In this document: in pieces, positions 1-64,000 of the stretch
Position numbering within the stretch: the first letter of the stretch is position 1
Layout of the letters: every line of letters starts with the position of its first letter
Assembly: GCA_003165595.1 (NCBI GenBank)
Contig: PLWQ01000012.1
Coordinates: 310,015-374,014 of the forward strand
Direction of reading: 5' to 3'
Length of the DNA stretch: 64,000 nucleotides
From: Fibrobacterota bacterium
Lineage (GTDB): Bacteria; Fibrobacterota; Chitinivibrionia; Chitinivibrionales; FEN-1185
Notes under the pieces: generated by a model
Seen by the model: the letters and a program-made list of their open reading frames with translations, nothing else
Database searches by the model: none
Told to the model about the DNA's origin: nothing
Program-made: the position numbers and the translations under genes

Positions 1-17
1 TCCCACTTGCAAACTCC

Positions 18-203
18 CTATTCCGATTCGACCGGAACCGCCTCCGGCGCCACCTTCTCGGTAAAATGCCTGAGCAGCACAAGTGAGCACCTTTTCCCCA
101 CTATGTCGATCACCAAGGTACGCGCTTTCTTCCGGGCATAGCGATTGCTCAATAATGTCTCCAGTGCATTAGGACGCTTCCTTAAGTTGTTGGTTGGGGA
201 ACT
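18..203 (-). pseudogene. possible C-terminal gene remnant
   Basis: An open frame of about 62 codons ends at a TAG at 18-20 and has an in-frame stop just upstream, so there is no room for a full gene. The peptide is rich in Arg and Lys and contains LSNRYARKKARTLVIDIVGK. I do not recognise the family. It may be the broken tail of a mobile-element or regulatory gene, or chance. Confidence 0.2.
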
Positions 204-255
204 TTAGGCCGATGGAAATAATGCAGTTTTGAACTTGACAAAAAAGGAGATCCCT

Positions 256-675
256 ATGATTGATTTCAGTATTTCCGTTCTACCGCTTATTGTCCTGGCC
301 GTGGTCAATTTTATTCTCAGCTGGGTCTGGTACTCACCGCTTTTGTTTGCAAAACCCTGGATGAAAGCACTGGGAATTGATCCTCAGCATACAATGACCG
401 AGCAGGATAAAAAGAAGATGCCATGGCTGTTCCTGAGCGGCATTGTCGCTTCTCTCTTTGTGGTCTATGCCATGATGGTGATCATCCACAGTTTAAGGGC
501 AACCGATTTCTTTTCCGGCCTGGCCGTGGGCATAGTTATCTGGGCAGGTTTTGCCCTCACGCATAGCCTTAATACACTCTGGGAAGGAAGAAAACCGCTG
601 GTTCTGGTGATCAATAACGGCTTGTTCCTCCTGACATATGCCTTATACGGAGGAATCCTGGCAATCTGGCGATAG
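256..675 (+). CDS. DUF1761 family membrane protein
   Basis: A 139-residue integral membrane protein of unknown function. Four hydrophobic segments are visible (roughly residues 5-27, 55-80, 85-105 and 112-138), and the WVWYSPLLFAKPW stretch after the first one is typical of DUF1761 proteins. An AAGGAG ribosome binding site lies about 8 bases before the ATG at 256, so this start is preferred over one 27 bases upstream. The stop is followed after one base by the ATG of the SRPBCC gene, which suggests translational coupling. The family assignment is from memory of the pattern; no function is inferred. Confidence 0.75.
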   Translation: MIDFSISVLPLIVLAVVNFILSWVWYSPLLFAKPWMKALGIDPQHTMTEQDKKKMPWLFLSGIVASLFVVYAMMVIIHSLRATDFFSGLAVGIVIWAGFALTHSLNTLWEGRKPLVLVINNGLFLLTYALYGGILAIWR

Positions 676-676
676 T

Positions 677-1105
677 ATGGACAAGAATCTTGTTGCAAAA
701 GCTTCAATAATTATCAACGCATCGTGCCCAAAAGTCTGGGCTGCGCTGGTGAATCCGGAAGCCATCAAACAATACATGTTCGGCACGACGGTTGTGACGG
801 ACTGGCGCGAAGGCAGCGATATAGTGTGGAAAGGCGTGTGGCAGGGCAAATCGTATGAAGACAAAGGGGTAATCCTCAAAAACAAACCGCTCAACATAAT
901 TCAATACAGTCATTTCAGCCCGTTTTCGGGACTCAGTGATAAACCGGAGAACTATCACATTGTGACAATTGAATTGACAGACGAAGGAGATCATACCCGG
1001 GTGGCGCTGACCCAGGATAAGAATCCGACTCAGGCAGTGCGCGACCATTCCCAAAAAAACTGGGAAATGCTGCTTGCGGGCCTAAAAAGGTTTGCGGAAC
1101 AATAG
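677..1105 (+). CDS. SRPBCC / AHSA1-type ligand-binding protein
   Basis: A 142-residue protein with the START-like (Bet v1) fold pattern of the activator-of-Hsp90-ATPase-1-like family: an N-terminal strand with INASCPKVWAALVNPE, a central WREGSDIVWKG region, and a C-terminal amphipathic helix starting near NWEMLLAGLKRF. Such proteins bind hydrophobic ligands; the ligand cannot be read from sequence. It starts one base after the DUF1761 stop, so the two are probably co-translated. An in-frame ATG at 638 lies inside the upstream gene and is not favoured. Confidence 0.8.
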   Translation: MDKNLVAKASIIINASCPKVWAALVNPEAIKQYMFGTTVVTDWREGSDIVWKGVWQGKSYEDKGVILKNKPLNIIQYSHFSPFSGLSDKPENYHIVTIELTDEGDHTRVALTQDKNPTQAVRDHSQKNWEMLLAGLKRFAEQ

Positions 1106-1137
1106 CGCTGCATACGGCATCGAATGCCGCCTGCGAA

Positions 1138-1521
1138 CTACTTTCGGGCGGCAGCATCCTGAACCGCGGGAGGAAATTCCGAGAACTCCTGCACCTGTCG
1201 CACCTCGATAATATCGTTGTCCGAGGCGGGACAGCGCGATGCCCAGGCAATCGCCTCCTCTTTTGACTTCACCCGGATCATCCAATACCCGCCGAGAATT
1301 TCATTTACATCAGGAAATGGGCCGCCGGTCACCGAGGGTTTCCCTTTGTTAAATGCGATACGCGCGCCCATTGAGGGCGGGTGCAGGCCTTCGAGCGAGA
1401 GCAGCACACCCGCCTCCTGCAGCGTTTTGTTGTACTTCGCCATCGCCTCAACGGCCTTGGCATCGGGCATGGTGCCCGGCGCAGCCTTTTCATATCCTTT
1501 GGGTATCTTCCGCTTTGTCAT
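1138..1521 (-). CDS. YCII-related (DGPF-type) protein
   Basis: A 127-residue soluble protein of the YCII/DGPF superfamily (ferredoxin-like dimeric alpha-beta barrel). Supporting blocks are the N-terminal half with KYNKTLQEAGVLLSLEGLHP, the PFPDVNEILGGYWMIRVKS strand-helix block, and EEAIAWASRCPA, which match the usual 'gGyyiievdsldeAiewakrcP' layout. In proteobacteria such genes often sit beside ECF sigma factors, but none is visible here. It converges on the SRPBCC gene. Substrate unknown. Confidence 0.85.
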   Translation of the reverse strand: MTKRKIPKGYEKAAPGTMPDAKAVEAMAKYNKTLQEAGVLLSLEGLHPPSMGARIAFNKGKPSVTGGPFPDVNEILGGYWMIRVKSKEEAIAWASRCPASDNDIIEVRQVQEFSEFPPAVQDAAARK

Positions 1522-1636
1522 TGAACCACAAAAAGGGGATGATCTTTTTCACAAGCAATCCTCCTCATCCAAAGGCGATTATGGGAAGCCGCACCGTTCC
1601 GCACGACGGCTTAAATTCGTGGGGGATCTCCTTACG

Positions 1637-2668
1637 TCAATATTCTTCCCGGGCCGGAAGAAGCGGAACCTCCAGTGCCTGTTTCGGAATTGCGCCCGTA
1701 AGGGCGTTCAGGAACGCCATAAGGTTCTTCAGCTCGTCGCCGGGCAACGTTCTGTTGAGCTGCGCTTTTGCCATGATGTATACCGCATCGGTCAACGAAT
1801 TGACCGAACCGTCATGGAAATACGGAGGAGTCATGGCGACGTTCCGGAGCACCGGCACCTTGAACACGTATTTGTCGTTTTCGTCCCCCGTCACCACGAA
1901 CCGCCCCAGATCGGGCGATTGGCTCTTCGTAAATGTCCAATATGGCGCGCTCACTCCGAACTTTTTGTACGACTGCCCGCCAAAATACACGCCGGAATGA
2001 CATGAGGCGCACCCCTCGGATACAAATGTCTTCAACCCTTTCTTTTGCCCCGGCGTCAACGCATCGGGGTCTCCATTTACAAACGCATCAAAGAGACCCG
2101 GGGTAACCAGGGTCCGCTCGAACGCTCCCACCGCGAGGGCAAAATTCTGCTCCTTGATCGGCTGGGTGTCGAGCGGAAAGGCCGCCTTGAAAAGCGGTTC
2201 GTACCCGTGGATGGCTTTGAGCACCTTCATCGCCGAATCGTACGAGGGCATCCCGAAGGACGGCGGACCGATGAGGGCCTGCCGTGCCTGGTCCTCCACG
2301 CTCGTCCTGTTTCCGATCCAGTGGGCAGAGATCTGCGCCGCGGCATTGAGAATTGTGGGGGCGTTTCTCGGGTTTATTTTACAGGAATTCCCAATTGCCA
2401 TTGGCAAGCCATCCGCCGCGTACAGCCCCAGGGGGTGACACCGCGAGCAGCTTACCGTGCCGTCGGCCGAAATGCGGGTCTCGTAAAAAAGGATTTTGCC
2501 GAGTGCGGCTTTCTCCGGTGTGATCGGGTTCTCGGGCGAAGCCATCTGGAGCGGAAGGATGCCGAACGTTTTTTGGGCCAGGGCAGCCAGATCCGATCCG
2601 TTCCCCTGGGCAAAAAGAAAAACAGGCGCAATTACGATAAAGATTGTGAGACGCATTGAAGGTATCAT
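1637..2668 (-). CDS. diheme cytochrome c peroxidase / MauG-like protein
   Basis: A 343-residue exported protein with two c-type heme motifs, CSRCH near residue 74 and CASCH near residue 219, in the order and spacing of the CcpA/MauG superfamily. The block PVLRNVAMTPPYFHDGSV near the C-terminus is typical of bacterial cytochrome c peroxidases. These reduce peroxide in the periplasm using an electron-donor cytochrome, or carry out other diheme oxidations. The start at 2668 follows GGAGG by about 9 bases and gives a clean signal peptide (MRLTIFIVIAPVFLFAQG). A longer frame to 2716 has no comparable ribosome binding site. Peroxidase versus another diheme oxidase cannot be decided here. Confidence 0.87.
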   Translation of the reverse strand: MIPSMRLTIFIVIAPVFLFAQGNGSDLAALAQKTFGILPLQMASPENPITPEKAALGKILFYETRISADGTVSCSRCHPLGLYAADGLPMAIGNSCKINPRNAPTILNAAAQISAHWIGNRTSVEDQARQALIGPPSFGMPSYDSAMKVLKAIHGYEPLFKAAFPLDTQPIKEQNFALAVGAFERTLVTPGLFDAFVNGDPDALTPGQKKGLKTFVSEGCASCHSGVYFGGQSYKKFGVSAPYWTFTKSQSPDLGRFVVTGDENDKYVFKVPVLRNVAMTPPYFHDGSVNSLTDAVYIMAKAQLNRTLPGDELKNLMAFLNALTGAIPKQALEVPLLPAREEY

Positions 2669-2969
2669 AGCCGCTTTTTCCTCCGACAGCAGGGGCGACG
2701 TTTCTGTAAACAGCAATCCGCGTTCCAGATCCTTTAACGCGCATGCATGAGCGATTTGAGGAATTGATTCGACGTTTTTGAAACTGCGAAATGTTTCTTA
2801 CTATTGGAGATGCCGTGCGGGTACGTCCCTAAAGTTCTTGTTGAGACGGGTCCTCATGAGACGGCACATGGTTTGCAAACCATTATCCGGTAAACGCCGT
2901 CGGCTACCCGCAAAACGAGCAGGCGGTAACACTGTCAATCCACATTCAAAATTAAGGGAAGGAGTCATT

Positions 2970-3143
2970 ATGAGTAGTGCAGTCGACCGTGAAAAAATCG
3001 CCCAGCGCGCCTACCAGATTTACGAACAGCGCGGAAAGCGTCCGGGTTCTGAACTTGACGACTGGATAAAGGCGGAACAGGAACTCATGGATCAGGGAAA
3101 GCCGAAGAGTCAGTCGAGCAAGAAGAAATCATTCCCCTACTGA
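2970..3143 (+). CDS. DUF2934 small protein
   Basis: A 57-residue protein. The core IAQRAYQIYEQRGKRPGSE followed by DDWIKAEQEL is the DUF2934 signature (a short helical domain of unknown function). The C-terminal tail is lysine- and serine-rich. GGAAGGAG lies just upstream of the ATG at 2970. Its stop is followed by a strong hairpin terminator. Confidence 0.85.
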   Translation: MSSAVDREKIAQRAYQIYEQRGKRPGSELDDWIKAEQELMDQGKPKSQSSKKKSFPY

Positions 3144-3155
3144 TTGCGTTTGCGG

Positions 3156-3190
3156 AAAGGCCCTTGGCGCATTCCGGCAAGGGCCTTTTC
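3156..3190 (+). terminator. rho-independent terminator after the DUF2934 gene
   Basis: The stem AAAGGCCCTTG pairs with CAAGGGCCTTTT across an 11-base loop, with a short T tract. It lies 12 bases after the stop codon. Confidence 0.8.
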
Positions 3191-3411
3191 TTCCTGCAAA
3201 GATTGCCTGGCGCTGCCGGGACAGAGCTTTCGCGGCGAATACCATTACCCTGCAAAAGCCAAATCAAGAAGCCTTTCGATTTTCCCATTTCTAAAACCGT
3301 TTTGCAGGAATGAAAATACCGACTGCGCCTATTCTACCTTTTCGGGGTAAACGGAGAAGGTCTTGCGATAATTTCAACTCAGTTATTAGTCAGAGCACAA
3401 ATGGGTGACAT

Positions 3412-3536
3412 GTGTCACTCCCACGAAAGTGGGAGTCCATCTTTTCTTCATGCAGTGGATTGGCAAGTGCCTCTGCTCCAAGAGTTCTGTATGCTGGTGA
3501 AGTCGCGGCCCCGCTTTCGCGGGAATGACATACGCC
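3412..3536. repeat. palindromic intergenic repeat, copy 1
   Basis: The left arm TGTCACTCCCACGAAAGTGG and the right arm CCCGCTTTCGCGGGAATGACA are imperfect inverted copies of each other, and each is itself a small hairpin. The same arms recur at 4300-4377. No gene is convincing in the 3191-3594 interval. Confidence 0.7.
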
Positions 3537-3594
3537 ACGGATGTCAACTAATTACCAACTTTCAATACTTATGCCTGAGGCCGTGGTTGTTTGC

Positions 3595-4167
3595 TCAGTT
3601 CAAAACTGTCTCCGCCGAATAATCGGGTACAATGGTTTCATGCGAGGTCAAACTTAATACCCTTTCGGCCTCTTTGTGGTTAAGATACCAGATCTTTACG
3701 TCAAACAGGAATTCTCTGGCCACGTCCGCCATCATGAGGAGGAGCGAGTGCGCCCTTGCGTTTCTTTCAACAGCGGCATACGCCAGATAGAATTCCAGTT
3801 CGTCGGCTGAGATTTCATGGATGAGGGTAAAGATGTCCCCGAAACTTTCATCCGCCAATTCGGCGTTTTCGTAGCTATTTTCAAAATGCGGCAACCAGGA
3901 AACAGGCTTTAGCTCCAGTCCCATGCTGAGGGAAATTTTTTCAAGGACCCTTCTCTGTGCATCTTTTTTCACGCCCAGGTACTGGAAAAATGCCTTATTC
4001 ACCAGGCTCGGGCTCAAACCTCCCATCTTTTCAAAAAACAGAATCGCCTTGGATGCCCTTTCATGGCCGCACTCCAGGATATTGGCAAACCGAGTAAGAC
4101 AGTCGTCTTTGTTCTCTGCATTGTTTGAAGGAGAGCTGATATGATTATGTTCAAGAATTCTTTCCAT
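3595..4167 (-). CDS. hypothetical protein, helical, possibly ferritin-like
   Basis: A 190-residue, mostly helical protein without signal peptide or membrane segments. GGAGG lies 7 bases before the ATG at 4167. The segment ISADELEFYLAYAAVERNAR followed by a long hydrophobic helix vaguely resembles ferritin-like helices, but the paired ExxH motifs are not clear. I do not recognise a family. It stands alone between two palindromic repeats. Confidence 0.6.
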   Translation of the reverse strand: MERILEHNHISSPSNNAENKDDCLTRFANILECGHERASKAILFFEKMGGLSPSLVNKAFFQYLGVKKDAQRRVLEKISLSMGLELKPVSWLPHFENSYENAELADESFGDIFTLIHEISADELEFYLAYAAVERNARAHSLLLMMADVAREFLFDVKIWYLNHKEAERVLSLTSHETIVPDYSAETVLN

Positions 4168-4263
4168 TGAAATCCTCCATAGTATTTTTTCAATAATCGG
4201 TTAAATAACTCTTTTCTTTTCAATAAAATGCAATAGCCATGCCAATTGAAAGATCTATTTCTA

Positions 4264-4406
4264 AAGGGAACCTCTATTTATTCACAAAATTTGATTTGAT
4301 GTCACTCCCGCGAAAGCGGGAGTCCATCTTTTCCTATGGAAACCAACAAATGGATTCCCGCTTTCGCGGGAATGACACTTAACCCTGCAATTTCTAGAGG
4401 TTGCCT
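4264..4406. repeat. palindromic MITE-like repeat, copy 2
   Basis: Nested inverted repeat. The inner arms at 4300-4326 and 4351-4377 contain CTCCCGCGAAAGCGGGAG and its inverse. The outer ends GGAACCTCTATTTATTC and TTTCTAGAGGTTGCC also tend to pair. Related elements lie at 3412, 24100 and (right half only) 26960. The rest of 4168-4647 shows no gene. Confidence 0.75.
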
Positions 4407-4647
4407 AAAATGATTCTAATAAGAACATGTGGTATTTGATTTGCTGAATATTATTGAATGCTTCTTGACTCTAATAAAATGATCGGAATCCGGCAAGGTG
4501 TTGTGCCCCTTTCGTGGAATTTTGATAGTACCCGGCAGTAATCCGAACGCAGCGGACCCTTAATGGTCCCGACTACTTGCCTGCGGTTAGCTTTATGACC
4601 GCTGGTTTATTATTTTGTCTTATAATTTAACCGTAAAACGGATACCT

Positions 4648-6459
4648 ATGAAATTGTCCGGCTTTCTTCCCCGCCTGGCGCGGGCCTCGCTTTATGCCCT
4701 AACAGGTGCTGTCCCGGAAACCGCCGGGCTGGTTCGCGAGCGGGAGCAACAGGAAGAGCTCCTTCGCAAGAACGCGGAAGCGCTCGAACAGGCGAATAAT
4801 CAGCTTGTCAAGGAAATCGAGGAGCAAAAACAGGCCAAAGAACAAATAAAGATGCTCGTTCGTTTCCCGGCAGACGACCCTTCGCCGGTAGTCCGTATCG
4901 ACGCGGACGGAACCGTGGTCTATGGCAACGCATCGTCGGCTCCCCTGCTGCGCGCCTGGCAATCCGGCGTGGGACTCCTTGTGCCCGACGTCATCAAAGA
5001 CACGGTGCACGGTTCGCTCGCCTCCCAGAAAGGCGTGGAAATGGAGCATTTTGCCGACGGCAGGATCTATTCCCTCCAGGTAGTCCCTTTTCCCGATTCC
5101 GGATATGTCAACGTGTACGGCCGGGACATCACCAAGCGCAAAAACACCGAAGACCAGCTCGCCAGAGTTCACGAACACCTGGAAAATGAGGTTCTGGCCC
5201 GCACCGGCGAACTCCGGGGCACCAACGAACTTCTCAGGATGGAAATCAACGAGCGGGCAAAGGCCGAGGCGGCCCTCTCGAAACGCCAGCAGGTGCTGGA
5301 ATCCATCTACGCCATCGAAACGACGTTTTCCGAATCGCTCGAAAACGCCTACGACCAGATCGCCCTCACCATTGCGCATATCATCAACGTACCGTACGCG
5401 GCCGTGGGCCAAGTGGAAAAAGGCAGGTTCAGGTACCTGTCGCAGTTGACAAACGGTGTCTTGACGCACGAGAAAGACACCCCGGTTGCCGGACACCCCT
5501 GCGGGATCGTGTACCGGGAAAAGAAGATTTGCCACTTTAATGGCGACCTCCGCGCCATGTTTCCCGAACAGGCCGGGTCTCTCGCCGAAGCCTATTCATC
5601 GTACGTGAGCATCCCGATTCTTTCGAAGAAGGGCGAGGTCAACGGCATGATCTGCGTACTTGCTAAAGAAGAGATGGCGTTCGAAGACAATGATGTCCAC
5701 CTGATGGAAATATTTGCGCGGTATATGGGCCACGAAATAGAACACGGTGTCATGGACGAACAGCTGCGCTCGGCCCACGAAATTTCCCTCCTGGGAACGC
5801 TCGCCTCAGGCGTGGCGCACGAGGTGCGCAACCCGCTTAACGGCATCCTCGCAATTAGCGAGGCCCTTTTCCAGAGCATCGGCGACAACAAGGAGTACCT
5901 CCCCTACCTCGAACACATACGCAATCAGGTGCACCGGCTGTCGGCCCTCATGAAAGACCTGCTCGATCTCGGCAAGCCGCTTATGCAGTCCGAATTCATG
6001 CCGCACCCGCTCGACGAACTTATCAGGACCGTCATCGACACATTCCGTCATTCGTCGGCCCACAAAATGCGCACGATCGATTTCGTCTCAGCCCCGTCCG
6101 CCGGCGTCTGCCTCGTTATGGCGAACTCGACCAAGCTGCAGCAGGTTTTTTTCAACCTGCTCGAAAACGCCTGCGACCACAGCCCGGAAAACGAACCGGT
6201 GGTCGTCGAAATTTCCCGGCCGGAGGAATTGTTCGTTGTCGTCCGCGTCGTCGACCGGGGAAAGGGGATTCCGCCGGAACTGATCGACCGCGTGTTCGAG
6301 CCTTTCTTTACCACGCGCAAAGGCGGCACGGGCCTGGGCTTGAGCATTGTTAAACATATCGTGGAAATGCACTTGGGTGCGATATCCTTGTCAAATAACA
6401 CACCGCCGCCGGGCCTCACCGTGGAAGTGAGACTTCCGCATTTTGCGGAACAGAAATAG
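4648..6459 (+). CDS. PAS-GAF sensor histidine kinase
   Basis: A 603-residue kinase with no membrane segment. In order it has an N-terminal coiled coil (about 30-75), a PAS domain (about 78-165), a second coiled coil, a GAF domain (about 220-365), HisKA with the phospho-acceptor His in SGVAHEVRNPLNG, and HATPase_c with LLENACDHS (N box), DRGKGIP (G1), FEPFFTT (F) and GGTGLGLSI (G2). All catalytic boxes look intact. It autophosphorylates on His in response to a cytoplasmic signal. The ATG at 4648 is preferred; a TTG 33 bases upstream is also in frame. It opens a long + strand run of signalling genes and has no adjacent receiver of its own. Confidence 0.92.
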   Translation: MKLSGFLPRLARASLYALTGAVPETAGLVREREQQEELLRKNAEALEQANNQLVKEIEEQKQAKEQIKMLVRFPADDPSPVVRIDADGTVVYGNASSAPLLRAWQSGVGLLVPDVIKDTVHGSLASQKGVEMEHFADGRIYSLQVVPFPDSGYVNVYGRDITKRKNTEDQLARVHEHLENEVLARTGELRGTNELLRMEINERAKAEAALSKRQQVLESIYAIETTFSESLENAYDQIALTIAHIINVPYAAVGQVEKGRFRYLSQLTNGVLTHEKDTPVAGHPCGIVYREKKICHFNGDLRAMFPEQAGSLAEAYSSYVSIPILSKKGEVNGMICVLAKEEMAFEDNDVHLMEIFARYMGHEIEHGVMDEQLRSAHEISLLGTLASGVAHEVRNPLNGILAISEALFQSIGDNKEYLPYLEHIRNQVHRLSALMKDLLDLGKPLMQSEFMPHPLDELIRTVIDTFRHSSAHKMRTIDFVSAPSAGVCLVMANSTKLQQVFFNLLENACDHSPENEPVVVEISRPEELFVVVRVVDRGKGIPPELIDRVFEPFFTTRKGGTGLGLSIVKHIVEMHLGAISLSNNTPPPGLTVEVRLPHFAEQK

Positions 6460-6504
6460 GCTGAACCCGTGTTCCGGCGGCAGGAGACCCCGGGGAGTTG
6501 ATCG

Positions 6505-8811
6505 ATGGCAAAAAAACGGAAACCGGCGCGTTCGGCGGCGGCACGAAAAACGGAACGTCTTCCTGCCCAAAAAGACGCGGGGAAAAAGCACGCCAAGGCC
6601 ACAGCTTCACAAAGCAGACAAACCGCGTTTCGCCCGGCTTCCCCAAAACCGGGTTTCCCCGTAGTCGGCATCGGCGCTTCGGCCGGCGGGCTCGAGGCAC
6701 TCGACGACCTTTTCAGGAACCTGCCCCCGGATACCGGAATGGCCTATATCGTCGTCACCCATCAGCACCCGGGGCACACGAGCCTTCTTCCGGAGCTTTT
6801 GAGCAAAGAAACAGAAATCTCCGTCGTGCAGGCCAAAGACGGCGCGGTCTTGGAACCGAACCACGTCTACGTTTCACCGCCCGGGGCCTACGTTGCGGTG
6901 ATGGATTCCACCATCCAACTCATGGAACCGCCTGCCAAGGAAATCCCTCCGCTTCCAATTGACTTCTTCTTTCGCTCACTGGCACTGGATCTTGAAGAAC
7001 GTGCCATCTGCATTGTGCTTTCCGGCACCGGCTCCGACGGCACCATAGGCCTCAGGGACATTAAGAGCCACGGGGGAATGGCGATTGTACAGGAGGTGAA
7101 ATCGGCACGATACGCGGGAATGCCCGTGAGCGCCATAAGCACGTCCCTGGCGGACTGCATCCTGCCGCCCGCGGCAATGCCCTCCCGGCTTGTTGCCTAT
7201 GTCAATGGAACAAACTTGGTGCGACCGCTGCCGGAACCCGTGGAAATCCCCCGGGAAATGGAACGGCCGTTGCAGAAGATCTTCGTCCTCCTGCGCACGC
7301 GTCTCGGCCACGATTTCTCGTCGTACAAATTGAGCACCCTCCGCAGGCGCATCGAGCGCAGGATGAACGCGCACCAGATTTCCCGGCCGGAGCAGTACGC
7401 GCTGTCACCCGTTGCTCCCGTCAAGAAGGAAGGCATTTCCACGGTGGTGGAAAAGTTGCTGCTTTCCCGCTTTGCACCGCCGAGCGTCGTGGTGGACTCG
7501 CGAGGCGACATCGTGTACGTGCACGGTCGCACAGGCTCCTATTTCGAGCCGGCAAGCGGTCAACCTCGGCTCAACGTCTTTGATATGTCGCGCGAGGGCC
7601 TCAAGACGTTCCTCGCCTCTGCCGTCAGGTCGGCCCTCTCCCGGAACAAGGAGGTGGTGCACGAACGGGTGCGCATCCGGTCGAACGAAGGCTACGAATA
7701 TGTCAACATTTCCGTGTCGCCGATACAAGACCCCGAACCGGTGCGCGGGTTGCTGCTGGTGACCTTTTCGCAGGCCCCGCAGCACGGCAAAGAGCAACCC
7801 ATCCGCGCGACGGTCGGCCCGGCCGTACCGGTCCCCCACAAAACCGACCTGGAGCGCGACCTGCAATTTACCAGGGAGTCCCTGCGAACGACCGTGGCGG
7901 AATTGGACACTTCCAACGAGGAGTTGAAATCGACAAACGAAGAATTGCAGTCGACAAACGAGGAAATGCAAAGCGCCAACGAGGAACTCGAAACGTCCAA
8001 AGAGGAATTGCAATCCCTCAACGAGGAGCTCACCACGGTCAACACGGAATTGCAGAGAAGGGTGGAAGAGCTTTCGCAAACCAACGACGACATGCAGAAC
8101 CTGCTCAACGGAACCGACATCGCCACGATCTTCCTGGACAACGACCTCAAAATCAAACGCTATACCGACAAAGCGGTCAAGATCGTCAAGCTCATTCCGA
8201 CCGACGTGGGCAGGCCCGTTGGCGACCTGGCCTCGAATATCGAGTACGACGGGTTTGAGCGCGACGCCCGGCAAGTGCTTGCAACCCTCAATTTCAAGGA
8301 AACCGAAGTTTTTTCCAAAGACAACACCTGTTACCAAATGCGCATTATGCCCTATCGCACGGCACGAAACGTTATTGACGGCCTGGTGGTCACCTTCGTT
8401 GACGTCAACCGCGTCAAACAAGCCGAGACCGCCGGGCGAGAGGCCCGCGAACTGTTTGAAAGCATCTTTTCGTCCATGCGTGAGCCTATGATCGTGCTCG
8501 ACGAGAATCTGCATTTGGTCCAGGCCAATTCGAGCTGGTATGGGCTTTTCCAAACCTCCTCAAAATTATGCGACGGTAAGCCGATATTCGAACTCATGGG
8601 CGATTCGTGGAGCTCCCCGGCCGCGCGGCAATGGTTGGAAAGAACCGTGAGCAGCGGCGGCCCCTTAACAAAGAACCTGGACCTGTCGGTAGAAGTACCG
8701 CTGGCAGGACACCTGCGGTTCCATGTTGTTGCCAGGCGTGTGGAAAGCGGCGGCAAAGGCCGGCCGGCCAGGGCCTTGCTGCTTATGGAAAAGGCCGGAG
8801 AAAAATCGTGA
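6505..8811 (+). CDS. CheB-type methylesterase / PAS protein lacking the CheR core
   Basis: A 768-residue relative of CheB-CheR-PAS fusion proteins. The CheB methylesterase domain (about 52-235) has the triad motifs GIGASAGG (Ser59), THQHPGH (His86/88) and GTGSDGT (Asp178). The start of the CheR N-terminal helical domain follows (HDFSSYKLSTLRRRIERRM, to about residue 298). The sequence then jumps into the PAS block that normally follows CheR (LLLSRFAPPSVVVDSRGDIV). The whole SAM-binding methyltransferase core is missing, in frame. Next come a long coiled coil of repeated NEEL/STNEE units (about 460-530) and two PAS domains. Demethylation may be retained, methylation not. It lies 45 bases after the kinase and 28 before the next PAS gene. 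Confidence 0.9.
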   Translation: MAKKRKPARSAAARKTERLPAQKDAGKKHAKATASQSRQTAFRPASPKPGFPVVGIGASAGGLEALDDLFRNLPPDTGMAYIVVTHQHPGHTSLLPELLSKETEISVVQAKDGAVLEPNHVYVSPPGAYVAVMDSTIQLMEPPAKEIPPLPIDFFFRSLALDLEERAICIVLSGTGSDGTIGLRDIKSHGGMAIVQEVKSARYAGMPVSAISTSLADCILPPAAMPSRLVAYVNGTNLVRPLPEPVEIPREMERPLQKIFVLLRTRLGHDFSSYKLSTLRRRIERRMNAHQISRPEQYALSPVAPVKKEGISTVVEKLLLSRFAPPSVVVDSRGDIVYVHGRTGSYFEPASGQPRLNVFDMSREGLKTFLASAVRSALSRNKEVVHERVRIRSNEGYEYVNISVSPIQDPEPVRGLLLVTFSQAPQHGKEQPIRATVGPAVPVPHKTDLERDLQFTRESLRTTVAELDTSNEELKSTNEELQSTNEEMQSANEELETSKEELQSLNEELTTVNTELQRRVEELSQTNDDMQNLLNGTDIATIFLDNDLKIKRYTDKAVKIVKLIPTDVGRPVGDLASNIEYDGFERDARQVLATLNFKETEVFSKDNTCYQMRIMPYRTARNVIDGLVVTFVDVNRVKQAETAGREARELFESIFSSMREPMIVLDENLHLVQANSSWYGLFQTSSKLCDGKPIFELMGDSWSSPAARQWLERTVSSGGPLTKNLDLSVEVPLAGHLRFHVVARRVESGGKGRPARALLLMEKAGEKS

Positions 8812-8839
8812 GTACTCCCAAAAAACAAGGCGGACGAGA

Positions 8840-11800
8840 ATGAATCTTACTCGCCGTTCCATATCCCGGCTTCGCAAGGAAGCCGAATCGATCCTGAAGG
8901 AAAATCCGAATGCCGCGCCCGTCCTAAAGACGGCGAGCGTCCAAGAACTGCTTTACGAGCTTCAAGTTTACGAAACGGAGCTCGAAATTCAGAACGAGGA
9001 CCTTCGGAAGGCGCACTTCGACCTTGTCGAGACGCGCGACCGCTTCGCCGAGTTGTACGACTTTGCTCCTACGGGTTACTTCACCCTGGACGCCGAAACA
9101 AGGATAGTGGAAGCCAACCTGACCGCGGTGAAATTGTTCGGCCTCAACCGTTCGGAAATCAAGGACGGCCGTTCCAAATTCTCCGACCTTGTCGCACCCC
9201 AAAGCCAGGACGACTGGTTCAGGTTCCGGCGGCGGATGTTTATCGGCGACGAAAAGCAGTCGTGCGAGCTCGATTGCGGCAGCGTCAAAGGCCCGTTTTT
9301 CAGGTGCCAGATCGAAAGCGTGGTGGTTCGCGGGGACGGGCATTCCGGCGACCAAAGTCTCATCGCCCTTATCGACATCACCGACCGCAGCAAGGCCCGG
9401 GAAGCCCTTCTGCACGCCAACAAAGTTATCGGCGCCATTGCGACGCACGACGGTCTCGTAATTGCCGACGCGTCGGGAAAGATAACGGACATGAACCAAA
9501 CCGCACTCGCCCTGTTCGGGTTCGGGTCCAAAGAAGATATGGTGCGGGTGATGTCCGGCGATGCAAAGGTGATGGACCTCTCCGGCCCGGACGGCAAGGA
9601 GCTATCCATAGGGCAATGGCCTCTAATGCGGGTTTGCGCCGGAGAAAGTTTTGCGGAACAGGAATATTCGGTATACGTCCGCGCAACCAAACGGCGCTGG
9701 TACGCAGTCTTTAGCGGCGCGCCGGTCCGCGACGAAAACGGCAAGATAGAAAATGCAGTCTTGACAATACGCGATATTTCGGACAGGAAACAGGCCGAAT
9801 GGGCAGAACAGGCGGCGCGCGAGCTCGCCGATCACAAGATGGAAGAGGCCCTGGAAATGAAGAATCGGCTCGAAGCCGTAATGCAGGTTCTACCCGTGGG
9901 CGTCGCCTTGCTCGACACCCAGGGCGGGACCATCTCGGCCAACCGGGCATTCGATGAAATCTGGGGTAACCCAAGGCCGGCAGCAAGAACTATCGGCGAT
10001 TACATCCAGGATAAGGCGTCGTGGGCGGATACGGGGAAAACCGTATTGCCCGATGAGTGGGCGTCTTCGCGTGCGTTGCGCAACGGGAAAACCGTTACCG
10101 GCCAGATTATCCGGATCGTCGGCTTTGACGGCGTCCAGCGCGTTGTCCTTGACAACGCGGCACCCATTTTGGACACGTTCGGCGAAGTTGCCGGATGCGC
10201 AGTGACCATCCAGGACCTCACCCGGCAAATGGAAAACGAAAGAGCGGTCCGGGAAAGCGAAGAACGGCTGCGTCTTGCCCAGGTGAGCGCAAAAGTCGGG
10301 ATATGGGACTGGGACCTTGCAAAGGACTCCGTGGCCTTTACCCCGGAGCTCAACCTTATCTACGGCCTTGCGCCCGGCACCATCAAGACCTACCGGGACT
10401 GGCGCGGGTTCGCTGATCCGGACGACATGGAAAATGCCGAAAAGGAGCGCGACAAGGCAATTGCCAAACGCGAACCGTTCAACCTGGAATTTCGCATCCG
10501 TCACAGCTCGGGCGAAGTGCGGTGGGTAAACGCCAAGGGCGGGGCCATGCGCGACAATGCCGGCAAACCCGTGCGCGTGCTCGGAGTCGTTATCGACATC
10601 ACCGAGCGCAAACGAATGGAAGCATTGCTGCGGGAAAGCGAAGAACGGTATCGGCTCCTTGTCCAGAAGGCGCCGGCAGGCATTTTTGAGGTGGGTTTCC
10701 CCGACGGGAAACTATCAGATGTAAATGACGCTATGTGCAACATCCTTGGCTACTCGCGCGCGGAGATCTCAAGCATCACCGCGTTCGACCTCCTCGACGA
10801 CGAGGGGAAAATCCGCTTTGCCACCCGCATTCGCCAGGGGGAGTCCGGAGAAAAACCCGGAGAGTCCGTGGAATACAGGGTGCGGACAAAAGACGGGCAC
10901 TTTTTGTGGGCGCTCCTGAACACCACCTTCAAATGGAACAACGGAAAGATCGTTGGGGCGATGGTGGTGGCGCACGATATCACCGAGCGCAAACAGATGG
11001 AAGAAAAGCTGCAAACCACGCTGCGGCGATTTTATCTGATCCTTTCGAATATGCATTTCGGGATCCTGCTCGTCACCAACGAAAATCGGGTTGAATTCGT
11101 CAACCAGTCGTTTTGTGATATGTTCGGTCTTAAAGATCTTCCCGACGATCTTATGAAACTGTCCGCGAATGAAATGATTGACAAAATCAGGCCTTGCTAT
11201 GCAAAGCCCGACGAGGCCGTGGCCCGCATCGGGGAACTGGTGCTTCTCGGCCAAACGGTAAGCGGCGAAGACGTGGGCATGGCCGGCGGACAGTCGCTGC
11301 TGCGGGATTTTATTCCTATCCGGATCGGCGACAAACTGTACGGCCGGCTTTGGGTCCATACGGACATCACCGAGCGCAAAAAGGCCGAGGAAACGCTGCG
11401 GGAAAGCGAACAGCGGTTTAAGTCGCTCTACTTGTCAATGTCGGAAGGGCTTGCCAACCATGAAATCGTCTATATCGATGAAAAAGCCGCCGACTACATC
11501 ATCACCGATGCAAACCCGGCCTTCGAACGTATCACCGGACTCGATCGAACGTCCTCCGTGGGTAAAAAGGCCTCGATTCTCTACGGGACGGGAAGCCCGC
11601 CCTTCCTGGACATCTACGCAAGGGTGGCGGAGAGCGGCGTGCCGGAGTATTTTGAAACGCCATTCCCTCCCATGAAGAAGCACTTTGCCATTTCGGTGTT
11701 CTCTCCGGGTAAGGGAAAGTTCGCCACGGTGTTCGCCGACATCACCGAGCGCAAACAGGTCGAAGAAGCATTGGCTGCCGAATCGACTGCCACAGCTCTC

Positions 11801-12826
11801 CTTCAGAAGATCACCGCGCGCTTTGTACGGGCAGGTGAGCTTGAGGACGCCCTCGGAGAGATCGTGGATGCCGCGATTGCCATGACCCATGCCGACATGG
11901 GCAACATCCAGCTTCTCCAGCCGGAATCGGTTTGCCTCAAAATTGCAGCGTATCGCGGATTCGAAGAACCGTTCCTGAATTTCTGGAACGCGGTCGCCGG
12001 GGGCCAGGGCAACTGCGGTACGGCAATAAAGAAAGCGGAGCGCTCAATTGTCGAGGACGTCACCAAAAGCGATATTTTGGTCGGAACCCCATCCCTCAAG
12101 GTTCAGCTCGACGCGGGCGTTCGTGCCGTCCAATCCACTCCCTTGATAAGCCATTCGGGCACTCTTATTGGAATGCTGTCCACGCACTGGCGTGTTCCCC
12201 ATCGGCCGCAGCAACGCGAATTGGATCTGCTCGACCTGCTGGTCCAGGAGGCGGTGGATATTATCGAGCTTGCCCGTGCCGAAGATGCCCTGCGCGAAAG
12301 TGAGGAACGGTTCAAGGCCATTGCAGAAACCACACCGGTCGGCATTGGGGTGGTCGGGCTCTCCGAGGCAACATTTCTATATGTCAATCCAGCGTATGTA
12401 AAATCGTTCGGCTACACCGAAAGCGAGATTCTTGGCAAGGGCGTGCAAGACATTTATTGGAGCATTGAAGACCGGGACCGGGTACTGGGCATCCTCAAGA
12501 AAGAAGGAAATGTTGCAGAATATGAAGTGAAACTCAAACGCAAGGACGGGGCGCCGTTCTGGGGATTGTCGTCGGTGCGGCCCATAACCTATGGCGGCAG
12601 ACCGGCGCTCCTTGGCGCATTCGTCGACATCACCGAGCGCAGGCGTGCGGAGGATGAGGTCAAGCGGCACGCCGAGGAACTGAAAGCGGCGAATGAGGAA
12701 CTGGTGCGCTTTAACCGCGCCATGGTCGACCGTGAATTACGCATGATCGAGCTTAAGAAACAAGTGAACGAATTGTGCGGAAAAATGGGGATGGAGCCGA
12801 TGTATAAGGTGGGAAAAGAACAATAA
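8840..12826 (+). CDS. multi-PAS/GAF sensor protein without a kinase domain
   Basis: A 1328-residue cytoplasmic protein. It has an N-terminal helical leader (SVQELLYELQVYETELEIQN), about seven PAS/PAC units, one GAF domain (about 980-1145), an eighth PAS, and a C-terminal coiled-coil tail (RELRMIELKKQVNELC). Most PAC ends carry the DITERK linker. There is no HisKA, HATPase, GGDEF or other output domain, so it must act through a partner, presumably one of the adjacent kinases. The same tail closes the kinase-less product at 14637-17717. The ATG at 8840 is chosen because the domain pattern begins there; the frame is open upstream into the preceding gene. Confidence 0.9.
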   Translation: MNLTRRSISRLRKEAESILKENPNAAPVLKTASVQELLYELQVYETELEIQNEDLRKAHFDLVETRDRFAELYDFAPTGYFTLDAETRIVEANLTAVKLFGLNRSEIKDGRSKFSDLVAPQSQDDWFRFRRRMFIGDEKQSCELDCGSVKGPFFRCQIESVVVRGDGHSGDQSLIALIDITDRSKAREALLHANKVIGAIATHDGLVIADASGKITDMNQTALALFGFGSKEDMVRVMSGDAKVMDLSGPDGKELSIGQWPLMRVCAGESFAEQEYSVYVRATKRRWYAVFSGAPVRDENGKIENAVLTIRDISDRKQAEWAEQAARELADHKMEEALEMKNRLEAVMQVLPVGVALLDTQGGTISANRAFDEIWGNPRPAARTIGDYIQDKASWADTGKTVLPDEWASSRALRNGKTVTGQIIRIVGFDGVQRVVLDNAAPILDTFGEVAGCAVTIQDLTRQMENERAVRESEERLRLAQVSAKVGIWDWDLAKDSVAFTPELNLIYGLAPGTIKTYRDWRGFADPDDMENAEKERDKAIAKREPFNLEFRIRHSSGEVRWVNAKGGAMRDNAGKPVRVLGVVIDITERKRMEALLRESEERYRLLVQKAPAGIFEVGFPDGKLSDVNDAMCNILGYSRAEISSITAFDLLDDEGKIRFATRIRQGESGEKPGESVEYRVRTKDGHFLWALLNTTFKWNNGKIVGAMVVAHDITERKQMEEKLQTTLRRFYLILSNMHFGILLVTNENRVEFVNQSFCDMFGLKDLPDDLMKLSANEMIDKIRPCYAKPDEAVARIGELVLLGQTVSGEDVGMAGGQSLLRDFIPIRIGDKLYGRLWVHTDITERKKAEETLRESEQRFKSLYLSMSEGLANHEIVYIDEKAADYIITDANPAFERITGLDRTSSVGKKASILYGTGSPPFLDIYARVAESGVPEYFETPFPPMKKHFAISVFSPGKGKFATVFADITERKQVEEALAAESTATALLQKITARFVRAGELEDALGEIVDAAIAMTHADMGNIQLLQPESVCLKIAAYRGFEEPFLNFWNAVAGGQGNCGTAIKKAERSIVEDVTKSDILVGTPSLKVQLDAGVRAVQSTPLISHSGTLIGMLSTHWRVPHRPQQRELDLLDLLVQEAVDIIELARAEDALRESEERFKAIAETTPVGIGVVGLSEATFLYVNPAYVKSFGYTESEILGKGVQDIYWSIEDRDRVLGILKKEGNVAEYEVKLKRKDGAPFWGLSSVRPITYGGRPALLGAFVDITERRRAEDEVKRHAEELKAANEELVRFNRAMVDRELRMIELKKQVNELCGKMGMEPMYKVGKEQ

Positions 12827-12835
12827 AGAGTGATT

Positions 12836-13150
12836 GGGAAAAAAGAGAAAAGGGTCATTGGTCATCGGGAAAACGGAGAAGAGAGTCATTGGTCATTAGA
12901 ACAAAAACCGAGAATCGGTCATTAGAAAGAATGGAGAAGAGGTCATCGGTTATCGGGAAAACAGAGAAAAGGGTTATTGGTCATCGGTCATTAGAAACAA
13001 GGCCGAGACGAGTTTCTTCCAATGACTAATGACTACTTCTCCCAATGACCTTTTCCGAATGACTAATGACTTTCTTTCCCAGTGACCTTTTCCCAATGAC
13101 TAATGACTTCTTCTCCCAATGACCTTTTCCCAACGACGAATGACTTCTAT
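12836..13150. repeat. GTCATTGGTCAT repeat array, left of the four-helix-bundle gene
   Basis: A dense array of degenerate GTCATTGGTCAT / GTCATTAG words separated by GGGAAAA and GAGAA spacers. Up to about 13000 the words read on the + strand. From about 13019 to 13147 they read as the inverse (AATGACTAATGAC, with CTTTTCCC spacers). The two halves form one long imperfect inverted repeat. No coding is seen in it. Confidence 0.85.
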
Positions 13151-13164
13151 TGGGGTAACGGAAT

Positions 13165-13599
13165 ATGGTATTAGAAGAACTCGAAGTTTACAGGCTGGCA
13201 ATAGACATCGGGGAACGCGTTTGGACCGAAGTCGCCCGCTGGGATTTCTTCGCGAAAGACACTGTCGGGAAGCAGCTTGTGAGAGCGGCGGACTCCGTTG
13301 CCGCAAACATCGGCGAGGGATTCGGCAGGTTCCACTATAAAGAAAACAAACATTTCCTCTACTACGGCAGGGGATCTCTGTTCGAAACCAAGACCTGGCT
13401 TCTCAAAGCCGAAAAACGAAAGTTGATTTCCGGGGAAAGCCACCGGAATTTCGAGCAGGATCTCAACCGTCTCGGGCGAATGCTCAATGCCTATATCAAG
13501 TCCATCGGGAACGACTATCAGCGTGTTGCGGAAGATGGCGCCCAATGGAATTTGGATCCATCTCCGGAGGCGGGAGACCCGTTTGCGAATGAAAAATAG
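13165..13599 (+). CDS. four-helix-bundle protein (23S rRNA intervening-sequence type)
   Basis: A 144-residue helical protein of the 23S rRNA IVS / four-helix-bundle family. Diagnostic are the N-terminal EELEVYRLAIDIGERVW, the central VGKQLVRAADSVAANIGEGF, and a helix with FLYYGRGSLFETKTWL. Family members were first found in insertions inside 23S rRNA genes but are often free-standing, as here. Biochemical role unknown. It sits between two GTCATTAG repeat arrays, and its last codons and stop (GCGAATGAAAAATAGAAAG) are copied within the right array. The insertion separates two parts of the signalling cluster. Confidence 0.88.
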   Translation: MVLEELEVYRLAIDIGERVWTEVARWDFFAKDTVGKQLVRAADSVAANIGEGFGRFHYKENKHFLYYGRGSLFETKTWLLKAEKRKLISGESHRNFEQDLNRLGRMLNAYIKSIGNDYQRVAEDGAQWNLDPSPEAGDPFANEK

Positions 13600-13601
13600 A
13601 A

Positions 13602-14012
13602 AGAAATGGTCATTAGTCATTGGAAATCATAAGATGGAAAGAAATGGTCATTAGTCATTGGAAATCGTGGGCGGAAAATGTGTGTATGCTGTTGCAAATG
13701 AAAATAGAAAGAATGGGCATTAGTCATTGGAAATCGTGAGTGGAAAATGGCGCATATCCTGTTGCAAATAAAAATAGAAAGAATGGGCATTAGTGATTGG
13801 AAATCAAAAGACGGAAAGAAATGGTCATTAGTTATTAGAAATTGGAAGTAGAAGGTGGTACACATGTCTTTCCAGGACCTTTTCCCAATGACCAATGACC
13901 TTTTTCCAATGACCAATGACTCTTTTCCTGTGTTCAATGACTTTTTTGACGACCAATGCCCCTTTCCCAATGACGAATGACTCTCTTTATGACCAATGAC
14001 CTTTTCTTGTGA
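13602..14012. repeat. GTCATTAG repeat array, right of the four-helix-bundle gene
   Basis: The forward half (about 13603-13850) has units of roughly 78 bases containing GCAAATGAAAATAGAAAG, GGGCATTAGTCATTGG and AAATCGTGAGTGGAAAATG. The second half (about 13885-14012) has the inverse words CCAATGACCAATGACC. Like the left array, it is one long inverted repeat. Confidence 0.85.
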
Positions 14013-14019
14013 TTCCGGG

Positions 14020-14646
14020 ATGACCATGCCAAACAAAACCAACCTTACTTTTGTCAAGGTGCTGTCCGGCATCGTGGCCGCTGCGGGCCTCGCGGTCATG
14101 GCGGGCTGGATATTCAACGTCGTCCTTGTCAAGAGCGTAGCTCCGGGCCTTATTACAATGAAGTTCTCAACCGCATTTGCTTTTGTGGTAAGCGGGATCA
14201 CCCTTTACTTTCTGGTACGGGCGCGGGAGGGCGAGTTCGAGAAGGCGCAGGTCGCGCTTTCCATAACCTCGTTCATCCTCGCTCTTCTCATGGGCCTGCT
14301 TTTCTTCTCCGCCGTCTTTGGTATCGAGACCGGGATCGAGAGCCTGTTCGTTAGGGACACTGGAGACGCGAGAAGCGTGGTGCCGGGAATGCCGTCCATT
14401 CCCACTACGTTCAATTTTCTGCTGGTCGCTCTTGCGGGGATCCTTGCCATCCTCAATCCTACCGGGAAACGCCAAAAGTTCAGAACCATTGGCGCCATTC
14501 TCGGCGTTACTGGTGCGCTGGCCGCTGCGGGATACGTTCTCGGCGCCCCGCTGCTGTATTATTTCATTCCAGCCGTCAACTCAGCCATGGCTTTGCATAC
14601 GGCTCTGTTGTTCGTGGCATTGGGAGCGGGGTTGCTATGTCTATAA
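14020..14646 (+). CDS. multi-spanning membrane sensor-domain protein (stand-alone)
   Basis: About 208 residues, nearly all membrane: some six hydrophobic segments, no cytoplasmic domain. The pattern (GWIFNVVLVKSVAPGLITMK, then FGIETGIESL, PSIPTTFNF, and MALHTALLFVALGAGLL at the end) matches, from memory, the N-terminal integral-membrane region of many PAS kinases and diguanylate cyclases. Here it ends as its own gene, where relatives usually continue into further helices and PAS domains. It overlaps the next gene by 10 bases. The start could also be 13996 or 14026. Confidence 0.75.
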   Translation: MTMPNKTNLTFVKVLSGIVAAAGLAVMAGWIFNVVLVKSVAPGLITMKFSTAFAFVVSGITLYFLVRAREGEFEKAQVALSITSFILALLMGLLFFSAVFGIETGIESLFVRDTGDARSVVPGMPSIPTTFNFLLVALAGILAILNPTGKRQKFRTIGAILGVTGALAAAGYVLGAPLLYYFIPAVNSAMALHTALLFVALGAGLLCL

Positions 14647-17600
14647 GATCAAGGCTCATTATTATTATTCTTTCGTTGGTCACCATTCCCCTGCTTTTCG
14701 TGAGCACCGTTACCTTTTCCAATTACAAGAATTCCCTGACGGAAAGCCGGCTTACACAACTGCAGAGCCTGGCCCATTTCAAAGCGAAAGAAATCCAAGC
14801 GTACTTTGAGAGCCTTAAGAACACCCTGGAAATGTCCCGCGGATTCTATAATGTCAGGAAGAACATCCCCGAATTGTCCCGGTTGCAAAGGGACCCGCTT
14901 AACCCGGCAGCAGCCATTGCCCGGAAGACGCTCGACGGACAATTGGTAAGAATGCAGAAAGCCCTGGACCTGGCGGATATCATGCTTGCGGACACGGGCG
15001 GCACCGTTGTCTACGTGAGCAACCCCAGGCACAAAATGGACCTGTCCAGGTCACTCGGCGAAATCTCCCCGGAGATCCTGAGCCAAAGGTCGACAGACCT
15101 TTACTTTTCGGACGTATTCATCAACAGGCTGGCGGGGAACAGGCCGGAAATACTCGCAACCGTTCCGATCGCCGACCTTAACGGGGCGCCGGCAGGCACC
15201 CTCATCCTCGAAATAGACATGGAGCCCTTGTATCGGCTGATCCAGGACACCACGGGACTGGGAGCCACCGGAGAGATTCTCGTGGGTAAACGATCCGGAA
15301 GCGATATCGTGTACCTGAATCCTTTGCGGCACGACAACAAAGCGGTCCTGTCGAGGCATGTCGGCATCGGAAAGAAAATAGCGCTTCCAATCCAGAATGG
15401 TGTTGCCGGCAAGACAGGAATCGGCATGTCGGTCGATTACCGCGGGAATAATGTCGTGGCGGCCTGGACGCATATTGCGTTCCCCGATTGGGGGCTGGTT
15501 GCAAAGATAGACGCCCGGGAAGAATTTGCAGTGGTGACGAATTTGCAGCGTTTGTTGTTCATGGTGCTTGCCGTTGTTTTCGTGATGGCCGGCATCATAA
15601 CGTTTTCAGTCGCGCAATCCATTTCCGTCCCCATTCAAAAACTCGCCAAAGGCGCGGAGATCATCGGCGGCGGCAACCTCGACCATAAGGTCGGGATGAC
15701 TTTGAACGACGAAATAGGCCGGCTTTCCCGGTCATTCGACAAAATGACGCACGATTTAAGAACGACTCTCGCCTCGCGCGACGAGTTGAACAGGGAAATA
15801 GAGCGCCGCAAGGCCGCGGAAGGGGAGCGGGAAATTGCCGTTGAGTTCCTGCAGCTTGTCAATGATTCCAAGGGACTCGAAGAGTTGGTGAGATCGGCCG
15901 TCTCCTTTTTAAAGCAGAAGTCGGGGTTCGAATCGGTGGGGATAAGGCTCAGGCAGGGCGACGACTACCCCTATTTCGAAACACGGGGATTTCCCGAAGA
16001 ATTCGTGCTCGCCGAAACGCACCTGTGCAGCCGCGACAGCGCCGGCATGCCTGTTCGCGGCAGCGACGGGTACCCCATCATGGAATGCATGTGCGGCAAT
16101 GTGATTCAGGGCCGGACTGACCCGTCCAAGAGTTTTTTTACAAAGCGGGGCAGCTTCTGGAGCAACGGCACGACGGAATTGCTCACCACCACCACCGAAG
16201 CCGACCGGCAGGCGCGCACGCGGAACCGCTGCAACGGCGAGGGATACGAATCGGTGGGGCTCTTTGCCCTGCGCATGAGCGGCGAGAGTCTGGGCCTGCT
16301 GCAGCTTAACGACAAGAAGAAGGGGATGTTCTCCCACTCGTCGCTTGCCTTGTGGGAAAGGCTTTCCGACGATCTCTCCGTTGCGTTGTCGAAATTTCTT
16401 GCCGAGAAGGAACTTCGCAAAAGTGAAGAGGGCCTCAAACAGGCGCAGGAACTTTCGCACCTGGGAAACTGGGAACTCGACCTCACCAACAACCGGCTCA
16501 CCTGGTCCGACGAGATCTACCGGATCTTCGGTCTTGCGCCCCAGGAATTCGGCGCCACCCACGAGGCATTTCTCCATGCGGTGCATCCGGACGACCGTGC
16601 AGCGGTGGACGCGGCGTATTCCGGGTCGGTTCGCGAAAACAAGGATTCCTACGAAATAGAACACCGGGTGGTACGCAAGGGAAGCGGCGAGGTCCGCATC
16701 GTGCACGAGAAATGCGAGCATTTCCGGGACGCGGAAGGAAGAGTCGTCCGCTCGGTGGGCATGGTGCACGATATTACCGAGCGCAAACTCGCGGAGGAGA
16801 AGATCATTCTTGCAAAAGAGGAATGGGAGAGGACGTTCAACAGCGTGCCCGACCTTATCGCCATTCTCGACCGTAAACATACCATAATGCGGGTAAACAT
16901 GGCGATGGCGAAAAAGATCGGGCGGACGCCCGACGAGTGCGCGGGGCTCAAATGCTACGAAGTGGTGCACGGCTCCAACGCGCCGCCCTTCTTTTGTCCG
17001 CACGCGGTTTTGTTGACGGATGGTAAAGAGCATGCCGTCGAGGTCCACGAGGACAATTTGGGGGGCGATTTTCTCGTTACCACGACCCCGCTATTCGGCA
17101 CGGACGGTCAAATGACGGGATCGGTGCACGTCGCGCGCGACATCACCGAACGCAAGAAGGCCGAAGAGGCCCTCCGCGAAAGCCAGGAACGGTTCCGCGT
17201 GATTGCCGACGCGTCGCCGATTCAAATATCCGTAGGCCGCGAGGAAGACGGTACTATTCTCTTTACGAACCCTGAATACGATCGGGCGTTCGGATTTGCC
17301 AAAGGGGAACTCCTCGGCCGCAAGACGCCGGAACTCTACAACGATCCCGCCGAGCGGAACAAGCTTATCAAGGCCCTTAAAGAAGCGGGGGCTCTAAAAA
17401 ATTATGAAATACAAGTGAAGAAATCCGACGGAACCCCGTTCTGGGTCTCGATTTCCATTAATCGTATCATCTATTCGGGCGAACCTGCGCTTCTTGCCAC
17501 GTCAATAGACATCACCGACCGCAAACGTGCCGAAGAGGACCTGCGGATGCGCACCGAAGAGCTCAGGGAAACCAATGAAGAGTTGACGTTCTTCAACCGC

Positions 17601-17717
17601 ACCATGGCGGACCGGGAAGAGCGCATGATCGAATTGAAAATGCAAATCAACGAATTGTGCAAACAACTGGGCAAGCCACCGCACTATGACGTCGATTTCG
17701 GCGAGGAAAAAGCATGA
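14637..17717 (+). CDS. dCache-HAMP-GAF-PAS membrane sensor without a kinase domain
   Basis: 1026 residues. TM1 is near 7-29 and a periplasmic dCache-like region spans about 30-295. TM2 is near 300-322, followed by HAMP (about 323-378) and a GAF-like domain with a cysteine-rich insert (HLCSRDSAG, MECMCGNVIQG, RNRCNGEGYES; about 395-580). Three PAS/PAC units follow, then a coiled-coil tail (REERMIELKMQINELCKQLG). The Cys-rich GAF type recurs in environmental sensor proteins and could bind a metal or sense redox; that is inference. No HisKA or HATPase is present. It overlaps the upstream membrane gene by 10 bases and the downstream kinase by 4, so the kinase is the obvious partner. Confidence 0.9.
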   Translation: MSIRSRLIIIILSLVTIPLLFVSTVTFSNYKNSLTESRLTQLQSLAHFKAKEIQAYFESLKNTLEMSRGFYNVRKNIPELSRLQRDPLNPAAAIARKTLDGQLVRMQKALDLADIMLADTGGTVVYVSNPRHKMDLSRSLGEISPEILSQRSTDLYFSDVFINRLAGNRPEILATVPIADLNGAPAGTLILEIDMEPLYRLIQDTTGLGATGEILVGKRSGSDIVYLNPLRHDNKAVLSRHVGIGKKIALPIQNGVAGKTGIGMSVDYRGNNVVAAWTHIAFPDWGLVAKIDAREEFAVVTNLQRLLFMVLAVVFVMAGIITFSVAQSISVPIQKLAKGAEIIGGGNLDHKVGMTLNDEIGRLSRSFDKMTHDLRTTLASRDELNREIERRKAAEGEREIAVEFLQLVNDSKGLEELVRSAVSFLKQKSGFESVGIRLRQGDDYPYFETRGFPEEFVLAETHLCSRDSAGMPVRGSDGYPIMECMCGNVIQGRTDPSKSFFTKRGSFWSNGTTELLTTTTEADRQARTRNRCNGEGYESVGLFALRMSGESLGLLQLNDKKKGMFSHSSLALWERLSDDLSVALSKFLAEKELRKSEEGLKQAQELSHLGNWELDLTNNRLTWSDEIYRIFGLAPQEFGATHEAFLHAVHPDDRAAVDAAYSGSVRENKDSYEIEHRVVRKGSGEVRIVHEKCEHFRDAEGRVVRSVGMVHDITERKLAEEKIILAKEEWERTFNSVPDLIAILDRKHTIMRVNMAMAKKIGRTPDECAGLKCYEVVHGSNAPPFFCPHAVLLTDGKEHAVEVHEDNLGGDFLVTTTPLFGTDGQMTGSVHVARDITERKKAEEALRESQERFRVIADASPIQISVGREEDGTILFTNPEYDRAFGFAKGELLGRKTPELYNDPAERNKLIKALKEAGALKNYEIQVKKSDGTPFWVSISINRIIYSGEPALLATSIDITDRKRAEEDLRMRTEELRETNEELTFFNRTMADREERMIELKMQINELCKQLGKPPHYDVDFGEEKA

Positions 17718-20700
17718 GCACGGAAGTCCGGCACGTTATGCCCCGTAAGACCGCCGGCCAATGGCGCAACCTGGCCTGGTTGCCCGTTCCCTTATTGGCG
17801 GCCGCGATAGTTGCGCTATGGGTGGCGGACATGCGGGTCGTTTGGACCTTGCCATTCTTGTACGGCCTCGTCCAATATGGTTCAGGGATTCTCGGTATTG
17901 TTTTCATCGTCATTCCGGCCGCCCGCAGCTTCGCGGCCAATGGTCAACCTACCGTTTTGATGCTTGGCTGCGGAGTGCTGATGTCGCAGATTGGTGCGTT
18001 TGCCATGCCGTTCGTGCCGGGGCATGGTTTGAACCAGGGCTTCGCGATCTACAACACGTCCGTTTTGCTGTCGGCATTGTTTCAATGTACAGGCGTAGCC
18101 ATCGCCTCCAGGCGCAAAGTCCCGCTGGTCCATTCGACCGCGTGGCTGACGTATGTATATCTGGGCGGCATGGGGTTGATGGGGCTGGTGATCTGGGGCT
18201 CATTGACAAATATGATGCCGGTTTTCTTTGTCGACGGCCAGGGCGGGACCCTGCTGCGCAGCCTGGCGGTGAGCGCGGCCGTGGCGCTTTTTCTTGCGAC
18301 GTCCGGCCTTCTTTGGCGGATGCACCGCCGTTCACCGTCGCCATTCCTCTTTTGGTATGCGCTTGGCCTGGTTTTGCTGGCAACCGGTCTTGCCGGATCA
18401 ATGGTAATTGCCGTCCGGGACTCACCTTTGCAGTGGGTAACGCGGTCAACGCAGGTTCTCGGGTTGGTTTACATGTGCATTGCGGCGTTGGCGTCGGCGC
18501 GAAAGACCGGCGTATGGCAGGTTCCGGGAGAATTCACTCTGCGCAAACAGGCCGAGGAATCGCTGCGGGAAAGTGAGGAGAAATACCGCCGCCTCATCGA
18601 AACGGCAAGCGAAGGCATCATGATGGGCGGGCTGGACGGAAGAATAACGTTTGCAAACAAGAAGATTTCGGACATGCTCGGCTATTCCATCGACGAATTG
18701 GTCGGGGAAATAGGCCTGGATTTCATGCCTGCGGACCAGAAAGAAAAAGTGATTGCCGCCCGTACAGAACTCATAAAGAAGAACAATGTTCAAATCGAAG
18801 TTTGCTTCCTTCGCAAAGACGGCTCCCGGCTCTGGACAATAGGAAGCTATGCCCCGATTACGGATCATACGGGCGAACATACCGGCAACCTCGCGATGTA
18901 CACTGATATCACCCGGCGCAAAAAGACGGAAGAAGCGCTGCGCATCAGCGAGGAACGGTATCACAACTTGTTCAGTACGATGGAGGAAGGTTTTTGCATC
19001 ATCGAGATGATATTCGACAAAGAGGGCAGGCCCGCCGATTACCGTTTCCTTGAAATCAACTCAGCCTTCGAAAAGCAAACCGGGCTGCACGGCGCGGAGG
19101 GAAAACTGATGCGCGAGCTTGCGCCGGCCCATGAGGCATATTGGTTCGAGATATACGGGAACGTCGCGCTCACGGGCGAATCGATCCGTTTTGTCAACGA
19201 AGCCAAAGCATTGAATCGCTGGTTCGAAGTGTACGCCTATCGCATCGGCAAGCCGGAGGAACGTCAAGTCGTCATCGTTTTCAACGATATCAGCGAAAAC
19301 AAACGGGCCGAAGCGGCGCTGCGGGAGAGCGAGGCGCGCTTCCGCAGCACTATGGACAACATGCTGGAAGGCTGTCAGATTCTCAACCGGCAGTGGCAGT
19401 ACGTTTATATCAACGACGCCGCGGAGCGACAAAACCGCAGACCAAGAGCGGAACTCATGGGCAAGCGGTACATGGACATATGGCCCGGCATCGAATCCAC
19501 GCATGTCTTTTCCGCCATTGGACGCTGTCTGGAGGAAGGAAAGGCCGAGACATGGGAGAACGAGTTCACCTTCCCGGACGGCGCCATTGGATGGTTCGAC
19601 CTCACGATTCAACCGGTGCCGGAGGGCGTGTTCATCCTCTCAATGGACGTGACGGTGCGGAAAAAGGCGGAGGCGGTGCTCCTCGATGCAAAGACGCAGA
19701 AACAGGTCGCCCAGTATTCCCGGAACCTTCTCGAAACGTCACTCGATCCCCTGGTCACCATTTCGGCTGAGGGAAAAATCACCGACGCAAACGCCGCCGC
19801 CGTCCGGGCCACGGGCATGCCCAAGGAAGACCTTATCGGGACGGATTTCTCAATTTACTTTACGGAACCAGAAAAGGCGGACCTCGGCTACCGGCAGGTC
19901 TTTGAGCAGGGTTCCGCCATCGATTATCCCCTTACCATCCGGCACAAAAACGGTTCGCTCATGAACGTCCTTTATAACGCCGCGGTTTACAAAGACGAAG
20001 GCGGCAACGTGCTGGGGGTATTTGCCGCGGCGCGCGATGTAACCGCGCGCAAACGGGCGGAGGAAGAACTGGCGGTGCACCAGCGGCACCTCGAAGGGCT
20101 GGTCGCCGCGCGAACAGCCGAACTGCAGAAGGCAAACCAGGACCTGCGCGGCTCGCGCCGGGCCGCCCTCAACCTGCTCAAGGATGCCGTTGAGGCGCGC
20201 CGCGCGGTCGAACAGGCCGAAGAGGGGCTGCGCCGTTCCGCGGAAGATCTTGGCCGCAGCAACAAGGACCTTGAGCAGTTCGCCTACGTCGCCTCGCACG
20301 ACCTGCAGGAACCTTTGCGCGCCGTGGGCGGATTTATGGGCCTGCTCAAGAATCAATACTACAACAAACTTGACGACCAGGCCCGGGAATACATTGATTT
20401 TTCGGTAGAGGGAGCAGAACGGATGCAGAGCCTTATCGAAGGCCTGCTTGCTTTCTCCCGGGTGGGCACGCGTGGCGGGGAATTCGCGCCAATCGGCCTT
20501 GAGAGTGCGTTCAACGCGGCGACTGCCAACCTTAAATTCCTGATTACGGAAAGCCAGGCCGCCATCACCAGCGACCCCTTGCCCGTTGTCACGGCGGATC
20601 TGCTGCAGATGACCCAACTTTTGCAGAACCTTATCGCCAACGCGGTAAAGTTCCACGGCCCGCTTAGCCCCAAGATACATATCGGCGCGCAGCGCAAGGA

Positions 20701-20941
20701 ACGTGCATGGGAAATTTGCGTGCGCGACAACGGGATTGGTATTGATTCGCAGTACTTCGACAGAATATTTTTGATCTTCCAGCGCCTCCACACCCGGACG
20801 CAGTACAAAGGCACGGGCATCGGCCTTGCCGTCTGCAAAAAGATCGTGGAGCGTCACGGCGGGAAAATATGGGTCGAATCCGTCCCCGGGCAGGGATCGA
20901 CCTTCCGTTTCACCATTCCAGACAAAGGAGAATCAGCGTGA
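17714..20941 (+). CDS. membrane-anchored multi-PAS histidine kinase
   Basis: 1075 residues. The N-terminal 270 residues form about seven or eight transmembrane segments of a MASE-like sensor. Four PAS/PAC units follow (roughly 285-790) and a coiled coil. The kinase core belongs to the phytochrome-type subfamily: the His lies in YVASHDLQEPLRAVGGF, the N box is NLIANAVKFHG, G1 is VRDNGIGID, and G2 is YKGTGIGLAVCKKIVERHGG. All boxes look intact. Start ATG overlaps the previous stop (ATGA), and its stop overlaps the GTG of a single-domain receiver, which is its likely phosphate acceptor, as in Cph1/Rcp1 pairs. Confidence 0.93.
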   Translation: MSTEVRHVMPRKTAGQWRNLAWLPVPLLAAAIVALWVADMRVVWTLPFLYGLVQYGSGILGIVFIVIPAARSFAANGQPTVLMLGCGVLMSQIGAFAMPFVPGHGLNQGFAIYNTSVLLSALFQCTGVAIASRRKVPLVHSTAWLTYVYLGGMGLMGLVIWGSLTNMMPVFFVDGQGGTLLRSLAVSAAVALFLATSGLLWRMHRRSPSPFLFWYALGLVLLATGLAGSMVIAVRDSPLQWVTRSTQVLGLVYMCIAALASARKTGVWQVPGEFTLRKQAEESLRESEEKYRRLIETASEGIMMGGLDGRITFANKKISDMLGYSIDELVGEIGLDFMPADQKEKVIAARTELIKKNNVQIEVCFLRKDGSRLWTIGSYAPITDHTGEHTGNLAMYTDITRRKKTEEALRISEERYHNLFSTMEEGFCIIEMIFDKEGRPADYRFLEINSAFEKQTGLHGAEGKLMRELAPAHEAYWFEIYGNVALTGESIRFVNEAKALNRWFEVYAYRIGKPEERQVVIVFNDISENKRAEAALRESEARFRSTMDNMLEGCQILNRQWQYVYINDAAERQNRRPRAELMGKRYMDIWPGIESTHVFSAIGRCLEEGKAETWENEFTFPDGAIGWFDLTIQPVPEGVFILSMDVTVRKKAEAVLLDAKTQKQVAQYSRNLLETSLDPLVTISAEGKITDANAAAVRATGMPKEDLIGTDFSIYFTEPEKADLGYRQVFEQGSAIDYPLTIRHKNGSLMNVLYNAAVYKDEGGNVLGVFAAARDVTARKRAEEELAVHQRHLEGLVAARTAELQKANQDLRGSRRAALNLLKDAVEARRAVEQAEEGLRRSAEDLGRSNKDLEQFAYVASHDLQEPLRAVGGFMGLLKNQYYNKLDDQAREYIDFSVEGAERMQSLIEGLLAFSRVGTRGGEFAPIGLESAFNAATANLKFLITESQAAITSDPLPVVTADLLQMTQLLQNLIANAVKFHGPLSPKIHIGAQRKERAWEICVRDNGIGIDSQYFDRIFLIFQRLHTRTQYKGTGIGLAVCKKIVERHGGKIWVESVPGQGSTFRFTIPDKGESA

Positions 20942-21384
20942 GTCCACTCCAGACACGGCCCATCCAGATACTTTTGGTGGAAGACAGCCCGAGCGACGCA
21001 AAGCTGACGATTTCGGCGCTCAAGCTTGCCAAGGTGGCCAATGAACTTCATCACGTCGATGACGGTGTGGAAGCAATGGAATTTCTCAAGCGACGGGGAA
21101 AATATGAGAAGTCGCCGAGGCCGGACCTGATCCTGCTCGACCTCAATCTTCCGAGAAAAGACGGACGGGAGGTTCTGGAAGAGATGAAGGAGAATCCCGA
21201 TTTCAGCAGCATCCCGGTGATCGTGCTCACAACTTCGAGCGCCGAGCAGGATATCCTTCGATCCTATCAGCTCCATTGTAATTGTTATGTTACCAAGCCG
21301 GTAAATTTCGACCGCTTTCTCGAATGTGTCCGATCCATAGAACATTTTTGGTTGTCGGTGGTTGTGCTCCCCGTAAAAGAATAG
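20938..21384 (+). CDS. single-domain response regulator (Rcp1-like)
   Basis: A 148-residue CheY-like receiver with no output domain. It has the acidic pair in LLVEDSPSDAKL, the phospho-acceptor Asp in LILLDLNLPRKDG, Thr in IVLTTSSAEQD, and Lys in CYVTKPVNF. The GTG start at 20938 follows AAGGAG by 7 bases and overlaps the kinase stop by 4. The sequence is of the Rcp1 type that pairs with phytochrome-like kinases. It probably takes phosphate from the upstream kinase and relays it, perhaps to the receiver-kinase 10 bases downstream. Confidence 0.94.
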   Translation: MSPLQTRPIQILLVEDSPSDAKLTISALKLAKVANELHHVDDGVEAMEFLKRRGKYEKSPRPDLILLDLNLPRKDGREVLEEMKENPDFSSIPVIVLTTSSAEQDILRSYQLHCNCYVTKPVNFDRFLECVRSIEHFWLSVVVLPVKE

Positions 21385-21394
21385 GGACATTGCA

Positions 21395-23641
21395 ATGTCG
21401 GCATTGCCGGAAATAAGAATTCTTCTCGTGGAAGACAGTCCATCGGACGCCCTGTTGCTCCAAGAGTCCCTCAAGGAGGTCCAGGGCGCCCTTTTTGTGG
21501 TGTCGTGGGTAGAACGTCTCGCCGATGCAATAAAAGCACTTGGCGAAAAAACCTTTGATGTTGGCCTGCTCGACCTGAACCTGCCGGACAGCTCCGGCAC
21601 CGCCACCTACCGAAGAATCCAGGAGGCGGTGCCGGAGCTCGCCCTTGTGGTGCTCACCGGAGCCGCAGACGAAACCGCCGGTGCCGACGCCATCCGTCAC
21701 GGCGTGCAGGACTATCTTGTTAAAGGGGTTGCCGGCGGCACAACCGTTGCTCGCGTCATACGGTATGCCATAGAACGCAAGCAGGCCACTGCAAGGGTGC
21801 AGCAGCTCAACACCGAACTGGAACGCCGGGTAAACGAAATCCAGGTCGCAAACACGGCGCTTCAGGAATCACGAACTGCCGCACTCAACCTCATGGAAGA
21901 CGCGGTGGAGGCAAGGAAGCTGGCCGAGCAAACAAGCATTGAGCTCAAACACGTCGCGGAAGAGCGAGGCCGGGCCTTGGAATCGCTCCGTACGCTTAAC
22001 CGCGCGCTCAAGGCGTTGAGCGCAAGCAGCAAGGCCCTTACGCTTACGACCGAGGAAGACGATTTCCTCAGGGAAGTATGCAGGATAGTCCAAGAGGACT
22101 GCGGCCACGCGATGGTATGGATAGGGTTTGCAAGTGAGAATGACGGAGAAGCAATAAGGCCCGCGGCATACGCCGGCTTTGAAGAAGGATATCTGGAAAC
22201 CCTGAAGCTAACCTGGTCGGACTCGGAACGCGGACGCGGCCCCACCGGCACCGCAATCCGCACCGGACTGCCTTCGGAATGCAGGAACATGCTCACCGAC
22301 CCGGCCTTCACACCCTGGCGGGAAGAAGCGGTCAAGCGCGGCTATGCATCATCCGTCGCCCTGCCGCTCTTCACCATGGCGCGGGGCAGGGCCTTTGGCG
22401 CAATCACCATTTACGACAGGAAACCCGAAGGGTTTTCGGCCGACGAGGTAATGCTGCTTTCCGAATTGGCAAGCGACCTTGCCCTCGGGATTCAGACCAT
22501 CCGGCTTCGCGCCGCGCATGCAAGAGCCGAAGAGGCCGTCCACGAAAGCGAAGCGCGCTACCGTTCGCTCTTTAATGGCATGACCGAAGGGTTCGCGCTC
22601 CACGAACTCATCTGCGACGAAAAAGGAAATCCGGCCGATTACCGCTTTCTTGATGTCAATCCCGCGTTCGAAAAACTCACCGGGCTGTCACGTGTGGACA
22701 TTGTTGGAAAAACCAGGAGCGCTATTCCGCTGCTTCTGGATGATGATTCCAAACTGAAATCGATCTATAGCCGGGTGGCGATTTCGGGAGAACCGGTTCA
22801 TTTCGAGAGTTATTCCACCGCACTCAAGGCGCATTTCAACATTTTTTCCTACCAGCCGGCCCCCATGCAATTTGCCGTTATTGTCATGAACATTACCGAA
22901 CAAATGGAAAACCGAAAAAAAATCGAAGAACTCAATACGTTTCTCAAACGACGGGCCGCGGAACTCAGCTCGTCGTACAACGAGCTCCAGTCGCTCACCC
23001 GGTTGCTCTCGCACGATCTCCGCGTCCCGCTACGGGTAGTGAGCGGATACAGCCACCTGCTTCTCAAAGAGTACGCCGACAAGATCGACGCTTCGGGTAA
23101 CAAATACATAAAATTGCTTGACAGCGGGGTTCAGCAGGTGAACCAGCTTCTCGACAGCGTTCTGCTCCTGTCGGGAATTTCCCAGAAGCAGATGTGGCTG
23201 CAGCGTGTGAACCTGAGCGGGCTTGCACGTGAAGTTGCGGAGAATCTCCAAAGGTCTCAGCCAAACCGCAAAGCGGATTTCGTGATCCGGGAAAACGTGA
23301 CGGAATGGGCGGACTACGGTTTTATGAAGCAGGTGTTGCAGAACCTGTTCGAAAACGCATGGAAATTCACCTCCACCCGTCAAAGGCCGTGCATCGAATT
23401 CGGTATTGTTGACGGACAGGAACCGCAGGTCTGTTTCGTCCGCGACAACGGGATAAGTTTCGATTCGCAAGACGCCACGAAGCTGTTTACCCCTTTCCAC
23501 CGGTTTACGGCCGGAAATGATGCCGCCGCAGCAGGGGTCGGCCTGGCGGTTGTGGAACGCATCATCCAGCGCCATGGCGGGAAGGTCTGGGCCGAGGGCG
23601 AAAAGGACAAAGGATCGGTGTTCTATTTCAAGCTCGGGTAG
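21395..23641 (+). CDS. receiver-GAF-PAS hybrid histidine kinase
   Basis: 748 residues, soluble. The receiver comes first (about 8-125; Asp in VGLLDLNLPDSSG, Lys in DYLVKG). Then come a coiled coil, a GAF domain (about 215-375), a PAS (about 385-495), HisKA (His in LLSHDLRVPLRVV) and HATPase_c (LFENAWKFT, VRDNGISFD). The G1 motif reads DNGISF and the G2 region AAAGVGLAVVERI, both slightly off consensus but plausibly active. With the receiver at the N-terminus, kinase activity is likely controlled by phosphorylation from the upstream kinase or receiver. It closes the chain of closely packed genes begun at 14020. Confidence 0.92.
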   Translation: MSALPEIRILLVEDSPSDALLLQESLKEVQGALFVVSWVERLADAIKALGEKTFDVGLLDLNLPDSSGTATYRRIQEAVPELALVVLTGAADETAGADAIRHGVQDYLVKGVAGGTTVARVIRYAIERKQATARVQQLNTELERRVNEIQVANTALQESRTAALNLMEDAVEARKLAEQTSIELKHVAEERGRALESLRTLNRALKALSASSKALTLTTEEDDFLREVCRIVQEDCGHAMVWIGFASENDGEAIRPAAYAGFEEGYLETLKLTWSDSERGRGPTGTAIRTGLPSECRNMLTDPAFTPWREEAVKRGYASSVALPLFTMARGRAFGAITIYDRKPEGFSADEVMLLSELASDLALGIQTIRLRAAHARAEEAVHESEARYRSLFNGMTEGFALHELICDEKGNPADYRFLDVNPAFEKLTGLSRVDIVGKTRSAIPLLLDDDSKLKSIYSRVAISGEPVHFESYSTALKAHFNIFSYQPAPMQFAVIVMNITEQMENRKKIEELNTFLKRRAAELSSSYNELQSLTRLLSHDLRVPLRVVSGYSHLLLKEYADKIDASGNKYIKLLDSGVQQVNQLLDSVLLLSGISQKQMWLQRVNLSGLAREVAENLQRSQPNRKADFVIRENVTEWADYGFMKQVLQNLFENAWKFTSTRQRPCIEFGIVDGQEPQVCFVRDNGISFDSQDATKLFTPFHRFTAGNDAAAAGVGLAVVERIIQRHGGKVWAEGEKDKGSVFYFKLG

Positions 23642-23662
23642 GCTCGGCGGAAAATGGCTCGG

Positions 23663-24031
23663 TCAATAAATACCCATGGAGGCAATCAGTTCTTTCACCT
23701 TATTGGGAGAAACCGGTTTTTCCAGGTAGAAATCCGCGCCCAACGAAAAAACCGTTTCTTTTGTCTTTTCATCGCCGTATGCGGTCATGACAATTATTCT
23801 GCATTCCTTCTGGCTTTCCGCGGTTTTCTGAATAACAGTATAACCGTCGTTGCTTGTGGTACCGCTCAACCTGAGGTCCGCGATCACGGCATCGTAAACG
23901 TTTTTGTTCAGGAGGTCCAGGGCCTCGTTGAGCGTTTGCGCGGTATGAACCTCAATGTTTGGCTGCATCAGGACTCTGGAAAAAGCGAACAGAATCGCGT
24001 CTTCGTCGTCTACGACCAGTATTTTCTTCAT
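23663..24031 (-). CDS. CheY-like response regulator
   Basis: A 122-residue single receiver domain: acidic patch in ILVVDDEDAILFAF, phospho-Asp in AVIADLRLSG, Thr in IIVMTAYGDEK, Lys in FYLEKPVSP. The start MKKILVVDDE at 24031 follows GGAAGA. The frame is open to 24079 but that adds nothing receiver-like. It ends 21 bases from the hybrid kinase stop and converges on it, so it is transcribed separately. Confidence 0.92.
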   Translation of the reverse strand: MKKILVVDDEDAILFAFSRVLMQPNIEVHTAQTLNEALDLLNKNVYDAVIADLRLSGTTSNDGYTVIQKTAESQKECRIIVMTAYGDEKTKETVFSLGADFYLEKPVSPNKVKELIASMGIY

Positions 24032-24099
24032 GGTTTCTTCCATCCTGATCCAGCCCATCTCCTTCGTTGAAAACGGCAAATGCGGCGCCCATAATAGGA

Positions 24100-24290
24100 C
24101 ACCTCTATAAATTCAGTTATCGCTGTTTTGCGTGTCATTCCCGCGCAAGCGGAGCCGCGACTACACCTATATACACATGACGGGAGCAGAGGTTTTTCAA
24201 TCCATTTTCCCTATGAAAAACACATGGATCCCCGATCAGATCGGGGATGACAATACTTTCTACCGAATAAATAGAGACGCCCCATAGTTA
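24100..24290. repeat. palindromic MITE-like repeat, copy 3
   Basis: It begins near GACACCTCTATAAATTCAG and ends near ACCGAATAAATAGAGACGCC, which are approximate inverse copies. Inside are GTCATTCCCGCGCAAGCG at one end and GATCCCCGATCAGATCGGGGATGAC at the other. It is of the same family as 4264-4406 and the half copy at 26960. Confidence 0.7.
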
Positions 24291-24595
24291 TTTGGATGCC
24301 ATAGTCCAACCCGGTTTCTTAAGGAGCTTTTTTCCCGGGACGCATTTTACACACCCATAACCTGATCAACCGTCTTTCCTGCCGCGAGCAACTATAGTGC
24401 AATTATGTTGCCATTCCCGAATCCACCGATCCCTTCTGGCTCTTTTCAATTGTTTCCGATAAATCGGCCTGCTGTTTTTCCCGTATCCGGGAACCACTTT
24501 TCCTAATCCTAACAATACTGTGCGCCTGCGGCCTTCACATTTATCAGATTCACGTTGGCAACTCTGGCATATTTTTTGCCTTTTTCAGTGAAGAA

Positions 24596-24680
24596 CCCCG
24601 CAGCAAGCTGCGGGGCATCTTCCATCCCTAAGGAAGAAGACAATTGTAGTCGTTTGCTAACCCCGAAGCAAGCCTCGGGG
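24596..24680. repeat. pair of CCCCG-CGGGG hairpins
   Basis: CCCCGCAGCAAGCTGCGGGG at 24596-24615 and CCCCGAAGCAAGCCTCGGGG at 24661-24680 are two related perfect or near-perfect hairpins, 45 bases apart, in the gene-free interval 24291-24826. No gene is supported there. Confidence 0.7.
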
Positions 24681-24826
24681 AATCCGCAAACTTTGGGATT
24701 GAAGTTCCTTTTGATTATGCTCTTCAAATCGCTTTTGCGAGGTTTTACTACAATCACCGACGGCGGTTGAGCGACAATCCCGAAAGGTGCGGGGCAAACG
24801 AAATAAGATTTACAGAGGAGAATGGC

Positions 24827-25084
24827 ATGTTGTGCGACGGAAAGATGCAATGTCTTGAATGCCCATTAAATGCCACGTGCCCATCAAGCACGCGCGTTTT
24901 TGTCAATTATTGCGGAAGCATGCCGCTTTCACTCAAGGAACAAATCTACAGGGCGAGGACGGATTGCAGGGTGAGGCGACGCCACTTGAAATATAACGGC
25001 ATACAGGGTGAAATAACGCCCGTCGCAAGGCCCGCGCTTGTCATGACAAGCGTTGAAGAGATGGCGCATTCCTCTCTCGCGTAA
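24827..25084 (+). CDS. small cysteine-rich hypothetical protein
   Basis: 85 residues. Five cysteines cluster in the first 30 residues (Cys3, 9, 12, 18, 29; core CLECPLNATCPSSTRVFVNYC), suggesting a metal-binding knuckle or Fe-S ligand set. A basic middle region (RVRRRHLKYNG) follows. GAGGAG lies 8 bases before the ATG at 24827, which is preferred over an in-frame TTG at 24767. It converges on the sigma-54 activator gene. Family not recognised. Confidence 0.6.
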   Translation: MLCDGKMQCLECPLNATCPSSTRVFVNYCGSMPLSLKEQIYRARTDCRVRRRHLKYNGIQGEITPVARPALVMTSVEEMAHSSLA

Positions 25085-25144
25085 AGTAAGAACACCAAAA
25101 ACTCCTTCAAAGGAAAGTTACATGGAAAGCGCAAACTTTCGGAT

Positions 25145-26479
25145 TCATTGTGCGTCGCTGATCTTCGTGAGCTTCCGGTACAACGAGGAGAGTGAAATTC
25201 CCAGGACATCGCTCGCCTTGTATTTGTCCCCCCTGCAATGCTCGAGCACTCTTCTAATATGGTTCTTTTCCATTTCGTCAAGATTGACGAGGTCCGCTCC
25301 GTTCTCTCCCTGCGGTAGGGCAGCCGGCCTCACATTGAGCCCGGGGAAGTGTTCCGGCATTATTGCCTGGCCCCTTGCCAGCAGGCACGCCCGCTCAAGC
25401 ATGTTGCGGAGTTCCCGTATGTTCCCCGGCCATGGATACCCTGAGAGCAGCTGCAACACCGAAGGCGCAACAGGCAGGTGTGCATAATCGAATCCCCTGA
25501 GGATCTCCTCACACAGCCCCGGCATGTCGTCTTTCCTTTCGCGCAGAGCGGGCACCCGAATCGGAAAAACACAGATCCGGTAGTACAGGTCGTTCCTGAA
25601 CTTCCCGTTTTCCGTTTCCTTGATCAAGTCCCTGTTGGTAGCGCAGATGAGGCGGAAATCGCTTTTCCGGACCTGGTTCTCCCCGATCCGCCGGAATGAC
25701 TTCTCCTCGATGGTCTTGAGGAGCTGTGTCTGGACTTCCATATCCATGTCCCCTATTTCATCGAGAAACAGTGTGCCGCCGTCCGCCACCTCAATGAGCC
25801 CTTCTCTGTCCTTGATCGAGGAAGTAAACGAACCTTTGACGTGGCCGAACAATTCGCTTCGAAGGAGGTCTCCCTTGAGACTGGAGCAGTTGAGCTCGAC
25901 GAACGCCTCGGACTTCCGTTCGCTCCTGCCGTGGATCCATCGGGCCAATACACCCTTGCCGGTCCCGGTTTCACCCAGGATCAGTACCACGGTGTCGTTC
26001 GCCGCAGCCACCGACGCATGCTCCATAGCCTCCACGATCGCCGGGCTGGTGCCGAAATAGGGATCTTCCTGTTTGACAAGACGGTTCTGGACCAGCGCCT
26101 GTTTGCGGAGCGAGCCGATCTCAAGCGACTTTTGAAGTGAAGCGATAAGGTCCATCATTTCAACCGGCTTGGTGAGAAAATCCTCAGCGCCGTTCTTGGT
26201 AGCCTTTACTGCGGTCGGTATGTCACTGCTGCCGGTAATAACGATTACCGGGAGCGTAGGATACGCTTTCTTTACTTCCGGCAGCCAGTCCATGGCGTCG
26301 CCGTCCGGCAGTTTGAGGTCGAGCACGATCGCGTCAAAACGCTCCGCCCCGATTGTGCTCCGCGCGTCTGCGAGGGTTCGGGCGCTTTTGGTGTCGTACC
26401 CGTTCTTTGCAAGGTACCGTTCGTACCCGAACAGGGCCGCCTCATCATCTTCAACGAGAAGGAGTTTGTGCGGTCTCAT
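25145..26479 (-). CDS. NtrC-family response regulator with altered GAFTGA loop
   Basis: 444 residues. The receiver (1-125) has phospho-Asp54 in IVLDLKLPDG. The AAA+ domain (about 140-375) has Walker A GETGTGKG (169-176) and Walker B TLFLDEIGD (236-244). The Fis-type helix-turn-helix is at the C-terminus (YKASDVLGISLSSLYRKL). The sigma-54 contact loop reads GSFTSS (216-221) instead of GAFTGA. ATPase residues look intact, so oligomerisation may persist, but productive contact with sigma-54 RNA polymerase is doubtful. It has no adjacent kinase; candidates lie in the upstream signalling block. Confidence 0.92.
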   Translation of the reverse strand: MRPHKLLLVEDDEAALFGYERYLAKNGYDTKSARTLADARSTIGAERFDAIVLDLKLPDGDAMDWLPEVKKAYPTLPVIVITGSSDIPTAVKATKNGAEDFLTKPVEMMDLIASLQKSLEIGSLRKQALVQNRLVKQEDPYFGTSPAIVEAMEHASVAAANDTVVLILGETGTGKGVLARWIHGRSERKSEAFVELNCSSLKGDLLRSELFGHVKGSFTSSIKDREGLIEVADGGTLFLDEIGDMDMEVQTQLLKTIEEKSFRRIGENQVRKSDFRLICATNRDLIKETENGKFRNDLYYRICVFPIRVPALRERKDDMPGLCEEILRGFDYAHLPVAPSVLQLLSGYPWPGNIRELRNMLERACLLARGQAIMPEHFPGLNVRPAALPQGENGADLVNLDEMEKNHIRRVLEHCRGDKYKASDVLGISLSSLYRKLTKISDAQ

Positions 26480-27006
26480 AAATTCCTTTTGGGAAAAGAA
26501 AACATGGATAATAGTGTCGGATATACCAATAACTTAAAATAATTCGGGGTGATTTTGTCCTGCTCCCGAAGGCGAAGAGTCATGCAATGTTCAGGTCACC
26601 AATCTATTCTCCGCCACTGTTGGGCATCGCGGAAATGATCCTGCCCGGGACCGTGCTTTTTCTTGTGCGCGTGGGATAAATACGTCAGTCTCGCTCGCCA
26701 GCGTCACCTGTCCGGGAAACGGAAATGTATCCGTATCGGCATATGATTCTCACTTTTGACAGAATGGTTTGCAAGCGGCATGCCAGCAAATATTCGATCG
26801 TTCAAGGTCGATTTCATGCTTCTGGAGGCAGTAAATTATGTGACCCGCTGCCCGGCGGGATTTGTTCTTCTCAATTTTGGGAATTCGTAAACTTATGGCC
26901 CATTTGCCCGGAATAAAGAGTGGTCAGCCGGATTGGAACGTGAATTGCATCTGAAGTTGGGTCGGGGATGACAACCTTTCTTACCGAATAAATAAAGGTC
27001 CCTTCA
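26480..27006. other. gene-free interval with a half palindromic repeat
   Basis: No convincing gene. A short open frame at 26725-26916 lacks a ribosome binding site and any family pattern. At about 26960-27000, TCGGGGATGACAACC and TTACCGAATAAATAAAGG match the right half of the 24100-24290 repeat. The promoters of both flanking divergent genes should lie here, but none is clear. Confidence 0.5.
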
Positions 27007-27948
27007 ATGAACATCGAGAAAAATCATATGAACCAAAAAGTGGTTACCGTCGTCGGCGCAACAGGCGCTCTCGGATCGAAAATCGTCAAGGCGCTCATTG
27101 ATCAAAATCATCACGTGAGGGCCATGGTACGCGCAACAAGCAATCGAACGAAACTCCGGGAACTCGGGGTAACGGATTTTGTGATTGGCGACATGATGGA
27201 CCCGCAGTCGCTGCCGGAAGCTCTTTCCAAAGATCCGAAATCCCAGGCCATTGTTGCCAGCGCCGCAGGCTACACGAGACATACCAAAGGTGATAATTCC
27301 AAAACGGATGCCCAAGGGTACCGTAATTTGATTGACGCAACAAAATCCGCCGGTATTCCCCGCTTTGTGCTCATATCAATACTGGAATGCGACAAAGCAA
27401 TAAAGGTGTCCCACTTTTACAATAAGTATCTGGCGGAAAAATATCTGCAGGAGAAGGGGCAGTTGTTTATTGCACTTCGAGCCGGTGCTTTTCTTGATCA
27501 GACCAGGGATTTCGTTCTCCCCGGGATTCAAAAAGGAGTTTTCCCCACCTTTGTTCCCGGTGTTTCGTATGGCATGATCTACACCCCCGATCTGGCGCGA
27601 TACGCCGCACTTGCCGCGACAAGTCTGCCTGAGAGTGAGCTTAATGCTTCCGTTGACGTTGGATGGGACAGACCGGCATCCGGAACCGTTGTGGCCGAGG
27701 CATTTTCGAAAGTCCTTGGCAGGAAAATTGTAGCCAAACCGGCTTTCCCTCCCTTTGTCAGCGACGTGATTTTCCCTCTTGTCGGCCTGGCTGTCGGTGG
27801 AATTAGTGATATGAATGAAATGATCAAATGGATAAAGAATGGAGATTATACGAGCAAGAACATCCAACGGCAAAGAGAACTGTTCGGTGATTTACCTACG
27901 GTCGAAGAGGCAGTCCGTAGGTATTGCAAGGACCGAAAGCTTGTTTAG
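27007..27948 (+). CDS. NmrA-like NAD(P)-binding protein (atypical SDR)
   Basis: 313 residues with the N-terminal Rossmann motif VVGATGALGSKIVKAL (GxxGxxG), a cofactor-contact region VRAMVRATSNRTKLRELGV, and a substrate lobe. The layout is that of atypical SDRs of the NmrA/NAD(P)H-binding type, which act as redox sensors or reductases; catalysis cannot be judged. No Tyr-xxx-Lys pair is obvious (FYNKYLAEKYL is near the usual place). The start could be 27007 or 27028; both have weak ribosome binding sites. It stands at the head of the oxidative-stress group. Confidence 0.85.
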   Translation: MNIEKNHMNQKVVTVVGATGALGSKIVKALIDQNHHVRAMVRATSNRTKLRELGVTDFVIGDMMDPQSLPEALSKDPKSQAIVASAAGYTRHTKGDNSKTDAQGYRNLIDATKSAGIPRFVLISILECDKAIKVSHFYNKYLAEKYLQEKGQLFIALRAGAFLDQTRDFVLPGIQKGVFPTFVPGVSYGMIYTPDLARYAALAATSLPESELNASVDVGWDRPASGTVVAEAFSKVLGRKIVAKPAFPPFVSDVIFPLVGLAVGGISDMNEMIKWIKNGDYTSKNIQRQRELFGDLPTVEEAVRRYCKDRKLV

Positions 27949-28160
27949 GTTTGTTCGTGAAAAGGGTTAATCAGGGCCTAAAGAAACAACAACAGCTAGA
28001 CATCACGTTTCCCGTTTTGGGAATTGTTTATCGATAATGAGAATTTTTGCAGCAAATTGAAACACTGGCTGGATTTAAGAAGAGGCATCAAATCGTGTAA
28101 TAACAGAATTTGTATCGATTCGTTACAGATGGCAGCAACTACTTCGACAAGGAGGATTTT

Positions 28161-28595
28161 ATGCCCATACGTAAAGGCGAGGCGGAATGGAACGGAACCC
28201 TTTCAAAGGGTAAAGGAGAAATGAAGACCGGGGCCGGAGCAATTACGGCAGCTTATTCATTTTCCTCCAGGTTCGAATCCGGCCGCGGGTCGAACCCGGA
28301 AGAATTCATCGGCGCGGCACACGCGGGCTGCTTTTCCATGGCGCTGGCAGGAACTTTGGAAAAAGCGGGCTTTATCCCGGAGAAAATAGGAACCATTGCT
28401 CATGTTGCTATAGAAAAAGAGGGCGACGGTTTCACCATAACCTCAATCGAGCTTGTTACCGAGGCGCAGGTTCCGGGTATCGGCAGCGCAATGTTTCAGG
28501 AAAAGGCGCAAGAGGCAAAGGCGGGATGTCCCGTCTCAAAGGCCCTGGCAGGCACGAAAATCAGCCTGCACGCGACGCTGCTTCCCTCTCAATAA
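28161..28595 (+). CDS. OsmC-family peroxiredoxin
   Basis: A 144-residue protein of the OsmC/Ohr superfamily, which detoxifies organic hydroperoxides with a pair of catalytic cysteines. Both are present: AHAGCFSMAL near residue 58 and EAKAGCPVSKAL near residue 125. The N-terminal MPIRKGEAEWNGTLSKGKGE is typical of the OsmC branch. AAGGAGG sits 7 bases before the ATG at 28161. The neighbours (ferritins, superoxide reductase) fit a peroxide-defence role. Confidence 0.93.
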   Translation: MPIRKGEAEWNGTLSKGKGEMKTGAGAITAAYSFSSRFESGRGSNPEEFIGAAHAGCFSMALAGTLEKAGFIPEKIGTIAHVAIEKEGDGFTITSIELVTEAQVPGIGSAMFQEKAQEAKAGCPVSKALAGTKISLHATLLPSQ

Positions 28596-28788
28596 TCTTT
28601 TCAAGGACGGCGGACTTGCCGGTGCCTCGGCACTTGAGGGGATTCGTGAACGCGACCCAAACGGGGATATCCTCCTTGACGGCGAAGAACAGCACCTGCA
28701 TGGCAAGTCCGCCGTTGACAAAGACGCTCTGGCCGGAAACAAACCGGAAGAATCGCCCGGAAAGAGGATTTCCATACCAACCAAAATG
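28561..28788 (-). pseudogene. possible tail fragment of a short-chain dehydrogenase
   Basis: A reverse open frame of 76 codons without a start, closed upstream by a stop. It contains RFFRFVSGQSVFVNGGLAMQ, which matches the SDR C-terminal signature '(F/Y)VTGQ-x-(I/V)-x-VDGG'. The following residues do not match SDRs and run into the antisense of the osmC 3' end. Probably a decayed gene end; chance cannot be excluded. Confidence 0.3.
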
Positions 28789-28835
28789 TCACCGTGAAAC
28801 GCGGTACACAAGAAATTGCGGTACGCGCTTTCGCG

Positions 28836-29327
28836 TCAATATTCTTCCCGATGGTTCCATTCGGCATTTTCGAGCCATTCACCGGGATGCCGCTGAAATT
28901 CCATCAATTGGTTGATTAGCTTGATATGCGCATGCTCTTGGTGGATGATGAGTTTCAATACCGTCTTCTGCTCTTCATCATCAATCCTGCCGCTGATCTC
29001 GTTATAAAATGAAATACTTTTTTCCTCGAGGACAAGCGCTTTTTTATAAGCATCACCATGGTTAATTGCCGGCACACCATCGGTTTTGAAATGGACCGAA
29101 ATAGTGCGGAAAACCTGATCGGCCTTACCCAAGAGGCCGGTATCATCGATGTCCGGAGCAACCACGTTCTTCTTCCACGCTTCGAAAATTTCGCAATGGC
29201 GCTTTTCTTCGCGGGCAAAAAAACCGAAGATGCCGGCTATGCCCCTGTCTGCGGTCTTTTCGGAAAGGTCTGTATAGAATCGCATCCCTTCCGATTCAAT
29301 GTTCACTGCCTGGTCCAGCATATTCAT
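28836..29327 (-). CDS. rubrerythrin-type ferritin-like protein
   Basis: 163 residues, all helical, with the diiron ligands of the rubrerythrin/ferritin superfamily. These are Glu in NIESEGMRFY, ExxH in REEKRHCEIFE, Glu in LEEKSISFYNEI, and a final helix with IIHQEHAHIKL. There is no C-terminal rubredoxin domain, so it resembles the short 'ferritin family' proteins next to rubrerythrin. AGGAG lies 8 bases upstream of the ATG. A decayed copy of its C-terminal 25 codons exists at 30683-30765. Role: peroxide reduction or iron handling. Confidence 0.88.
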   Translation of the reverse strand: MNMLDQAVNIESEGMRFYTDLSEKTADRGIAGIFGFFAREEKRHCEIFEAWKKNVVAPDIDDTGLLGKADQVFRTISVHFKTDGVPAINHGDAYKKALVLEEKSISFYNEISGRIDDEEQKTVLKLIIHQEHAHIKLINQLMEFQRHPGEWLENAEWNHREEY

Positions 29328-29439
29328 AAGGTGATCTCCTTCTATTTAAAAAATCCCACGCAGGACTTCCCGCCCCGCACCTTTTTCCTGAGGCCATAAA
29401 ATGCGGTTACTGCTTTCCCCCTCCCTGTACCTTTTGAGC

Positions 29440-29913
29440 TTAGGAAAGCAACAGCCCGGGCCATTCCTGATTAATCTGTTCGCTTTTTGCAGGGGCGGAG
29501 TCCTCGGTATGCGCCACTTCGTTATCGGGATACATGATGCAATATATTTTTATACTTGCAGCTTCTTCCGGTTCCAGAAAAGATTTGAGCTTCTGCCTTA
29601 GTTTTTCCACCAGCCTTGTTTTATTCGCCTCGTAGAATTCCGGGCATATAATTCCCACCAAAGAGCCAAAAAGATACCATCCCTTCATGTCAATTTCCCT
29701 TGTTGACGAGTTGAGGGCAAAAGCCAGGTTTTGCAGCACAGCAGGCTTTTCTTTACTTCCCTCCCCGAGCAATCTCCCAACGTCAAGCAAGATAAGCATA
29801 AAGGGGCGACCAAACCTTTCGGTTCTTTTTCGCTCGTTGATCAGCATGTTCTGGAAATGGTCCTCCGGACAAAACAGATCCTTTTCCAGTGTATCGACTT
29901 CCGCGATATTCAT
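29440..29913 (-). CDS. degenerate nucleotide-cyclase-like domain protein (paralogue A)
   Basis: 157 residues. The core (INERKRTERFGRPFMLILLD, LNSSTREIDMKGWY, SLVGIICPE, a helix LVEKLRQKL, then IKIYCIMYPD) resembles the GGDEF/cyclase fold with a beta-strand 'FxLxLxDxG', but there is no GGDEF or other catalytic motif. The same degenerate domain, as I recall, precedes some sugar-transferase genes. About 40 percent identical by eye to the product at 32507-32980. The ATG at 29913 follows AAAGGGATG. The frame is open 78 codons upstream but that part has no protein character. Function unknown. Confidence 0.7.
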   Translation of the reverse strand: MNIAEVDTLEKDLFCPEDHFQNMLINERKRTERFGRPFMLILLDVGRLLGEGSKEKPAVLQNLAFALNSSTREIDMKGWYLFGSLVGIICPEFYEANKTRLVEKLRQKLKSFLEPEEAASIKIYCIMYPDNEVAHTEDSAPAKSEQINQEWPGLLLS

Positions 29914-30292
29914 TATTACATCCCTTTCCCGACTGATGAACCCGAATTTGGCTCCTCGCAAATCTCCACGAATCGGCTTGTTCACATTCGCTCTCTCATG
30001 ACGAATAATAAAAAAGCAATATGCGTGCCGTTGAGCGCTCCTCCATTTATCAAAGAAAAGCTGTGTAAAGATGATGATGAGGCAGTTCATTCCAATCGGA
30101 GTGAAATCTTGAGAATAAATTCCATTTCTGAAAAAAGAATTTCTCATGAATGAAAATAGCTATAGTAGAAACAATCCGGTCCGGGAAGACACTCTTGAGG
30201 ATGGAACGGGTGGCCGCCAGGCTCGAAAAAGGAGGCGACTTTGACCCGGGAGTACGGCGTTACCCGATTAGAGACACGTGCGCGACATCTCG

Positions 30293-30634
30293 CTAAAAAC
30301 GGGGCTGCTCCATTTTGTCAATTTTCGCGGCAAGGATAAAGTCGTTGATCGACAAGCCGCCAATTGCATGCGTGGAGAGTTCCACCACAACTCTCTTGTA
30401 AAAGATGTGCATATCGGGGTGATGATTCTCCTCGTCTGCCATCGCGCCCACCCGGGAGACATACGCGATGCCCTCGAGGTATTTCTTGAATTTCATCTCC
30501 TTTCTAATCATGTGCGTCCCCGTCCGCACGAGCTCCCACCCGACAAGATTCTTGAAGTGCGTATCTTCGTCGACCTCAGTCATGGGCGGCGTGCCGTTCT
30601 TACATGGAAGGCAATGCCGCTGGTAAAGGTCCAT
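30293..30634 (-). CDS. pterin-4a-carbinolamine dehydratase
   Basis: A 113-residue PCD/DCoH-type enzyme, which dehydrates 4a-hydroxytetrahydropterin during aromatic amino acid hydroxylation. The signature is clear: FKKYLEGIAYVSRVGAMADE, then the ENHHPD catalytic motif, then VVVELSTHAIGGLSINDF. The start at 30634 (MDLYQRHC) follows AAGGAG by 9 bases. A Cys pair (CLPC) in the N-terminal leader is typical of bacterial members. No pterin-dependent hydroxylase is nearby, so its substrate or partner is elsewhere. Confidence 0.93.
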   Translation of the reverse strand: MDLYQRHCLPCKNGTPPMTEVDEDTHFKNLVGWELVRTGTHMIRKEMKFKKYLEGIAYVSRVGAMADEENHHPDMHIFYKRVVVELSTHAIGGLSINDFILAAKIDKMEQPRF

Positions 30635-30682
30635 GATGACGCTCCTTGGTTTCTGGTGAAAACCCGTTTGGCCGTATGCCGG

Positions 30683-30765
30683 TCCATACGCGTCCTGGTG
30701 ATTCCGTTCGGCATTCTCCATCATTCGTGCGGGTGCCGCTGGAATTTCATTGTCCGATTAATACG
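30683..30765 (-). pseudogene. frameshifted ferritin C-terminal remnant
   Basis: The reverse strand reads INRTMKFQRHPHE, then a stop and frame change, then MENAERNHQDAYG. It aligns base by base with the last 25 codons of the ferritin-like gene at 28836-29327 (INQLMEFQRHPGEW, LENAEWNHREEY). It is the relic of a second copy that has lost everything upstream. Confidence 0.6.
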
Positions 30766-30869
30766 TTGGGTAATGGCGGAACTGCGCCCGTGGGCGCGAC
30801 CCCGCCATCCATACTTTAGCACTCGTAACGCGTGGCAAGACGGAGCGGTTCCGGCGCTCCGCCCAGGAC

Positions 30870-31433
30870 TCATGCCATGGCCATCTCGGCCTGCCAATAG
30901 TCGTGAACAGTGCAGAATTCAACCATCCGTACTTTCGATCCCACTGCATTGGTATAGTAACTCACCGCAGGATACTGCTTGAGGTTGGGGAAAAAACGGG
31001 TGACAAACTTGTCATCAATGTAGAAATCGATGAACTTGATATGGTGCGCCTCTTCCATGGGGTGCATGTGCTTCCCCACCCGGACGCTTACCTCTTTGCA
31101 GGCAATTTCCGGGACCAGGCCGGATTCCTTCTTGATTGAAATGACCGGGTCGTGGCTGGGACTTACCTCGGGGAATTTCTTCATGGCGTCGGCGAACAAC
31201 GTATTCTTCTCGGTAAACTTTTCCTTGGGGGCGTGGCATATCGGACAGTTCTCCGGCGCTGCACCGAATTCCACGTGCCCGCACACGCCACACACGTAGA
31301 TATCCGGCATCGCCATTTTCATCTCGCTTTTCGCCGAGACTTTAAACATCGGGCCTGCCGCCATGACCGTTGCGGCCACAGCCGCAGCACTCAAAAACTC
31401 CCTGCGGCTCACACAATTCTTTTCCTGGTCCAT
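30870..31433 (-). CDS. Tat-exported superoxide reductase with rubredoxin-like module
   Basis: 187 residues. A twin-arginine signal (SRREFL at 9-14 plus a hydrophobic stretch) directs folded export. A rubredoxin-like knuckle follows, of the short rubrerythrin type (Cys48-xx-Cys51, Cys63-xx-Cys66), then a superoxide reductase domain. The Fe(His)4Cys ligands are visible: HMHPM (His122/124), HHI (His130/131), and FCTVH (Cys174, His177). It reduces superoxide to peroxide without releasing oxygen; the rubredoxin module would deliver electrons. This domain pair differs from classic desulfoferrodoxin, which has a desulforedoxin domain instead. Export puts the activity in the periplasm. Confidence 0.92.
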   Translation of the reverse strand: MDQEKNCVSRREFLSAAAVAATVMAAGPMFKVSAKSEMKMAMPDIYVCGVCGHVEFGAAPENCPICHAPKEKFTEKNTLFADAMKKFPEVSPSHDPVISIKKESGLVPEIACKEVSVRVGKHMHPMEEAHHIKFIDFYIDDKFVTRFFPNLKQYPAVSYYTNAVGSKVRMVEFCTVHDYWQAEMAMA

Positions 31434-31997
31434 GATCCCTCCTTTGGGGTTGTGAAGAGGACTGACGGATAGTGCTGATTAATTGGAAACGGGGCACGAC
31501 AGAACGCTGCGCCCGATAATAAGGGCAATTCTTGTGCCATGCATGAATTCACGGCACACTTCCTGCCGGCCCACCCGCGACAGCACGAGGAGGCCGGAAA
31601 TGATGTTGAACGGTCCTATTGACTTGGCGGTAATTGCTGGAGTGTCAAAGACAACAAGCTGTTTTTCTTGTGAGGAAATAACCGGACCTTGGTTTCCCGT
31701 TTCTGCAAATTCCTTTTTCCGAATTCTAAGAACTATCAGGACCGCTATGGGGTGTGTTCGGAGTCCAACAACCAAACCTTCAGTGGATCTTTTGGCGCAG
31801 GGTTCTCCTGTTGGTTCCCGATTGGCACAGTTATTGCAAAATCTGAAACTCACATTCTCCTGTTTGAGTCCATGGGCAACAGGGTGGCAATAGTCATGGT
31901 GTTGACGCTACAAAGTGAACGTGGCGAAGGTTAGAAATTTCTTTTTTGTCCCAAAAACAACTGCAAACGCTCACACTGTCACAACAAGGAGGTCGCA
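31434..31997. other. interval without a supported gene
   Basis: Both strands carry open frames of about 125-135 codons (around 31480-31890), antisense to each other. Neither has a ribosome binding site or a family pattern. I treat the interval as intergenic or decayed. It must carry the bacterioferritin promoter. Confidence 0.4.
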
Positions 31998-32468
31998 ATG
32001 AAAGGAAATGTCAAGCTTATCGAAGTCCTTAATTCGCTGTTGGCCGACGAACTCACCGCCGTCAACCAGTATATGGTGCATGCGGAGATTTCCGAACAAT
32101 GGGGATATGCCCGGCTCCACGGCCATTTTCAAAAGCGCGCCATTGACGAAATGAAGCATGCCGAAAAGCTTATCGGCCGCGTCATTTTTCTGGAAGGCAG
32201 GCCCGTGGTTTCCGAATACCGGAAAATCAACATCGGCGCGGAGGTTCCGGAGCAGCTCGAAAACGACCACAAGTCCGAGGCGACGGCCATAAAGGCATAT
32301 AACGACGCCATAAAGTTCGCCGGCGACGTGGCGGATTTCGCCACGCGGGAGGTGCTCGAATCAATTCTGAAGGACGAAGACCACCACATCGACGGCATCG
32401 AAGAGCTGCAGGACCAGATCAAACAAATCGGGTTGCCGATTTTCTTGTCGTCACAAATAAAGGAATAG
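31998..32468 (+). CDS. bfr: bacterioferritin
   Basis: A 156-residue heme-binding ferritin that stores iron as a 24-mer. Start MKGNVKLIEVLNSLLADELT is close to the E. coli protein. Ferroxidase ligands are present: Glu in LLADELTAVNQY, the ExxH pair in AIDEMKHAEK, Glu in HKSEATAI, and DEDHHID. The heme-ligand methionine (IDEMKHA, Met52 in E. coli numbering) is kept. AAGGAGG lies 7 bases before the ATG. It is separately transcribed from the - strand redox genes upstream. Confidence 0.96.
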   Translation: MKGNVKLIEVLNSLLADELTAVNQYMVHAEISEQWGYARLHGHFQKRAIDEMKHAEKLIGRVIFLEGRPVVSEYRKINIGAEVPEQLENDHKSEATAIKAYNDAIKFAGDVADFATREVLESILKDEDHHIDGIEELQDQIKQIGLPIFLSSQIKE

Positions 32469-32506
32469 GGTTTGATGTCGCTTCACCGGCCTTGTCTGTT
32501 CGTCTG

Positions 32507-32980
32507 CTATGAAAAGAACACGCCCTTTCTCTCCGGCCGGAGCTCTCTGATCACCTGCGCAGGAGACGCGCCGGCCAATCTATTTTCGAGATCCGGATAA
32601 TGAAGAACAAACATCTTTATCTTCTTTGCCTCGTCCGGAGAAAAAGCCGATTTCAATTTGCCTTTGATCTTGTCGACAACCGAAGCACTGTCGCCCTTGC
32701 GCACGTCGGTGCAAAGCACGCCGATCAGCGAATCTTTTCGGTACCATCCCTTTACATCAATGTCGCGCGTTGACGAATTGAGAGCATGGGATAGACTGTC
32801 AAGGAGGATTTCCTGCGGCCTGCCGCTGTCCCGCAGCAGTGGACCGACATCCAGAAATACCAGGAGAAAGGACCTCCCCGATCGCTCGGTTTTTTTTCTT
32901 TCAAGAATAATCATTCGCTGAAAGAACTCTTCGGAGTTCAAAATGTTCGACTCGATTAAGCTGTCTGCGACTGAATTCAT
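32507..32980 (-). CDS. degenerate nucleotide-cyclase-like domain protein (paralogue B)
   Basis: 157 residues, paralogous to 29440-29913 over the full length: ILERKKTERSGRSFLLVFLD, LNSSTRDIDVKGWYRKDSL, IGVLCTD, a helix IKGKLKSAF, then IKMFVLHYPD. No GGDEF, EAL or catalytic signature. The ATG at 32980 follows GGAG by 8 bases. It converges on bfr. Co-location of two copies with oxidative-stress genes hints at a shared regulatory role, but this is inference. Confidence 0.7.
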   Translation of the reverse strand: MNSVADSLIESNILNSEEFFQRMIILERKKTERSGRSFLLVFLDVGPLLRDSGRPQEILLDSLSHALNSSTRDIDVKGWYRKDSLIGVLCTDVRKGDSASVVDKIKGKLKSAFSPDEAKKIKMFVLHYPDLENRLAGASPAQVIRELRPERKGVFFS

Positions 32981-33263
32981 TGGATCCGCTCCTTTCCGGT
33001 AAACCCCTACCTCCGCGTTTCCAAACGATACCGCGGACTCTCCATCATGCCAGAGTGAAAGTGCAAAAAGTGAGCCAACGGCACACAGCCACGGCCACAG
33101 GTCGTGGTCCACGTCGGAAAGGGCAAAAGACATTAAGAAACGCAAGCGCCTTTGCCAACAAGAAAAAAGGTCCCTTGCCGCTTCGGGCAAAAGACCAATC
33201 CTGCATGTCCAGGCAAAAAGACCAAAGTAACTCTCCGGAGTTACACGCGCGCCGCCACGCCCA

Positions 33264-33536
33264 TCACTTCTTCTTGCGTTTGCCTATCAGACGGTAGGTC
33301 TGAGAAAGCGAAAGCCCGAATTTCTTCGCAATCTCGCTCCCCGTCTTCCCGGTCTTGTACAGCGCCGACATCTTCTTGTTCCGGTCCGGATTGAGCTCCC
33401 ATCGAGAGTCTATGCCGTATTTCTTTCTCCATTGATGCACCGCTTGACGGGTGATACCGAGCTTCTTGCCGATTGCCTCGTCGGTTTCAAGCTTCTTCTG
33501 CAACTTGAGCAGCTCGACTTTGGTGATTCTGGCCAT
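33264..33536 (-). CDS. small tandem helix-turn-helix DNA-binding protein
   Basis: A 90-residue basic protein with two helix-turn-helix patterns: IGKKLGITRQAVHQWRKKYG (about 22-41) and IAKKFGLSLSQTYRLIGK (about 68-85). The C-terminus is Lys/Arg-rich. GGAGG lies 9 bases before the ATG. It looks like the DNA-binding part of a transposase or a small regulator; no catalytic domain is attached. It sits 430 bases before the tRNA-Ser that bounds the island, so a link to mobile DNA is possible but unproven. Confidence 0.7.
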   Translation of the reverse strand: MARITKVELLKLQKKLETDEAIGKKLGITRQAVHQWRKKYGIDSRWELNPDRNKKMSALYKTGKTGSEIAKKFGLSLSQTYRLIGKRKKK

Positions 33537-33965
33537 TCAAACACCTCCGTTGATTGTGAAGTTTCACCAGGTGGCATTGAAGGATCTCGCAGCGGACCTT
33601 CGGGAACCGCGATTACAACCGGAGGTACGCCCCGGTGAGCAGCCTGCAATGCGCTCGCTGTGGTATTCAAAATACAAAAAGGAAAGGCTCGTGTCATAAT
33701 TTACACGCAGGCGATAGGACGGCTTCCGCCGCCAATCCGCCACCCGCAGGCAAGGCGGGCTTGGCAGAAATCGGGTAGCGTGACACGGCAGCACGCCCGA
33801 AAAATCTTCACCTTTGTTTACATCAGCGGTGGTACAAGCTATTTTTGTACTCGATCTTTTTGCACGATGCAGCCTATTTCCGGAAAGAAAACGGCGGTGG
33901 CGCGTGTCGGACAATGTCGGCAGCCCCACCCTTGCACGCATGGAATACGAAATGCCGGACTATAT
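33537..33965. other. interval without a supported gene
   Basis: Between the HTH gene and tRNA-Ser no open frame with a start, ribosome binding site or family pattern is seen. No clear promoter for the tRNA could be identified by eye. Confidence 0.4.
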
Positions 33966-34053
33966 GGAGAGGTGACCGAGCGGCCGAAGGTGCACGCCTG
34001 GAAAGCGTGTGTGCAGCAATGCACCCTGGGTTCGAATCCCAGCCTCTCCGCCA
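33966..34053 (+). tRNA. tRNA-Ser (GGA)
   Basis: 88 bases including an encoded CCA. Acceptor GGAGAGG pairs with CCTCTCC, the loop CTGGAAA gives anticodon GGA, a long variable arm typical of class II tRNAs is present (GTGTGCAGCAATGCAC), and the T loop is TTCGAAT. Its last 20 bases plus one are repeated at 49895-49915. Confidence 0.96.
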
Positions 34054-34054
34054 C
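34034..34054 (+). repeat. attachment-site-like repeat, left copy
   Basis: The 21 bases from GAATCCCAGCCTC to CCGCCAC form the 3' end of tRNA-Ser and are identical to 49895-49915 in the same orientation. This is the usual place for tyrosine-recombinase integration. Confidence 0.7.
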
Positions 34055-34061
34055 TGTGCGG

Positions 34062-34099
34062 AAGGGGTTTCTTGCCAAATAGGCAAGGAACCCTTTTTT
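34062..34099 (+). terminator. rho-independent terminator after tRNA-Ser
   Basis: AAGGGGTTTCTTGCC pairs with GGCAAGGAACCCTT around a 5-base loop, followed by six Ts. It starts 8 bases after the CCA. Confidence 0.85.
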
Positions 34100-34361
34100 G
34101 TTTGATGGGGCCTTTCACTCCTCCGGCGGACACGTCTACAAGTCTTCGCCACAGCCCCGTTGATCCGAACAATTTTCCGTGGATCTTCTACCGGGTATCG
34201 GGGCCGATGGGCCGGCATTTTCTGGTAAGCGAGAATGATTTTGTTTCGGCGTGCGATTGTTCTATTTTCTTTGTCCGGTTTTCAAAAGCTTAATGAATTG
34301 AAGATATGCCTCGATTATTGCGAAATCCAGCAGGATAGCGTGTCTTGGACAAGGTAAGCCT

Positions 34362-35399
34362 ATGAACATTTTGTCTCAAATAAACATGACGTTTGTCGAA
34401 ATAGCAAGCATTTGTCTATTCATTTGTTTCCCTGTCTTTTCCTCTAATAAACTCAATCCGGCAGTAAACCACCCTTTTGAACCGAACATCCTTTCATCCA
34501 AAAACTACAGTGAAATCTTTACCTTGACCGCCGTCTATGATGACCAAACGTTCATCCAGACACAGATGATCATTACAAATATCGGGCTCGGCGACAACAA
34601 CGCTGCTTGCGAAATGCTCGTATTGCATCCGGGAACAACATCGTACAGAACAAGCAAGAGATTTCAAAAGCCCTGCTGGAAGTATTCAGAAGTTCCTTTC
34701 CCGACTCTGGCAATCGGCACATGCCTTTTGGCCCAGCAGGGAGAATTAACGAAATGTGTCGTGGCAATCGACAGTTCCATGGAGGAAATTTCCGTTGACC
34801 GGTCACCAAAGACCATAAAACTTCTAGACACAATCTTTGACAGTAGTACTTCGAAGAAATTCTACACCAATGAAGTGCTTATCCCTTGGACAAAACTTCG
34901 AACAACCCTACGGATTCCCGGATGTTCCAAGAAGCAGTTGACGGGATATGGCATGCTGGAACATTCACGAACTACCGGATATCCAAAGGATTTTTCTCAC
35001 AGCTATATTTCGTTCTACGGAAGCCAGGCAGGAAATCAGTTCGTAGCAAATTTGCACTTTCCCAATAACTCTGAATCAGGCGCTGTCGGATGGATCTGGG
35101 ATGGTCGGGATCATTTGCCCACACCTGTTGAGGGTGCACAAATGCTGGAGAATGCGCCTGCTTTCTCTTCAAAGGATCACTGCCTCCCTCATATTTTCAA
35201 ACCGCACTCTTCATTTTCTATTTCTGGAAGACAAGGCCTGTTCCGGCTTACCTTCATGGACGAATTGGGACCTATTCTCGGCAATATCGTCAGAGTTTTC
35301 GCCGGAAACCAGGTAACCTCTTTTTTTACGGCCTTGGCACAGGTTGCCCCCGGCCAGCCACCCATTGAAGGAATTCTGGTAATTACCGATTTCAAGTAG
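34362..35399 (+). CDS. secreted CrtC/AttH-like lipocalin protein (tentative)
   Basis: 345 residues with an N-terminal hydrophobic segment consistent with a signal peptide (TFVEIASICLFICFPVFS). Alternating strand patterns and the block YGMLEHSRTTGYPKDFS, SYISFYGSQAG, LHFPNNSESGAVGWIWDG resemble the double-lipocalin fold of the carotenoid-hydratase/AttH/Svf1 group. Substrate unknown, assignment tentative. No strong ribosome binding site is seen before the ATG at 34362. Base composition looks more AT-rich than the core genes, in keeping with acquired DNA. Confidence 0.65.
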   Translation: MNILSQINMTFVEIASICLFICFPVFSSNKLNPAVNHPFEPNILSSKNYSEIFTLTAVYDDQTFIQTQMIITNIGLGDNNAACEMLVLHPGTTSYRTSKRFQKPCWKYSEVPFPTLAIGTCLLAQQGELTKCVVAIDSSMEEISVDRSPKTIKLLDTIFDSSTSKKFYTNEVLIPWTKLRTTLRIPGCSKKQLTGYGMLEHSRTTGYPKDFSHSYISFYGSQAGNQFVANLHFPNNSESGAVGWIWDGRDHLPTPVEGAQMLENAPAFSSKDHCLPHIFKPHSSFSISGRQGLFRLTFMDELGPILGNIVRVFAGNQVTSFFTALAQVAPGQPPIEGILVITDFK

Positions 35400-35514
35400 A
35401 GATTCATTCTCTTCTTTTTAACTCCTTTGCCAAAGCCATCACTCCGTGACGCCCTGTTGAGTTCTACAATTCCCATGAATATAATTTATTAGGCCTCGTT
35501 TTTCCGGGCTTCTC

Positions 35515-37968
35515 CTACCACATAAGTCCGACTTGAAGATTGATTCTCGTCCAGTCCCAGTCCGATGATGTTCTTGATTCAAAATCGTACAATTTCTGTC
35601 CGCCCCATGAGGTTCGTACATATATCAACTCCAACAAGCTCATTTGAAAAACCACTGGTTCCATGCCGAAGGTCCAGCTTGTAGCCAGATGCGAATCAAC
35701 GCTATTTAGCATCCAATCTTTTCCTCCATTGAGGAAGCCTCCAATGCTTGATTGGAAAACCGCGTTTGCGTAGGTTGTGCACAGGAATCCACAATGTAAC
35801 GAAATTGGAGGGTACCATTGGCCCAAGGCCGCATTTTGTGCACCAATATTGGCCTTCGATCCCTTTCCAACAGAAAGGCATACGTCGCCGACTAATTTTG
35901 GCCAAGCCATGGAGTGACTTGCGCCCAATGTCAACCCATCTGTTCCCGCTCCGAAATGCCAATATGAGGTTCGGGGAACGTAGTAGAAGAAGTTCGATAT
36001 CGGCCTTGCAAGCAATGAATACCGCCTTTCGATCCAGGCATCCTGATGACTCGCAAGGGAATCAATGAGACCAGTAAACTTGTCTGCCATGGAAGACTTA
36101 GAAGCGTCTATGCTTGCTTTTTGCGGGCCACAGGCAAACATGTTCTGGTAGGTGTACCGGTAGCGCCCCAATAAATACAACAATGCGTCCAATTCTCCGG
36201 AGCCCCCACTTTTCAAGGTCGGCGCAATAACGTTTTTACGAAACTCTTTGGGATTGATTGACGCGAGTTTGAAAAAAACCGGGCGGAAATTGGTCATTCT
36301 GCGCCATCCGTCTTCTTGTGATTTGTCCACGTCCCAATGAATTGGATCAATCCGCCTGCACGCCCACCTTGACCATAATCGATCAATGCTGGTTTGCAGC
36401 ATGATCGCCTCCTGGCTGAGGTCAAAGGAGTCGGCTGGGTGGTTCTTCTTCATCAGCCGATACATTGTATCGACGGTTCTAGTTATAGGGTTCCATGTTC
36501 CTGAATCTGGAACAAACGTGCGGTATTTTACACAAGAGTCCGCAATCGAAAGAACCGTATCGTAAACCATTTTGATAAGTTTGTAGCGGACGTTCGCCCG
36601 TTCTGGTCTCGTTGCCTCCAGATCTGACGAAAATTGATAGGATGGCCTGGTACTTTTCAGGCTAGGAACGGCAATATTGGCTAAATACCTTTGAGAATCA
36701 TACATTCCAAGATAGAAGTCGAATACTCTGAAAGGCCGTTCGAAAAAACCCAGAAAATTCATCAGGTAGGCGCTCATTGTCGGAGTGTATGAATTTGTCA
36801 ATTTCAACTTTTGGTCAAATTCGGGGAATTTGTCGGATATGATTCGAATTTCCTTCGCTTGCGCCGAACTGGCCAGGTTGCCTAGCACCTTCATGAATGT
36901 CGAGGTGATACTGCCATTGTTCTCTGACTGAATGGATTTATATTGGGGAAAAGTAACGTTATCTTGACTCAAGTACACGAATAACGTTTTGTTGACAGTG
37001 AACGTATCGGTTCTTGATGAAAGGCACGGATTCCACCGAATTTCCGAGCTATCAATTGTAAGCCCGTTGCAAATCACGTTCGAAGCTAACCGAAGCGGTG
37101 CGTTGTCAAACACCCCACCATCCATATATGTCGGTTTGGAATCATTTCCCGGGACATGATTCTTGCGAAGTGAGATCTGGTCCCACAATGAATTCTGCGT
37201 AGTATCCCAATCTAGATTCTTTGTTTCTCCTGGAACCAATCTCCATTGCCATATCGCTTTGGGCGGGAAGGCACCAGGGAATCCAGAGGAGGCATAGGCA
37301 AGATCGCAAACAGCCTTCAAATCATTCTTGTGCATCTCAGACGAGGAATTGCCGGTGTGGAGCGGGAGTATTGGAACAGGGTAGCCAGCCTTCGGGTCAA
37401 GATAATTCCGCAGTTCCCATGCCCCATTTCCGATGCGTCTCATCCTAACAAGAAATTTGTCCTCGACATTCGGAATGGTGAACCTGCCACTCACCTTGAT
37501 CTCTTCGGGCTCCATCCTGGTGGCGGTTATTCCAAGCACCACATCAACATCTTCACCGGACGGAGGATTCGTTATCTGCGGCAGGAGAACCTTGTCTCTA
37601 AGTACGTCGAAGAAGTCTCTCTTGAATGCGCCAATTGCGCTACCTCCACCGAGGAGTGTGTCGTACCCAACTGGCACCCATGTTCTATAAAACAGGCTGT
37701 TAGTATCAACGCAAAAACTGGTATCAGCAAGAGAAAGCACCATAACCAGCGCATTAATTGCTCCGGCGGACGCCCCCGTGATAGTGCACACCTTTAAATA
37801 ATCCCTGTTCTTTCTTATCCAATCATTGGCAACATATTGGTAGCCTGCCTGATAAGCTCCCAAAGAAACTGCTCCGCTGACGGTCAACGACATTGGGATT
37901 CTTTCCAAACCGCAAACATTCAGGAACAAAGACAAAATCGCCAGCTTGAAAAAAGGACATCTTCCCAT
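35515..37968 (-). CDS. patatin-like phospholipase with putative C-terminal beta-barrel
   Basis: 817 residues. A signal sequence (1-20) precedes a patatin domain with the oxyanion motif SGAVSLGAYQAG, nucleophile GASAG (Ser67) and the Asp of the dyad in YMDGGVFDNAP (about residue 285). The C-terminal 150 residues are rich in alternating aromatic strands and end in NLQVGLMW. A terminal aromatic residue is typical of outer-membrane proteins, so the lipase may be surface-anchored, broadly like PlpD-type patatins. A long helical insert of unknown role lies between. GGAGAAG precedes the ATG. Likely acts on phospholipids or other acyl esters. Confidence 0.85.
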   Translation of the reverse strand: MGRCPFFKLAILSLFLNVCGLERIPMSLTVSGAVSLGAYQAGYQYVANDWIRKNRDYLKVCTITGASAGAINALVMVLSLADTSFCVDTNSLFYRTWVPVGYDTLLGGGSAIGAFKRDFFDVLRDKVLLPQITNPPSGEDVDVVLGITATRMEPEEIKVSGRFTIPNVEDKFLVRMRRIGNGAWELRNYLDPKAGYPVPILPLHTGNSSSEMHKNDLKAVCDLAYASSGFPGAFPPKAIWQWRLVPGETKNLDWDTTQNSLWDQISLRKNHVPGNDSKPTYMDGGVFDNAPLRLASNVICNGLTIDSSEIRWNPCLSSRTDTFTVNKTLFVYLSQDNVTFPQYKSIQSENNGSITSTFMKVLGNLASSAQAKEIRIISDKFPEFDQKLKLTNSYTPTMSAYLMNFLGFFERPFRVFDFYLGMYDSQRYLANIAVPSLKSTRPSYQFSSDLEATRPERANVRYKLIKMVYDTVLSIADSCVKYRTFVPDSGTWNPITRTVDTMYRLMKKNHPADSFDLSQEAIMLQTSIDRLWSRWACRRIDPIHWDVDKSQEDGWRRMTNFRPVFFKLASINPKEFRKNVIAPTLKSGGSGELDALLYLLGRYRYTYQNMFACGPQKASIDASKSSMADKFTGLIDSLASHQDAWIERRYSLLARPISNFFYYVPRTSYWHFGAGTDGLTLGASHSMAWPKLVGDVCLSVGKGSKANIGAQNAALGQWYPPISLHCGFLCTTYANAVFQSSIGGFLNGGKDWMLNSVDSHLATSWTFGMEPVVFQMSLLELIYVRTSWGGQKLYDFESRTSSDWDWTRINLQVGLMW

Positions 37969-38069
37969 CGTCTTCTCCTTTTCTGATTGTTCACATTTGG
38001 TTAGCCTAGAACACTCGAATCGCTACCCGTGCTCTGTTTGCTGCGGCACCACTTCCGCGCCAATTATCA

Positions 38070-38888
38070 TTATTTTGTTCTCAAAAGCGCCTTGCGGTCC
38101 CAAGCCAGATTGGAGGTGATTGCCCATGATGCGAAACGAAGTCGGAGCCGCTCCAGCAAGAGTTTGCCCGCATAGCGGTACACATTTCCACGCCACGAAA
38201 TCGCAGCAACCGGAGTTCTTCCCAATTTGCGCAAACCCGCATCGACAACTTTTTCTGGCGTCCATGCCCATTGCGCAACGCGCGTTCTGGCTCTAGCTTG
38301 GAAATTAGTCTTTGTGGCGCTGGCACACATTACGAGGAGGTCTACCTTGCTATCAGCGTACTGCAGCTCCTGCCATATGGCTTCGCCGAGAAACAGCTCA
38401 AAGGCCTTTTCGGCCGTGTAGACCGCAGAAAAGGCAACTGGCGCGAACGCATTGACGGAACACACAAAGATCACCGCTCCCCGATCACGCTCGACCATTC
38501 CCTGGAGAAAGTGATGGGTGAGTGTGAGATACGAGTGCACGGACACTCCCACTCCCTCCCGATACACGGAAAGCGGCGTGTCGAGGAAGCGCCCAAGCGT
38601 TCCGAAAGACGCACAGTTTACAAGAATGTCAATCTCCCGGGTGCCGACGCACCGCCGAATTTCCTCGAGGTGATTCAGGCTGGATAAATCGCAGGTACAA
38701 GGAATAACTTCCGTGGCGTACCTGCGGGAGAATTCCTCCGCCGTCGCAGTCAATGCCTCCTTTTCATTAGAGACTATGATGCAATTGAGACCGTCCGCGC
38801 AGAGGCGTTGCGCCATTGCGCGGCCGATGCCGGAGGAGGCGCCGGTCACTAAAGCCCAGGCACCATATCGTTTAAGCGACTGCGACAT
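38070..38888 (-). CDS. short-chain dehydrogenase/reductase
   Basis: 272 residues of the classical SDR fold. NAD(P) motif TGASSGIG, CDLSS after strand 4, NCASFG in place of NNAG, catalytic Ser in VCSVNAF, and YTAEK as the Tyr-xxx-Lys pair. The C-terminal lobe resembles 3-ketoacyl or lipid reductases of the DltE/YqjQ kind. The ATG at 38888 has AGGAAG 4 bases upstream. It lies inside the 3' end of the preceding acyltransferase gene (17-base overlap), so the two are translationally coupled. Probably reduces a product or precursor of that acyltransferase. Confidence 0.88.
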   Translation of the reverse strand: MSQSLKRYGAWALVTGASSGIGRAMAQRLCADGLNCIIVSNEKEALTATAEEFSRRYATEVIPCTCDLSSLNHLEEIRRCVGTREIDILVNCASFGTLGRFLDTPLSVYREGVGVSVHSYLTLTHHFLQGMVERDRGAVIFVCSVNAFAPVAFSAVYTAEKAFELFLGEAIWQELQYADSKVDLLVMCASATKTNFQARARTRVAQWAWTPEKVVDAGLRKLGRTPVAAISWRGNVYRYAGKLLLERLRLRFASWAITSNLAWDRKALLRTK

Positions 38889-39618
38889 ATTCTTCCTGAG
38901 AAACAGCACGGCGATCTTCGGTTTCCAGGTTTCTTTCCATCATCTCCTGAACGCACCGACGAAGATCGTTTGGAACCGCCTCGCTGCAGCAAATGGAATC
39001 GAGCGAACAGTATCCGGCGCACGATTTCGTGTTGTTGAGCCCGGCATCGACGAAGGCGTGGGAATCCGAATAGGTAAATCCGAATTTCCGCATAAAGGCC
39101 ATTGCCGGCCCCACGGTCCTTGAGACATGCCAAAAGTGCGGCTTTGAAAACATGATTCCAAGCAGGCACCCGAGCAAAAAAAGGTTGACCCCGTATCGAA
39201 ACGGGCGCACGTGCGGCACCGCAACCAGCTTCACAAACTCTATCACGTTGGGGTCGCGAAACCGGGAATGGTCCAGGACAATTCCTTTTTCCAGCTCCAT
39301 GGCCAGCCGGGGGAACCGCTGGGTCGGCGTGTTGAAGGTGAGCGAAACCGCCACCTCGTCGTTGACAAGCAATGCTGCGATTATCGAATCCGTGTCGCGC
39401 GCCAGCCGCATGCACGAGGGATCGTGGCGCGCCGGGTCAAGGTATCCGGAGCGGACCAGCCCCGCATAACGTAATGCCACCACGCTTGAATACAAGGGCG
39501 AATCCGGGAAGACGCGGACGATTCGGGAACCGGCACAACTGAAACGTTCGGGAAGGTATTCGTTCCAATCCTGCTCGGTAATTGTGTTCCAGTAAAAAGT
39601 CTTGTTTGAAAAGTTCAT
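38872..39618 (-). CDS. FeeM-like N-acyl amino acid synthase / GNAT-fold acyltransferase
   Basis: 248 residues. The pattern resembles the N-acyl amino acid synthase (FeeM) branch of the GNAT/autoinducer-synthase fold: LRYAGLVRSGYLDPARHDPS, a strand with LVNDEVAVSLTF, PRLAMELEKGIVLD, a helix VIEFVKLVAV, then MAFMRKFGFT. A Cys cluster near the C-terminus (CAGYCSLDSICC) is unusual. FeeM joins acyl-ACP to amino acids such as tyrosine. The start MNFSNK at 39618 has AGGG at better spacing than 39624. The assignment rests on pattern recall and could be a related acyltransferase. Confidence 0.6.
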   Translation of the reverse strand: MNFSNKTFYWNTITEQDWNEYLPERFSCAGSRIVRVFPDSPLYSSVVALRYAGLVRSGYLDPARHDPSCMRLARDTDSIIAALLVNDEVAVSLTFNTPTQRFPRLAMELEKGIVLDHSRFRDPNVIEFVKLVAVPHVRPFRYGVNLFLLGCLLGIMFSKPHFWHVSRTVGPAMAFMRKFGFTYSDSHAFVDAGLNNTKSCAGYCSLDSICCSEAVPNDLRRCVQEMMERNLETEDRRAVSQEEYVAVA

Positions 39619-40153
39619 AGGCATGTACCCTGTTTGGTGATTGATGTATAGGATTCCATTGAATTCCTCTTAGAATCTTATTTCCTGGCATGGTAGTTTG
39701 CAAAGCCCATGCCGGAAATCAGAAATTGTCGTAACTTGTTTTGAATCAGGGGGAATTGCAGAAGATCAGGGGTTTTCACCGTCAGCCGAGTTCATGCAGA
39801 TTGCATGATATTTGTCTTGACGGAGAGTAGTAGCTATGGGCAAAATGAGCGCTATGCAAATTTCATTCAGAATGCATTATAGATCATCGACCTTGGCTCA
39901 TTTGGTGTCATGTGTCCGTTAGGGCCTAATGCCGGCATCACTAAAACCGGTCCAAGTCAACATGTTCGCGAAGTTGCATTTTATTGCAGTTTGTCCGGAA
40001 TGCTTTGTATATTTTCTTTTCGGCGCCCGAAGCTTGCGAAGCAGTGGATTTACCTTCCGAATACTGTCAAGAAAGTCAAGACACAATCCTTGACGCATCC
40101 GCTCCATTCGAAGAATCAAGATACTACCCTTTGTTCGTTGGTCGGAGGAATCT
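39619..40153. other. divergent intergenic region
   Basis: 535 bases between the divergent acyltransferase and hydrolase genes, visibly AT-rich. No supported open frame or RNA. It should contain both promoters; none can be named with confidence. Confidence 0.4.
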
Positions 40154-41212
40154 ATGAAATGGAAAGCCTGTTTTCTGGTTTCCTTGCTCTTAAGCGCAGT
40201 CGCGCCCATGGCTAATGCCAATAGTGTGCCAATTACCTTTTCGCCGGAGTCTGTTCGCGCCGCGATGAGACCACTGGACCTGGATTCTGAGACGGACTAC
40301 CCCCGCCCAATACAGGACTACTTCAGCTATTATGGATTGGACACTCCAAGCGTAGTTCACTGGTTCGGAACATATCGTTCCGAATCTTGCACCTTGGGCA
40401 CCCATAAATTCAGAGCTGATAACCTGGCGGCGCACGTGTTTAGACCCGCTAACCCGAGAGGCACACTGCTGGTTATTCATGGTTATTTGGACCATGCGGG
40501 CATCATGAAGAACGTCATACATCTTGGTTTGGATTCCGGGTTCACGGTCGCGGCCATTGATCTTCCAGGTCACGGCCTATCCTCCGGACCGCGCTCATCA
40601 ATCCAGGACTTTTCGCAGTACGGCTACGCCATCGGACACTTCCTTGACCAATACGGCAAGTCGCTACCCCGCCCGCTTATTTTGGTCGGCCACAGTACTG
40701 GCTGTTCCGCGATCATCGAATATCTCAACATTTACAAGAAGGATCTGAACGTAGACAGAGTTATCCTCTGCGCGCCGTTGGTTCACCCCATAAGCTGGGC
40801 CGGACTCCGTATACTCGGAATATTGTTGGGATGGTCTCCGTGCGCCTGGCCTCGCTGCCATGCAATACTATCCTCGGATACTGCATGGCAGCGGAAGTAT
40901 TACCAGGATCCACTGGAGGGCAAAACTGCCCCAGTCCGCTGGTTATCGGCAATGGTCACCTGGAACAAACGGCTGGAGCACTATCCGCTGTTTCACACGC
41001 CGGTATGTGTGATTCAAGGGAAAAAGGACAGCGCGGTTGACTGGCGATACAACCTCCCGGCGCTCAAGCGACGGTTCAATTCAGTCACGATTCACCTCAT
41101 TGACAACGGCGGCCATCAGCTCATGAATGAAAGCGAACCGGTCAAGAGCCTGGTTCTTGGCTATATCGGCGCCGAATTGTCCGCGGGTGCAAAGGCCGGG
41201 ACTGGCAAGTAG
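40154..41212 (+). CDS. secreted alpha/beta hydrolase (monoglyceride-lipase-like)
   Basis: 352 residues with a signal peptide (MKWKACFLVSLLLSAVAPMANA). An alpha/beta-hydrolase core follows: oxyanion strand TLLVIHGYLDHAG, DLPGHGLSSG, nucleophile elbow VGHSTGCSA, acid Asp in GKKDSAVDW, and His in NGGHQLMNE. The layout is that of Hydrolase_4 / monoacylglycerol lipases. GGAGG lies 7 bases before the ATG. It probably cleaves acyl esters in the periplasm or outside; the substrate is unproven. Confidence 0.9.
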   Translation: MKWKACFLVSLLLSAVAPMANANSVPITFSPESVRAAMRPLDLDSETDYPRPIQDYFSYYGLDTPSVVHWFGTYRSESCTLGTHKFRADNLAAHVFRPANPRGTLLVIHGYLDHAGIMKNVIHLGLDSGFTVAAIDLPGHGLSSGPRSSIQDFSQYGYAIGHFLDQYGKSLPRPLILVGHSTGCSAIIEYLNIYKKDLNVDRVILCAPLVHPISWAGLRILGILLGWSPCAWPRCHAILSSDTAWQRKYYQDPLEGKTAPVRWLSAMVTWNKRLEHYPLFHTPVCVIQGKKDSAVDWRYNLPALKRRFNSVTIHLIDNGGHQLMNESEPVKSLVLGYIGAELSAGAKAGTGK

Positions 41213-41569
41213 TAACCTCGCGTTACCCGGCCTTTACCCGCCACGCAGAACATGTTTTGCAAAAGAATTCATGTCAGCATAAAATAATGGCGGTAAGGAC
41301 GAGGATATATTATTATTTATTACCCCCTAGTGTCGTGTCCCACAAATATGCTTAGCAAGTCAATGCCTTTCTTCTGGACCGAAGCAAAAGGGAAAACGGC
41401 ATTTTGTCCTATTTTTGCATAGCGGATCATTCTTCAATGATCGCAGCACGATTGTCTTTTCTTTAGCGTATTTACGGGACGGCACACCAGTTCCTGTTGC
41501 GGTTAGGGAAATATTTTTGACGGGCACGCGGTTCCAATCACTCACTTACGACGTTCGCCTGGAGGATTC
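41213..41569. other. intergenic region before the NtrC-type gene
   Basis: 357 bases. An open frame at 41415-41669 runs into the next gene in another frame and lacks support. No -24/-12 sigma-54 promoter was found by eye. Confidence 0.4.
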
Positions 41570-42991
41570 ATGGAATTCCAGAAATATCCGGAAAAACCGG
41601 TGTTGCTCATCGATGATGAGGTTGATGTACTGCAATCTTATCGTGCGACCCTCCAATTCAACAAAGTAAACAATGTCGTATTATGCTCCGAAAGCCACAA
41701 GGCGATGGACCTGCTTTCCACATCGGAATTTTCTGCCGTTGTGCTTGACCTGACCATGCCTCAGGTCACCGGACAGGAGATTCTCGGGAAAGTGCATCAG
41801 ATGAACCCCGGTCTCCCGGTCATCGTCGCAACGGGATCGAGCCGGATTGAGGTGGCTGTCGAATGTATGAGGGCAGGGGCCTTCGATTACATCACCAAGC
41901 CGATAGAAGAGGCCCGGTTGATCGCCAGTATTCACCACGCATTGGACATTGGCGAGCTTCACAATGAAAACATCGTGCTTACAAAAGGGGTAATGAAAAG
42001 GACGCTGGACCATCCCGAAGCGTTTGCGCCGATCTTAACGACCAATGCGGTCATGAAGGCCATTTTCGTTTATGTCGAGGCTATTGCCGCAAGCCCGCGA
42101 CCGGTCCTGATCACCGGCGAAAGCGGTACGGGAAAGGAGGGCTTCGCCCGGGCAGTCCATGCATTGAGCGGACGAAAGGGGAAATTCGTTTCTGTCAATG
42201 TGGCCGGGCTGGACGACACAATGTTTTCGGACACTCTTTTTGGACATCGCAAAGGTGCATTCACGGGTGCCGATCTGGATCGTCCGGGCTTGGTGGAGCA
42301 GGCGTCATCGGGCACATTGTTTCTGGACGAAATCGGCAGCCTTGAAATGCATTCCCAGGTCAAACTGCTCCGCCTGCTCCAGGAGAAAGAATATTATCAG
42401 CTCGGCTCAGATGTCCTGAAATATGCAAACGTGGCGGTTGTCGCCGCCACCAATGAAGATCTCCGCGCGCGGATGGACCAGGGAAAATTCCGCAATGACC
42501 TCTATTTCAGGCTTAAAACGCATCACATCCGTATTCCGCCGCTGCGGGAGCGGCTAGACGATCTCCAAATGCTCATCGCGCATTTCGCGGAAGAGGCCTC
42601 AAGAACCCTTGGTAAGCCGCTTCCGGAGACGCCTCCTTCGCTGGCCCGGAACCTGTACGGATATTCCTTTCCCGGAAACATCCGGGAATTGCAGTCCATG
42701 ATTTTTGACGCGGTTGGAATGGGCAGTCTGGATCATCTTGGCGACGGGCTTCAGGCCGAGCATGTGAGCGCGCCGGTCCGCGAAGCGGAACGAGGTAGTG
42801 AGGCTTGCACCCCTCTTGACAGGCCTTTTTGGTATACCGGTACGATCCCGAAACTGTGCGATGTCGAGGATTTTCTTATACGAGAAGCTATCGAAAAATC
42901 CGGCGGCAATCAATCACTTGCTGCTAATATGTTGGGTGTATCCCAATCGACGCTCAGCAGAAGGTTACGCAAAGAGGTACTGGATTCATGA
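41570..42991 (+). CDS. NtrC-family sigma-54-dependent response regulator
   Basis: 473 residues. Receiver with phospho-Asp60 in AVVLDLTMPQV, Walker A GESGTGKE (183-190), canonical GAFTGA loop (229-234), Walker B GTLFLDEIGS, and a Fis-type helix-turn-helix at the end (LAANMLGVSQSTLSRRLRK). All activator features are intact. GGAGG lies 5 bases before the ATG. The sensor kinase begins 78 bases downstream, forming an NtrC/NtrB-type pair carried inside the island. Its targets are likely sigma-54 promoters of island genes, though none is visible. Confidence 0.95.
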   Translation: MEFQKYPEKPVLLIDDEVDVLQSYRATLQFNKVNNVVLCSESHKAMDLLSTSEFSAVVLDLTMPQVTGQEILGKVHQMNPGLPVIVATGSSRIEVAVECMRAGAFDYITKPIEEARLIASIHHALDIGELHNENIVLTKGVMKRTLDHPEAFAPILTTNAVMKAIFVYVEAIAASPRPVLITGESGTGKEGFARAVHALSGRKGKFVSVNVAGLDDTMFSDTLFGHRKGAFTGADLDRPGLVEQASSGTLFLDEIGSLEMHSQVKLLRLLQEKEYYQLGSDVLKYANVAVVAATNEDLRARMDQGKFRNDLYFRLKTHHIRIPPLRERLDDLQMLIAHFAEEASRTLGKPLPETPPSLARNLYGYSFPGNIRELQSMIFDAVGMGSLDHLGDGLQAEHVSAPVREAERGSEACTPLDRPFWYTGTIPKLCDVEDFLIREAIEKSGGNQSLAANMLGVSQSTLSRRLRKEVLDS

Positions 42992-43069
42992 TGCCAAATG
43001 GGAATCAAGAACGACGTCCTCAAACCTCTGTGCTTCTATTTCCTTTCTCTATGTGAAGGTCGCTATTCC

Positions 43070-44539
43070 ATGAATGATGATTCGAATTCCTATAAGTTCA
43101 ACAAGATTACCCTGCGATACGCCGACAAGGCTTTGGAGAAGTCCTTTGCCAGCCATTATGACGAAGAAAATAGGTTTACAAACAGGATCACTACCATCGA
43201 GGCGGCATTTGCGTGGTTCATAATAATGGTATATGTATTCCTATTTCAAAAAGATCTGATTTTCAAAATCTCGCTCCCCATAATCATGGTTGTTTTCCCC
43301 TATTTTTGTCTAGTTATCGCTGTAACCTTTATAAAAAGACTAACGTTTATTTGCCAAGGCATCTGTGGCCTGGGAAACCTTTTGGGAGGTCTGACCGCCG
43401 TGCACTTGGCAAAATTCTTCATAAGTGGTCCTCACATGATGACGTATTACATCCTTGCATTTATTATGGGAGCCTTTTTCGCTCTCGGGCTCAGGTTCTC
43501 GTATGCCGTACCGATTTCTCTGTCTTACGTAATACTTTACCAAATAAATCTCTGCTGGCCCCACCGCTACCTTCCTGAGGTAGTATATCAAGATACTGCG
43601 GTGATCTGGGCTTTTGAATTGACTTCGTTTGTTGGCGGCTATTTTTTTGAGAAGAACGTCAGAAAGGTCTTTGTGCAAAACCTGATTATCAAGGAGCAGC
43701 GCGAAACTATTGAAACTGAAAAGGAAAAATCAGAAAGCTTGCTTCGCAAACAATTGTCGCATGCGGAAAAGCTCGCGACCCTGGGTACCGTCGTCGCCAG
43801 CGTCGCGCATGAGATCAATAATCCCAACAATTCCCTGATGCTGGACGCCCAATTCAACCAAAACGCGTGGAGAAGCGCATCCGCGGTTCTTGACGAACAC
43901 GCCGCCGAAACCGTCGGCCTGTCGATCGGCGGATTCGGCTACGCCGAATTCAAGACCTCCATCGTAGAGGCGTCGAACCGGATGAAACGCAACACCGACC
44001 GCATTAAACATATTGTCGAGAATTTGCGGGCCATTGCCAAGAAGGACTCGGATTTCGACGAGGACGTCGATCTCAACGAAACCGTTCGATCCGCCTTGTC
44101 CGTGATCGAGCACGTTACAGGGAGGTATACCCAAAACCTTCGCGTCGAGTTTGGCGACTCCATTCCCCGCGTCAGGGGCAACCCCCAGAGTCTTGAACAG
44201 GTAGTTATTAACCTGGTGAAGAATGCCTGCCAGGCCCTGCCGGACAGGGACAAAGGCGTTTTCATCGCCACGGCGTTTGCACCGGACAAGCAAGCGGTTT
44301 CATTTACAATCCGCGACCAAGGCAAAGGCATGGATGAAAATACGCTCAAAGAAGTATTCACCCCGTTCTTTACCACCAAAGGGAAAGAGGGAACGGGTTT
44401 GGGCCTTTCCATCTGCAACAATATCATAAAAAATCACGGCGGGTCCACCGCAATAGAGTCGAAGCCCGGGCAAGGAACCACTGTGAGTTTCCTGCTTCCT
44501 GTTACGCCTGTCCCCGTTCAGGTTGCCCCCAAACAATGA
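43070..44539 (+). CDS. six-TM NtrB-type sensor histidine kinase
   Basis: 489 residues from ATG 43070 (the frame is open to 42998). An N-terminal motif ITLRYADKALEKSFASHYDE precedes about six transmembrane helices (45-205), a layout also seen in membrane adenylate cyclases and kinases. A short coiled coil leads to HisKA (His in VASVAHEINNPNNSL) and HATPase_c (LVKNACQAL, RDQGKGM, FTPFFTT, GTGLGLSICNNI). The HEINNP type belongs to the NtrB/AtoS class, matching the adjacent sigma-54 activator. No periplasmic sensor domain, so the signal is probably within the membrane. Confidence 0.93.
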   Translation: MNDDSNSYKFNKITLRYADKALEKSFASHYDEENRFTNRITTIEAAFAWFIIMVYVFLFQKDLIFKISLPIIMVVFPYFCLVIAVTFIKRLTFICQGICGLGNLLGGLTAVHLAKFFISGPHMMTYYILAFIMGAFFALGLRFSYAVPISLSYVILYQINLCWPHRYLPEVVYQDTAVIWAFELTSFVGGYFFEKNVRKVFVQNLIIKEQRETIETEKEKSESLLRKQLSHAEKLATLGTVVASVAHEINNPNNSLMLDAQFNQNAWRSASAVLDEHAAETVGLSIGGFGYAEFKTSIVEASNRMKRNTDRIKHIVENLRAIAKKDSDFDEDVDLNETVRSALSVIEHVTGRYTQNLRVEFGDSIPRVRGNPQSLEQVVINLVKNACQALPDRDKGVFIATAFAPDKQAVSFTIRDQGKGMDENTLKEVFTPFFTTKGKEGTGLGLSICNNIIKNHGGSTAIESKPGQGTTVSFLLPVTPVPVQVAPKQ

Positions 44540-44667
44540 CTCCGGTGCCGGCCGATTCGGAGTAAGATGACTCATGACCGGGCCCCTCCTTGGCTTGCGT
44601 ACGCCGATTCTCTATATTACTGACTGACCTTGTCGAAGAAACGGATGAGACAAACGGGAGGTTGAAA

Positions 44668-45810
44668 ATGCTGTCAACTTTTACGATCCGATCAATTCCG
44701 CATTTTATAGCTTCGGAATTTCACAGCTGGCGCAGGGGCGGCCATAGGGCGGCTGCCGTTTATCCCCCTGCACAGGTACGATTCAGCTCGCTTACCAAAG
44801 AGCAGCAAGGCACCTTCGCCTTGAAATCCGCTGTTGAACCGGGCAGGGGAGTATATGTCACTTTTTTTGGGGCCAACTCATTCCATTTAACGGACGGCAT
44901 AACAAACATTCTTATCGACCCCTATTTTTCTCGGGACCATTACTACTTTGAAGTCCCGTTTTGGCCGGTAAAGCTCCCATTGAGCCCGGATAGGATCTCG
45001 GGTTGCCTGAATCGAATGAACATTCCCAAGCTCGACGCGATTCTCACGACGCACGCCCATTTCGACCATTCAATCGACGTGGGTTACGTTTCGAGCTATT
45101 TCGCAAGGGCCAGGGCCGCGACACATTTTGATGGAAATCCTTATCCTCCACTCTATGGATGCAGGTCGGTCGCCAACGTTGCCTTGGGCAGCTTGGCGCC
45201 GGAGGAATCGTCCACATTTCCAAAATACAATGTTTACGAAAGGGAGGCAGCCTTTGCCGCCCTCTGCAAGAAGTACAACATCACTGTGGTTGGTTCTTCG
45301 TACGATGCGTCGTTTCAATGTGCTGATTTCTCCGTAAAATTCATCGAAGCAAGACATATCAAATTACCAATTGAGGTGCGGAAAGAACTGTGCGGCACCG
45401 TTGACGATCCTCTGGTTCCCGAAAGAGATTATTACGCGTACAAGGAAGGCGAAATTCATTCACTCGTAATAAAGCATAAGCGCTGGGGGAATATCCTTGT
45501 CATGGGAAGCGCCAATTATGTGCCCGGTCAATATGATCGCCTGAGCGTCGGGGACAGACCCGATGCCATGATTCTTGGCATCGGCTTCTTGCACAAAAAG
45601 GATGGGATTGCGCAATACAGGGACAACGCGATCAAGCCGTTCAATCCGGGAAAAGTCTTTCTTTCCCATTGGGATGATCTCAAAACCCTGCTTGACGAGG
45701 ACATGAAATGGATGGCACACACGAGCCACGACGACATTTACAAAGCGGTTTCCGCGGTATGCAAGGATACGGCGTTTCTGCCGCTGCTTGAATGGGTGAA
45801 AGTGCTGTGA
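44668..45810 (+). CDS. metallo-beta-lactamase-fold hydrolase
   Basis: 380 residues. Metal site THAHFDHSIDV (HxHxDH), a preceding strand YVTFFGANSFHLTDGITNIL with ILIDPYFSR, a later His in FIEARHIKLP, and a C-terminal LSHWDD. The 'N(I/V)LIDPYFS' and HxHxDH arrangement recalls the UlaG/NAPE-PLD-like branch. It probably hydrolyses an ester or phosphodiester. GGGAGG lies 6 bases before ATG 44668, preferred over upstream starts. It is 129 bases after the kinase gene; co-transcription is possible. Confidence 0.85.
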   Translation: MLSTFTIRSIPHFIASEFHSWRRGGHRAAAVYPPAQVRFSSLTKEQQGTFALKSAVEPGRGVYVTFFGANSFHLTDGITNILIDPYFSRDHYYFEVPFWPVKLPLSPDRISGCLNRMNIPKLDAILTTHAHFDHSIDVGYVSSYFARARAATHFDGNPYPPLYGCRSVANVALGSLAPEESSTFPKYNVYEREAAFAALCKKYNITVVGSSYDASFQCADFSVKFIEARHIKLPIEVRKELCGTVDDPLVPERDYYAYKEGEIHSLVIKHKRWGNILVMGSANYVPGQYDRLSVGDRPDAMILGIGFLHKKDGIAQYRDNAIKPFNPGKVFLSHWDDLKTLLDEDMKWMAHTSHDDIYKAVSAVCKDTAFLPLLEWVKVL

Positions 45811-46061
45811 GTGCACAAATCTCGGTTCTTCTTGGTGGATAGTGCGACAGGAAATTGTGCGTTACCCTTGCTACGTTCGGGCCGTTCTTCCTATTACGTC
45901 CCGTCTTGCGGCACATCTTGACGGGCCAGAATAGAAATCCAGGAGTTACGGCGGGAAGCGGGGCATGCACTTTCCGCCGGAAACAGCACATGGCGTTCAG
46001 CCACTCCTTCACAAGCGCTTATCCTGCCGGCAGTATGGCGGGGAGTGCGGACAGGCATAGT

Positions 46062-47555
46062 TCAGAAATGGAGTGTTCCTGAAAAGGTAATCTGAAGCCC
46101 GCCGTACCCCGTGTGCGTCGAGGGCTGCGAGGGCGGAAGTTGCGCGACAGTTTCCTGACGCGAGCGCAACTCCCATGGGACAAGCTGGAGCGCATTAATC
46201 AGGAAAGAATACCTTCCAAAGTTCAGCCCGTATCCCAGGCGAAGCTTGACCATGACGAGCTTCTCTTCGCTTGAAATGACGGATTCGTCCGTATAGTAAG
46301 GAATCAGGATCGCAACCTGTCTTTCCCGCGTTCCGAGGAGGAACTTACCATATAAGAATGAGCAGTCTATGCCAGGGTCGATTTCGAAGTGGTGTAGAAA
46401 TGGGAAATTGCCCTGTGTGAACAATCCCGCTTCATGGAATACTCCGGAGAGTCTCGTGATCTTGTAATGAACAGGGTCGAAGATTGTCCATGAGGTAAAG
46501 GGGAACGCCTCAAAATATCCTTGTGGCACGTTTCCATCGCTCAGCTCTCCAAAAGCCCCGGCGCGAATACGGTGCGGAAATTCCACGGAAGCCTCGGCCC
46601 ATCCGTCAAGGATTTCACCATTATCAGCGATTGCATACATCGTTGTGCCGTCGTATCCCTTTGCGCCGAGGCTCCAATCCCGGAGAAGACAATCGAAGGA
46701 CACGGGAAGTGGATGGCTCGACGTTTTTGCCCAGAGCATCATTGTGCCGCCGCTCGCATTAAGGAGCGTGTTCAGTTTTTCGGGTGATTGCGCAGTAGTG
46801 TCGGAGGCAACGCAGGCGACTTCCGGTGTTATTCCAGCATCGACCGGACCAAAATGAAAGGAGAACGGAAGGCTTGCCCGGGTCCGAACGCAATACAGCG
46901 GGAATTCTCTTCCTGCCCCGTTTGACTGCGTCTCGATATTCGAAAGCGAAGCGAGGGCCGGTGAGCGGTCTGCGAAAAGGCCTACGGAAAATGAATGGGC
47001 TTTCCACGTAAGTGAATAGCTCCCGCCGAGTGCGCGTGTCGGAGCGTCTCCGTCTTCGGTACACGGTGCGACCCAAAGAGCCCCTTCGGTTTCAACATGC
47101 CCTTTCTTGAAGCCGATGCCCGCGCCGCCTGCAACAAGGGAGCTATGTGCATGTGCGAGCAGATCGCTTGCCCTATTTGACCAATCAAAGTCCATGCTGG
47201 ACCAGTTCCACCAAGCACGAAGAATCCACGGAGTCCTTTGCATGGTCGCATACGCGTAGGCCGACGCCGCATCACTATTTACAGATGATATTGTTCCGGC
47301 ATTGTCTGACGTTCTATCCTGCACCACGTCGAAATACGATCCTCCGTAGGAGATACGGTCGCCTGAAGCGGTGTCGGGAACCGGGGTGGACCGACCGGCA
47401 AACAGCCCCGGCTGCAGGTCGGATAAAAGCAGGGACGAGCAATGCCGCGGCTGTTGAGCCGAAGCACCGCACACGAACAGGAAAAGAAGAAGCGCACCGG
47501 AAACGCAATGCCTGTTTTCGAGCGGTGCGCCTGCGTGGAGGGCGAACGCTGTCAT
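46062..47555 (-). CDS. putative outer-membrane beta-barrel protein
   Basis: 497 residues with an N-terminal signal peptide (SGALLLFLFVCGASAQ). The remainder is a series of short alternating strands rich in aromatic and glycine residues, ending in LQITFSGTLHF with a terminal Phe, which is typical of outer-membrane barrels. No family is recognised. It begins 9 bases after the stop of the lipoprotein gene upstream, so both are one operon and may form one envelope complex. Confidence 0.65.
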   Translation of the reverse strand: MTAFALHAGAPLENRHCVSGALLLFLFVCGASAQQPRHCSSLLLSDLQPGLFAGRSTPVPDTASGDRISYGGSYFDVVQDRTSDNAGTISSVNSDAASAYAYATMQRTPWILRAWWNWSSMDFDWSNRASDLLAHAHSSLVAGGAGIGFKKGHVETEGALWVAPCTEDGDAPTRALGGSYSLTWKAHSFSVGLFADRSPALASLSNIETQSNGAGREFPLYCVRTRASLPFSFHFGPVDAGITPEVACVASDTTAQSPEKLNTLLNASGGTMMLWAKTSSHPLPVSFDCLLRDWSLGAKGYDGTTMYAIADNGEILDGWAEASVEFPHRIRAGAFGELSDGNVPQGYFEAFPFTSWTIFDPVHYKITRLSGVFHEAGLFTQGNFPFLHHFEIDPGIDCSFLYGKFLLGTRERQVAILIPYYTDESVISSEEKLVMVKLRLGYGLNFGRYSFLINALQLVPWELRSRQETVAQLPPSQPSTHTGYGGLQITFSGTLHF

Positions 47556-47564
47556 GTGGTACTG

Positions 47565-49226
47565 TTACTGATAGATCAAATCAAGCCATTTCTGGCGGGT
47601 CATGTCCGGAAAAATGCCGTCGAATGTGTAATCGGTGAAATACGGAAAAAAGGATTTTGCCTTCGTGAGACTGTCAACGTTCATATCCGCGTTGTTTCCA
47701 TCCATGAGCCTGAGCGGATTATTAAGCGACCATGTTGAGTCTATTGTGACGGCTGCTTTGTAAGGCTGCTTGAGATAATACACGATATTGCCAAACGCGT
47801 TCGGCACGATCGAGTCGATCTGGGAACTGGGTATAACTACCGTGTCATTACCCTGGTAGGTAACAACGGTATTTGACGGCATAGTGCTCACATACCGGAA
47901 GTCCTCTTCGCCCGAGACCCATTGCGATTCGTCGAGCCACCGGTACTTCGGCAAAAGAGACCTGAGGTCGCTCACAGGATGGTCAAAAAATGCGCTGATG
48001 TTAACCGTCAAAGCAATGTGGGCGCTGTCGATGGTTTCGTCAAAAGAGTAGGGCCCGCTTAACAGCTGCGTGATGAAATCCATAAGGGATTCGGGGCTGC
48101 TGAACTTGGCTGCCAGGGCGGGTGACACCCCCTCGTTAATAAGGTTCTGTGCGTTGTTGACCATGTCTTTGTCCATATCGAGGATGTTGCTTATCTTGAC
48201 AATATCATACTGCTGCGATCCGGTTTCGTTTCTTATGCTTGTAATCCCCGTCTTGATCAATGCGGGCGCCGCGAGCAGGTCCGCCTTGATCTTCCCCTGG
48301 TTTGCCGAGCGGATCGTGAGAAATCCCTGGCGCTGGAGGTTGTATTGCATCATGCGTACCATGTAGAGATCAGAACTGCTGACGTAGTCTTTGGAACACT
48401 GAATGAGCGTATCGTTCGAAAGGGAATAGACCGTGGGATTTGTGTAGCCATTCGAATTCGCGAGCGAATCGATCCAACTGTTGTTCGTCGTGCCGGGAGC
48501 ATACAAGTCGTAGTTATAGGCGCATAACCAATTGCCGAACGCGCTAAGCAAGTGCATATAGGCGTCCACCAGATAAATCTCGCCTTTGTTTATTATCGCA
48601 GAATCGGTGGACCCGTTGTCTGTGACGACGACCAGTACCGATGTTTCACTCCGGTTCTCGAGTCTGACAGCGGCGGCTATCACGTTGTCCAGCACAGGAA
48701 GCAGCTCGGATTCAATAGCGCTCTGGATATAGCTCATGGTGACAAACGCGGGGAACGACGGTTTCTTCGTCTGTGCCAGGACGATGTCCTTAGTCCGGAC
48801 GCCGATCACCTTGCCAAGTCCAAGGACTCCTTCTTTGTTAAGTGTGGGCCCCATGACGGAAACCGAATTGCTGCTGTCCAGCGCGCGGAAATATGCGTCC
48901 AGGGAATCCGCCATTCTTCTGATGACGGGATCGGTGTTCAGGGAGAGGATGGCGCTCACGATGTAGCCCACGTTTGCTTTCTGGTTCGTGTCGTCTTGCG
49001 AGATGATATCGTTGAAGCCGTCGCGCAGATCGTTGAAAGTGACGCCGACCACTTGATCGTAACTGCTCGCCTTGGACAGGGTCTGGACACGGGCGACCAG
49101 CACCGTAAAAAGCGAATCGGCGGAGCTGACCTGTGTCGTGTGAGGTGGAACGGTGGAAGCAGGATTCTTGGTACATCCAAGAAAGACCAAAATTGCGAAC
49201 AGCGAAGCCGAGATCATTCTGTTCAT
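47565..49226 (-). CDS. hypothetical lipoprotein
   Basis: 553 residues. Lipoprotein signal with lipobox FLGC near residue 18 (MNRMISASLFAILVFLGC). The mature part is rich in Asn, Ser and Asp with many short hydrophobic helices; the end reads FDGIFPDMTRQKW. I do not recognise a domain. The start at 49226 follows AAAGGTGG. It is first of a two-gene operon with the putative barrel protein. Anchored to a membrane by its lipid; role unknown. Confidence 0.7.
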   Translation of the reverse strand: MNRMISASLFAILVFLGCTKNPASTVPPHTTQVSSADSLFTVLVARVQTLSKASSYDQVVGVTFNDLRDGFNDIISQDDTNQKANVGYIVSAILSLNTDPVIRRMADSLDAYFRALDSSNSVSVMGPTLNKEGVLGLGKVIGVRTKDIVLAQTKKPSFPAFVTMSYIQSAIESELLPVLDNVIAAAVRLENRSETSVLVVVTDNGSTDSAIINKGEIYLVDAYMHLLSAFGNWLCAYNYDLYAPGTTNNSWIDSLANSNGYTNPTVYSLSNDTLIQCSKDYVSSSDLYMVRMMQYNLQRQGFLTIRSANQGKIKADLLAAPALIKTGITSIRNETGSQQYDIVKISNILDMDKDMVNNAQNLINEGVSPALAAKFSSPESLMDFITQLLSGPYSFDETIDSAHIALTVNISAFFDHPVSDLRSLLPKYRWLDESQWVSGEEDFRYVSTMPSNTVVTYQGNDTVVIPSSQIDSIVPNAFGNIVYYLKQPYKAAVTIDSTWSLNNPLRLMDGNNADMNVDSLTKAKSFFPYFTDYTFDGIFPDMTRQKWLDLIYQ

Positions 49227-49894
49227 ACTGCCACCTTTCTTTTGTGCGACGCCTATCAGGAAATCAACTTGAGGAGTAACAAGCATCTGTTTGACTGAAA
49301 CAAAGTAATTATATAGTGTAGGGCGGGGCTTGACAATCCCTAATTGAAAATTCTGGATTAGGGCTGGGCTAACAGGGACGAAGACGAATCTTTTCCTGAG
49401 CTTTTTTCTTTTGTTGTTATCATGACCGTCTCGCCAATCCTGACCATCCTGATTCTGCATTTTCCCCATCCTCCCCTAAATACCATTTGTGAAGGATTCC
49501 GGGATTGTGCTTGAGTTGTGGTGACCGTTGGAGTCGGGGCGGTGATCGTACCGAGAGAGTCAGTATATGAGGCTTACTTGCCGTGCAGCAATACGATCCC
49601 GGGACAAGCCCGTCTTTGTTGGAGATGGTTATGACCGCCAGAACCGTGTCGCCTGCAATCCGGGCGCCCGCAGGAGTAAGCAAAGTGAATGTCGATGACG
49701 ATGGCGGCGCTATTGTATCGGCTGAAACGAGCATGAGTTTCTTCTTTCGGATGTTTACATCTCAAGCGCGAAAATCTATTTTTCTACTCGTTCTTTCTCA
49801 ACATTCGTTATATTTTCTGGCTGTGGTTAGCGCAGTTTTGAAGCAGCCGGATTGTGACCAATAGCAGATTCAATGTGTTACGAGGTGCGGCAGG
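49227..49894. other. right end of the island, no supported gene
   Basis: 668 bases. On the - strand, 49580-49734 reads STFTLLTPAGARIAGDTVLA, then SNKDGLVPGSY. This resembles the start of an Ig-like repeat, but it is short and unsupported. The lipoprotein promoter should lie here. Confidence 0.35.
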
Positions 49895-49915
49895 GAATCC
49901 CAGCCTCTCCGCCAC
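49895..49915 (+). repeat. attachment-site-like repeat, right copy (tRNA-Ser 3' fragment)
   Basis: Exact copy of 34034-34054. The bases before it (GTGCGGCAGG) do not continue the tRNA, so only the 3' end from the T arm onward is present. The SRP RNA starts 8 bases later. Confidence 0.7.
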
Positions 49916-49923
49916 GACAATCA

Positions 49924-50021
49924 GGGTCAGGCCCTGCGCAACGACAGTCTGTGAACCCCGCCAGGCCCGGAAGGGAGCAACGGTAAGCGGATACTGAGTG
50001 TGCCGCAGGTAAACTTGACCC
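49924..50021 (+). ncRNA. ffs: signal recognition particle RNA (small bacterial type)
   Basis: About 98 bases. The apical Ffh-binding signature is CCAGGCCCGGAAGGGAGCAA, and the ends GGGTCA and TGACCC close the hairpin. It forms the SRP with Ffh for co-translational targeting. The gene order SRP RNA, dnaX, ebfC, recR is the classic one. Confidence 0.95.
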
Positions 50022-50040
50022 TTTTCTTTATTAAACCCCT

Positions 50041-51765
50041 ATGAGCTATCTCGTTTTCGCTCGTAAATGGCGGCCTCTGAGCTTCGATGATGTGGTAGGG
50101 CAGGAGCATATCACCGAGACGCTCAAGAAGGCGATCGAAAAAGATCGCGTGGCGCACGCCTATATCTTTACCGGCACCCGGGGCGTGGGCAAGACCACAA
50201 CCGCCCGTATCCTAGCGCGCGCGCTCAACTGCGACAAGGGGCCAACACCCAACCCGTGCGGCGAGTGCGAGCCCTGCAAGAACATCATGAGCGGCTCCAG
50301 CTTCGACGTCCTGGAAATAGACGGAGCGTCGAACAACTCGGTAGACGACATCCGCGAAATACGCGACAACGTGCGGTATACTTCCATGGGTGGCAAATAC
50401 CGCATTTACGTGATCGACGAAGTGCACATGCTGTCCAAGTCGGCTTTTAACGCGCTGCTTAAGACGCTCGAAGAGCCGCCCAAGAACGTGATTTTCATCT
50501 TTGCCACCACCGAACCGCAAAAAATTCCAGCCACCATCCATTCGCGCTGCCAACGCTTCGATTTCCGCAGGATTTCCACCGAGCAGATCACGGCCCGGCT
50601 CGCACACATATGCACGTCGGAAAAGATCGCGTTCGACAAGGCCGCGCTCGCGCTCGTGGGGCGCAAGGCCGAAGGCAGCATGCGCGACGCGTTGAGCCTG
50701 CTGGATCAGGTGTATTCGTTTTCGCACGAATCAATCGACGAGAACGCGGTACGCACCGTGCTCGGCATCATCAACGTGGAATTGTACGACACCGTCATGA
50801 AGGCCGTCGAGGAGAAGAACCCGGAGCCGGCGCTCGCCGCGGTCGAGGACATCCTGTCGCGCGGGTTCGACCTGCACGAGTTCGTGCTCGGGTTCCAAGA
50901 CCACCTGCGCACCCTGCTGCTGTGCCGCATGCCCAACGTGATGAACAACCCGCGCATCGACCTGCCCGCCGATCCCTCGGGCGCATTTGCAAAGCGCGCG
51001 TCCGCGTTCTCCCAGGAGACGCTGCTGCGCATGGCCGAGCTTGTGCGCAAAACCGAACGCGACCTGCGGTTCTCCGATTTTCCTCGATTTCTCGTGGAGT
51101 TGATGCTTCTCAAGCTGGTGCATTTGGACAACACCGTGACCCTTTCCGCGCTTCTGGAGTCGCTCGGCGGAGCGCCGCCGGTCACTGCGACGGCTTCGGC
51201 GGCGGCAACGTCGCCCGTGCAAAGCGGACAACCGCTCGATAAAAAAAAAACCGAACAACAGCCCCCTCCCCTAGCACCGGTTCAGGCGCCGCCTGAACCC
51301 GATGCCGAAATGGAAGAGGATGAAGCCGCAATTGACGCGAGCGACCTTGATTCCGCGCCGCCCCTTCCTGCCGAGCCTATTGCGCCCGCCGGTGATTTAA
51401 GGTCGCGATGGCCGCAGTTCATGGAACAGCTCGTGCGCGACAGGCCGACGTTCGGGTATCACCTGGGGGCCGCCGTGGTGGTCTCGTCGACCGCCGCCTC
51501 CGTGGAGCTTCGATTTCCCAAGGTGTTTCATTTCCAGTTTAGCGAGGTGATAAAGAAAAAGAACCGGGACGACATCCAGAAAAAGCTTAATGAATTCGCC
51601 GGGACCGACGTTGCCTTGCATATGACCCTGGAAGCGGCGGGGGAACCGTTGCCCGCGGGAACGGTCGTGCCGGCGGCGCCCGTGTCGCTCTCCATCAACG
51701 ACGAAATCGACCGCGAACCCATCATAAAGACCGTGCTTGACATTTTCGACGGCGCCGTCTTGTAG
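50041..51765 (+). CDS. dnaX: DNA polymerase III subunit gamma/tau
   Basis: 574 residues. The clamp-loader ATPase, with Walker A TGTRGVGKTT, a four-Cys zinc module (CDKGPTPNPCGECEPC), Walker B VIDEVHML, and sensor HSRCQRFDFRRI. Domain III ends near residue 380. A Pro/Gln/Glu-rich linker follows (400-450), then a tau-type C-terminal domain. An A10 run at codons 401-404 sits exactly where gamma would end. The product loads beta clamps and couples replication. It starts 20 bases after the SRP RNA. Confidence 0.97.
   Translation: MSYLVFARKWRPLSFDDVVGQEHITETLKKAIEKDRVAHAYIFTGTRGVGKTTTARILARALNCDKGPTPNPCGECEPCKNIMSGSSFDVLEIDGASNNSVDDIREIRDNVRYTSMGGKYRIYVIDEVHMLSKSAFNALLKTLEEPPKNVIFIFATTEPQKIPATIHSRCQRFDFRRISTEQITARLAHICTSEKIAFDKAALALVGRKAEGSMRDALSLLDQVYSFSHESIDENAVRTVLGIINVELYDTVMKAVEEKNPEPALAAVEDILSRGFDLHEFVLGFQDHLRTLLLCRMPNVMNNPRIDLPADPSGAFAKRASAFSQETLLRMAELVRKTERDLRFSDFPRFLVELMLLKLVHLDNTVTLSALLESLGGAPPVTATASAAATSPVQSGQPLDKKKTEQQPPPLAPVQAPPEPDAEMEEDEAAIDASDLDSAPPLPAEPIAPAGDLRSRWPQFMEQLVRDRPTFGYHLGAAVVVSSTAASVELRFPKVFHFQFSEVIKKKNRDDIQKKLNEFAGTDVALHMTLEAAGEPLPAGTVVPAAPVSLSINDEIDREPIIKTVLDIFDGAVL
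51241..51250 (+). promoter_or_regulatory. A10 slippage site within dnaX
   Basis: Ten consecutive As read as Lys-Lys-Lys and the first base of Thr404. Loss of one A gives a stop (TAG) after residue 410. Gain of one gives TGA after residue 418. Both products would resemble gamma. Thermus makes gamma by slippage on a similar A run. Confidence 0.55.
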
Positions 51766-51796
51766 GCGCTGCGACGCAATCAAAAGGAGAAACACG

Positions 51797-52120
51797 ATGT
51801 CCAAGAACATCAACAAACTGCTCAAACAGGCCCAGCGCCTTCAGTCGCAGATGGTAAAGGCGCAGGACGAGCTCACGAAACAGACTTTTGAGGGAACCGC
51901 CGGCGGCAACATGGTGAAGGTGACCATGAACGGCGGCGGAGACTGCGTGGGAATTTCCATCAATCCGGAGGTTGTAGACCCCGAGGACGTCGAAATGCTC
52001 GAAGACCTTATCGTGGCAGCCTTCAAGAACGCGCAGGAAAAAGTCAAGGAACAGTCCAACGCGGCGATGGGCGGCCTCACGCAGGGAATGGATCTGGGCG
52101 CCCTGGGCATTGCACCGTAA
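51797..52120 (+). CDS. ebfC: YbaB/EbfC nucleoid-associated protein
   Basis: 107 residues. Start MSKNINKLLKQAQRLQSQM, then the conserved GGNMVKVTMNGGGDCVGISI and PEVVDPEDVEMLEDLIVAAF. A dimeric DNA-binding protein of the YbaB family that usually lies between dnaX and recR, as here. AAAGGAG is 9 bases before ATG 51797. Gly- and Met-rich C-terminus. Confidence 0.95.
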   Translation: MSKNINKLLKQAQRLQSQMVKAQDELTKQTFEGTAGGNMVKVTMNGGGDCVGISINPEVVDPEDVEMLEDLIVAAFKNAQEKVKEQSNAAMGGLTQGMDLGALGIAP

Positions 52121-52129
52121 GAAAAATTC

Positions 52130-52275
52130 ACCACAGAGACACAGAGAGCACAGAGAAGACAAGACCAAGAATAGCTGAGTATTGAGAAACGGGTCGGGTT
52201 GCAGGTTGCTTTCGCGTTCAACGTTTTACTTTTCACCCTTAATTTCTCTGTGTCCTCCGTGTCTCTGTGGTGGGT
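52130..52275. repeat. inverted CACAGAGACACAGAG repeat around the recR leader
   Basis: TTCACCACAGAGACACAGAG at the left and CTCCGTGTCTCTGTGGTGGG at the right form an inverted pair about 100 bases apart, between ebfC and recR. A related single half (GGTGTCTTCCGTGTCTCCA) lies at about 56295-56320. This word is widespread between genes of many bacteria. Confidence 0.75.
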
Positions 52276-52288
52276 CTTGGAATTTATC

Positions 52289-52897
52289 ATGATTGAACCG
52301 CTCGACAATCTCGTTAATGCCCTGTGCCAATTGCCAACCATAGGCAAGAAGACTGCGCTTCGGCTCGCGCTGCACTTGTTGGAGCGTCCGCAGGAAGAAC
52401 TCGACATGCTGTCGCAGTGCATCGCCTCAATCAAGTCGAGTATCGTGGTTTGCAAACGGTGTTTCAATTACGGCACGACCGACCTCTGCGACGTGTGTTC
52501 GTCAACAGCGCGGGACACGTCGGTGATCTGCGTCGTGGAAAAGCCACAGGACGTGCTCGTGTTTGAAAGGACCGGCATTTTTCGCGGCTTGTATCACGTG
52601 ATGGGCGGTGTTCTCTCGCCTATCAATGGCATTACCGCAGACAAACTCCGCATCGAGGAGCTGCGGGCCCGGCTTGCCGGAGGCGAAGTGCGCGAGCTTG
52701 TTCTCGGCCTCGGCGCAAGCGCCGAAGCGGAGACAACGTGCCTGTACCTTGCCCGTGTCTTTTCCGGCATGAAGCTCAAGATCACCCTGCTTGCGCGCGG
52801 CGTTCCCGCCGGCACCGAGCTCGAATACATAGATCAGATAACGCTCAACCAGGCGCTGCACGAGAGGGTCGAGATTTCGTACAAAGTTGAAAGTTAA
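52289..52897 (+). CDS. recR: recombination mediator protein RecR
   Basis: 202 residues. N-terminal helix-hairpin-helix region (LCQLPTIGKKTALRLALHLL), zinc site Cys-xx-Cys...Cys-xx-Cys (CKRCFNYGTTDLCDVC), TOPRIM core (ICVVEKPQDVLVFERTG), and the YHVMGGVLSPING loop. It works with RecO/RecF in loading RecA onto gaps. ATG 52289 gives the normal N-terminus; the frame is open upstream through the repeat only. Confidence 0.97.
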   Translation: MIEPLDNLVNALCQLPTIGKKTALRLALHLLERPQEELDMLSQCIASIKSSIVVCKRCFNYGTTDLCDVCSSTARDTSVICVVEKPQDVLVFERTGIFRGLYHVMGGVLSPINGITADKLRIEELRARLAGGEVRELVLGLGASAEAETTCLYLARVFSGMKLKITLLARGVPAGTELEYIDQITLNQALHERVEISYKVES

Positions 52898-52975
52898 ACG
52901 TTGACAGTTGACAGCAATTATTTCACGACACAAGCAAGGTTTTCGCATACACGCTTACACGCGTAGGAAGCATTC

Positions 52976-53473
52976 ATGAAAAACCCTATCCTCATCTGGC
53001 TGCAGCGGGCGATCGCGTCACTCCTGTTTCTCGGCTACATTCCCGTCGCGTCGGGAACTATCGGTTCCGCCGTAACGGTGGGCGCGCTCTACTGGTTCCT
53101 GTACCATGGCGGCATTACCATACCTGCCGTCTACTGGTGGCTGCTGTCGCTTGCAGTTATCGCATTTTCGGTGTTGGTGTCGTCACGGCCGCGGGAAGTG
53201 TTCGGCGAGGATGACCCATCGGCGGTTATTATCGACGAATGTGCGGGCCAGTTTGTGTCGTTCCTGCTTGTCCCGATTTCCATAAAGACGCTCATCCTCG
53301 GGTTCTTTCTGTTCCGCTTTTTCGACATCATCAAGCCGTTTCCCGTGCACAGCATGGAATCGCTCGACGGCGGCCTCGGCATCGTCATGGACGATGTGGC
53401 GGCCGGCGTGCTCACCAACGTCTCGATGCTTGTCATATTGTACGGATACCATTTCGTAAAGCACCTGCTGTAA
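52976..53473 (+). CDS. pgpA: phosphatidylglycerophosphatase A
   Basis: 165 residues with about four membrane segments. PgpA motifs: YIPVASGTIGSA, VIIDECAGQF, FRFFDIIKPFP and GGLGIVMDDVAAG. It dephosphorylates phosphatidylglycerophosphate in phospholipid synthesis at the inner membrane. It ends 2 bases before miaB, suggesting co-transcription. Confidence 0.95.
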   Translation: MKNPILIWLQRAIASLLFLGYIPVASGTIGSAVTVGALYWFLYHGGITIPAVYWWLLSLAVIAFSVLVSSRPREVFGEDDPSAVIIDECAGQFVSFLLVPISIKTLILGFFLFRFFDIIKPFPVHSMESLDGGLGIVMDDVAAGVLTNVSMLVILYGYHFVKHLL

Positions 53474-53475
53474 CC

Positions 53476-54741
53476 ATGCCGCTCGTATTCTTCGAAACCT
53501 TCGGCTGCCAGATGAACGTTGCCGACGCCGATTCTCTGGCGGCCGCGCTCGCGGCGCGCGGCTTTACAAAAACGGACACTGCTGCCGCCGCCGACCTCGT
53601 GGTCGTCAACACGTGCAGCGTGCGCGAGCGCGCGGAGAAACGCGCCCTGGCGCGCATCGCCGAGCTTTCGGCGCACAAGAAACGCGGCGGCAAGCACCGG
53701 TTGCTCTGGGTGACCGGATGCATGGCGCAACGCATGGGCGATGCTCTCAAGCGCGACTTCCCCGCCATCGACCTGGTGGTGGGCGCCCGCGATTTCGAGC
53801 GGTTTGTTTTGGACCTCGACTCCGCGCTGGGCACGGCTCATGGCGGGCACGCCGCCGCCCTTGCGTCGGGCGTGAGCAGGTTCGTGGCCGTGATGCGCGG
53901 GTGCGACAACCATTGCGCCTACTGCGTGGTGCCGCAGGTGCGCGGCCCCGAATCGTCGGTTCCTGCGCGCGCCGTGGAAGAAACGGTGCGCGCCCTTGTT
54001 GACAAAGGCGTATGCGAGGTGACGCTTCTGGGACAGAACGTCAATTCGTACCGCGACGGCGACGTGGATTTCCCCGGGCTTCTGCGGCGCCTGCACGCCA
54101 TTGACGGCCTTGCGCGAATCCGGTTCACCACGAGCCACCCAAAAGACTGCTCCGAAGGACTTGTTCGCACAATGGCGGAACTTCCGAAGCTCTGCAAGCA
54201 CGTGCATCTTCCCGTGCAGTCCGGCTCCACCCGCGTGCTGTCGCGCATGAACCGCGGCTACACGGCCAAGGGATACCTCGACACAATCGACATGATCCGC
54301 ACCTGCATGCCGCAGGTCGACATCACCACAGACGTTATGGTCGGCTTCCCCGGCGAATCGGTCGAAGACTACCAGGAAACACTCTCGCTTTTCACAACGG
54401 TACGCTTTACAACCGCATTCATGTTCGCCTATTCGCGGCGCGACAACACCGCCGCCGCGGCCATGCCCGACAGCGTTGATCCCCGCGAAAAGCAGGAGCG
54501 GCTGGCGCGGCTCATCACCCTGCAAACCGCAATAACCGGAGAGATCTACTCCGCCATGGTCGGCCGGCAGCTGTCGGTACTCATCACCGGCAGGCAGGAC
54601 CCCAAAGATGGCCTCTGGATGGGGCAGGACATGGGATGCAAAAAGGTCCTTGCTGCTTGCAAAGACTGCGGGGCAGGAACGATTTTACCTCTGCGGGTCG
54701 CACGCAGCACGGGCAAAACGCTCATCGGCGAAGGAGTCTAA
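53476..54741 (+). CDS. miaB: tRNA-2-methylthio-N6-dimethylallyladenosine synthase
   Basis: 421 residues. The UPF0004 domain has three cluster cysteines (ETFGCQMN, NTCSVRERAE, VTGCMAQRMG). The radical-SAM motif is CDNHCAYC (Cys-xxx-Cys-xx-Cys) and a C-terminal TRAM domain is present. QNVNSYRDG and HLPVQSGSTRVL are characteristic of MiaB rather than RimO or MtaB. It adds the methylthio group to A37 of tRNAs. ATG 53476 comes 2 bases after pgpA, and the LapA-like gene follows after 2 bases. Confidence 0.95.
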   Translation: MPLVFFETFGCQMNVADADSLAAALAARGFTKTDTAAAADLVVVNTCSVRERAEKRALARIAELSAHKKRGGKHRLLWVTGCMAQRMGDALKRDFPAIDLVVGARDFERFVLDLDSALGTAHGGHAAALASGVSRFVAVMRGCDNHCAYCVVPQVRGPESSVPARAVEETVRALVDKGVCEVTLLGQNVNSYRDGDVDFPGLLRRLHAIDGLARIRFTTSHPKDCSEGLVRTMAELPKLCKHVHLPVQSGSTRVLSRMNRGYTAKGYLDTIDMIRTCMPQVDITTDVMVGFPGESVEDYQETLSLFTTVRFTTAFMFAYSRRDNTAAAAMPDSVDPREKQERLARLITLQTAITGEIYSAMVGRQLSVLITGRQDPKDGLWMGQDMGCKKVLAACKDCGAGTILPLRVARSTGKTLIGEGV

Positions 54742-54743
54742 CC

Positions 54744-55085
54744 ATGGCATTTGTCAAATGGATTGCGATTTTTCTGGTCTCGTTCGCGGTTGCGTTTGTT
54801 ATAATCGTCACGTTCTCCCAGCCGGAATTTCAGGTGCGCGTGTCCGCACATCTGTTTGCATATCAGACCAGGGCGCTCCCCGTGTGGGCATACGTAGCAG
54901 GCGCGATGGGCCTGGGCCTTCTTGCCGGGGCCGCAGTTTCCTTATACTACAACGTCGTGCTCCGGGCCGCCATTTTCAAGAAAGACCGGCGGATAAAGGC
55001 GCTCGAAACCGAACTTCACGCCACACAAGCCATCCCGGAAAAATTTGTGACACCCCAAGAGCCTGCCGGCGATGATTCTTTTTAG
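54744..55085 (+). CDS. LapA-domain (DUF1049) membrane protein
   Basis: 113 residues. Two transmembrane helices (about 5-27 and 45-72) are followed by a cytoplasmic coiled coil (FKKDRRIKALETELHATQ). The layout matches LapA/DUF1049 proteins, which in E. coli work with LapB to control lipopolysaccharide synthesis. Starts 2 bases after miaB and overlaps the SPOR gene by 14, so all are one operon. Confidence 0.85.
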   Translation: MAFVKWIAIFLVSFAVAFVIIVTFSQPEFQVRVSAHLFAYQTRALPVWAYVAGAMGLGLLAGAAVSLYYNVVLRAAIFKKDRRIKALETELHATQAIPEKFVTPQEPAGDDSF

Positions 55086-56199
55086 CACCCTCACCCTCGG
55101 CGTTTCTTCGATGCCCGGATACCGAACCAAGCCGTTTCTTCGGGGCTGCCTGCCCTGGCTGCTGGCAGCGGCCGTCTGGCGGTGCGCAGCTGCCGACCCC
55201 GCGGCAGAGGGGCGCGCCTTTCTTTGCAAAGGCGACATTCAGGGGGCGCGCGCCGTTCTCCACAAGGCACACGCCGACGATCCCGCGGATCCCGAACTGT
55301 CCATGCTGTACGGCCGCACCCTTGACAACGCCGATACGGCCTTGCAGATTTACAAGAAAATAGCACGCGACAAGAGCGTGCACCACTCCATCCGCGCCGA
55401 ATCGTACTTCTTGCTCGGAAGCGCCGCGTATGTCCGGGGCCTCAACCGCAAGGCGGCCGGGTATTTTGCCGTTGCCAAGGACGTGTCCGGCGATTCCCGT
55501 TACGCACCGCAGCGGTACCTGAGCGCGATTCACGATACGGCCGATACCGCCTTTGTCGCCTCACTGGAAAAGGCTGCCGCCGACACCGTGTCGGAAGCGG
55601 GAGCAGTTGCAGGCTATTACCTCGGAATCTTCTATTATGTAAAGAAAGACTTCGGCAGGGCGCTCGATCGATTCAACACCGCTGCCGCGCTTCCCGATAC
55701 CGGCGCATGGTCGTGCCCAGCCAACGCGGCGGCGTACGCGTGCGCATCCGCGATGTCGCGTCCGCAGGAAGCATCGGCCATACTCACGCATATCAAGCGT
55801 GCCTGGAGCGAGTATCTCGAACAGACCATGGTTGTAAAATCGAAACCCAGGTTGCAGACCGCGAAGAAAGACTCCGCTCCGCCGCGCGACACCGTTGCCT
55901 GGCTGCCGTCCGATACTGCAGCCGGGGCATCGCCTTCTGCGGCAAAGAAAGACCAGTCCGCGCAGAAGCCGGCCTTTTCACTTCAGGTGGGCGCGTTCGG
56001 CAACAAGGACAATGCTCAAGCGCGAACGTCGGAGCTGCTCGCGCAATTCCCGTTTGTTTCAATCGCCCAGGGAAGCGCAGGTGGCAAGCCGCTGTTTCGC
56101 GTCCATGTGGGGTCATTCGACACGCGTGAAAAAGCGCAGACGTTCGGCGACACTGCGCTTTCAAAGAAGGGAATAAAGTTCAGGGTTGTCGAGGAATAG
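55072..56199 (+). CDS. SPOR-domain protein with TPR-like region
   Basis: 375 residues. A hydrophobic N-terminal segment (LPWLLAAAVWRCAAA) is a signal or anchor. TPR-like helices follow (about 30-245), then a Pro/Ser/Lys linker and a C-terminal SPOR domain (FSLQVGAFGNKDNAQARTSE to VHVGSFDTREKAQ, about 298-373). SPOR domains bind denuded peptidoglycan glycan strands at division sites. The start may be 55072 or 55111; the first overlaps the LapA-like gene. Confidence 0.87.
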   Translation: MILFSTLTLGVSSMPGYRTKPFLRGCLPWLLAAAVWRCAAADPAAEGRAFLCKGDIQGARAVLHKAHADDPADPELSMLYGRTLDNADTALQIYKKIARDKSVHHSIRAESYFLLGSAAYVRGLNRKAAGYFAVAKDVSGDSRYAPQRYLSAIHDTADTAFVASLEKAAADTVSEAGAVAGYYLGIFYYVKKDFGRALDRFNTAAALPDTGAWSCPANAAAYACASAMSRPQEASAILTHIKRAWSEYLEQTMVVKSKPRLQTAKKDSAPPRDTVAWLPSDTAAGASPSAAKKDQSAQKPAFSLQVGAFGNKDNAQARTSELLAQFPFVSIAQGSAGGKPLFRVHVGSFDTREKAQTFGDTALSKKGIKFRVVEE

Positions 56200-56359
56200 C
56201 CCCCGCGCGATTGGAAAAAGTATTTTCTGAACAGCACCGCAGAAGCCCAAAGATCGCGGAAACAATGAAATCCGAAACAGTTTTCCGGATTTCTCGGTGT
56301 CTTCCGTGTCTCCATGGTGAATCCTGAATTTAGGATCCCAGTGAACAATCGAGAATATC

Positions 56360-57790
56360 ATGGAATTTGAAACCGTCATCGGCCTCGAAATTCACGCCGA
56401 ATTGCTTACTGCAACAAAGATCTTCTGCGGCTGCGCGCCGAAATTCGGCGACGCGCCCAATTCCCATGGCTGCCCCGTATGCCTCGGACTTCCCGGCTCT
56501 CTCCCCGTGCTCAACCGGCGCGTGGTGGACATGGCTATCCGCATGGGACTGGCGGTGGGCTGCGAGATCTCGCATAATTCCGTTTTCGCAAGAAAGAACT
56601 ACTTTTACCCCGACCTTCCCAAAGGCTACCAGATTTCCCAGTACGACATGCCGCTGTGCACCAACGGGGCAATTGACATCGAGGCGGAAGGAGCAAAAAG
56701 GAACGTCCGGATCAACCGCATCCACCTCGAGGAGGACGCGGGCAAGCTCATTCACGACCAGGATGCCGACTCGCTGTTCGACGTCAACCGCTGCGGCACG
56801 CCGCTCATCGAAATAGTGACCGAACCGGACCTGAGGAGCGGCCAGGAAGCATACGCCTATCTCACTGCAATCAAACAGATTCTCGAATATCTTGGCATAT
56901 GCGACTGCAACATGGAAGAAGGCAGTCTCCGGTGCGACGCCAATATTTCGATCCGGCCCAAAGGCGAAACAAAACTCGGGACAAAGACCGAGCTCAAGAA
57001 CATGAACACCTTCCGGGGCGTGGAAAAAGCGCTCGCCTACGAGGCCCTGCGCCAACGTGACGCGGCTGCCTCGGGCGAGGCCATTGTGCAGCAGACGTTC
57101 CGGTGGGACCCGGACCGGAATCGCACCGTCGTCATGCGCTCAAAAGAGGAAGCTCACGACTACCGCTATTTCCCCGATCCCGACCTCCTGCCGCTCGTGG
57201 TAGACGACGCGTGGATACGGCGCGCGGCCGAGACCATGCCCGAACTTCCCGCCCGGAAGCGCGCGCGTTTCATAGCCGATTTCGGCGTGACGCCGTACAT
57301 GGCCGATGTGCTGACGCTGGAGGCCGCCATAGCGAAGTACTTCGAAGAAACGCTTGCTTTCTGCAAAGACGCGAAGCTCGTTGCGAACTGGGTGATGGGG
57401 GAAGTGCTGCGCTTTGCCAAGGAAAAGAAAATCAGCGTCGCATCCCTTTCGGTCACTCCGCGGCGGCTGGGAGCCCTGCTGGGCCTGGTGGCGGAGGGTG
57501 CGCTGTCGGCCAATGCCGCCAAGAGAGCATTTGACATAATGGAAATGCAGGATAAAGATGCCGCTGCCGTGGTTGCTGAGGAGGGCCTCACGCAGATATC
57601 CGACACAGGCGAACTTTCGAAGATCGTGAAAGACGTCGTGGCAAAAAACCCGAAGGAGGTGCAGCGGTACAAAGCCGGCGAGACAAAACTCATGGGATTC
57701 TTTGTGGGCCAGGTGATGAAAGCCACCGGCGGCAAAGGCAATCCCAGGGAAATCAACAAGCTGGTTTCGGAACTTCTTGGCCAGGGATAA
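56360..57790 (+). CDS. gatB: aspartyl/glutamyl-tRNA amidotransferase subunit B
   Basis: 476 residues. N-terminal ETVIGLEIHAELLTATKIFC, NSHGCPVCLGLPGSLPVLN, and the kinase-like core RIHLEEDAGKLIHD, GTPLIEIVTEPD, NMEEGSLRCDANIS. The C-terminal YqeY-type domain is present (VGQVMKATGGKGNPREINKL). It activates misacylated Glu-tRNA(Gln)/Asp-tRNA(Asn) for amidation with GatA and GatC, which are not in the window. An upstream half repeat (about 56295-56320) separates it from the SPOR gene. Confidence 0.97.
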   Translation: MEFETVIGLEIHAELLTATKIFCGCAPKFGDAPNSHGCPVCLGLPGSLPVLNRRVVDMAIRMGLAVGCEISHNSVFARKNYFYPDLPKGYQISQYDMPLCTNGAIDIEAEGAKRNVRINRIHLEEDAGKLIHDQDADSLFDVNRCGTPLIEIVTEPDLRSGQEAYAYLTAIKQILEYLGICDCNMEEGSLRCDANISIRPKGETKLGTKTELKNMNTFRGVEKALAYEALRQRDAAASGEAIVQQTFRWDPDRNRTVVMRSKEEAHDYRYFPDPDLLPLVVDDAWIRRAAETMPELPARKRARFIADFGVTPYMADVLTLEAAIAKYFEETLAFCKDAKLVANWVMGEVLRFAKEKKISVASLSVTPRRLGALLGLVAEGALSANAAKRAFDIMEMQDKDAAAVVAEEGLTQISDTGELSKIVKDVVAKNPKEVQRYKAGETKLMGFFVGQVMKATGGKGNPREINKLVSELLGQG

Positions 57791-57791
57791 G

Positions 57792-58082
57792 ATGAAAAAG
57801 ATCGCGATATTTCTTGTCGTTGCGGCCCTGGCCTGTCCGTCGTATTGCCAGACGCCGTTTGGGTCGACCCCTCTTTATACGAGGGACAGTCTGGTTGCCG
57901 ATTCAACACGACGCGGCGCAGATACCGTGGGCCTGGGCAAGGCGACCCTGGGCAAGATCAAGATCGTAAAGAGAACGGTGGATTACGGGAAATTCGTGGC
58001 CCTCGGCATAGGAACCATGGTGTTTATCGCGCTCATTATGACAACAGCGCAGGCCTGGAACCCGAACGGGAGAGGCCCGTGA
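57792..58082 (+). CDS. small membrane protein of unknown function
   Basis: 96 residues. A signal-like N-terminus (MKKIAIFLVVAALACPSYC), a polar middle, and one C-terminal membrane segment (FVALGIGTMVFIALIMTTA). Starts one base after gatB, so it is probably co-transcribed with it. Family not recognised. Confidence 0.65.
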   Translation: MKKIAIFLVVAALACPSYCQTPFGSTPLYTRDSLVADSTRRGADTVGLGKATLGKIKIVKRTVDYGKFVALGIGTMVFIALIMTTAQAWNPNGRGP

Positions 58083-58280
58083 GCAAGGACCACAGGCCAC
58101 GCGGTTTCCGCTGGAAATCCCCCACTATAACCTCCGAAGGGGACACCTGAAGTCAATTCCAGCGCGGCTTCCTCGGTACAATGGGCGGGATTAAGAAAAT
58201 CGCATCGTGTCGATTGTGAACTGCTGCTACTTACGGCTTGACAGTTTTTCAAGAATAAACTATCTTTTACGTTCAATTAA

Positions 58281-58357
58281 GCGAGAGTAGCTCAGACTGG
58301 TAGAGCTCCACCTTGCCAAGGTGGCCGTCGCGGGTTCAAATCCCGTCTCTCGCTCCA
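58281..58357 (+). tRNA. tRNA-Gly (GCC)
   Basis: 77 bases with encoded CCA. Acceptor GCGAGAG pairs with CTCTCGC, anticodon loop CTTGCCA gives GCC, T loop TTCAAAT. Confidence 0.96.
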
Positions 58358-58366
58358 AAATTTAAG

Positions 58367-58393
58367 AGGAAGGTATCGCGCCTTCCTTTTTTT
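58367..58393 (+). terminator. hairpin terminator between two tRNAs
   Basis: AGGAAGG pairs with CCTTCCT around TATCGCG, followed by a run of seven Ts, 9 bases after tRNA-Gly. Confidence 0.75.
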
Positions 58394-58405
58394 CCATGGT
58401 CTTGG

Positions 58406-58480
<75 letters not shown>

Positions 58481-58581
58481 ATTTTCTTCTTCCATAGTTC
58501 CATCCTCTCAACCTACCCTTTTAATAGTGTCGTTTTTTTGCTTGGAGAACAATGTAATGGTTATGTTATTGGCTGAACATT

Positions 58582-58939
58582 ATGAACACAATTTCTTTTG
58601 ACTGGGATCCTGAAAAAAACATCAAGAACGAACGCAAACACGGGATTCGTTTTTGAACTTTCGGCATCAGTCTTTCTTGATCCACGCGCACTGACAATTT
58701 TTGATGATGAACATAGTGACGCCGAAGACAGGTGGAATACGCTGGGAATCACGAAAACCGGCATTGTTGTTCTTGTTTGCCACACACACGAGCAGTTGTC
58801 CGCAACCCGGTCAAAAATAAGGGTTTTTCCCGCTCGGAAGGCGACCGCACGGGAAATTCAGCTCCCGCGCGAGAATTTGATCGTGAATGGGTCAAGGTGG
58901 CTAAAAAACGATTGGCAGAAATACATAGCGGGAAAGTGA
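58582..58939 (+). pseudogene. frameshifted BrnT-type toxin
   Basis: From ATG 58582 the first 24 codons read ISFDWDPEKNIKNERKHGIRF, the BrnT N-terminus, then hit a stop. In the next frame the sequence continues as FELSASVFLDPRALTIFDDE, EDRWNTLGIT and IRVFPARKATARE, the rest of BrnT. One extra T in the run CGTTTTTGAA explains it. No BrnA antitoxin gene follows. BrnT is a RelE-fold ribonuclease; this copy should be dead unless slippage on T5 rescues it. Confidence 0.75.
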
Positions 58940-58950
58940 GGCCTGTTCTA
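58870..58950 (+). pseudogene. antitoxin (addiction-module component) remnant
   Basis: In a second frame overlapping the 3' end of the brnT relic, the bases read REFDREWVKVAKKRLAEIHS, then GKVRPV. This resembles the C-terminal part of addiction-module antidotes of RelE/ParE-type systems. No start or upstream part exists, and it runs into antisense of hicA. Confidence 0.4.
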
Positions 58951-59172
58951 CAGCAATCTTCGAAGCTCGTCAGCAGTTATTTCACAATCGCGAAGGATCT
59001 GGTTCAGCAGTCCTGGCCCGATGTCTTCTCCTCGATGGACGGGAACAACGGTAGTCCTCCCGTCGGGATGTCGCAAAAAATAGTGACTTCCTTTGATACG
59101 AATTACCTCGAATCCGGCATGCTTTAAAGCGGTGATGATGCGCATTCCAGGAACACGGGGAAGCCGGCTCAC
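58948..59172 (-). CDS. hicA: HicA-type toxin
   Basis: 74 residues, the usual HicA size. RLPRVPGMRIITALKHAGFE, the catalytic His in RIKGSHYFLRHPDG, and TVVPVHRGEDIGPGLLNQIL are diagnostic of the double-stranded-RNA-binding-like mRNA interferase. It overlaps hicB by 4 bases (ATGA) and follows it, a common order for antitoxin-first modules. Confidence 0.93.
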   Translation of the reverse strand: MSRLPRVPGMRIITALKHAGFEVIRIKGSHYFLRHPDGRTTVVPVHRGEDIGPGLLNQILRDCEITADELRRLL

Positions 59173-59396
59173 ACCGCCACCCTCTGCATTCCAACAAATG
59201 AAAGCGGCACAACGGGGATATCATTCACCTCTATGCATAATTCGATCGCTTCGCGAACGCGTTTAGTCAGTACATCCAGCGATTTGGCCTGCGTATGACA
59301 GCCGGGCAAAGCCGGAACTGACGCCACGTAATACCCTTCCGAATCCTGTTCAATGAGCACATCGAAGACTCGTTCCTTTGGATACTTAGTTCTCAT
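59169..59396 (-). CDS. hicB: HicB-type antitoxin (short form)
   Basis: 75 residues. FDVLIEQDSEGYYVASVPAL, then PGCHTQAKSLDVLTKRVREA is the HicB RNase-H-like fold. No C-terminal ribbon-helix-helix or HTH is present, so it would neutralise HicA without binding DNA by itself. ATG 59396 follows AGCAGGAG; the frame is open to 59486 without support. Confidence 0.9.
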   Translation of the reverse strand: MRTKYPKERVFDVLIEQDSEGYYVASVPALPGCHTQAKSLDVLTKRVREAIELCIEVNDIPVVPLSFVGMQRVAV

Positions 59397-59576
59397 GGTA
59401 TTGCTCCTGCTGGAAGAAATAATGTTAACAAAATATATCCGAGCGCACATAAAAGCATTCATGCAAGACCATTGAGACGGGAACACTTCTGGCTCACGGC
59501 TTGGTCTGTCCGCTCATACATCCAATTTTCTGGTGTCATGTTGAACACATTTCTTGTTTGAACGAAGATACGACTG

Positions 59577-59828
59577 TTACCGACCGCCAGACAATTTCAC
59601 AATCTCATTTTTCGTCTTCTCAAGGAGGGGGCCATTGTAATTGGATTGAGAAAAGATATCCTGCGCATCGTTAAAGCATTGCAAAGCTTGTCTGACCTTC
59701 CTGCTGCGAGAGTACATCGAACCGACAGAATAGGAAAGCTTGCCAACCACAAAGGACGAGAAGGTTCCCCGTAGGCGGGAAAAATCCGCGTGCGACTTAG
59801 TAACGACCTGATTCCAAAGGGCTCTTAA
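59577..59828 (-). pseudogene. decayed TPR-like gene fragment
   Basis: An 84-codon reverse frame bounded upstream by a stop and lacking a start. It reads GKLSYSVGSMYSRSRKVRQA, then LQCFNDAQDIFSQ, which has the helix-turn-helix spacing of a TPR repeat. Probably the C-terminal end of a lost gene. Confidence 0.35.
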
Positions 59829-59950
59829 CTATCAGCTCAAGGGCTTTCATGAACCATTGGTATGCCGTAAGGCTTGGTTTGTGTGAAGATAATTGTGAAG
59901 ACATCCGAAAAAGTGCGATCTGCAACTAATTGGTTTTAATAGGGATAGAA

Positions 59951-60011
59951 TCGGTCAGGCAGCCGGTCTGCAAAACCTTTATTTCCCAGTTCAAGTCCGG
60001 GTGCCGCCTCC
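59951..60011 (+). repeat. tRNA-Cys pseudo-copy (3' part)
   Basis: From GGTCTGCAAAACC through GGGTGCCGCCTCC, 47 bases match tRNA-Cys with two changes. The match continues weakly upstream into the D arm (GGTCAGGCAG). The 5' acceptor strand and final A of CCA are absent, so it is not a functional tRNA. Confidence 0.8.
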
Positions 60012-60028
60012 GCCTTGCAGTCCCGGCC

Positions 60029-60835
60029 TCACATCAGTACCAGATTGATCACCACATTGAAGAACAAAATGAGGATCGACGAGAGGACGACCGCGTTCTT
60101 GGTTGACTCGCCCACGCCCACGGCGCCTCCCCGCGTGAAGTAACCGAAGTAGCTGCCGCTCAGCGCGATGCTGCCGCCGAACACAAAACCCTTGACAATG
60201 CCGATAATCACGTCCTGCGTCCTGAACAGGGCTCGCATCGAGTTATAAAATGAGATAGCCGGCACGCCGAAGGACAGGGTCACAAGAAGCTGGGCCGAGA
60301 GGATCGCAAAGAAAAAGGAGAAAATCATGAGGAACGGCGTCATGAGGAACCCGGCAAGCACGCGCGGCGACAGCAGGTAGCAGAACGGGTTGAGCGACAG
60401 GCATACCATTGCGTCAAGCTGCTCGGTCACCTTCATGGTGCCCAGCTCCGCCGCCAGCTTGGCGCCGATGCGTCCGGTAAGCACCAGCGCAATGAGCACG
60501 GGGCCGAGATCGGTGAAGACTGCCTTTCCAAGCGCAAAACCGATATAGGTCTTGGGGAAATAGTCGCCGATGAGATACTGGGCCTGCCAGGCGCTCACCG
60601 CGCCGATAAATACCGAGGCAAGAAACACGATTGAAATCGAATTGACCCCGATGCGCACCATCTGTTCCACGAGCAGGTGGAATTTGCGCATGAGGGGCGG
60701 AACAGCCTTCAGAATGTCGATGAGAAACAAGCCGACGGCGCCGCACTGCTCGATCATCTCGCGCGCAGACGAACCGAAGCTGTCGGCTATGTCGTTGAAC
60801 ACGTCCGCGGCGGAATGGGGTCTCTTGGCAAGCAT
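60029..60835 (-). CDS. mlaE: MlaE-family ABC transporter permease
   Basis: 268 residues with about five or six membrane helices. The MlaE/YrbE blocks are RIGVNSISIVFLASVFIGAV, VLTGRIGAKLAAELGTMKVT and EQLDAMVCLSLNPFCYLLSP. It is the inner-membrane permease of phospholipid transport systems. The usual MlaF ATPase and MlaD MCE genes are not next to it here; the gene is last in its operon, 2 bases after an M20 amidohydrolase. Confidence 0.93.
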   Translation of the reverse strand: MLAKRPHSAADVFNDIADSFGSSAREMIEQCGAVGLFLIDILKAVPPLMRKFHLLVEQMVRIGVNSISIVFLASVFIGAVSAWQAQYLIGDYFPKTYIGFALGKAVFTDLGPVLIALVLTGRIGAKLAAELGTMKVTEQLDAMVCLSLNPFCYLLSPRVLAGFLMTPFLMIFSFFFAILSAQLLVTLSFGVPAISFYNSMRALFRTQDVIIGIVKGFVFGGSIALSGSYFGYFTRGGAVGVGESTKNAVVLSSILILFFNVVINLVLM

Positions 60836-60837
60836 AT

Positions 60838-62012
60838 TTACTTTTGTAAAATATCAATTGCCAGGGCCGTGTGCACTGCTATTCCGGTGAGGATGGCTCG
60901 TTCGTCGGGGGAAAAATCCGGGGTATGAATGCCGGGGACGTTCTTTTTTCCAGGGGGCCGTACGCCGAGATGCACATACACTCCCGGCGCCTTACGCTGG
61001 AAATAGGCGAAATCTTCGGCCAGCATTGTAGGCACCGTGCGCCATACCACCCGCGTTTGTCCAAGAACCCGCGACAGTGCCGATCCTGCCCTGAGCGTTG
61101 CCTCGGGATTGTTGTAACCGGGCGGATAGGCCTCTTCAAACGAGACTTCGGCGCGCGCGCGAAACGACCGAGCCGTGGATTCAAGCAGCTCCCGCACGCG
61201 GCGTTTGAGGTGCGATAGATGCGCATCCGAAAAGGCACGGATCGTGCCGCAGAAGCGCGCCTCGCCGGGAATGATATTATGCTTGGTGCCTGCCTCGATT
61301 CTTCCCACGGTAACCACCGACGGCTCATGTGGCGGCGATTCCCTGCTTACCAGCGTCTGCAAAGCAAGAATCGACGCGCTTGCGCACACAATGGGATCGA
61401 TGGCGCGCTCCGGCATTGCGCCGTGCGCACCCTTGCCGTGTACCACAACGTCGAAATCGACCACGCCGGCATAGTCCGGTCCGGGTATAAGCCCGACCGT
61501 GCCGCAGGCATGCTCGCTGTTCACGTGCAGCCCGAACACCGCGGCAGCACCCTGGGGAAATACGCCTTCGCGGATCATGGTAATTGCGCCGCCCGGGGCC
61601 ATTTCCTCGCTCGGCTGGAACAGCAACACCACCCGTCCCTTCCAGGAGGCGCGCAGCGACAAAAGCGACTGCGCCGCGCCAAGCAGGCAGGCTACATGCA
61701 TGTCGTGGCCGCACGCGTGGGAAACGCCTTTGGAAACAGAGGAGAATCCGAGCCCGGTATCCTCTGCAATCGGCAGGGCATCCATGTCGGCCCGGAGCGC
61801 CACGGTTTTCCCCGCTCCATTTTCGAGGGTTGCAACCACGCCGGTCTTCTTGCAGCAAAATGCGGAAGCGCAGCCAAGGGCGGCAAGACGCCGGCGCACC
61901 AGGCGGGCAGTTGCGAATTCCTGCGTAGCAAGTTCGGGGTGCGCATGTATCTCGCGCCGGATCGCAACGCTTTGCGCAAAGACCTTCTCGGCCGCCGCCA
62001 GGATCGGGTTCT

Positions 62013-62016
<4 letters not shown>
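60838..62016 (-). CDS. M20-family amidohydrolase (N-acyl amino acid / hippurate hydrolase type)
   Basis: 392 residues. Metal ligands appear in ALRADMDALP, SHACGHDMHVA, QPSEEMAPGGA (catalytic Glu), and a His in VRPPGKK and GIHTPDF. The dimerisation domain lies in the middle (about 185-300). These enzymes hydrolyse N-acyl amino acids or similar amides in the cytoplasm. It overlaps the DUF58 gene by 4 bases (ATGA). Confidence 0.92.
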
Positions 62017-62887
<871 letters not shown>

Positions 62888-62891
<4 letters not shown>

Positions 62892-63892
62892 AGTTGTTCT
62901 TCGTTGAAATCCGCGAGTGTTTGGGCAAGCATCGCAAGCTGTTTTCTTTTTCCCGCTGCGCTTATCCTCACCCCGATCATAACAGCGGCCATCAGAAGAA
63001 TGAAACCGCCCAGTACGGCCGTCCACTTCATGATCCTGGCCAAGCGCACCCTGAGCGCCGCGACCTTCTCTTCGTTCTTCTGAAATGCTACGTACTCCGC
63101 CTTGATGCTGTGCACGGTCTTCTGATCGCAGAGTCCGGAAACCGTCAGACCCTTGGCTTTTTGGAAACTCGAAACCAGATCATCGAGTTCCGTGCCGTTG
63201 TATCCGAGCATCCGAAGCGTGGTCACGATTTCGGAACGCATCATCTGCTTCTGCTGCTTGGCGATTTCGAGAAACGACTCGCCGTTGGAAAACGACGTGC
63301 CGAAGGGATACTGTTCGGCGAGCAACGTGTACGATCGCGCCGCTCTGTCGTAGTCGTCGGCCACCTGGTACGAAAACGCGATTTCAAAGAGCGCATCGTC
63401 GGCAACGTCGCTCTCCGGATAGGTTTGCAGGATCTTCTTCATTGTAAACAGGTGCTGGTCGGTCTTGCCGATCTGGCGGTATGTTTTCCCGGCCCAGAGC
63501 GCGTACTTGGGCTGTGGGTCGGTCGAATCGGCGTAGAGAAACAGTCGCAGGGCGTCGGCATAATTTCCCGCCTTAAAGTACTGGAGCCCCGATTCGAAGT
63601 ATACCGCAGACGGATCCTTCTTCTTTCCCCTGATAAGACTGGTGTCAATTCCACGGGCAAGGGGCGCCTTCTTCCCGGCCGGTTTTTCGGAAGACGCCTG
63701 CGCGCCCCGGTCGGCGCTTTCGGGAGGCGCATCCTTGTCGATGAAGATGATTCCCTTTTCTTCGTCGTACTTGAGGACCTTTTCGGCGTTGGCGGGCATA
63801 CCGATACCGCTCGCCAGGGATACCGCGACAACTCCCGTCCACAGCACCGGGGATAGTCTTCTTTGTCTATTGATTGCGGAGAGAACGTCCAT
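62888..63892 (-). CDS. TPR-like periplasmic protein with C-terminal membrane anchor
   Basis: 334 residues. Signal sequence (LSPVLWTGVVAVSLASGIGMPANA), several TPR-type helices (FESGLQYFKAGNYADALRLF, YALWAGKTYRQIGKTD, DALFEIAFSYQVADDYD), and a C-terminal transmembrane helix (ILLMAAVMIGVRIS). It lies between moxR and the DUF58 gene, so may be a scaffold for that complex. Start 63892 is preferred over 63949 because it yields a normal signal peptide. Confidence 0.8.
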
Positions 63893-63908
63893 ACCCACGT
63901 CAATCGGA

Positions 63909-64000
63909 CTAAGGAACTTCCACGCTGTCAAATATCTTCTGAACCACATCCTCGGGAGTGATGTTTTCCGCTTCGGCCTCGTAGGTGAGCAGAACGCGAT
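63909..64000 (-). CDS. MoxR-family AAA+ ATPase, C-terminal end (partial)
   Basis: Only the last 29 codons are in the window: VLLTYEAEAENITPEDVVQK, then IFDSVEVP. This is the usual MoxR C-terminus, and the DUF58 neighbour supports it. Start lies beyond 64000. Confidence 0.75.
   Translation of the reverse strand, partial: RVLLTYEAEAENITPEDVVQKIFDSVEVP

Follow-up and report, generated by a model that had tools for sequence, protein, structure and literature searches.

A probable tRNA-Ser-targeted genomic island without an integrase, with a candidate substitute promoter for the SRP RNA gene at its right end

The window analysed here is a 64,000-nucleotide stretch of a Fibrobacterota genome in which a 15.9-kb interval, holding ten main genes, lies between tRNA-Ser(GGA) and the SRP RNA gene. 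We consider it likely that this interval (34055–49915) is a tRNA-targeted genomic island that has lost its integrase and whose right end supplies a substitute promoter for the SRP RNA gene. Its status as an insertion is well supported by comparative sequence evidence, chiefly because removal of the interval gives back the compact tRNA-Ser–SRP–dnaX order that is common in the taxonomic order. The features discussed below are collected in Table 1.

Table 1. Coordinates of the island, its ends and its cargo in the window
Feature	Position	Strand	Basis or remark
tRNA-Ser promoter block, TTTACA-N17-TATTTT then TACTCGATCTTT	33817..33859	+	Pattern and consensus scans
tRNA-Ser(GGA), intact, CCA included	33966..34053	+	ARAGORN, Rfam; 3' end is the proposed left attachment site
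Proposed attL core, 21 bp	34034..34054	+	Exact repeat
Intrinsic terminator, left end of island	34060..34098	+	Near-identical terminator after tRNA-Ser in G001
345-aa protein, no family assigned, hydrophobic N-terminus	34362..35399	+	No Pfam, NCBIfam, PHROG or PADLOC match
817-aa patatin-like phospholipase	35515..37968	-	PF01734
Short-chain dehydrogenase (SDR)	38070..38909	-	PF00106
250-aa protein, no family assigned	38872..39624	-	No family match
Alpha/beta hydrolase, BipL-like (phospholipase BipL)	40154..41212	+	PF12146; NF052543 at 218 bits, below the cut-off of 450
NtrC-family response regulator	41570..42991	+	Response_reg, Sigma54_activat, HTH_8
Membrane histidine kinase, paired with the NtrC-family regulator	42998..44539	+	HATPase_c
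Metallo-beta-lactamase-fold hydrolase	44590..45810	+	PF12706
497-aa protein, probably outer-membrane (from its sequence)	46062..47555	-	No family match
634-aa putative lipoprotein, order-restricted family	47565..49469	-	Homologues in 15 of 40 relatives
Right-end outward promoter block, tRNA-Ser-like, TTTACA-N17-TATTTT then TACTCGTTCTTT	49754..49796	+	Pattern and consensus scans
Right-end segment conserved with G001, putative arm site GCAGTTTTGAAGC at 49832	49797..49894	+	74% identical across ~150 bp, flanks counted
Proposed attR core, 21-bp 3'-terminal tRNA-Ser fragment	49895..49915	+	Exact repeat
SRP RNA gene, sole copy found in the genome	49925..50023	+	Rfam RF00169, 63 bits
dnaX, nearest core protein-coding gene past the right end	50041..51765	+	Pfam; adjacency to SRP conserved in relatives

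The interval has the two boundaries expected of a tRNA-targeted island: an intact tRNA gene on the left and, on the right, an exact 3' fragment of the same tRNA in the same orientation. The original prediction had described a same-orientation recurrence of the last 21 bases of tRNA-Ser just before the SRP RNA gene. The exact 21-bp repeat is indeed present, but the core string, GAATCCCAGCCTCTCCGCCAC, comprises the 3'-terminal 20 nt of tRNA-Ser(GGA) and one further base, and the promoter block of the tRNA gene recurs as well. Both copies of the core lie on the same strand, and they are its only exact occurrences in the whole 5.39-Mb genome (42 contigs). No further match is found in the window even at 3 mismatches, with 0 expected in shuffles. 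The CCA of the displaced fragment ends 10 bp before the SRP RNA, and the expected empty-site join reads tRNA-Ser-CCAC-GACAATCA-SRP. A strong terminator follows the intact tRNA gene and is missing from the compact loci of relatives. Just 5' of tRNA-Ser, at 33606–33675, lies a repeat of ~70 bp with ~40 more copies in the genome (82–96% identical); it folds no better than shuffled sequence.

A repeat of 21 bp is within short k-mer reach and the genome is in 42 contigs, so an assembly artefact was considered, in which a crossover at the repeat inserted a circular or unrelated contig. Against this, the tRNA-Ser gene and terminator are 93% identical to those of an independently assembled genome of the same genus (G001), whose two copies of the core share a shorter string, and the window sits in a 673-kb contig. 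An artefact of this kind is very improbable.

The ancestral state of the locus is indicated by 40 relatives in which it was located through dnaX. At least 20 genomes, from five other families of the same order, have tRNA-Ser(GGA) ahead of the SRP RNA at a distance of no more than about 0.6 kb, and tRNA-Ser(CGA) often precedes tRNA-Ser(GGA) in these loci. The distance from CCA to SRP is 7 bp in G031, G004 and G008, 8 bp in G013, 10 bp in G039 and G016, and 23 bp in G003. The 10 bp of the window falls within the 7–10 bp of most of these, in agreement with the proposal that excision would place tRNA-Ser directly before SRP RNA and dnaX. The search for empty sites that had been suggested as a check thus returned compact tRNA-Ser(GGA)–SRP–dnaX loci without the 15.9-kb block in relatives from the order, and none within the genus, where both close relatives are rearranged or fragmentary around the locus. 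G001 was rejected as a same-genus empty site because its tRNA-Ser and SRP genes lie apart. The two genes are separated in other ways in a few relatives (G019, G026, G030, G037), and several genomes of the order have no tRNA–SRP linkage and no integrase of the G001 family in the stretches fetched. In three loci (L010, L011, L017) the spacer between tRNA-Ser(GGA) and SRP contains short, degenerate repeats of the 3' end of tRNA-Ser, such as GCCTCTCCGCCA in L010, which are perhaps scars of earlier insertions.

The right end of the island contains more than the core. A promoter block common to both ends, TTTACA-N17-TATTTT followed by TACTCGNTCTTT, precedes the tRNA-Ser gene on the left and is directed towards the SRP RNA gene on the right, where the nearest upstream gene lies on the opposite strand. 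The similarity of the two blocks scores z = 10 against shuffles. With up to 2 mismatches allowed, part of the block, TATTTTTNTACTCGNTCTTT, has two sites in the window's genome and a single one in G001, where it precedes the 21-bp copy; 38 matches to the block in public genomes were scattered across unrelated taxa and were taken for chance. Beyond the promoter block the left and right leaders do not align (score 14, shuffle mean 15), and on this ground we rejected an origin in a duplicate that had simply lost its tRNA body.

The right leader does have a counterpart in G001. On another contig, that genome has the 21-bp core in exact form, with ~100–130 bp on its 5' side that match 49768–49895 at 74% identity (z = 13.5 against shuffles for the two right leaders), and in both genomes the similarity ends within a few bases past the core. 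The segment GCAGTTTTGAAGC is present at the right end in both, and a close variant, GCAGTTTTGTAGC, is found in G001 between its tRNA-Ser and integrase genes, suggesting that GCAGTTTTGAAGC may be an integrase arm site. At the level of sequence, the right end consists of a promoter of the tRNA-Ser type, an element-specific segment and the core, rather than a duplicated tRNA gene with a simple deletion. The G001 copy does not adjoin SRP; the genes ~1.2 kb away from it have syntenic counterparts on a different contig of the window's genome. We read this copy as the product of a subsequent rearrangement at the core or of an independent insertion. A HU/IHF-like gene, recognised by eye, adjoins the promoter–core unit in G001 (L069, about 10680–11020).

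That the right-hand copy and its promoter might form an independent gene for a small RNA whose 3' end resembles that of tRNA-Ser, involving no attachment site and with the cargo placed by chance, is suggested by the G001 unit, in which a promoter block of its own is present and a perfect terminator comes immediately behind the core. Both sequences nevertheless fold no better than shuffles (z of -0.2 and +1.5), the window's copy has no Rfam match, and an RNA gene would leave the ancestral spacing to SRP unexplained; we regard this alternative as very improbable. The right end was likewise rejected as a tRNA-like gene, with null results from ARAGORN, Rfam (E up to 10) and folding.

The same tRNA gene is occupied by an integrase in G001. 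A Phage_integrase gene encoding a 391-aa tyrosine integrase lies 215 bp after its tRNA-Ser(GGA). A second member of the family, 38% identical, is found downstream of tRNA-Ser in the tRNA–SRP locus of G020, which belongs to another family. In that genome similarity extends through tRNA-Ser and some 30 nt of SRP RNA and then breaks off, and a complete SRP gene was not found (the genome is 69% complete). The G020 integrase itself (L105, 1377–2689) comes after tRNA-Ser and the truncated 5' end of SRP RNA, with radical SAM and type I restriction-type genes downstream. G024 has a decayed member of this integrase family immediately 3' of a tmRNA-like gene that was read by eye (L106, 6700–7716). Searches for the G001-type integrase in viral contigs and phages gave distant matches only.

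In the window's genome, integrase matches are distant and Xer-like, apart from a relic of a G001-type integrase beside tRNA-Ser(CGA). This relic consists of 24 codons at 79% identity and 55 bp at 84%, and includes the ETEIYAHL motif. It is positioned ~230 bp downstream of tRNA-Ser(CGA) (L117, 8202–8273 and 8502–8593), and a degenerate tRNA-like sequence lies upstream of the same tRNA gene. The relic implies that an integrase lineage of the G001 type was once present and has since decayed, in agreement with an island that lacks the enzyme. The proposal that the island is decayed or was moved by an integrase in trans fits the relic.

These comparisons also bear on whether an integrase is needed at all. 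The tRNA-Ser transcription unit could have been duplicated and its SRP-side copy have decayed, with the promoter and the last 21 nt kept for SRP, while ordinary rearrangement brought in the cargo. Such a history would account for a promoter block at both ends, for the genomes of the order in which tRNA-Ser and SRP are split with no G001-family integrase seen in the stretches fetched, and for the degenerate tRNA-Ser-like sequence in some spacers. It does not predict leaders that cannot be aligned past the promoter block, or the conservation of the right leader in G001, away from SRP. Similarity that stops just past the core in both genomes is what site-specific recombination predicts, and integrases are found at tRNA-Ser(GGA) in G001 and at the tRNA–SRP locus in G020. 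On this evidence we consider duplication without an integrase unlikely.

The preferred reading, a tRNA-targeted island, suggests the following course of events. In the ancestor, tRNA-Ser and SRP RNA were probably 7–10 bp apart and would have been co-transcribed from one promoter. A tyrosine integrase of the G001 kind would have recombined attP with attB across the 21-bp core, so that the left end kept an intact tRNA gene and the right end a 3' fragment of tRNA-Ser. The insertion, with its added terminator after the tRNA, would have severed the single SRP RNA gene from the tRNA promoter. The tRNA-Ser-type promoter at the right end, aimed at SRP RNA, most likely substitutes for the one lost, and we infer from its sequence and position that this block probably drives the SRP RNA gene. 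The integrase gene would since have been lost, and the island would now be either fixed or dependent for movement on an integrase acting in trans.

The cargo is accessory and comprises lipid-acting enzymes, envelope proteins and one two-component system. It had been described from the sequence as mostly envelope, lipid-acting and regulatory genes without an integrase, and the family assignments bear this out: they include a patatin, an SDR, a BipL-like lipase, an NtrC-type regulator with its kinase and a metallo-beta-lactamase fold. No integrase is found inside the island by PHROG, by Pfam or by tblastn with the integrases of relatives, and family scans of the cargo revealed no excisionase or transfer gene. 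Judging from this gene content, the island is no longer self-mobile. The ten main proteins include no relaxase or type IV secretion component, as an integrative conjugative element would carry. Among the island proteins scanned, PHROGs gave esterase matches only, with none of the structural, packaging or replication genes of a prophage or satellite. Defence models had no match in the cargo, a search for the patatin on plasmids found none, and no solved structures were found for two of the cargo proteins. Weak homologues of the 497-aa protein adjoin homologues of the 634-aa gene in two relatives.

The distribution of two cargo genes was followed among the 40 relatives. The patatin gene is present in two and absent from the same-genus and same-family genomes (G001, G002), and the 634-aa gene is present in 15, none of them of the same genus or family (G001, G002). 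The cargo, as represented by these two genes, is patchily distributed, which is not proof of a recent origin. GC content is 50.5% in the island and 55.8% in a 400-kb background, and the tetranucleotide distance of the island exceeds that of every one of 20 background stretches of equal length. The composition check suggested earlier is therefore borne out in part: the island departs from the background and composition shifts sharply at its right edge, but there is no shift at the left edge, where the 22–34 kb region left of tRNA-Ser is equally atypical. As a boundary test, composition is sharp on the right and uninformative on the left. The region 22000–34000, in which GC is as low as in the island, may be a second variable region. 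It contains two paralogous proteins of 235 and 227 aa without a Pfam match, encoded close together on the minus strand (29440–30147 and 32507–33190).

Islands of this kind are already known from the Islander collection (PMC4383910), and the unusual part here is the outward tRNA-type promoter before the only SRP RNA gene. The Islander definition of tRNA- and tmRNA-targeted islands applies an integrase filter (PMC4383910). The interval resembles Islander islands in its intact tRNA at one end, same-orientation 3' fragment at the other, accessory cargo and length of 15.9 kb; unlike them, it has no internal integrase and would be removed by that filter. SXT/R391 ICEs integrate in the 5' end of prfC (PMC2791158). 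They share with the island the integration by a tyrosine recombinase beside a housekeeping gene, whereas here the target is the 3' end of a tRNA, conjugation genes are absent and it is the SRP RNA gene further along that is endangered. SXT also gives prfC a new 5' end and promoter. The G020 insertion occupies the same tRNA-Ser–SRP locus, and differs in that its junction seemingly lies inside the SRP RNA, it carries restriction-type genes and its right end is not assembled. A literature search on islands in Fibrobacterota returned nothing relevant.

Islands in tRNA genes are common and are usually described as repairing the tRNA alone. At this locus tRNA-Ser is the first gene of an apparent operon and the single SRP RNA gene is next, so that the element faced a second problem. 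We tentatively suggest, as somewhat less than an even prospect, that the order harbours a family of elements aimed at the tRNA-Ser–SRP RNA operon, in which an outward host tRNA promoter beside an att arm keeps the sole SRP RNA gene from being silenced. In practical terms, deletion of the wrong segment could silence SRP. If the end promoter works in this way, it shows how elements enter operons of indispensable RNAs, and such sites could be found through a copy of a host promoter beside a displaced tRNA fragment. Integrative islands would then repair the operon behind the tRNA as well as the tRNA that they entered.
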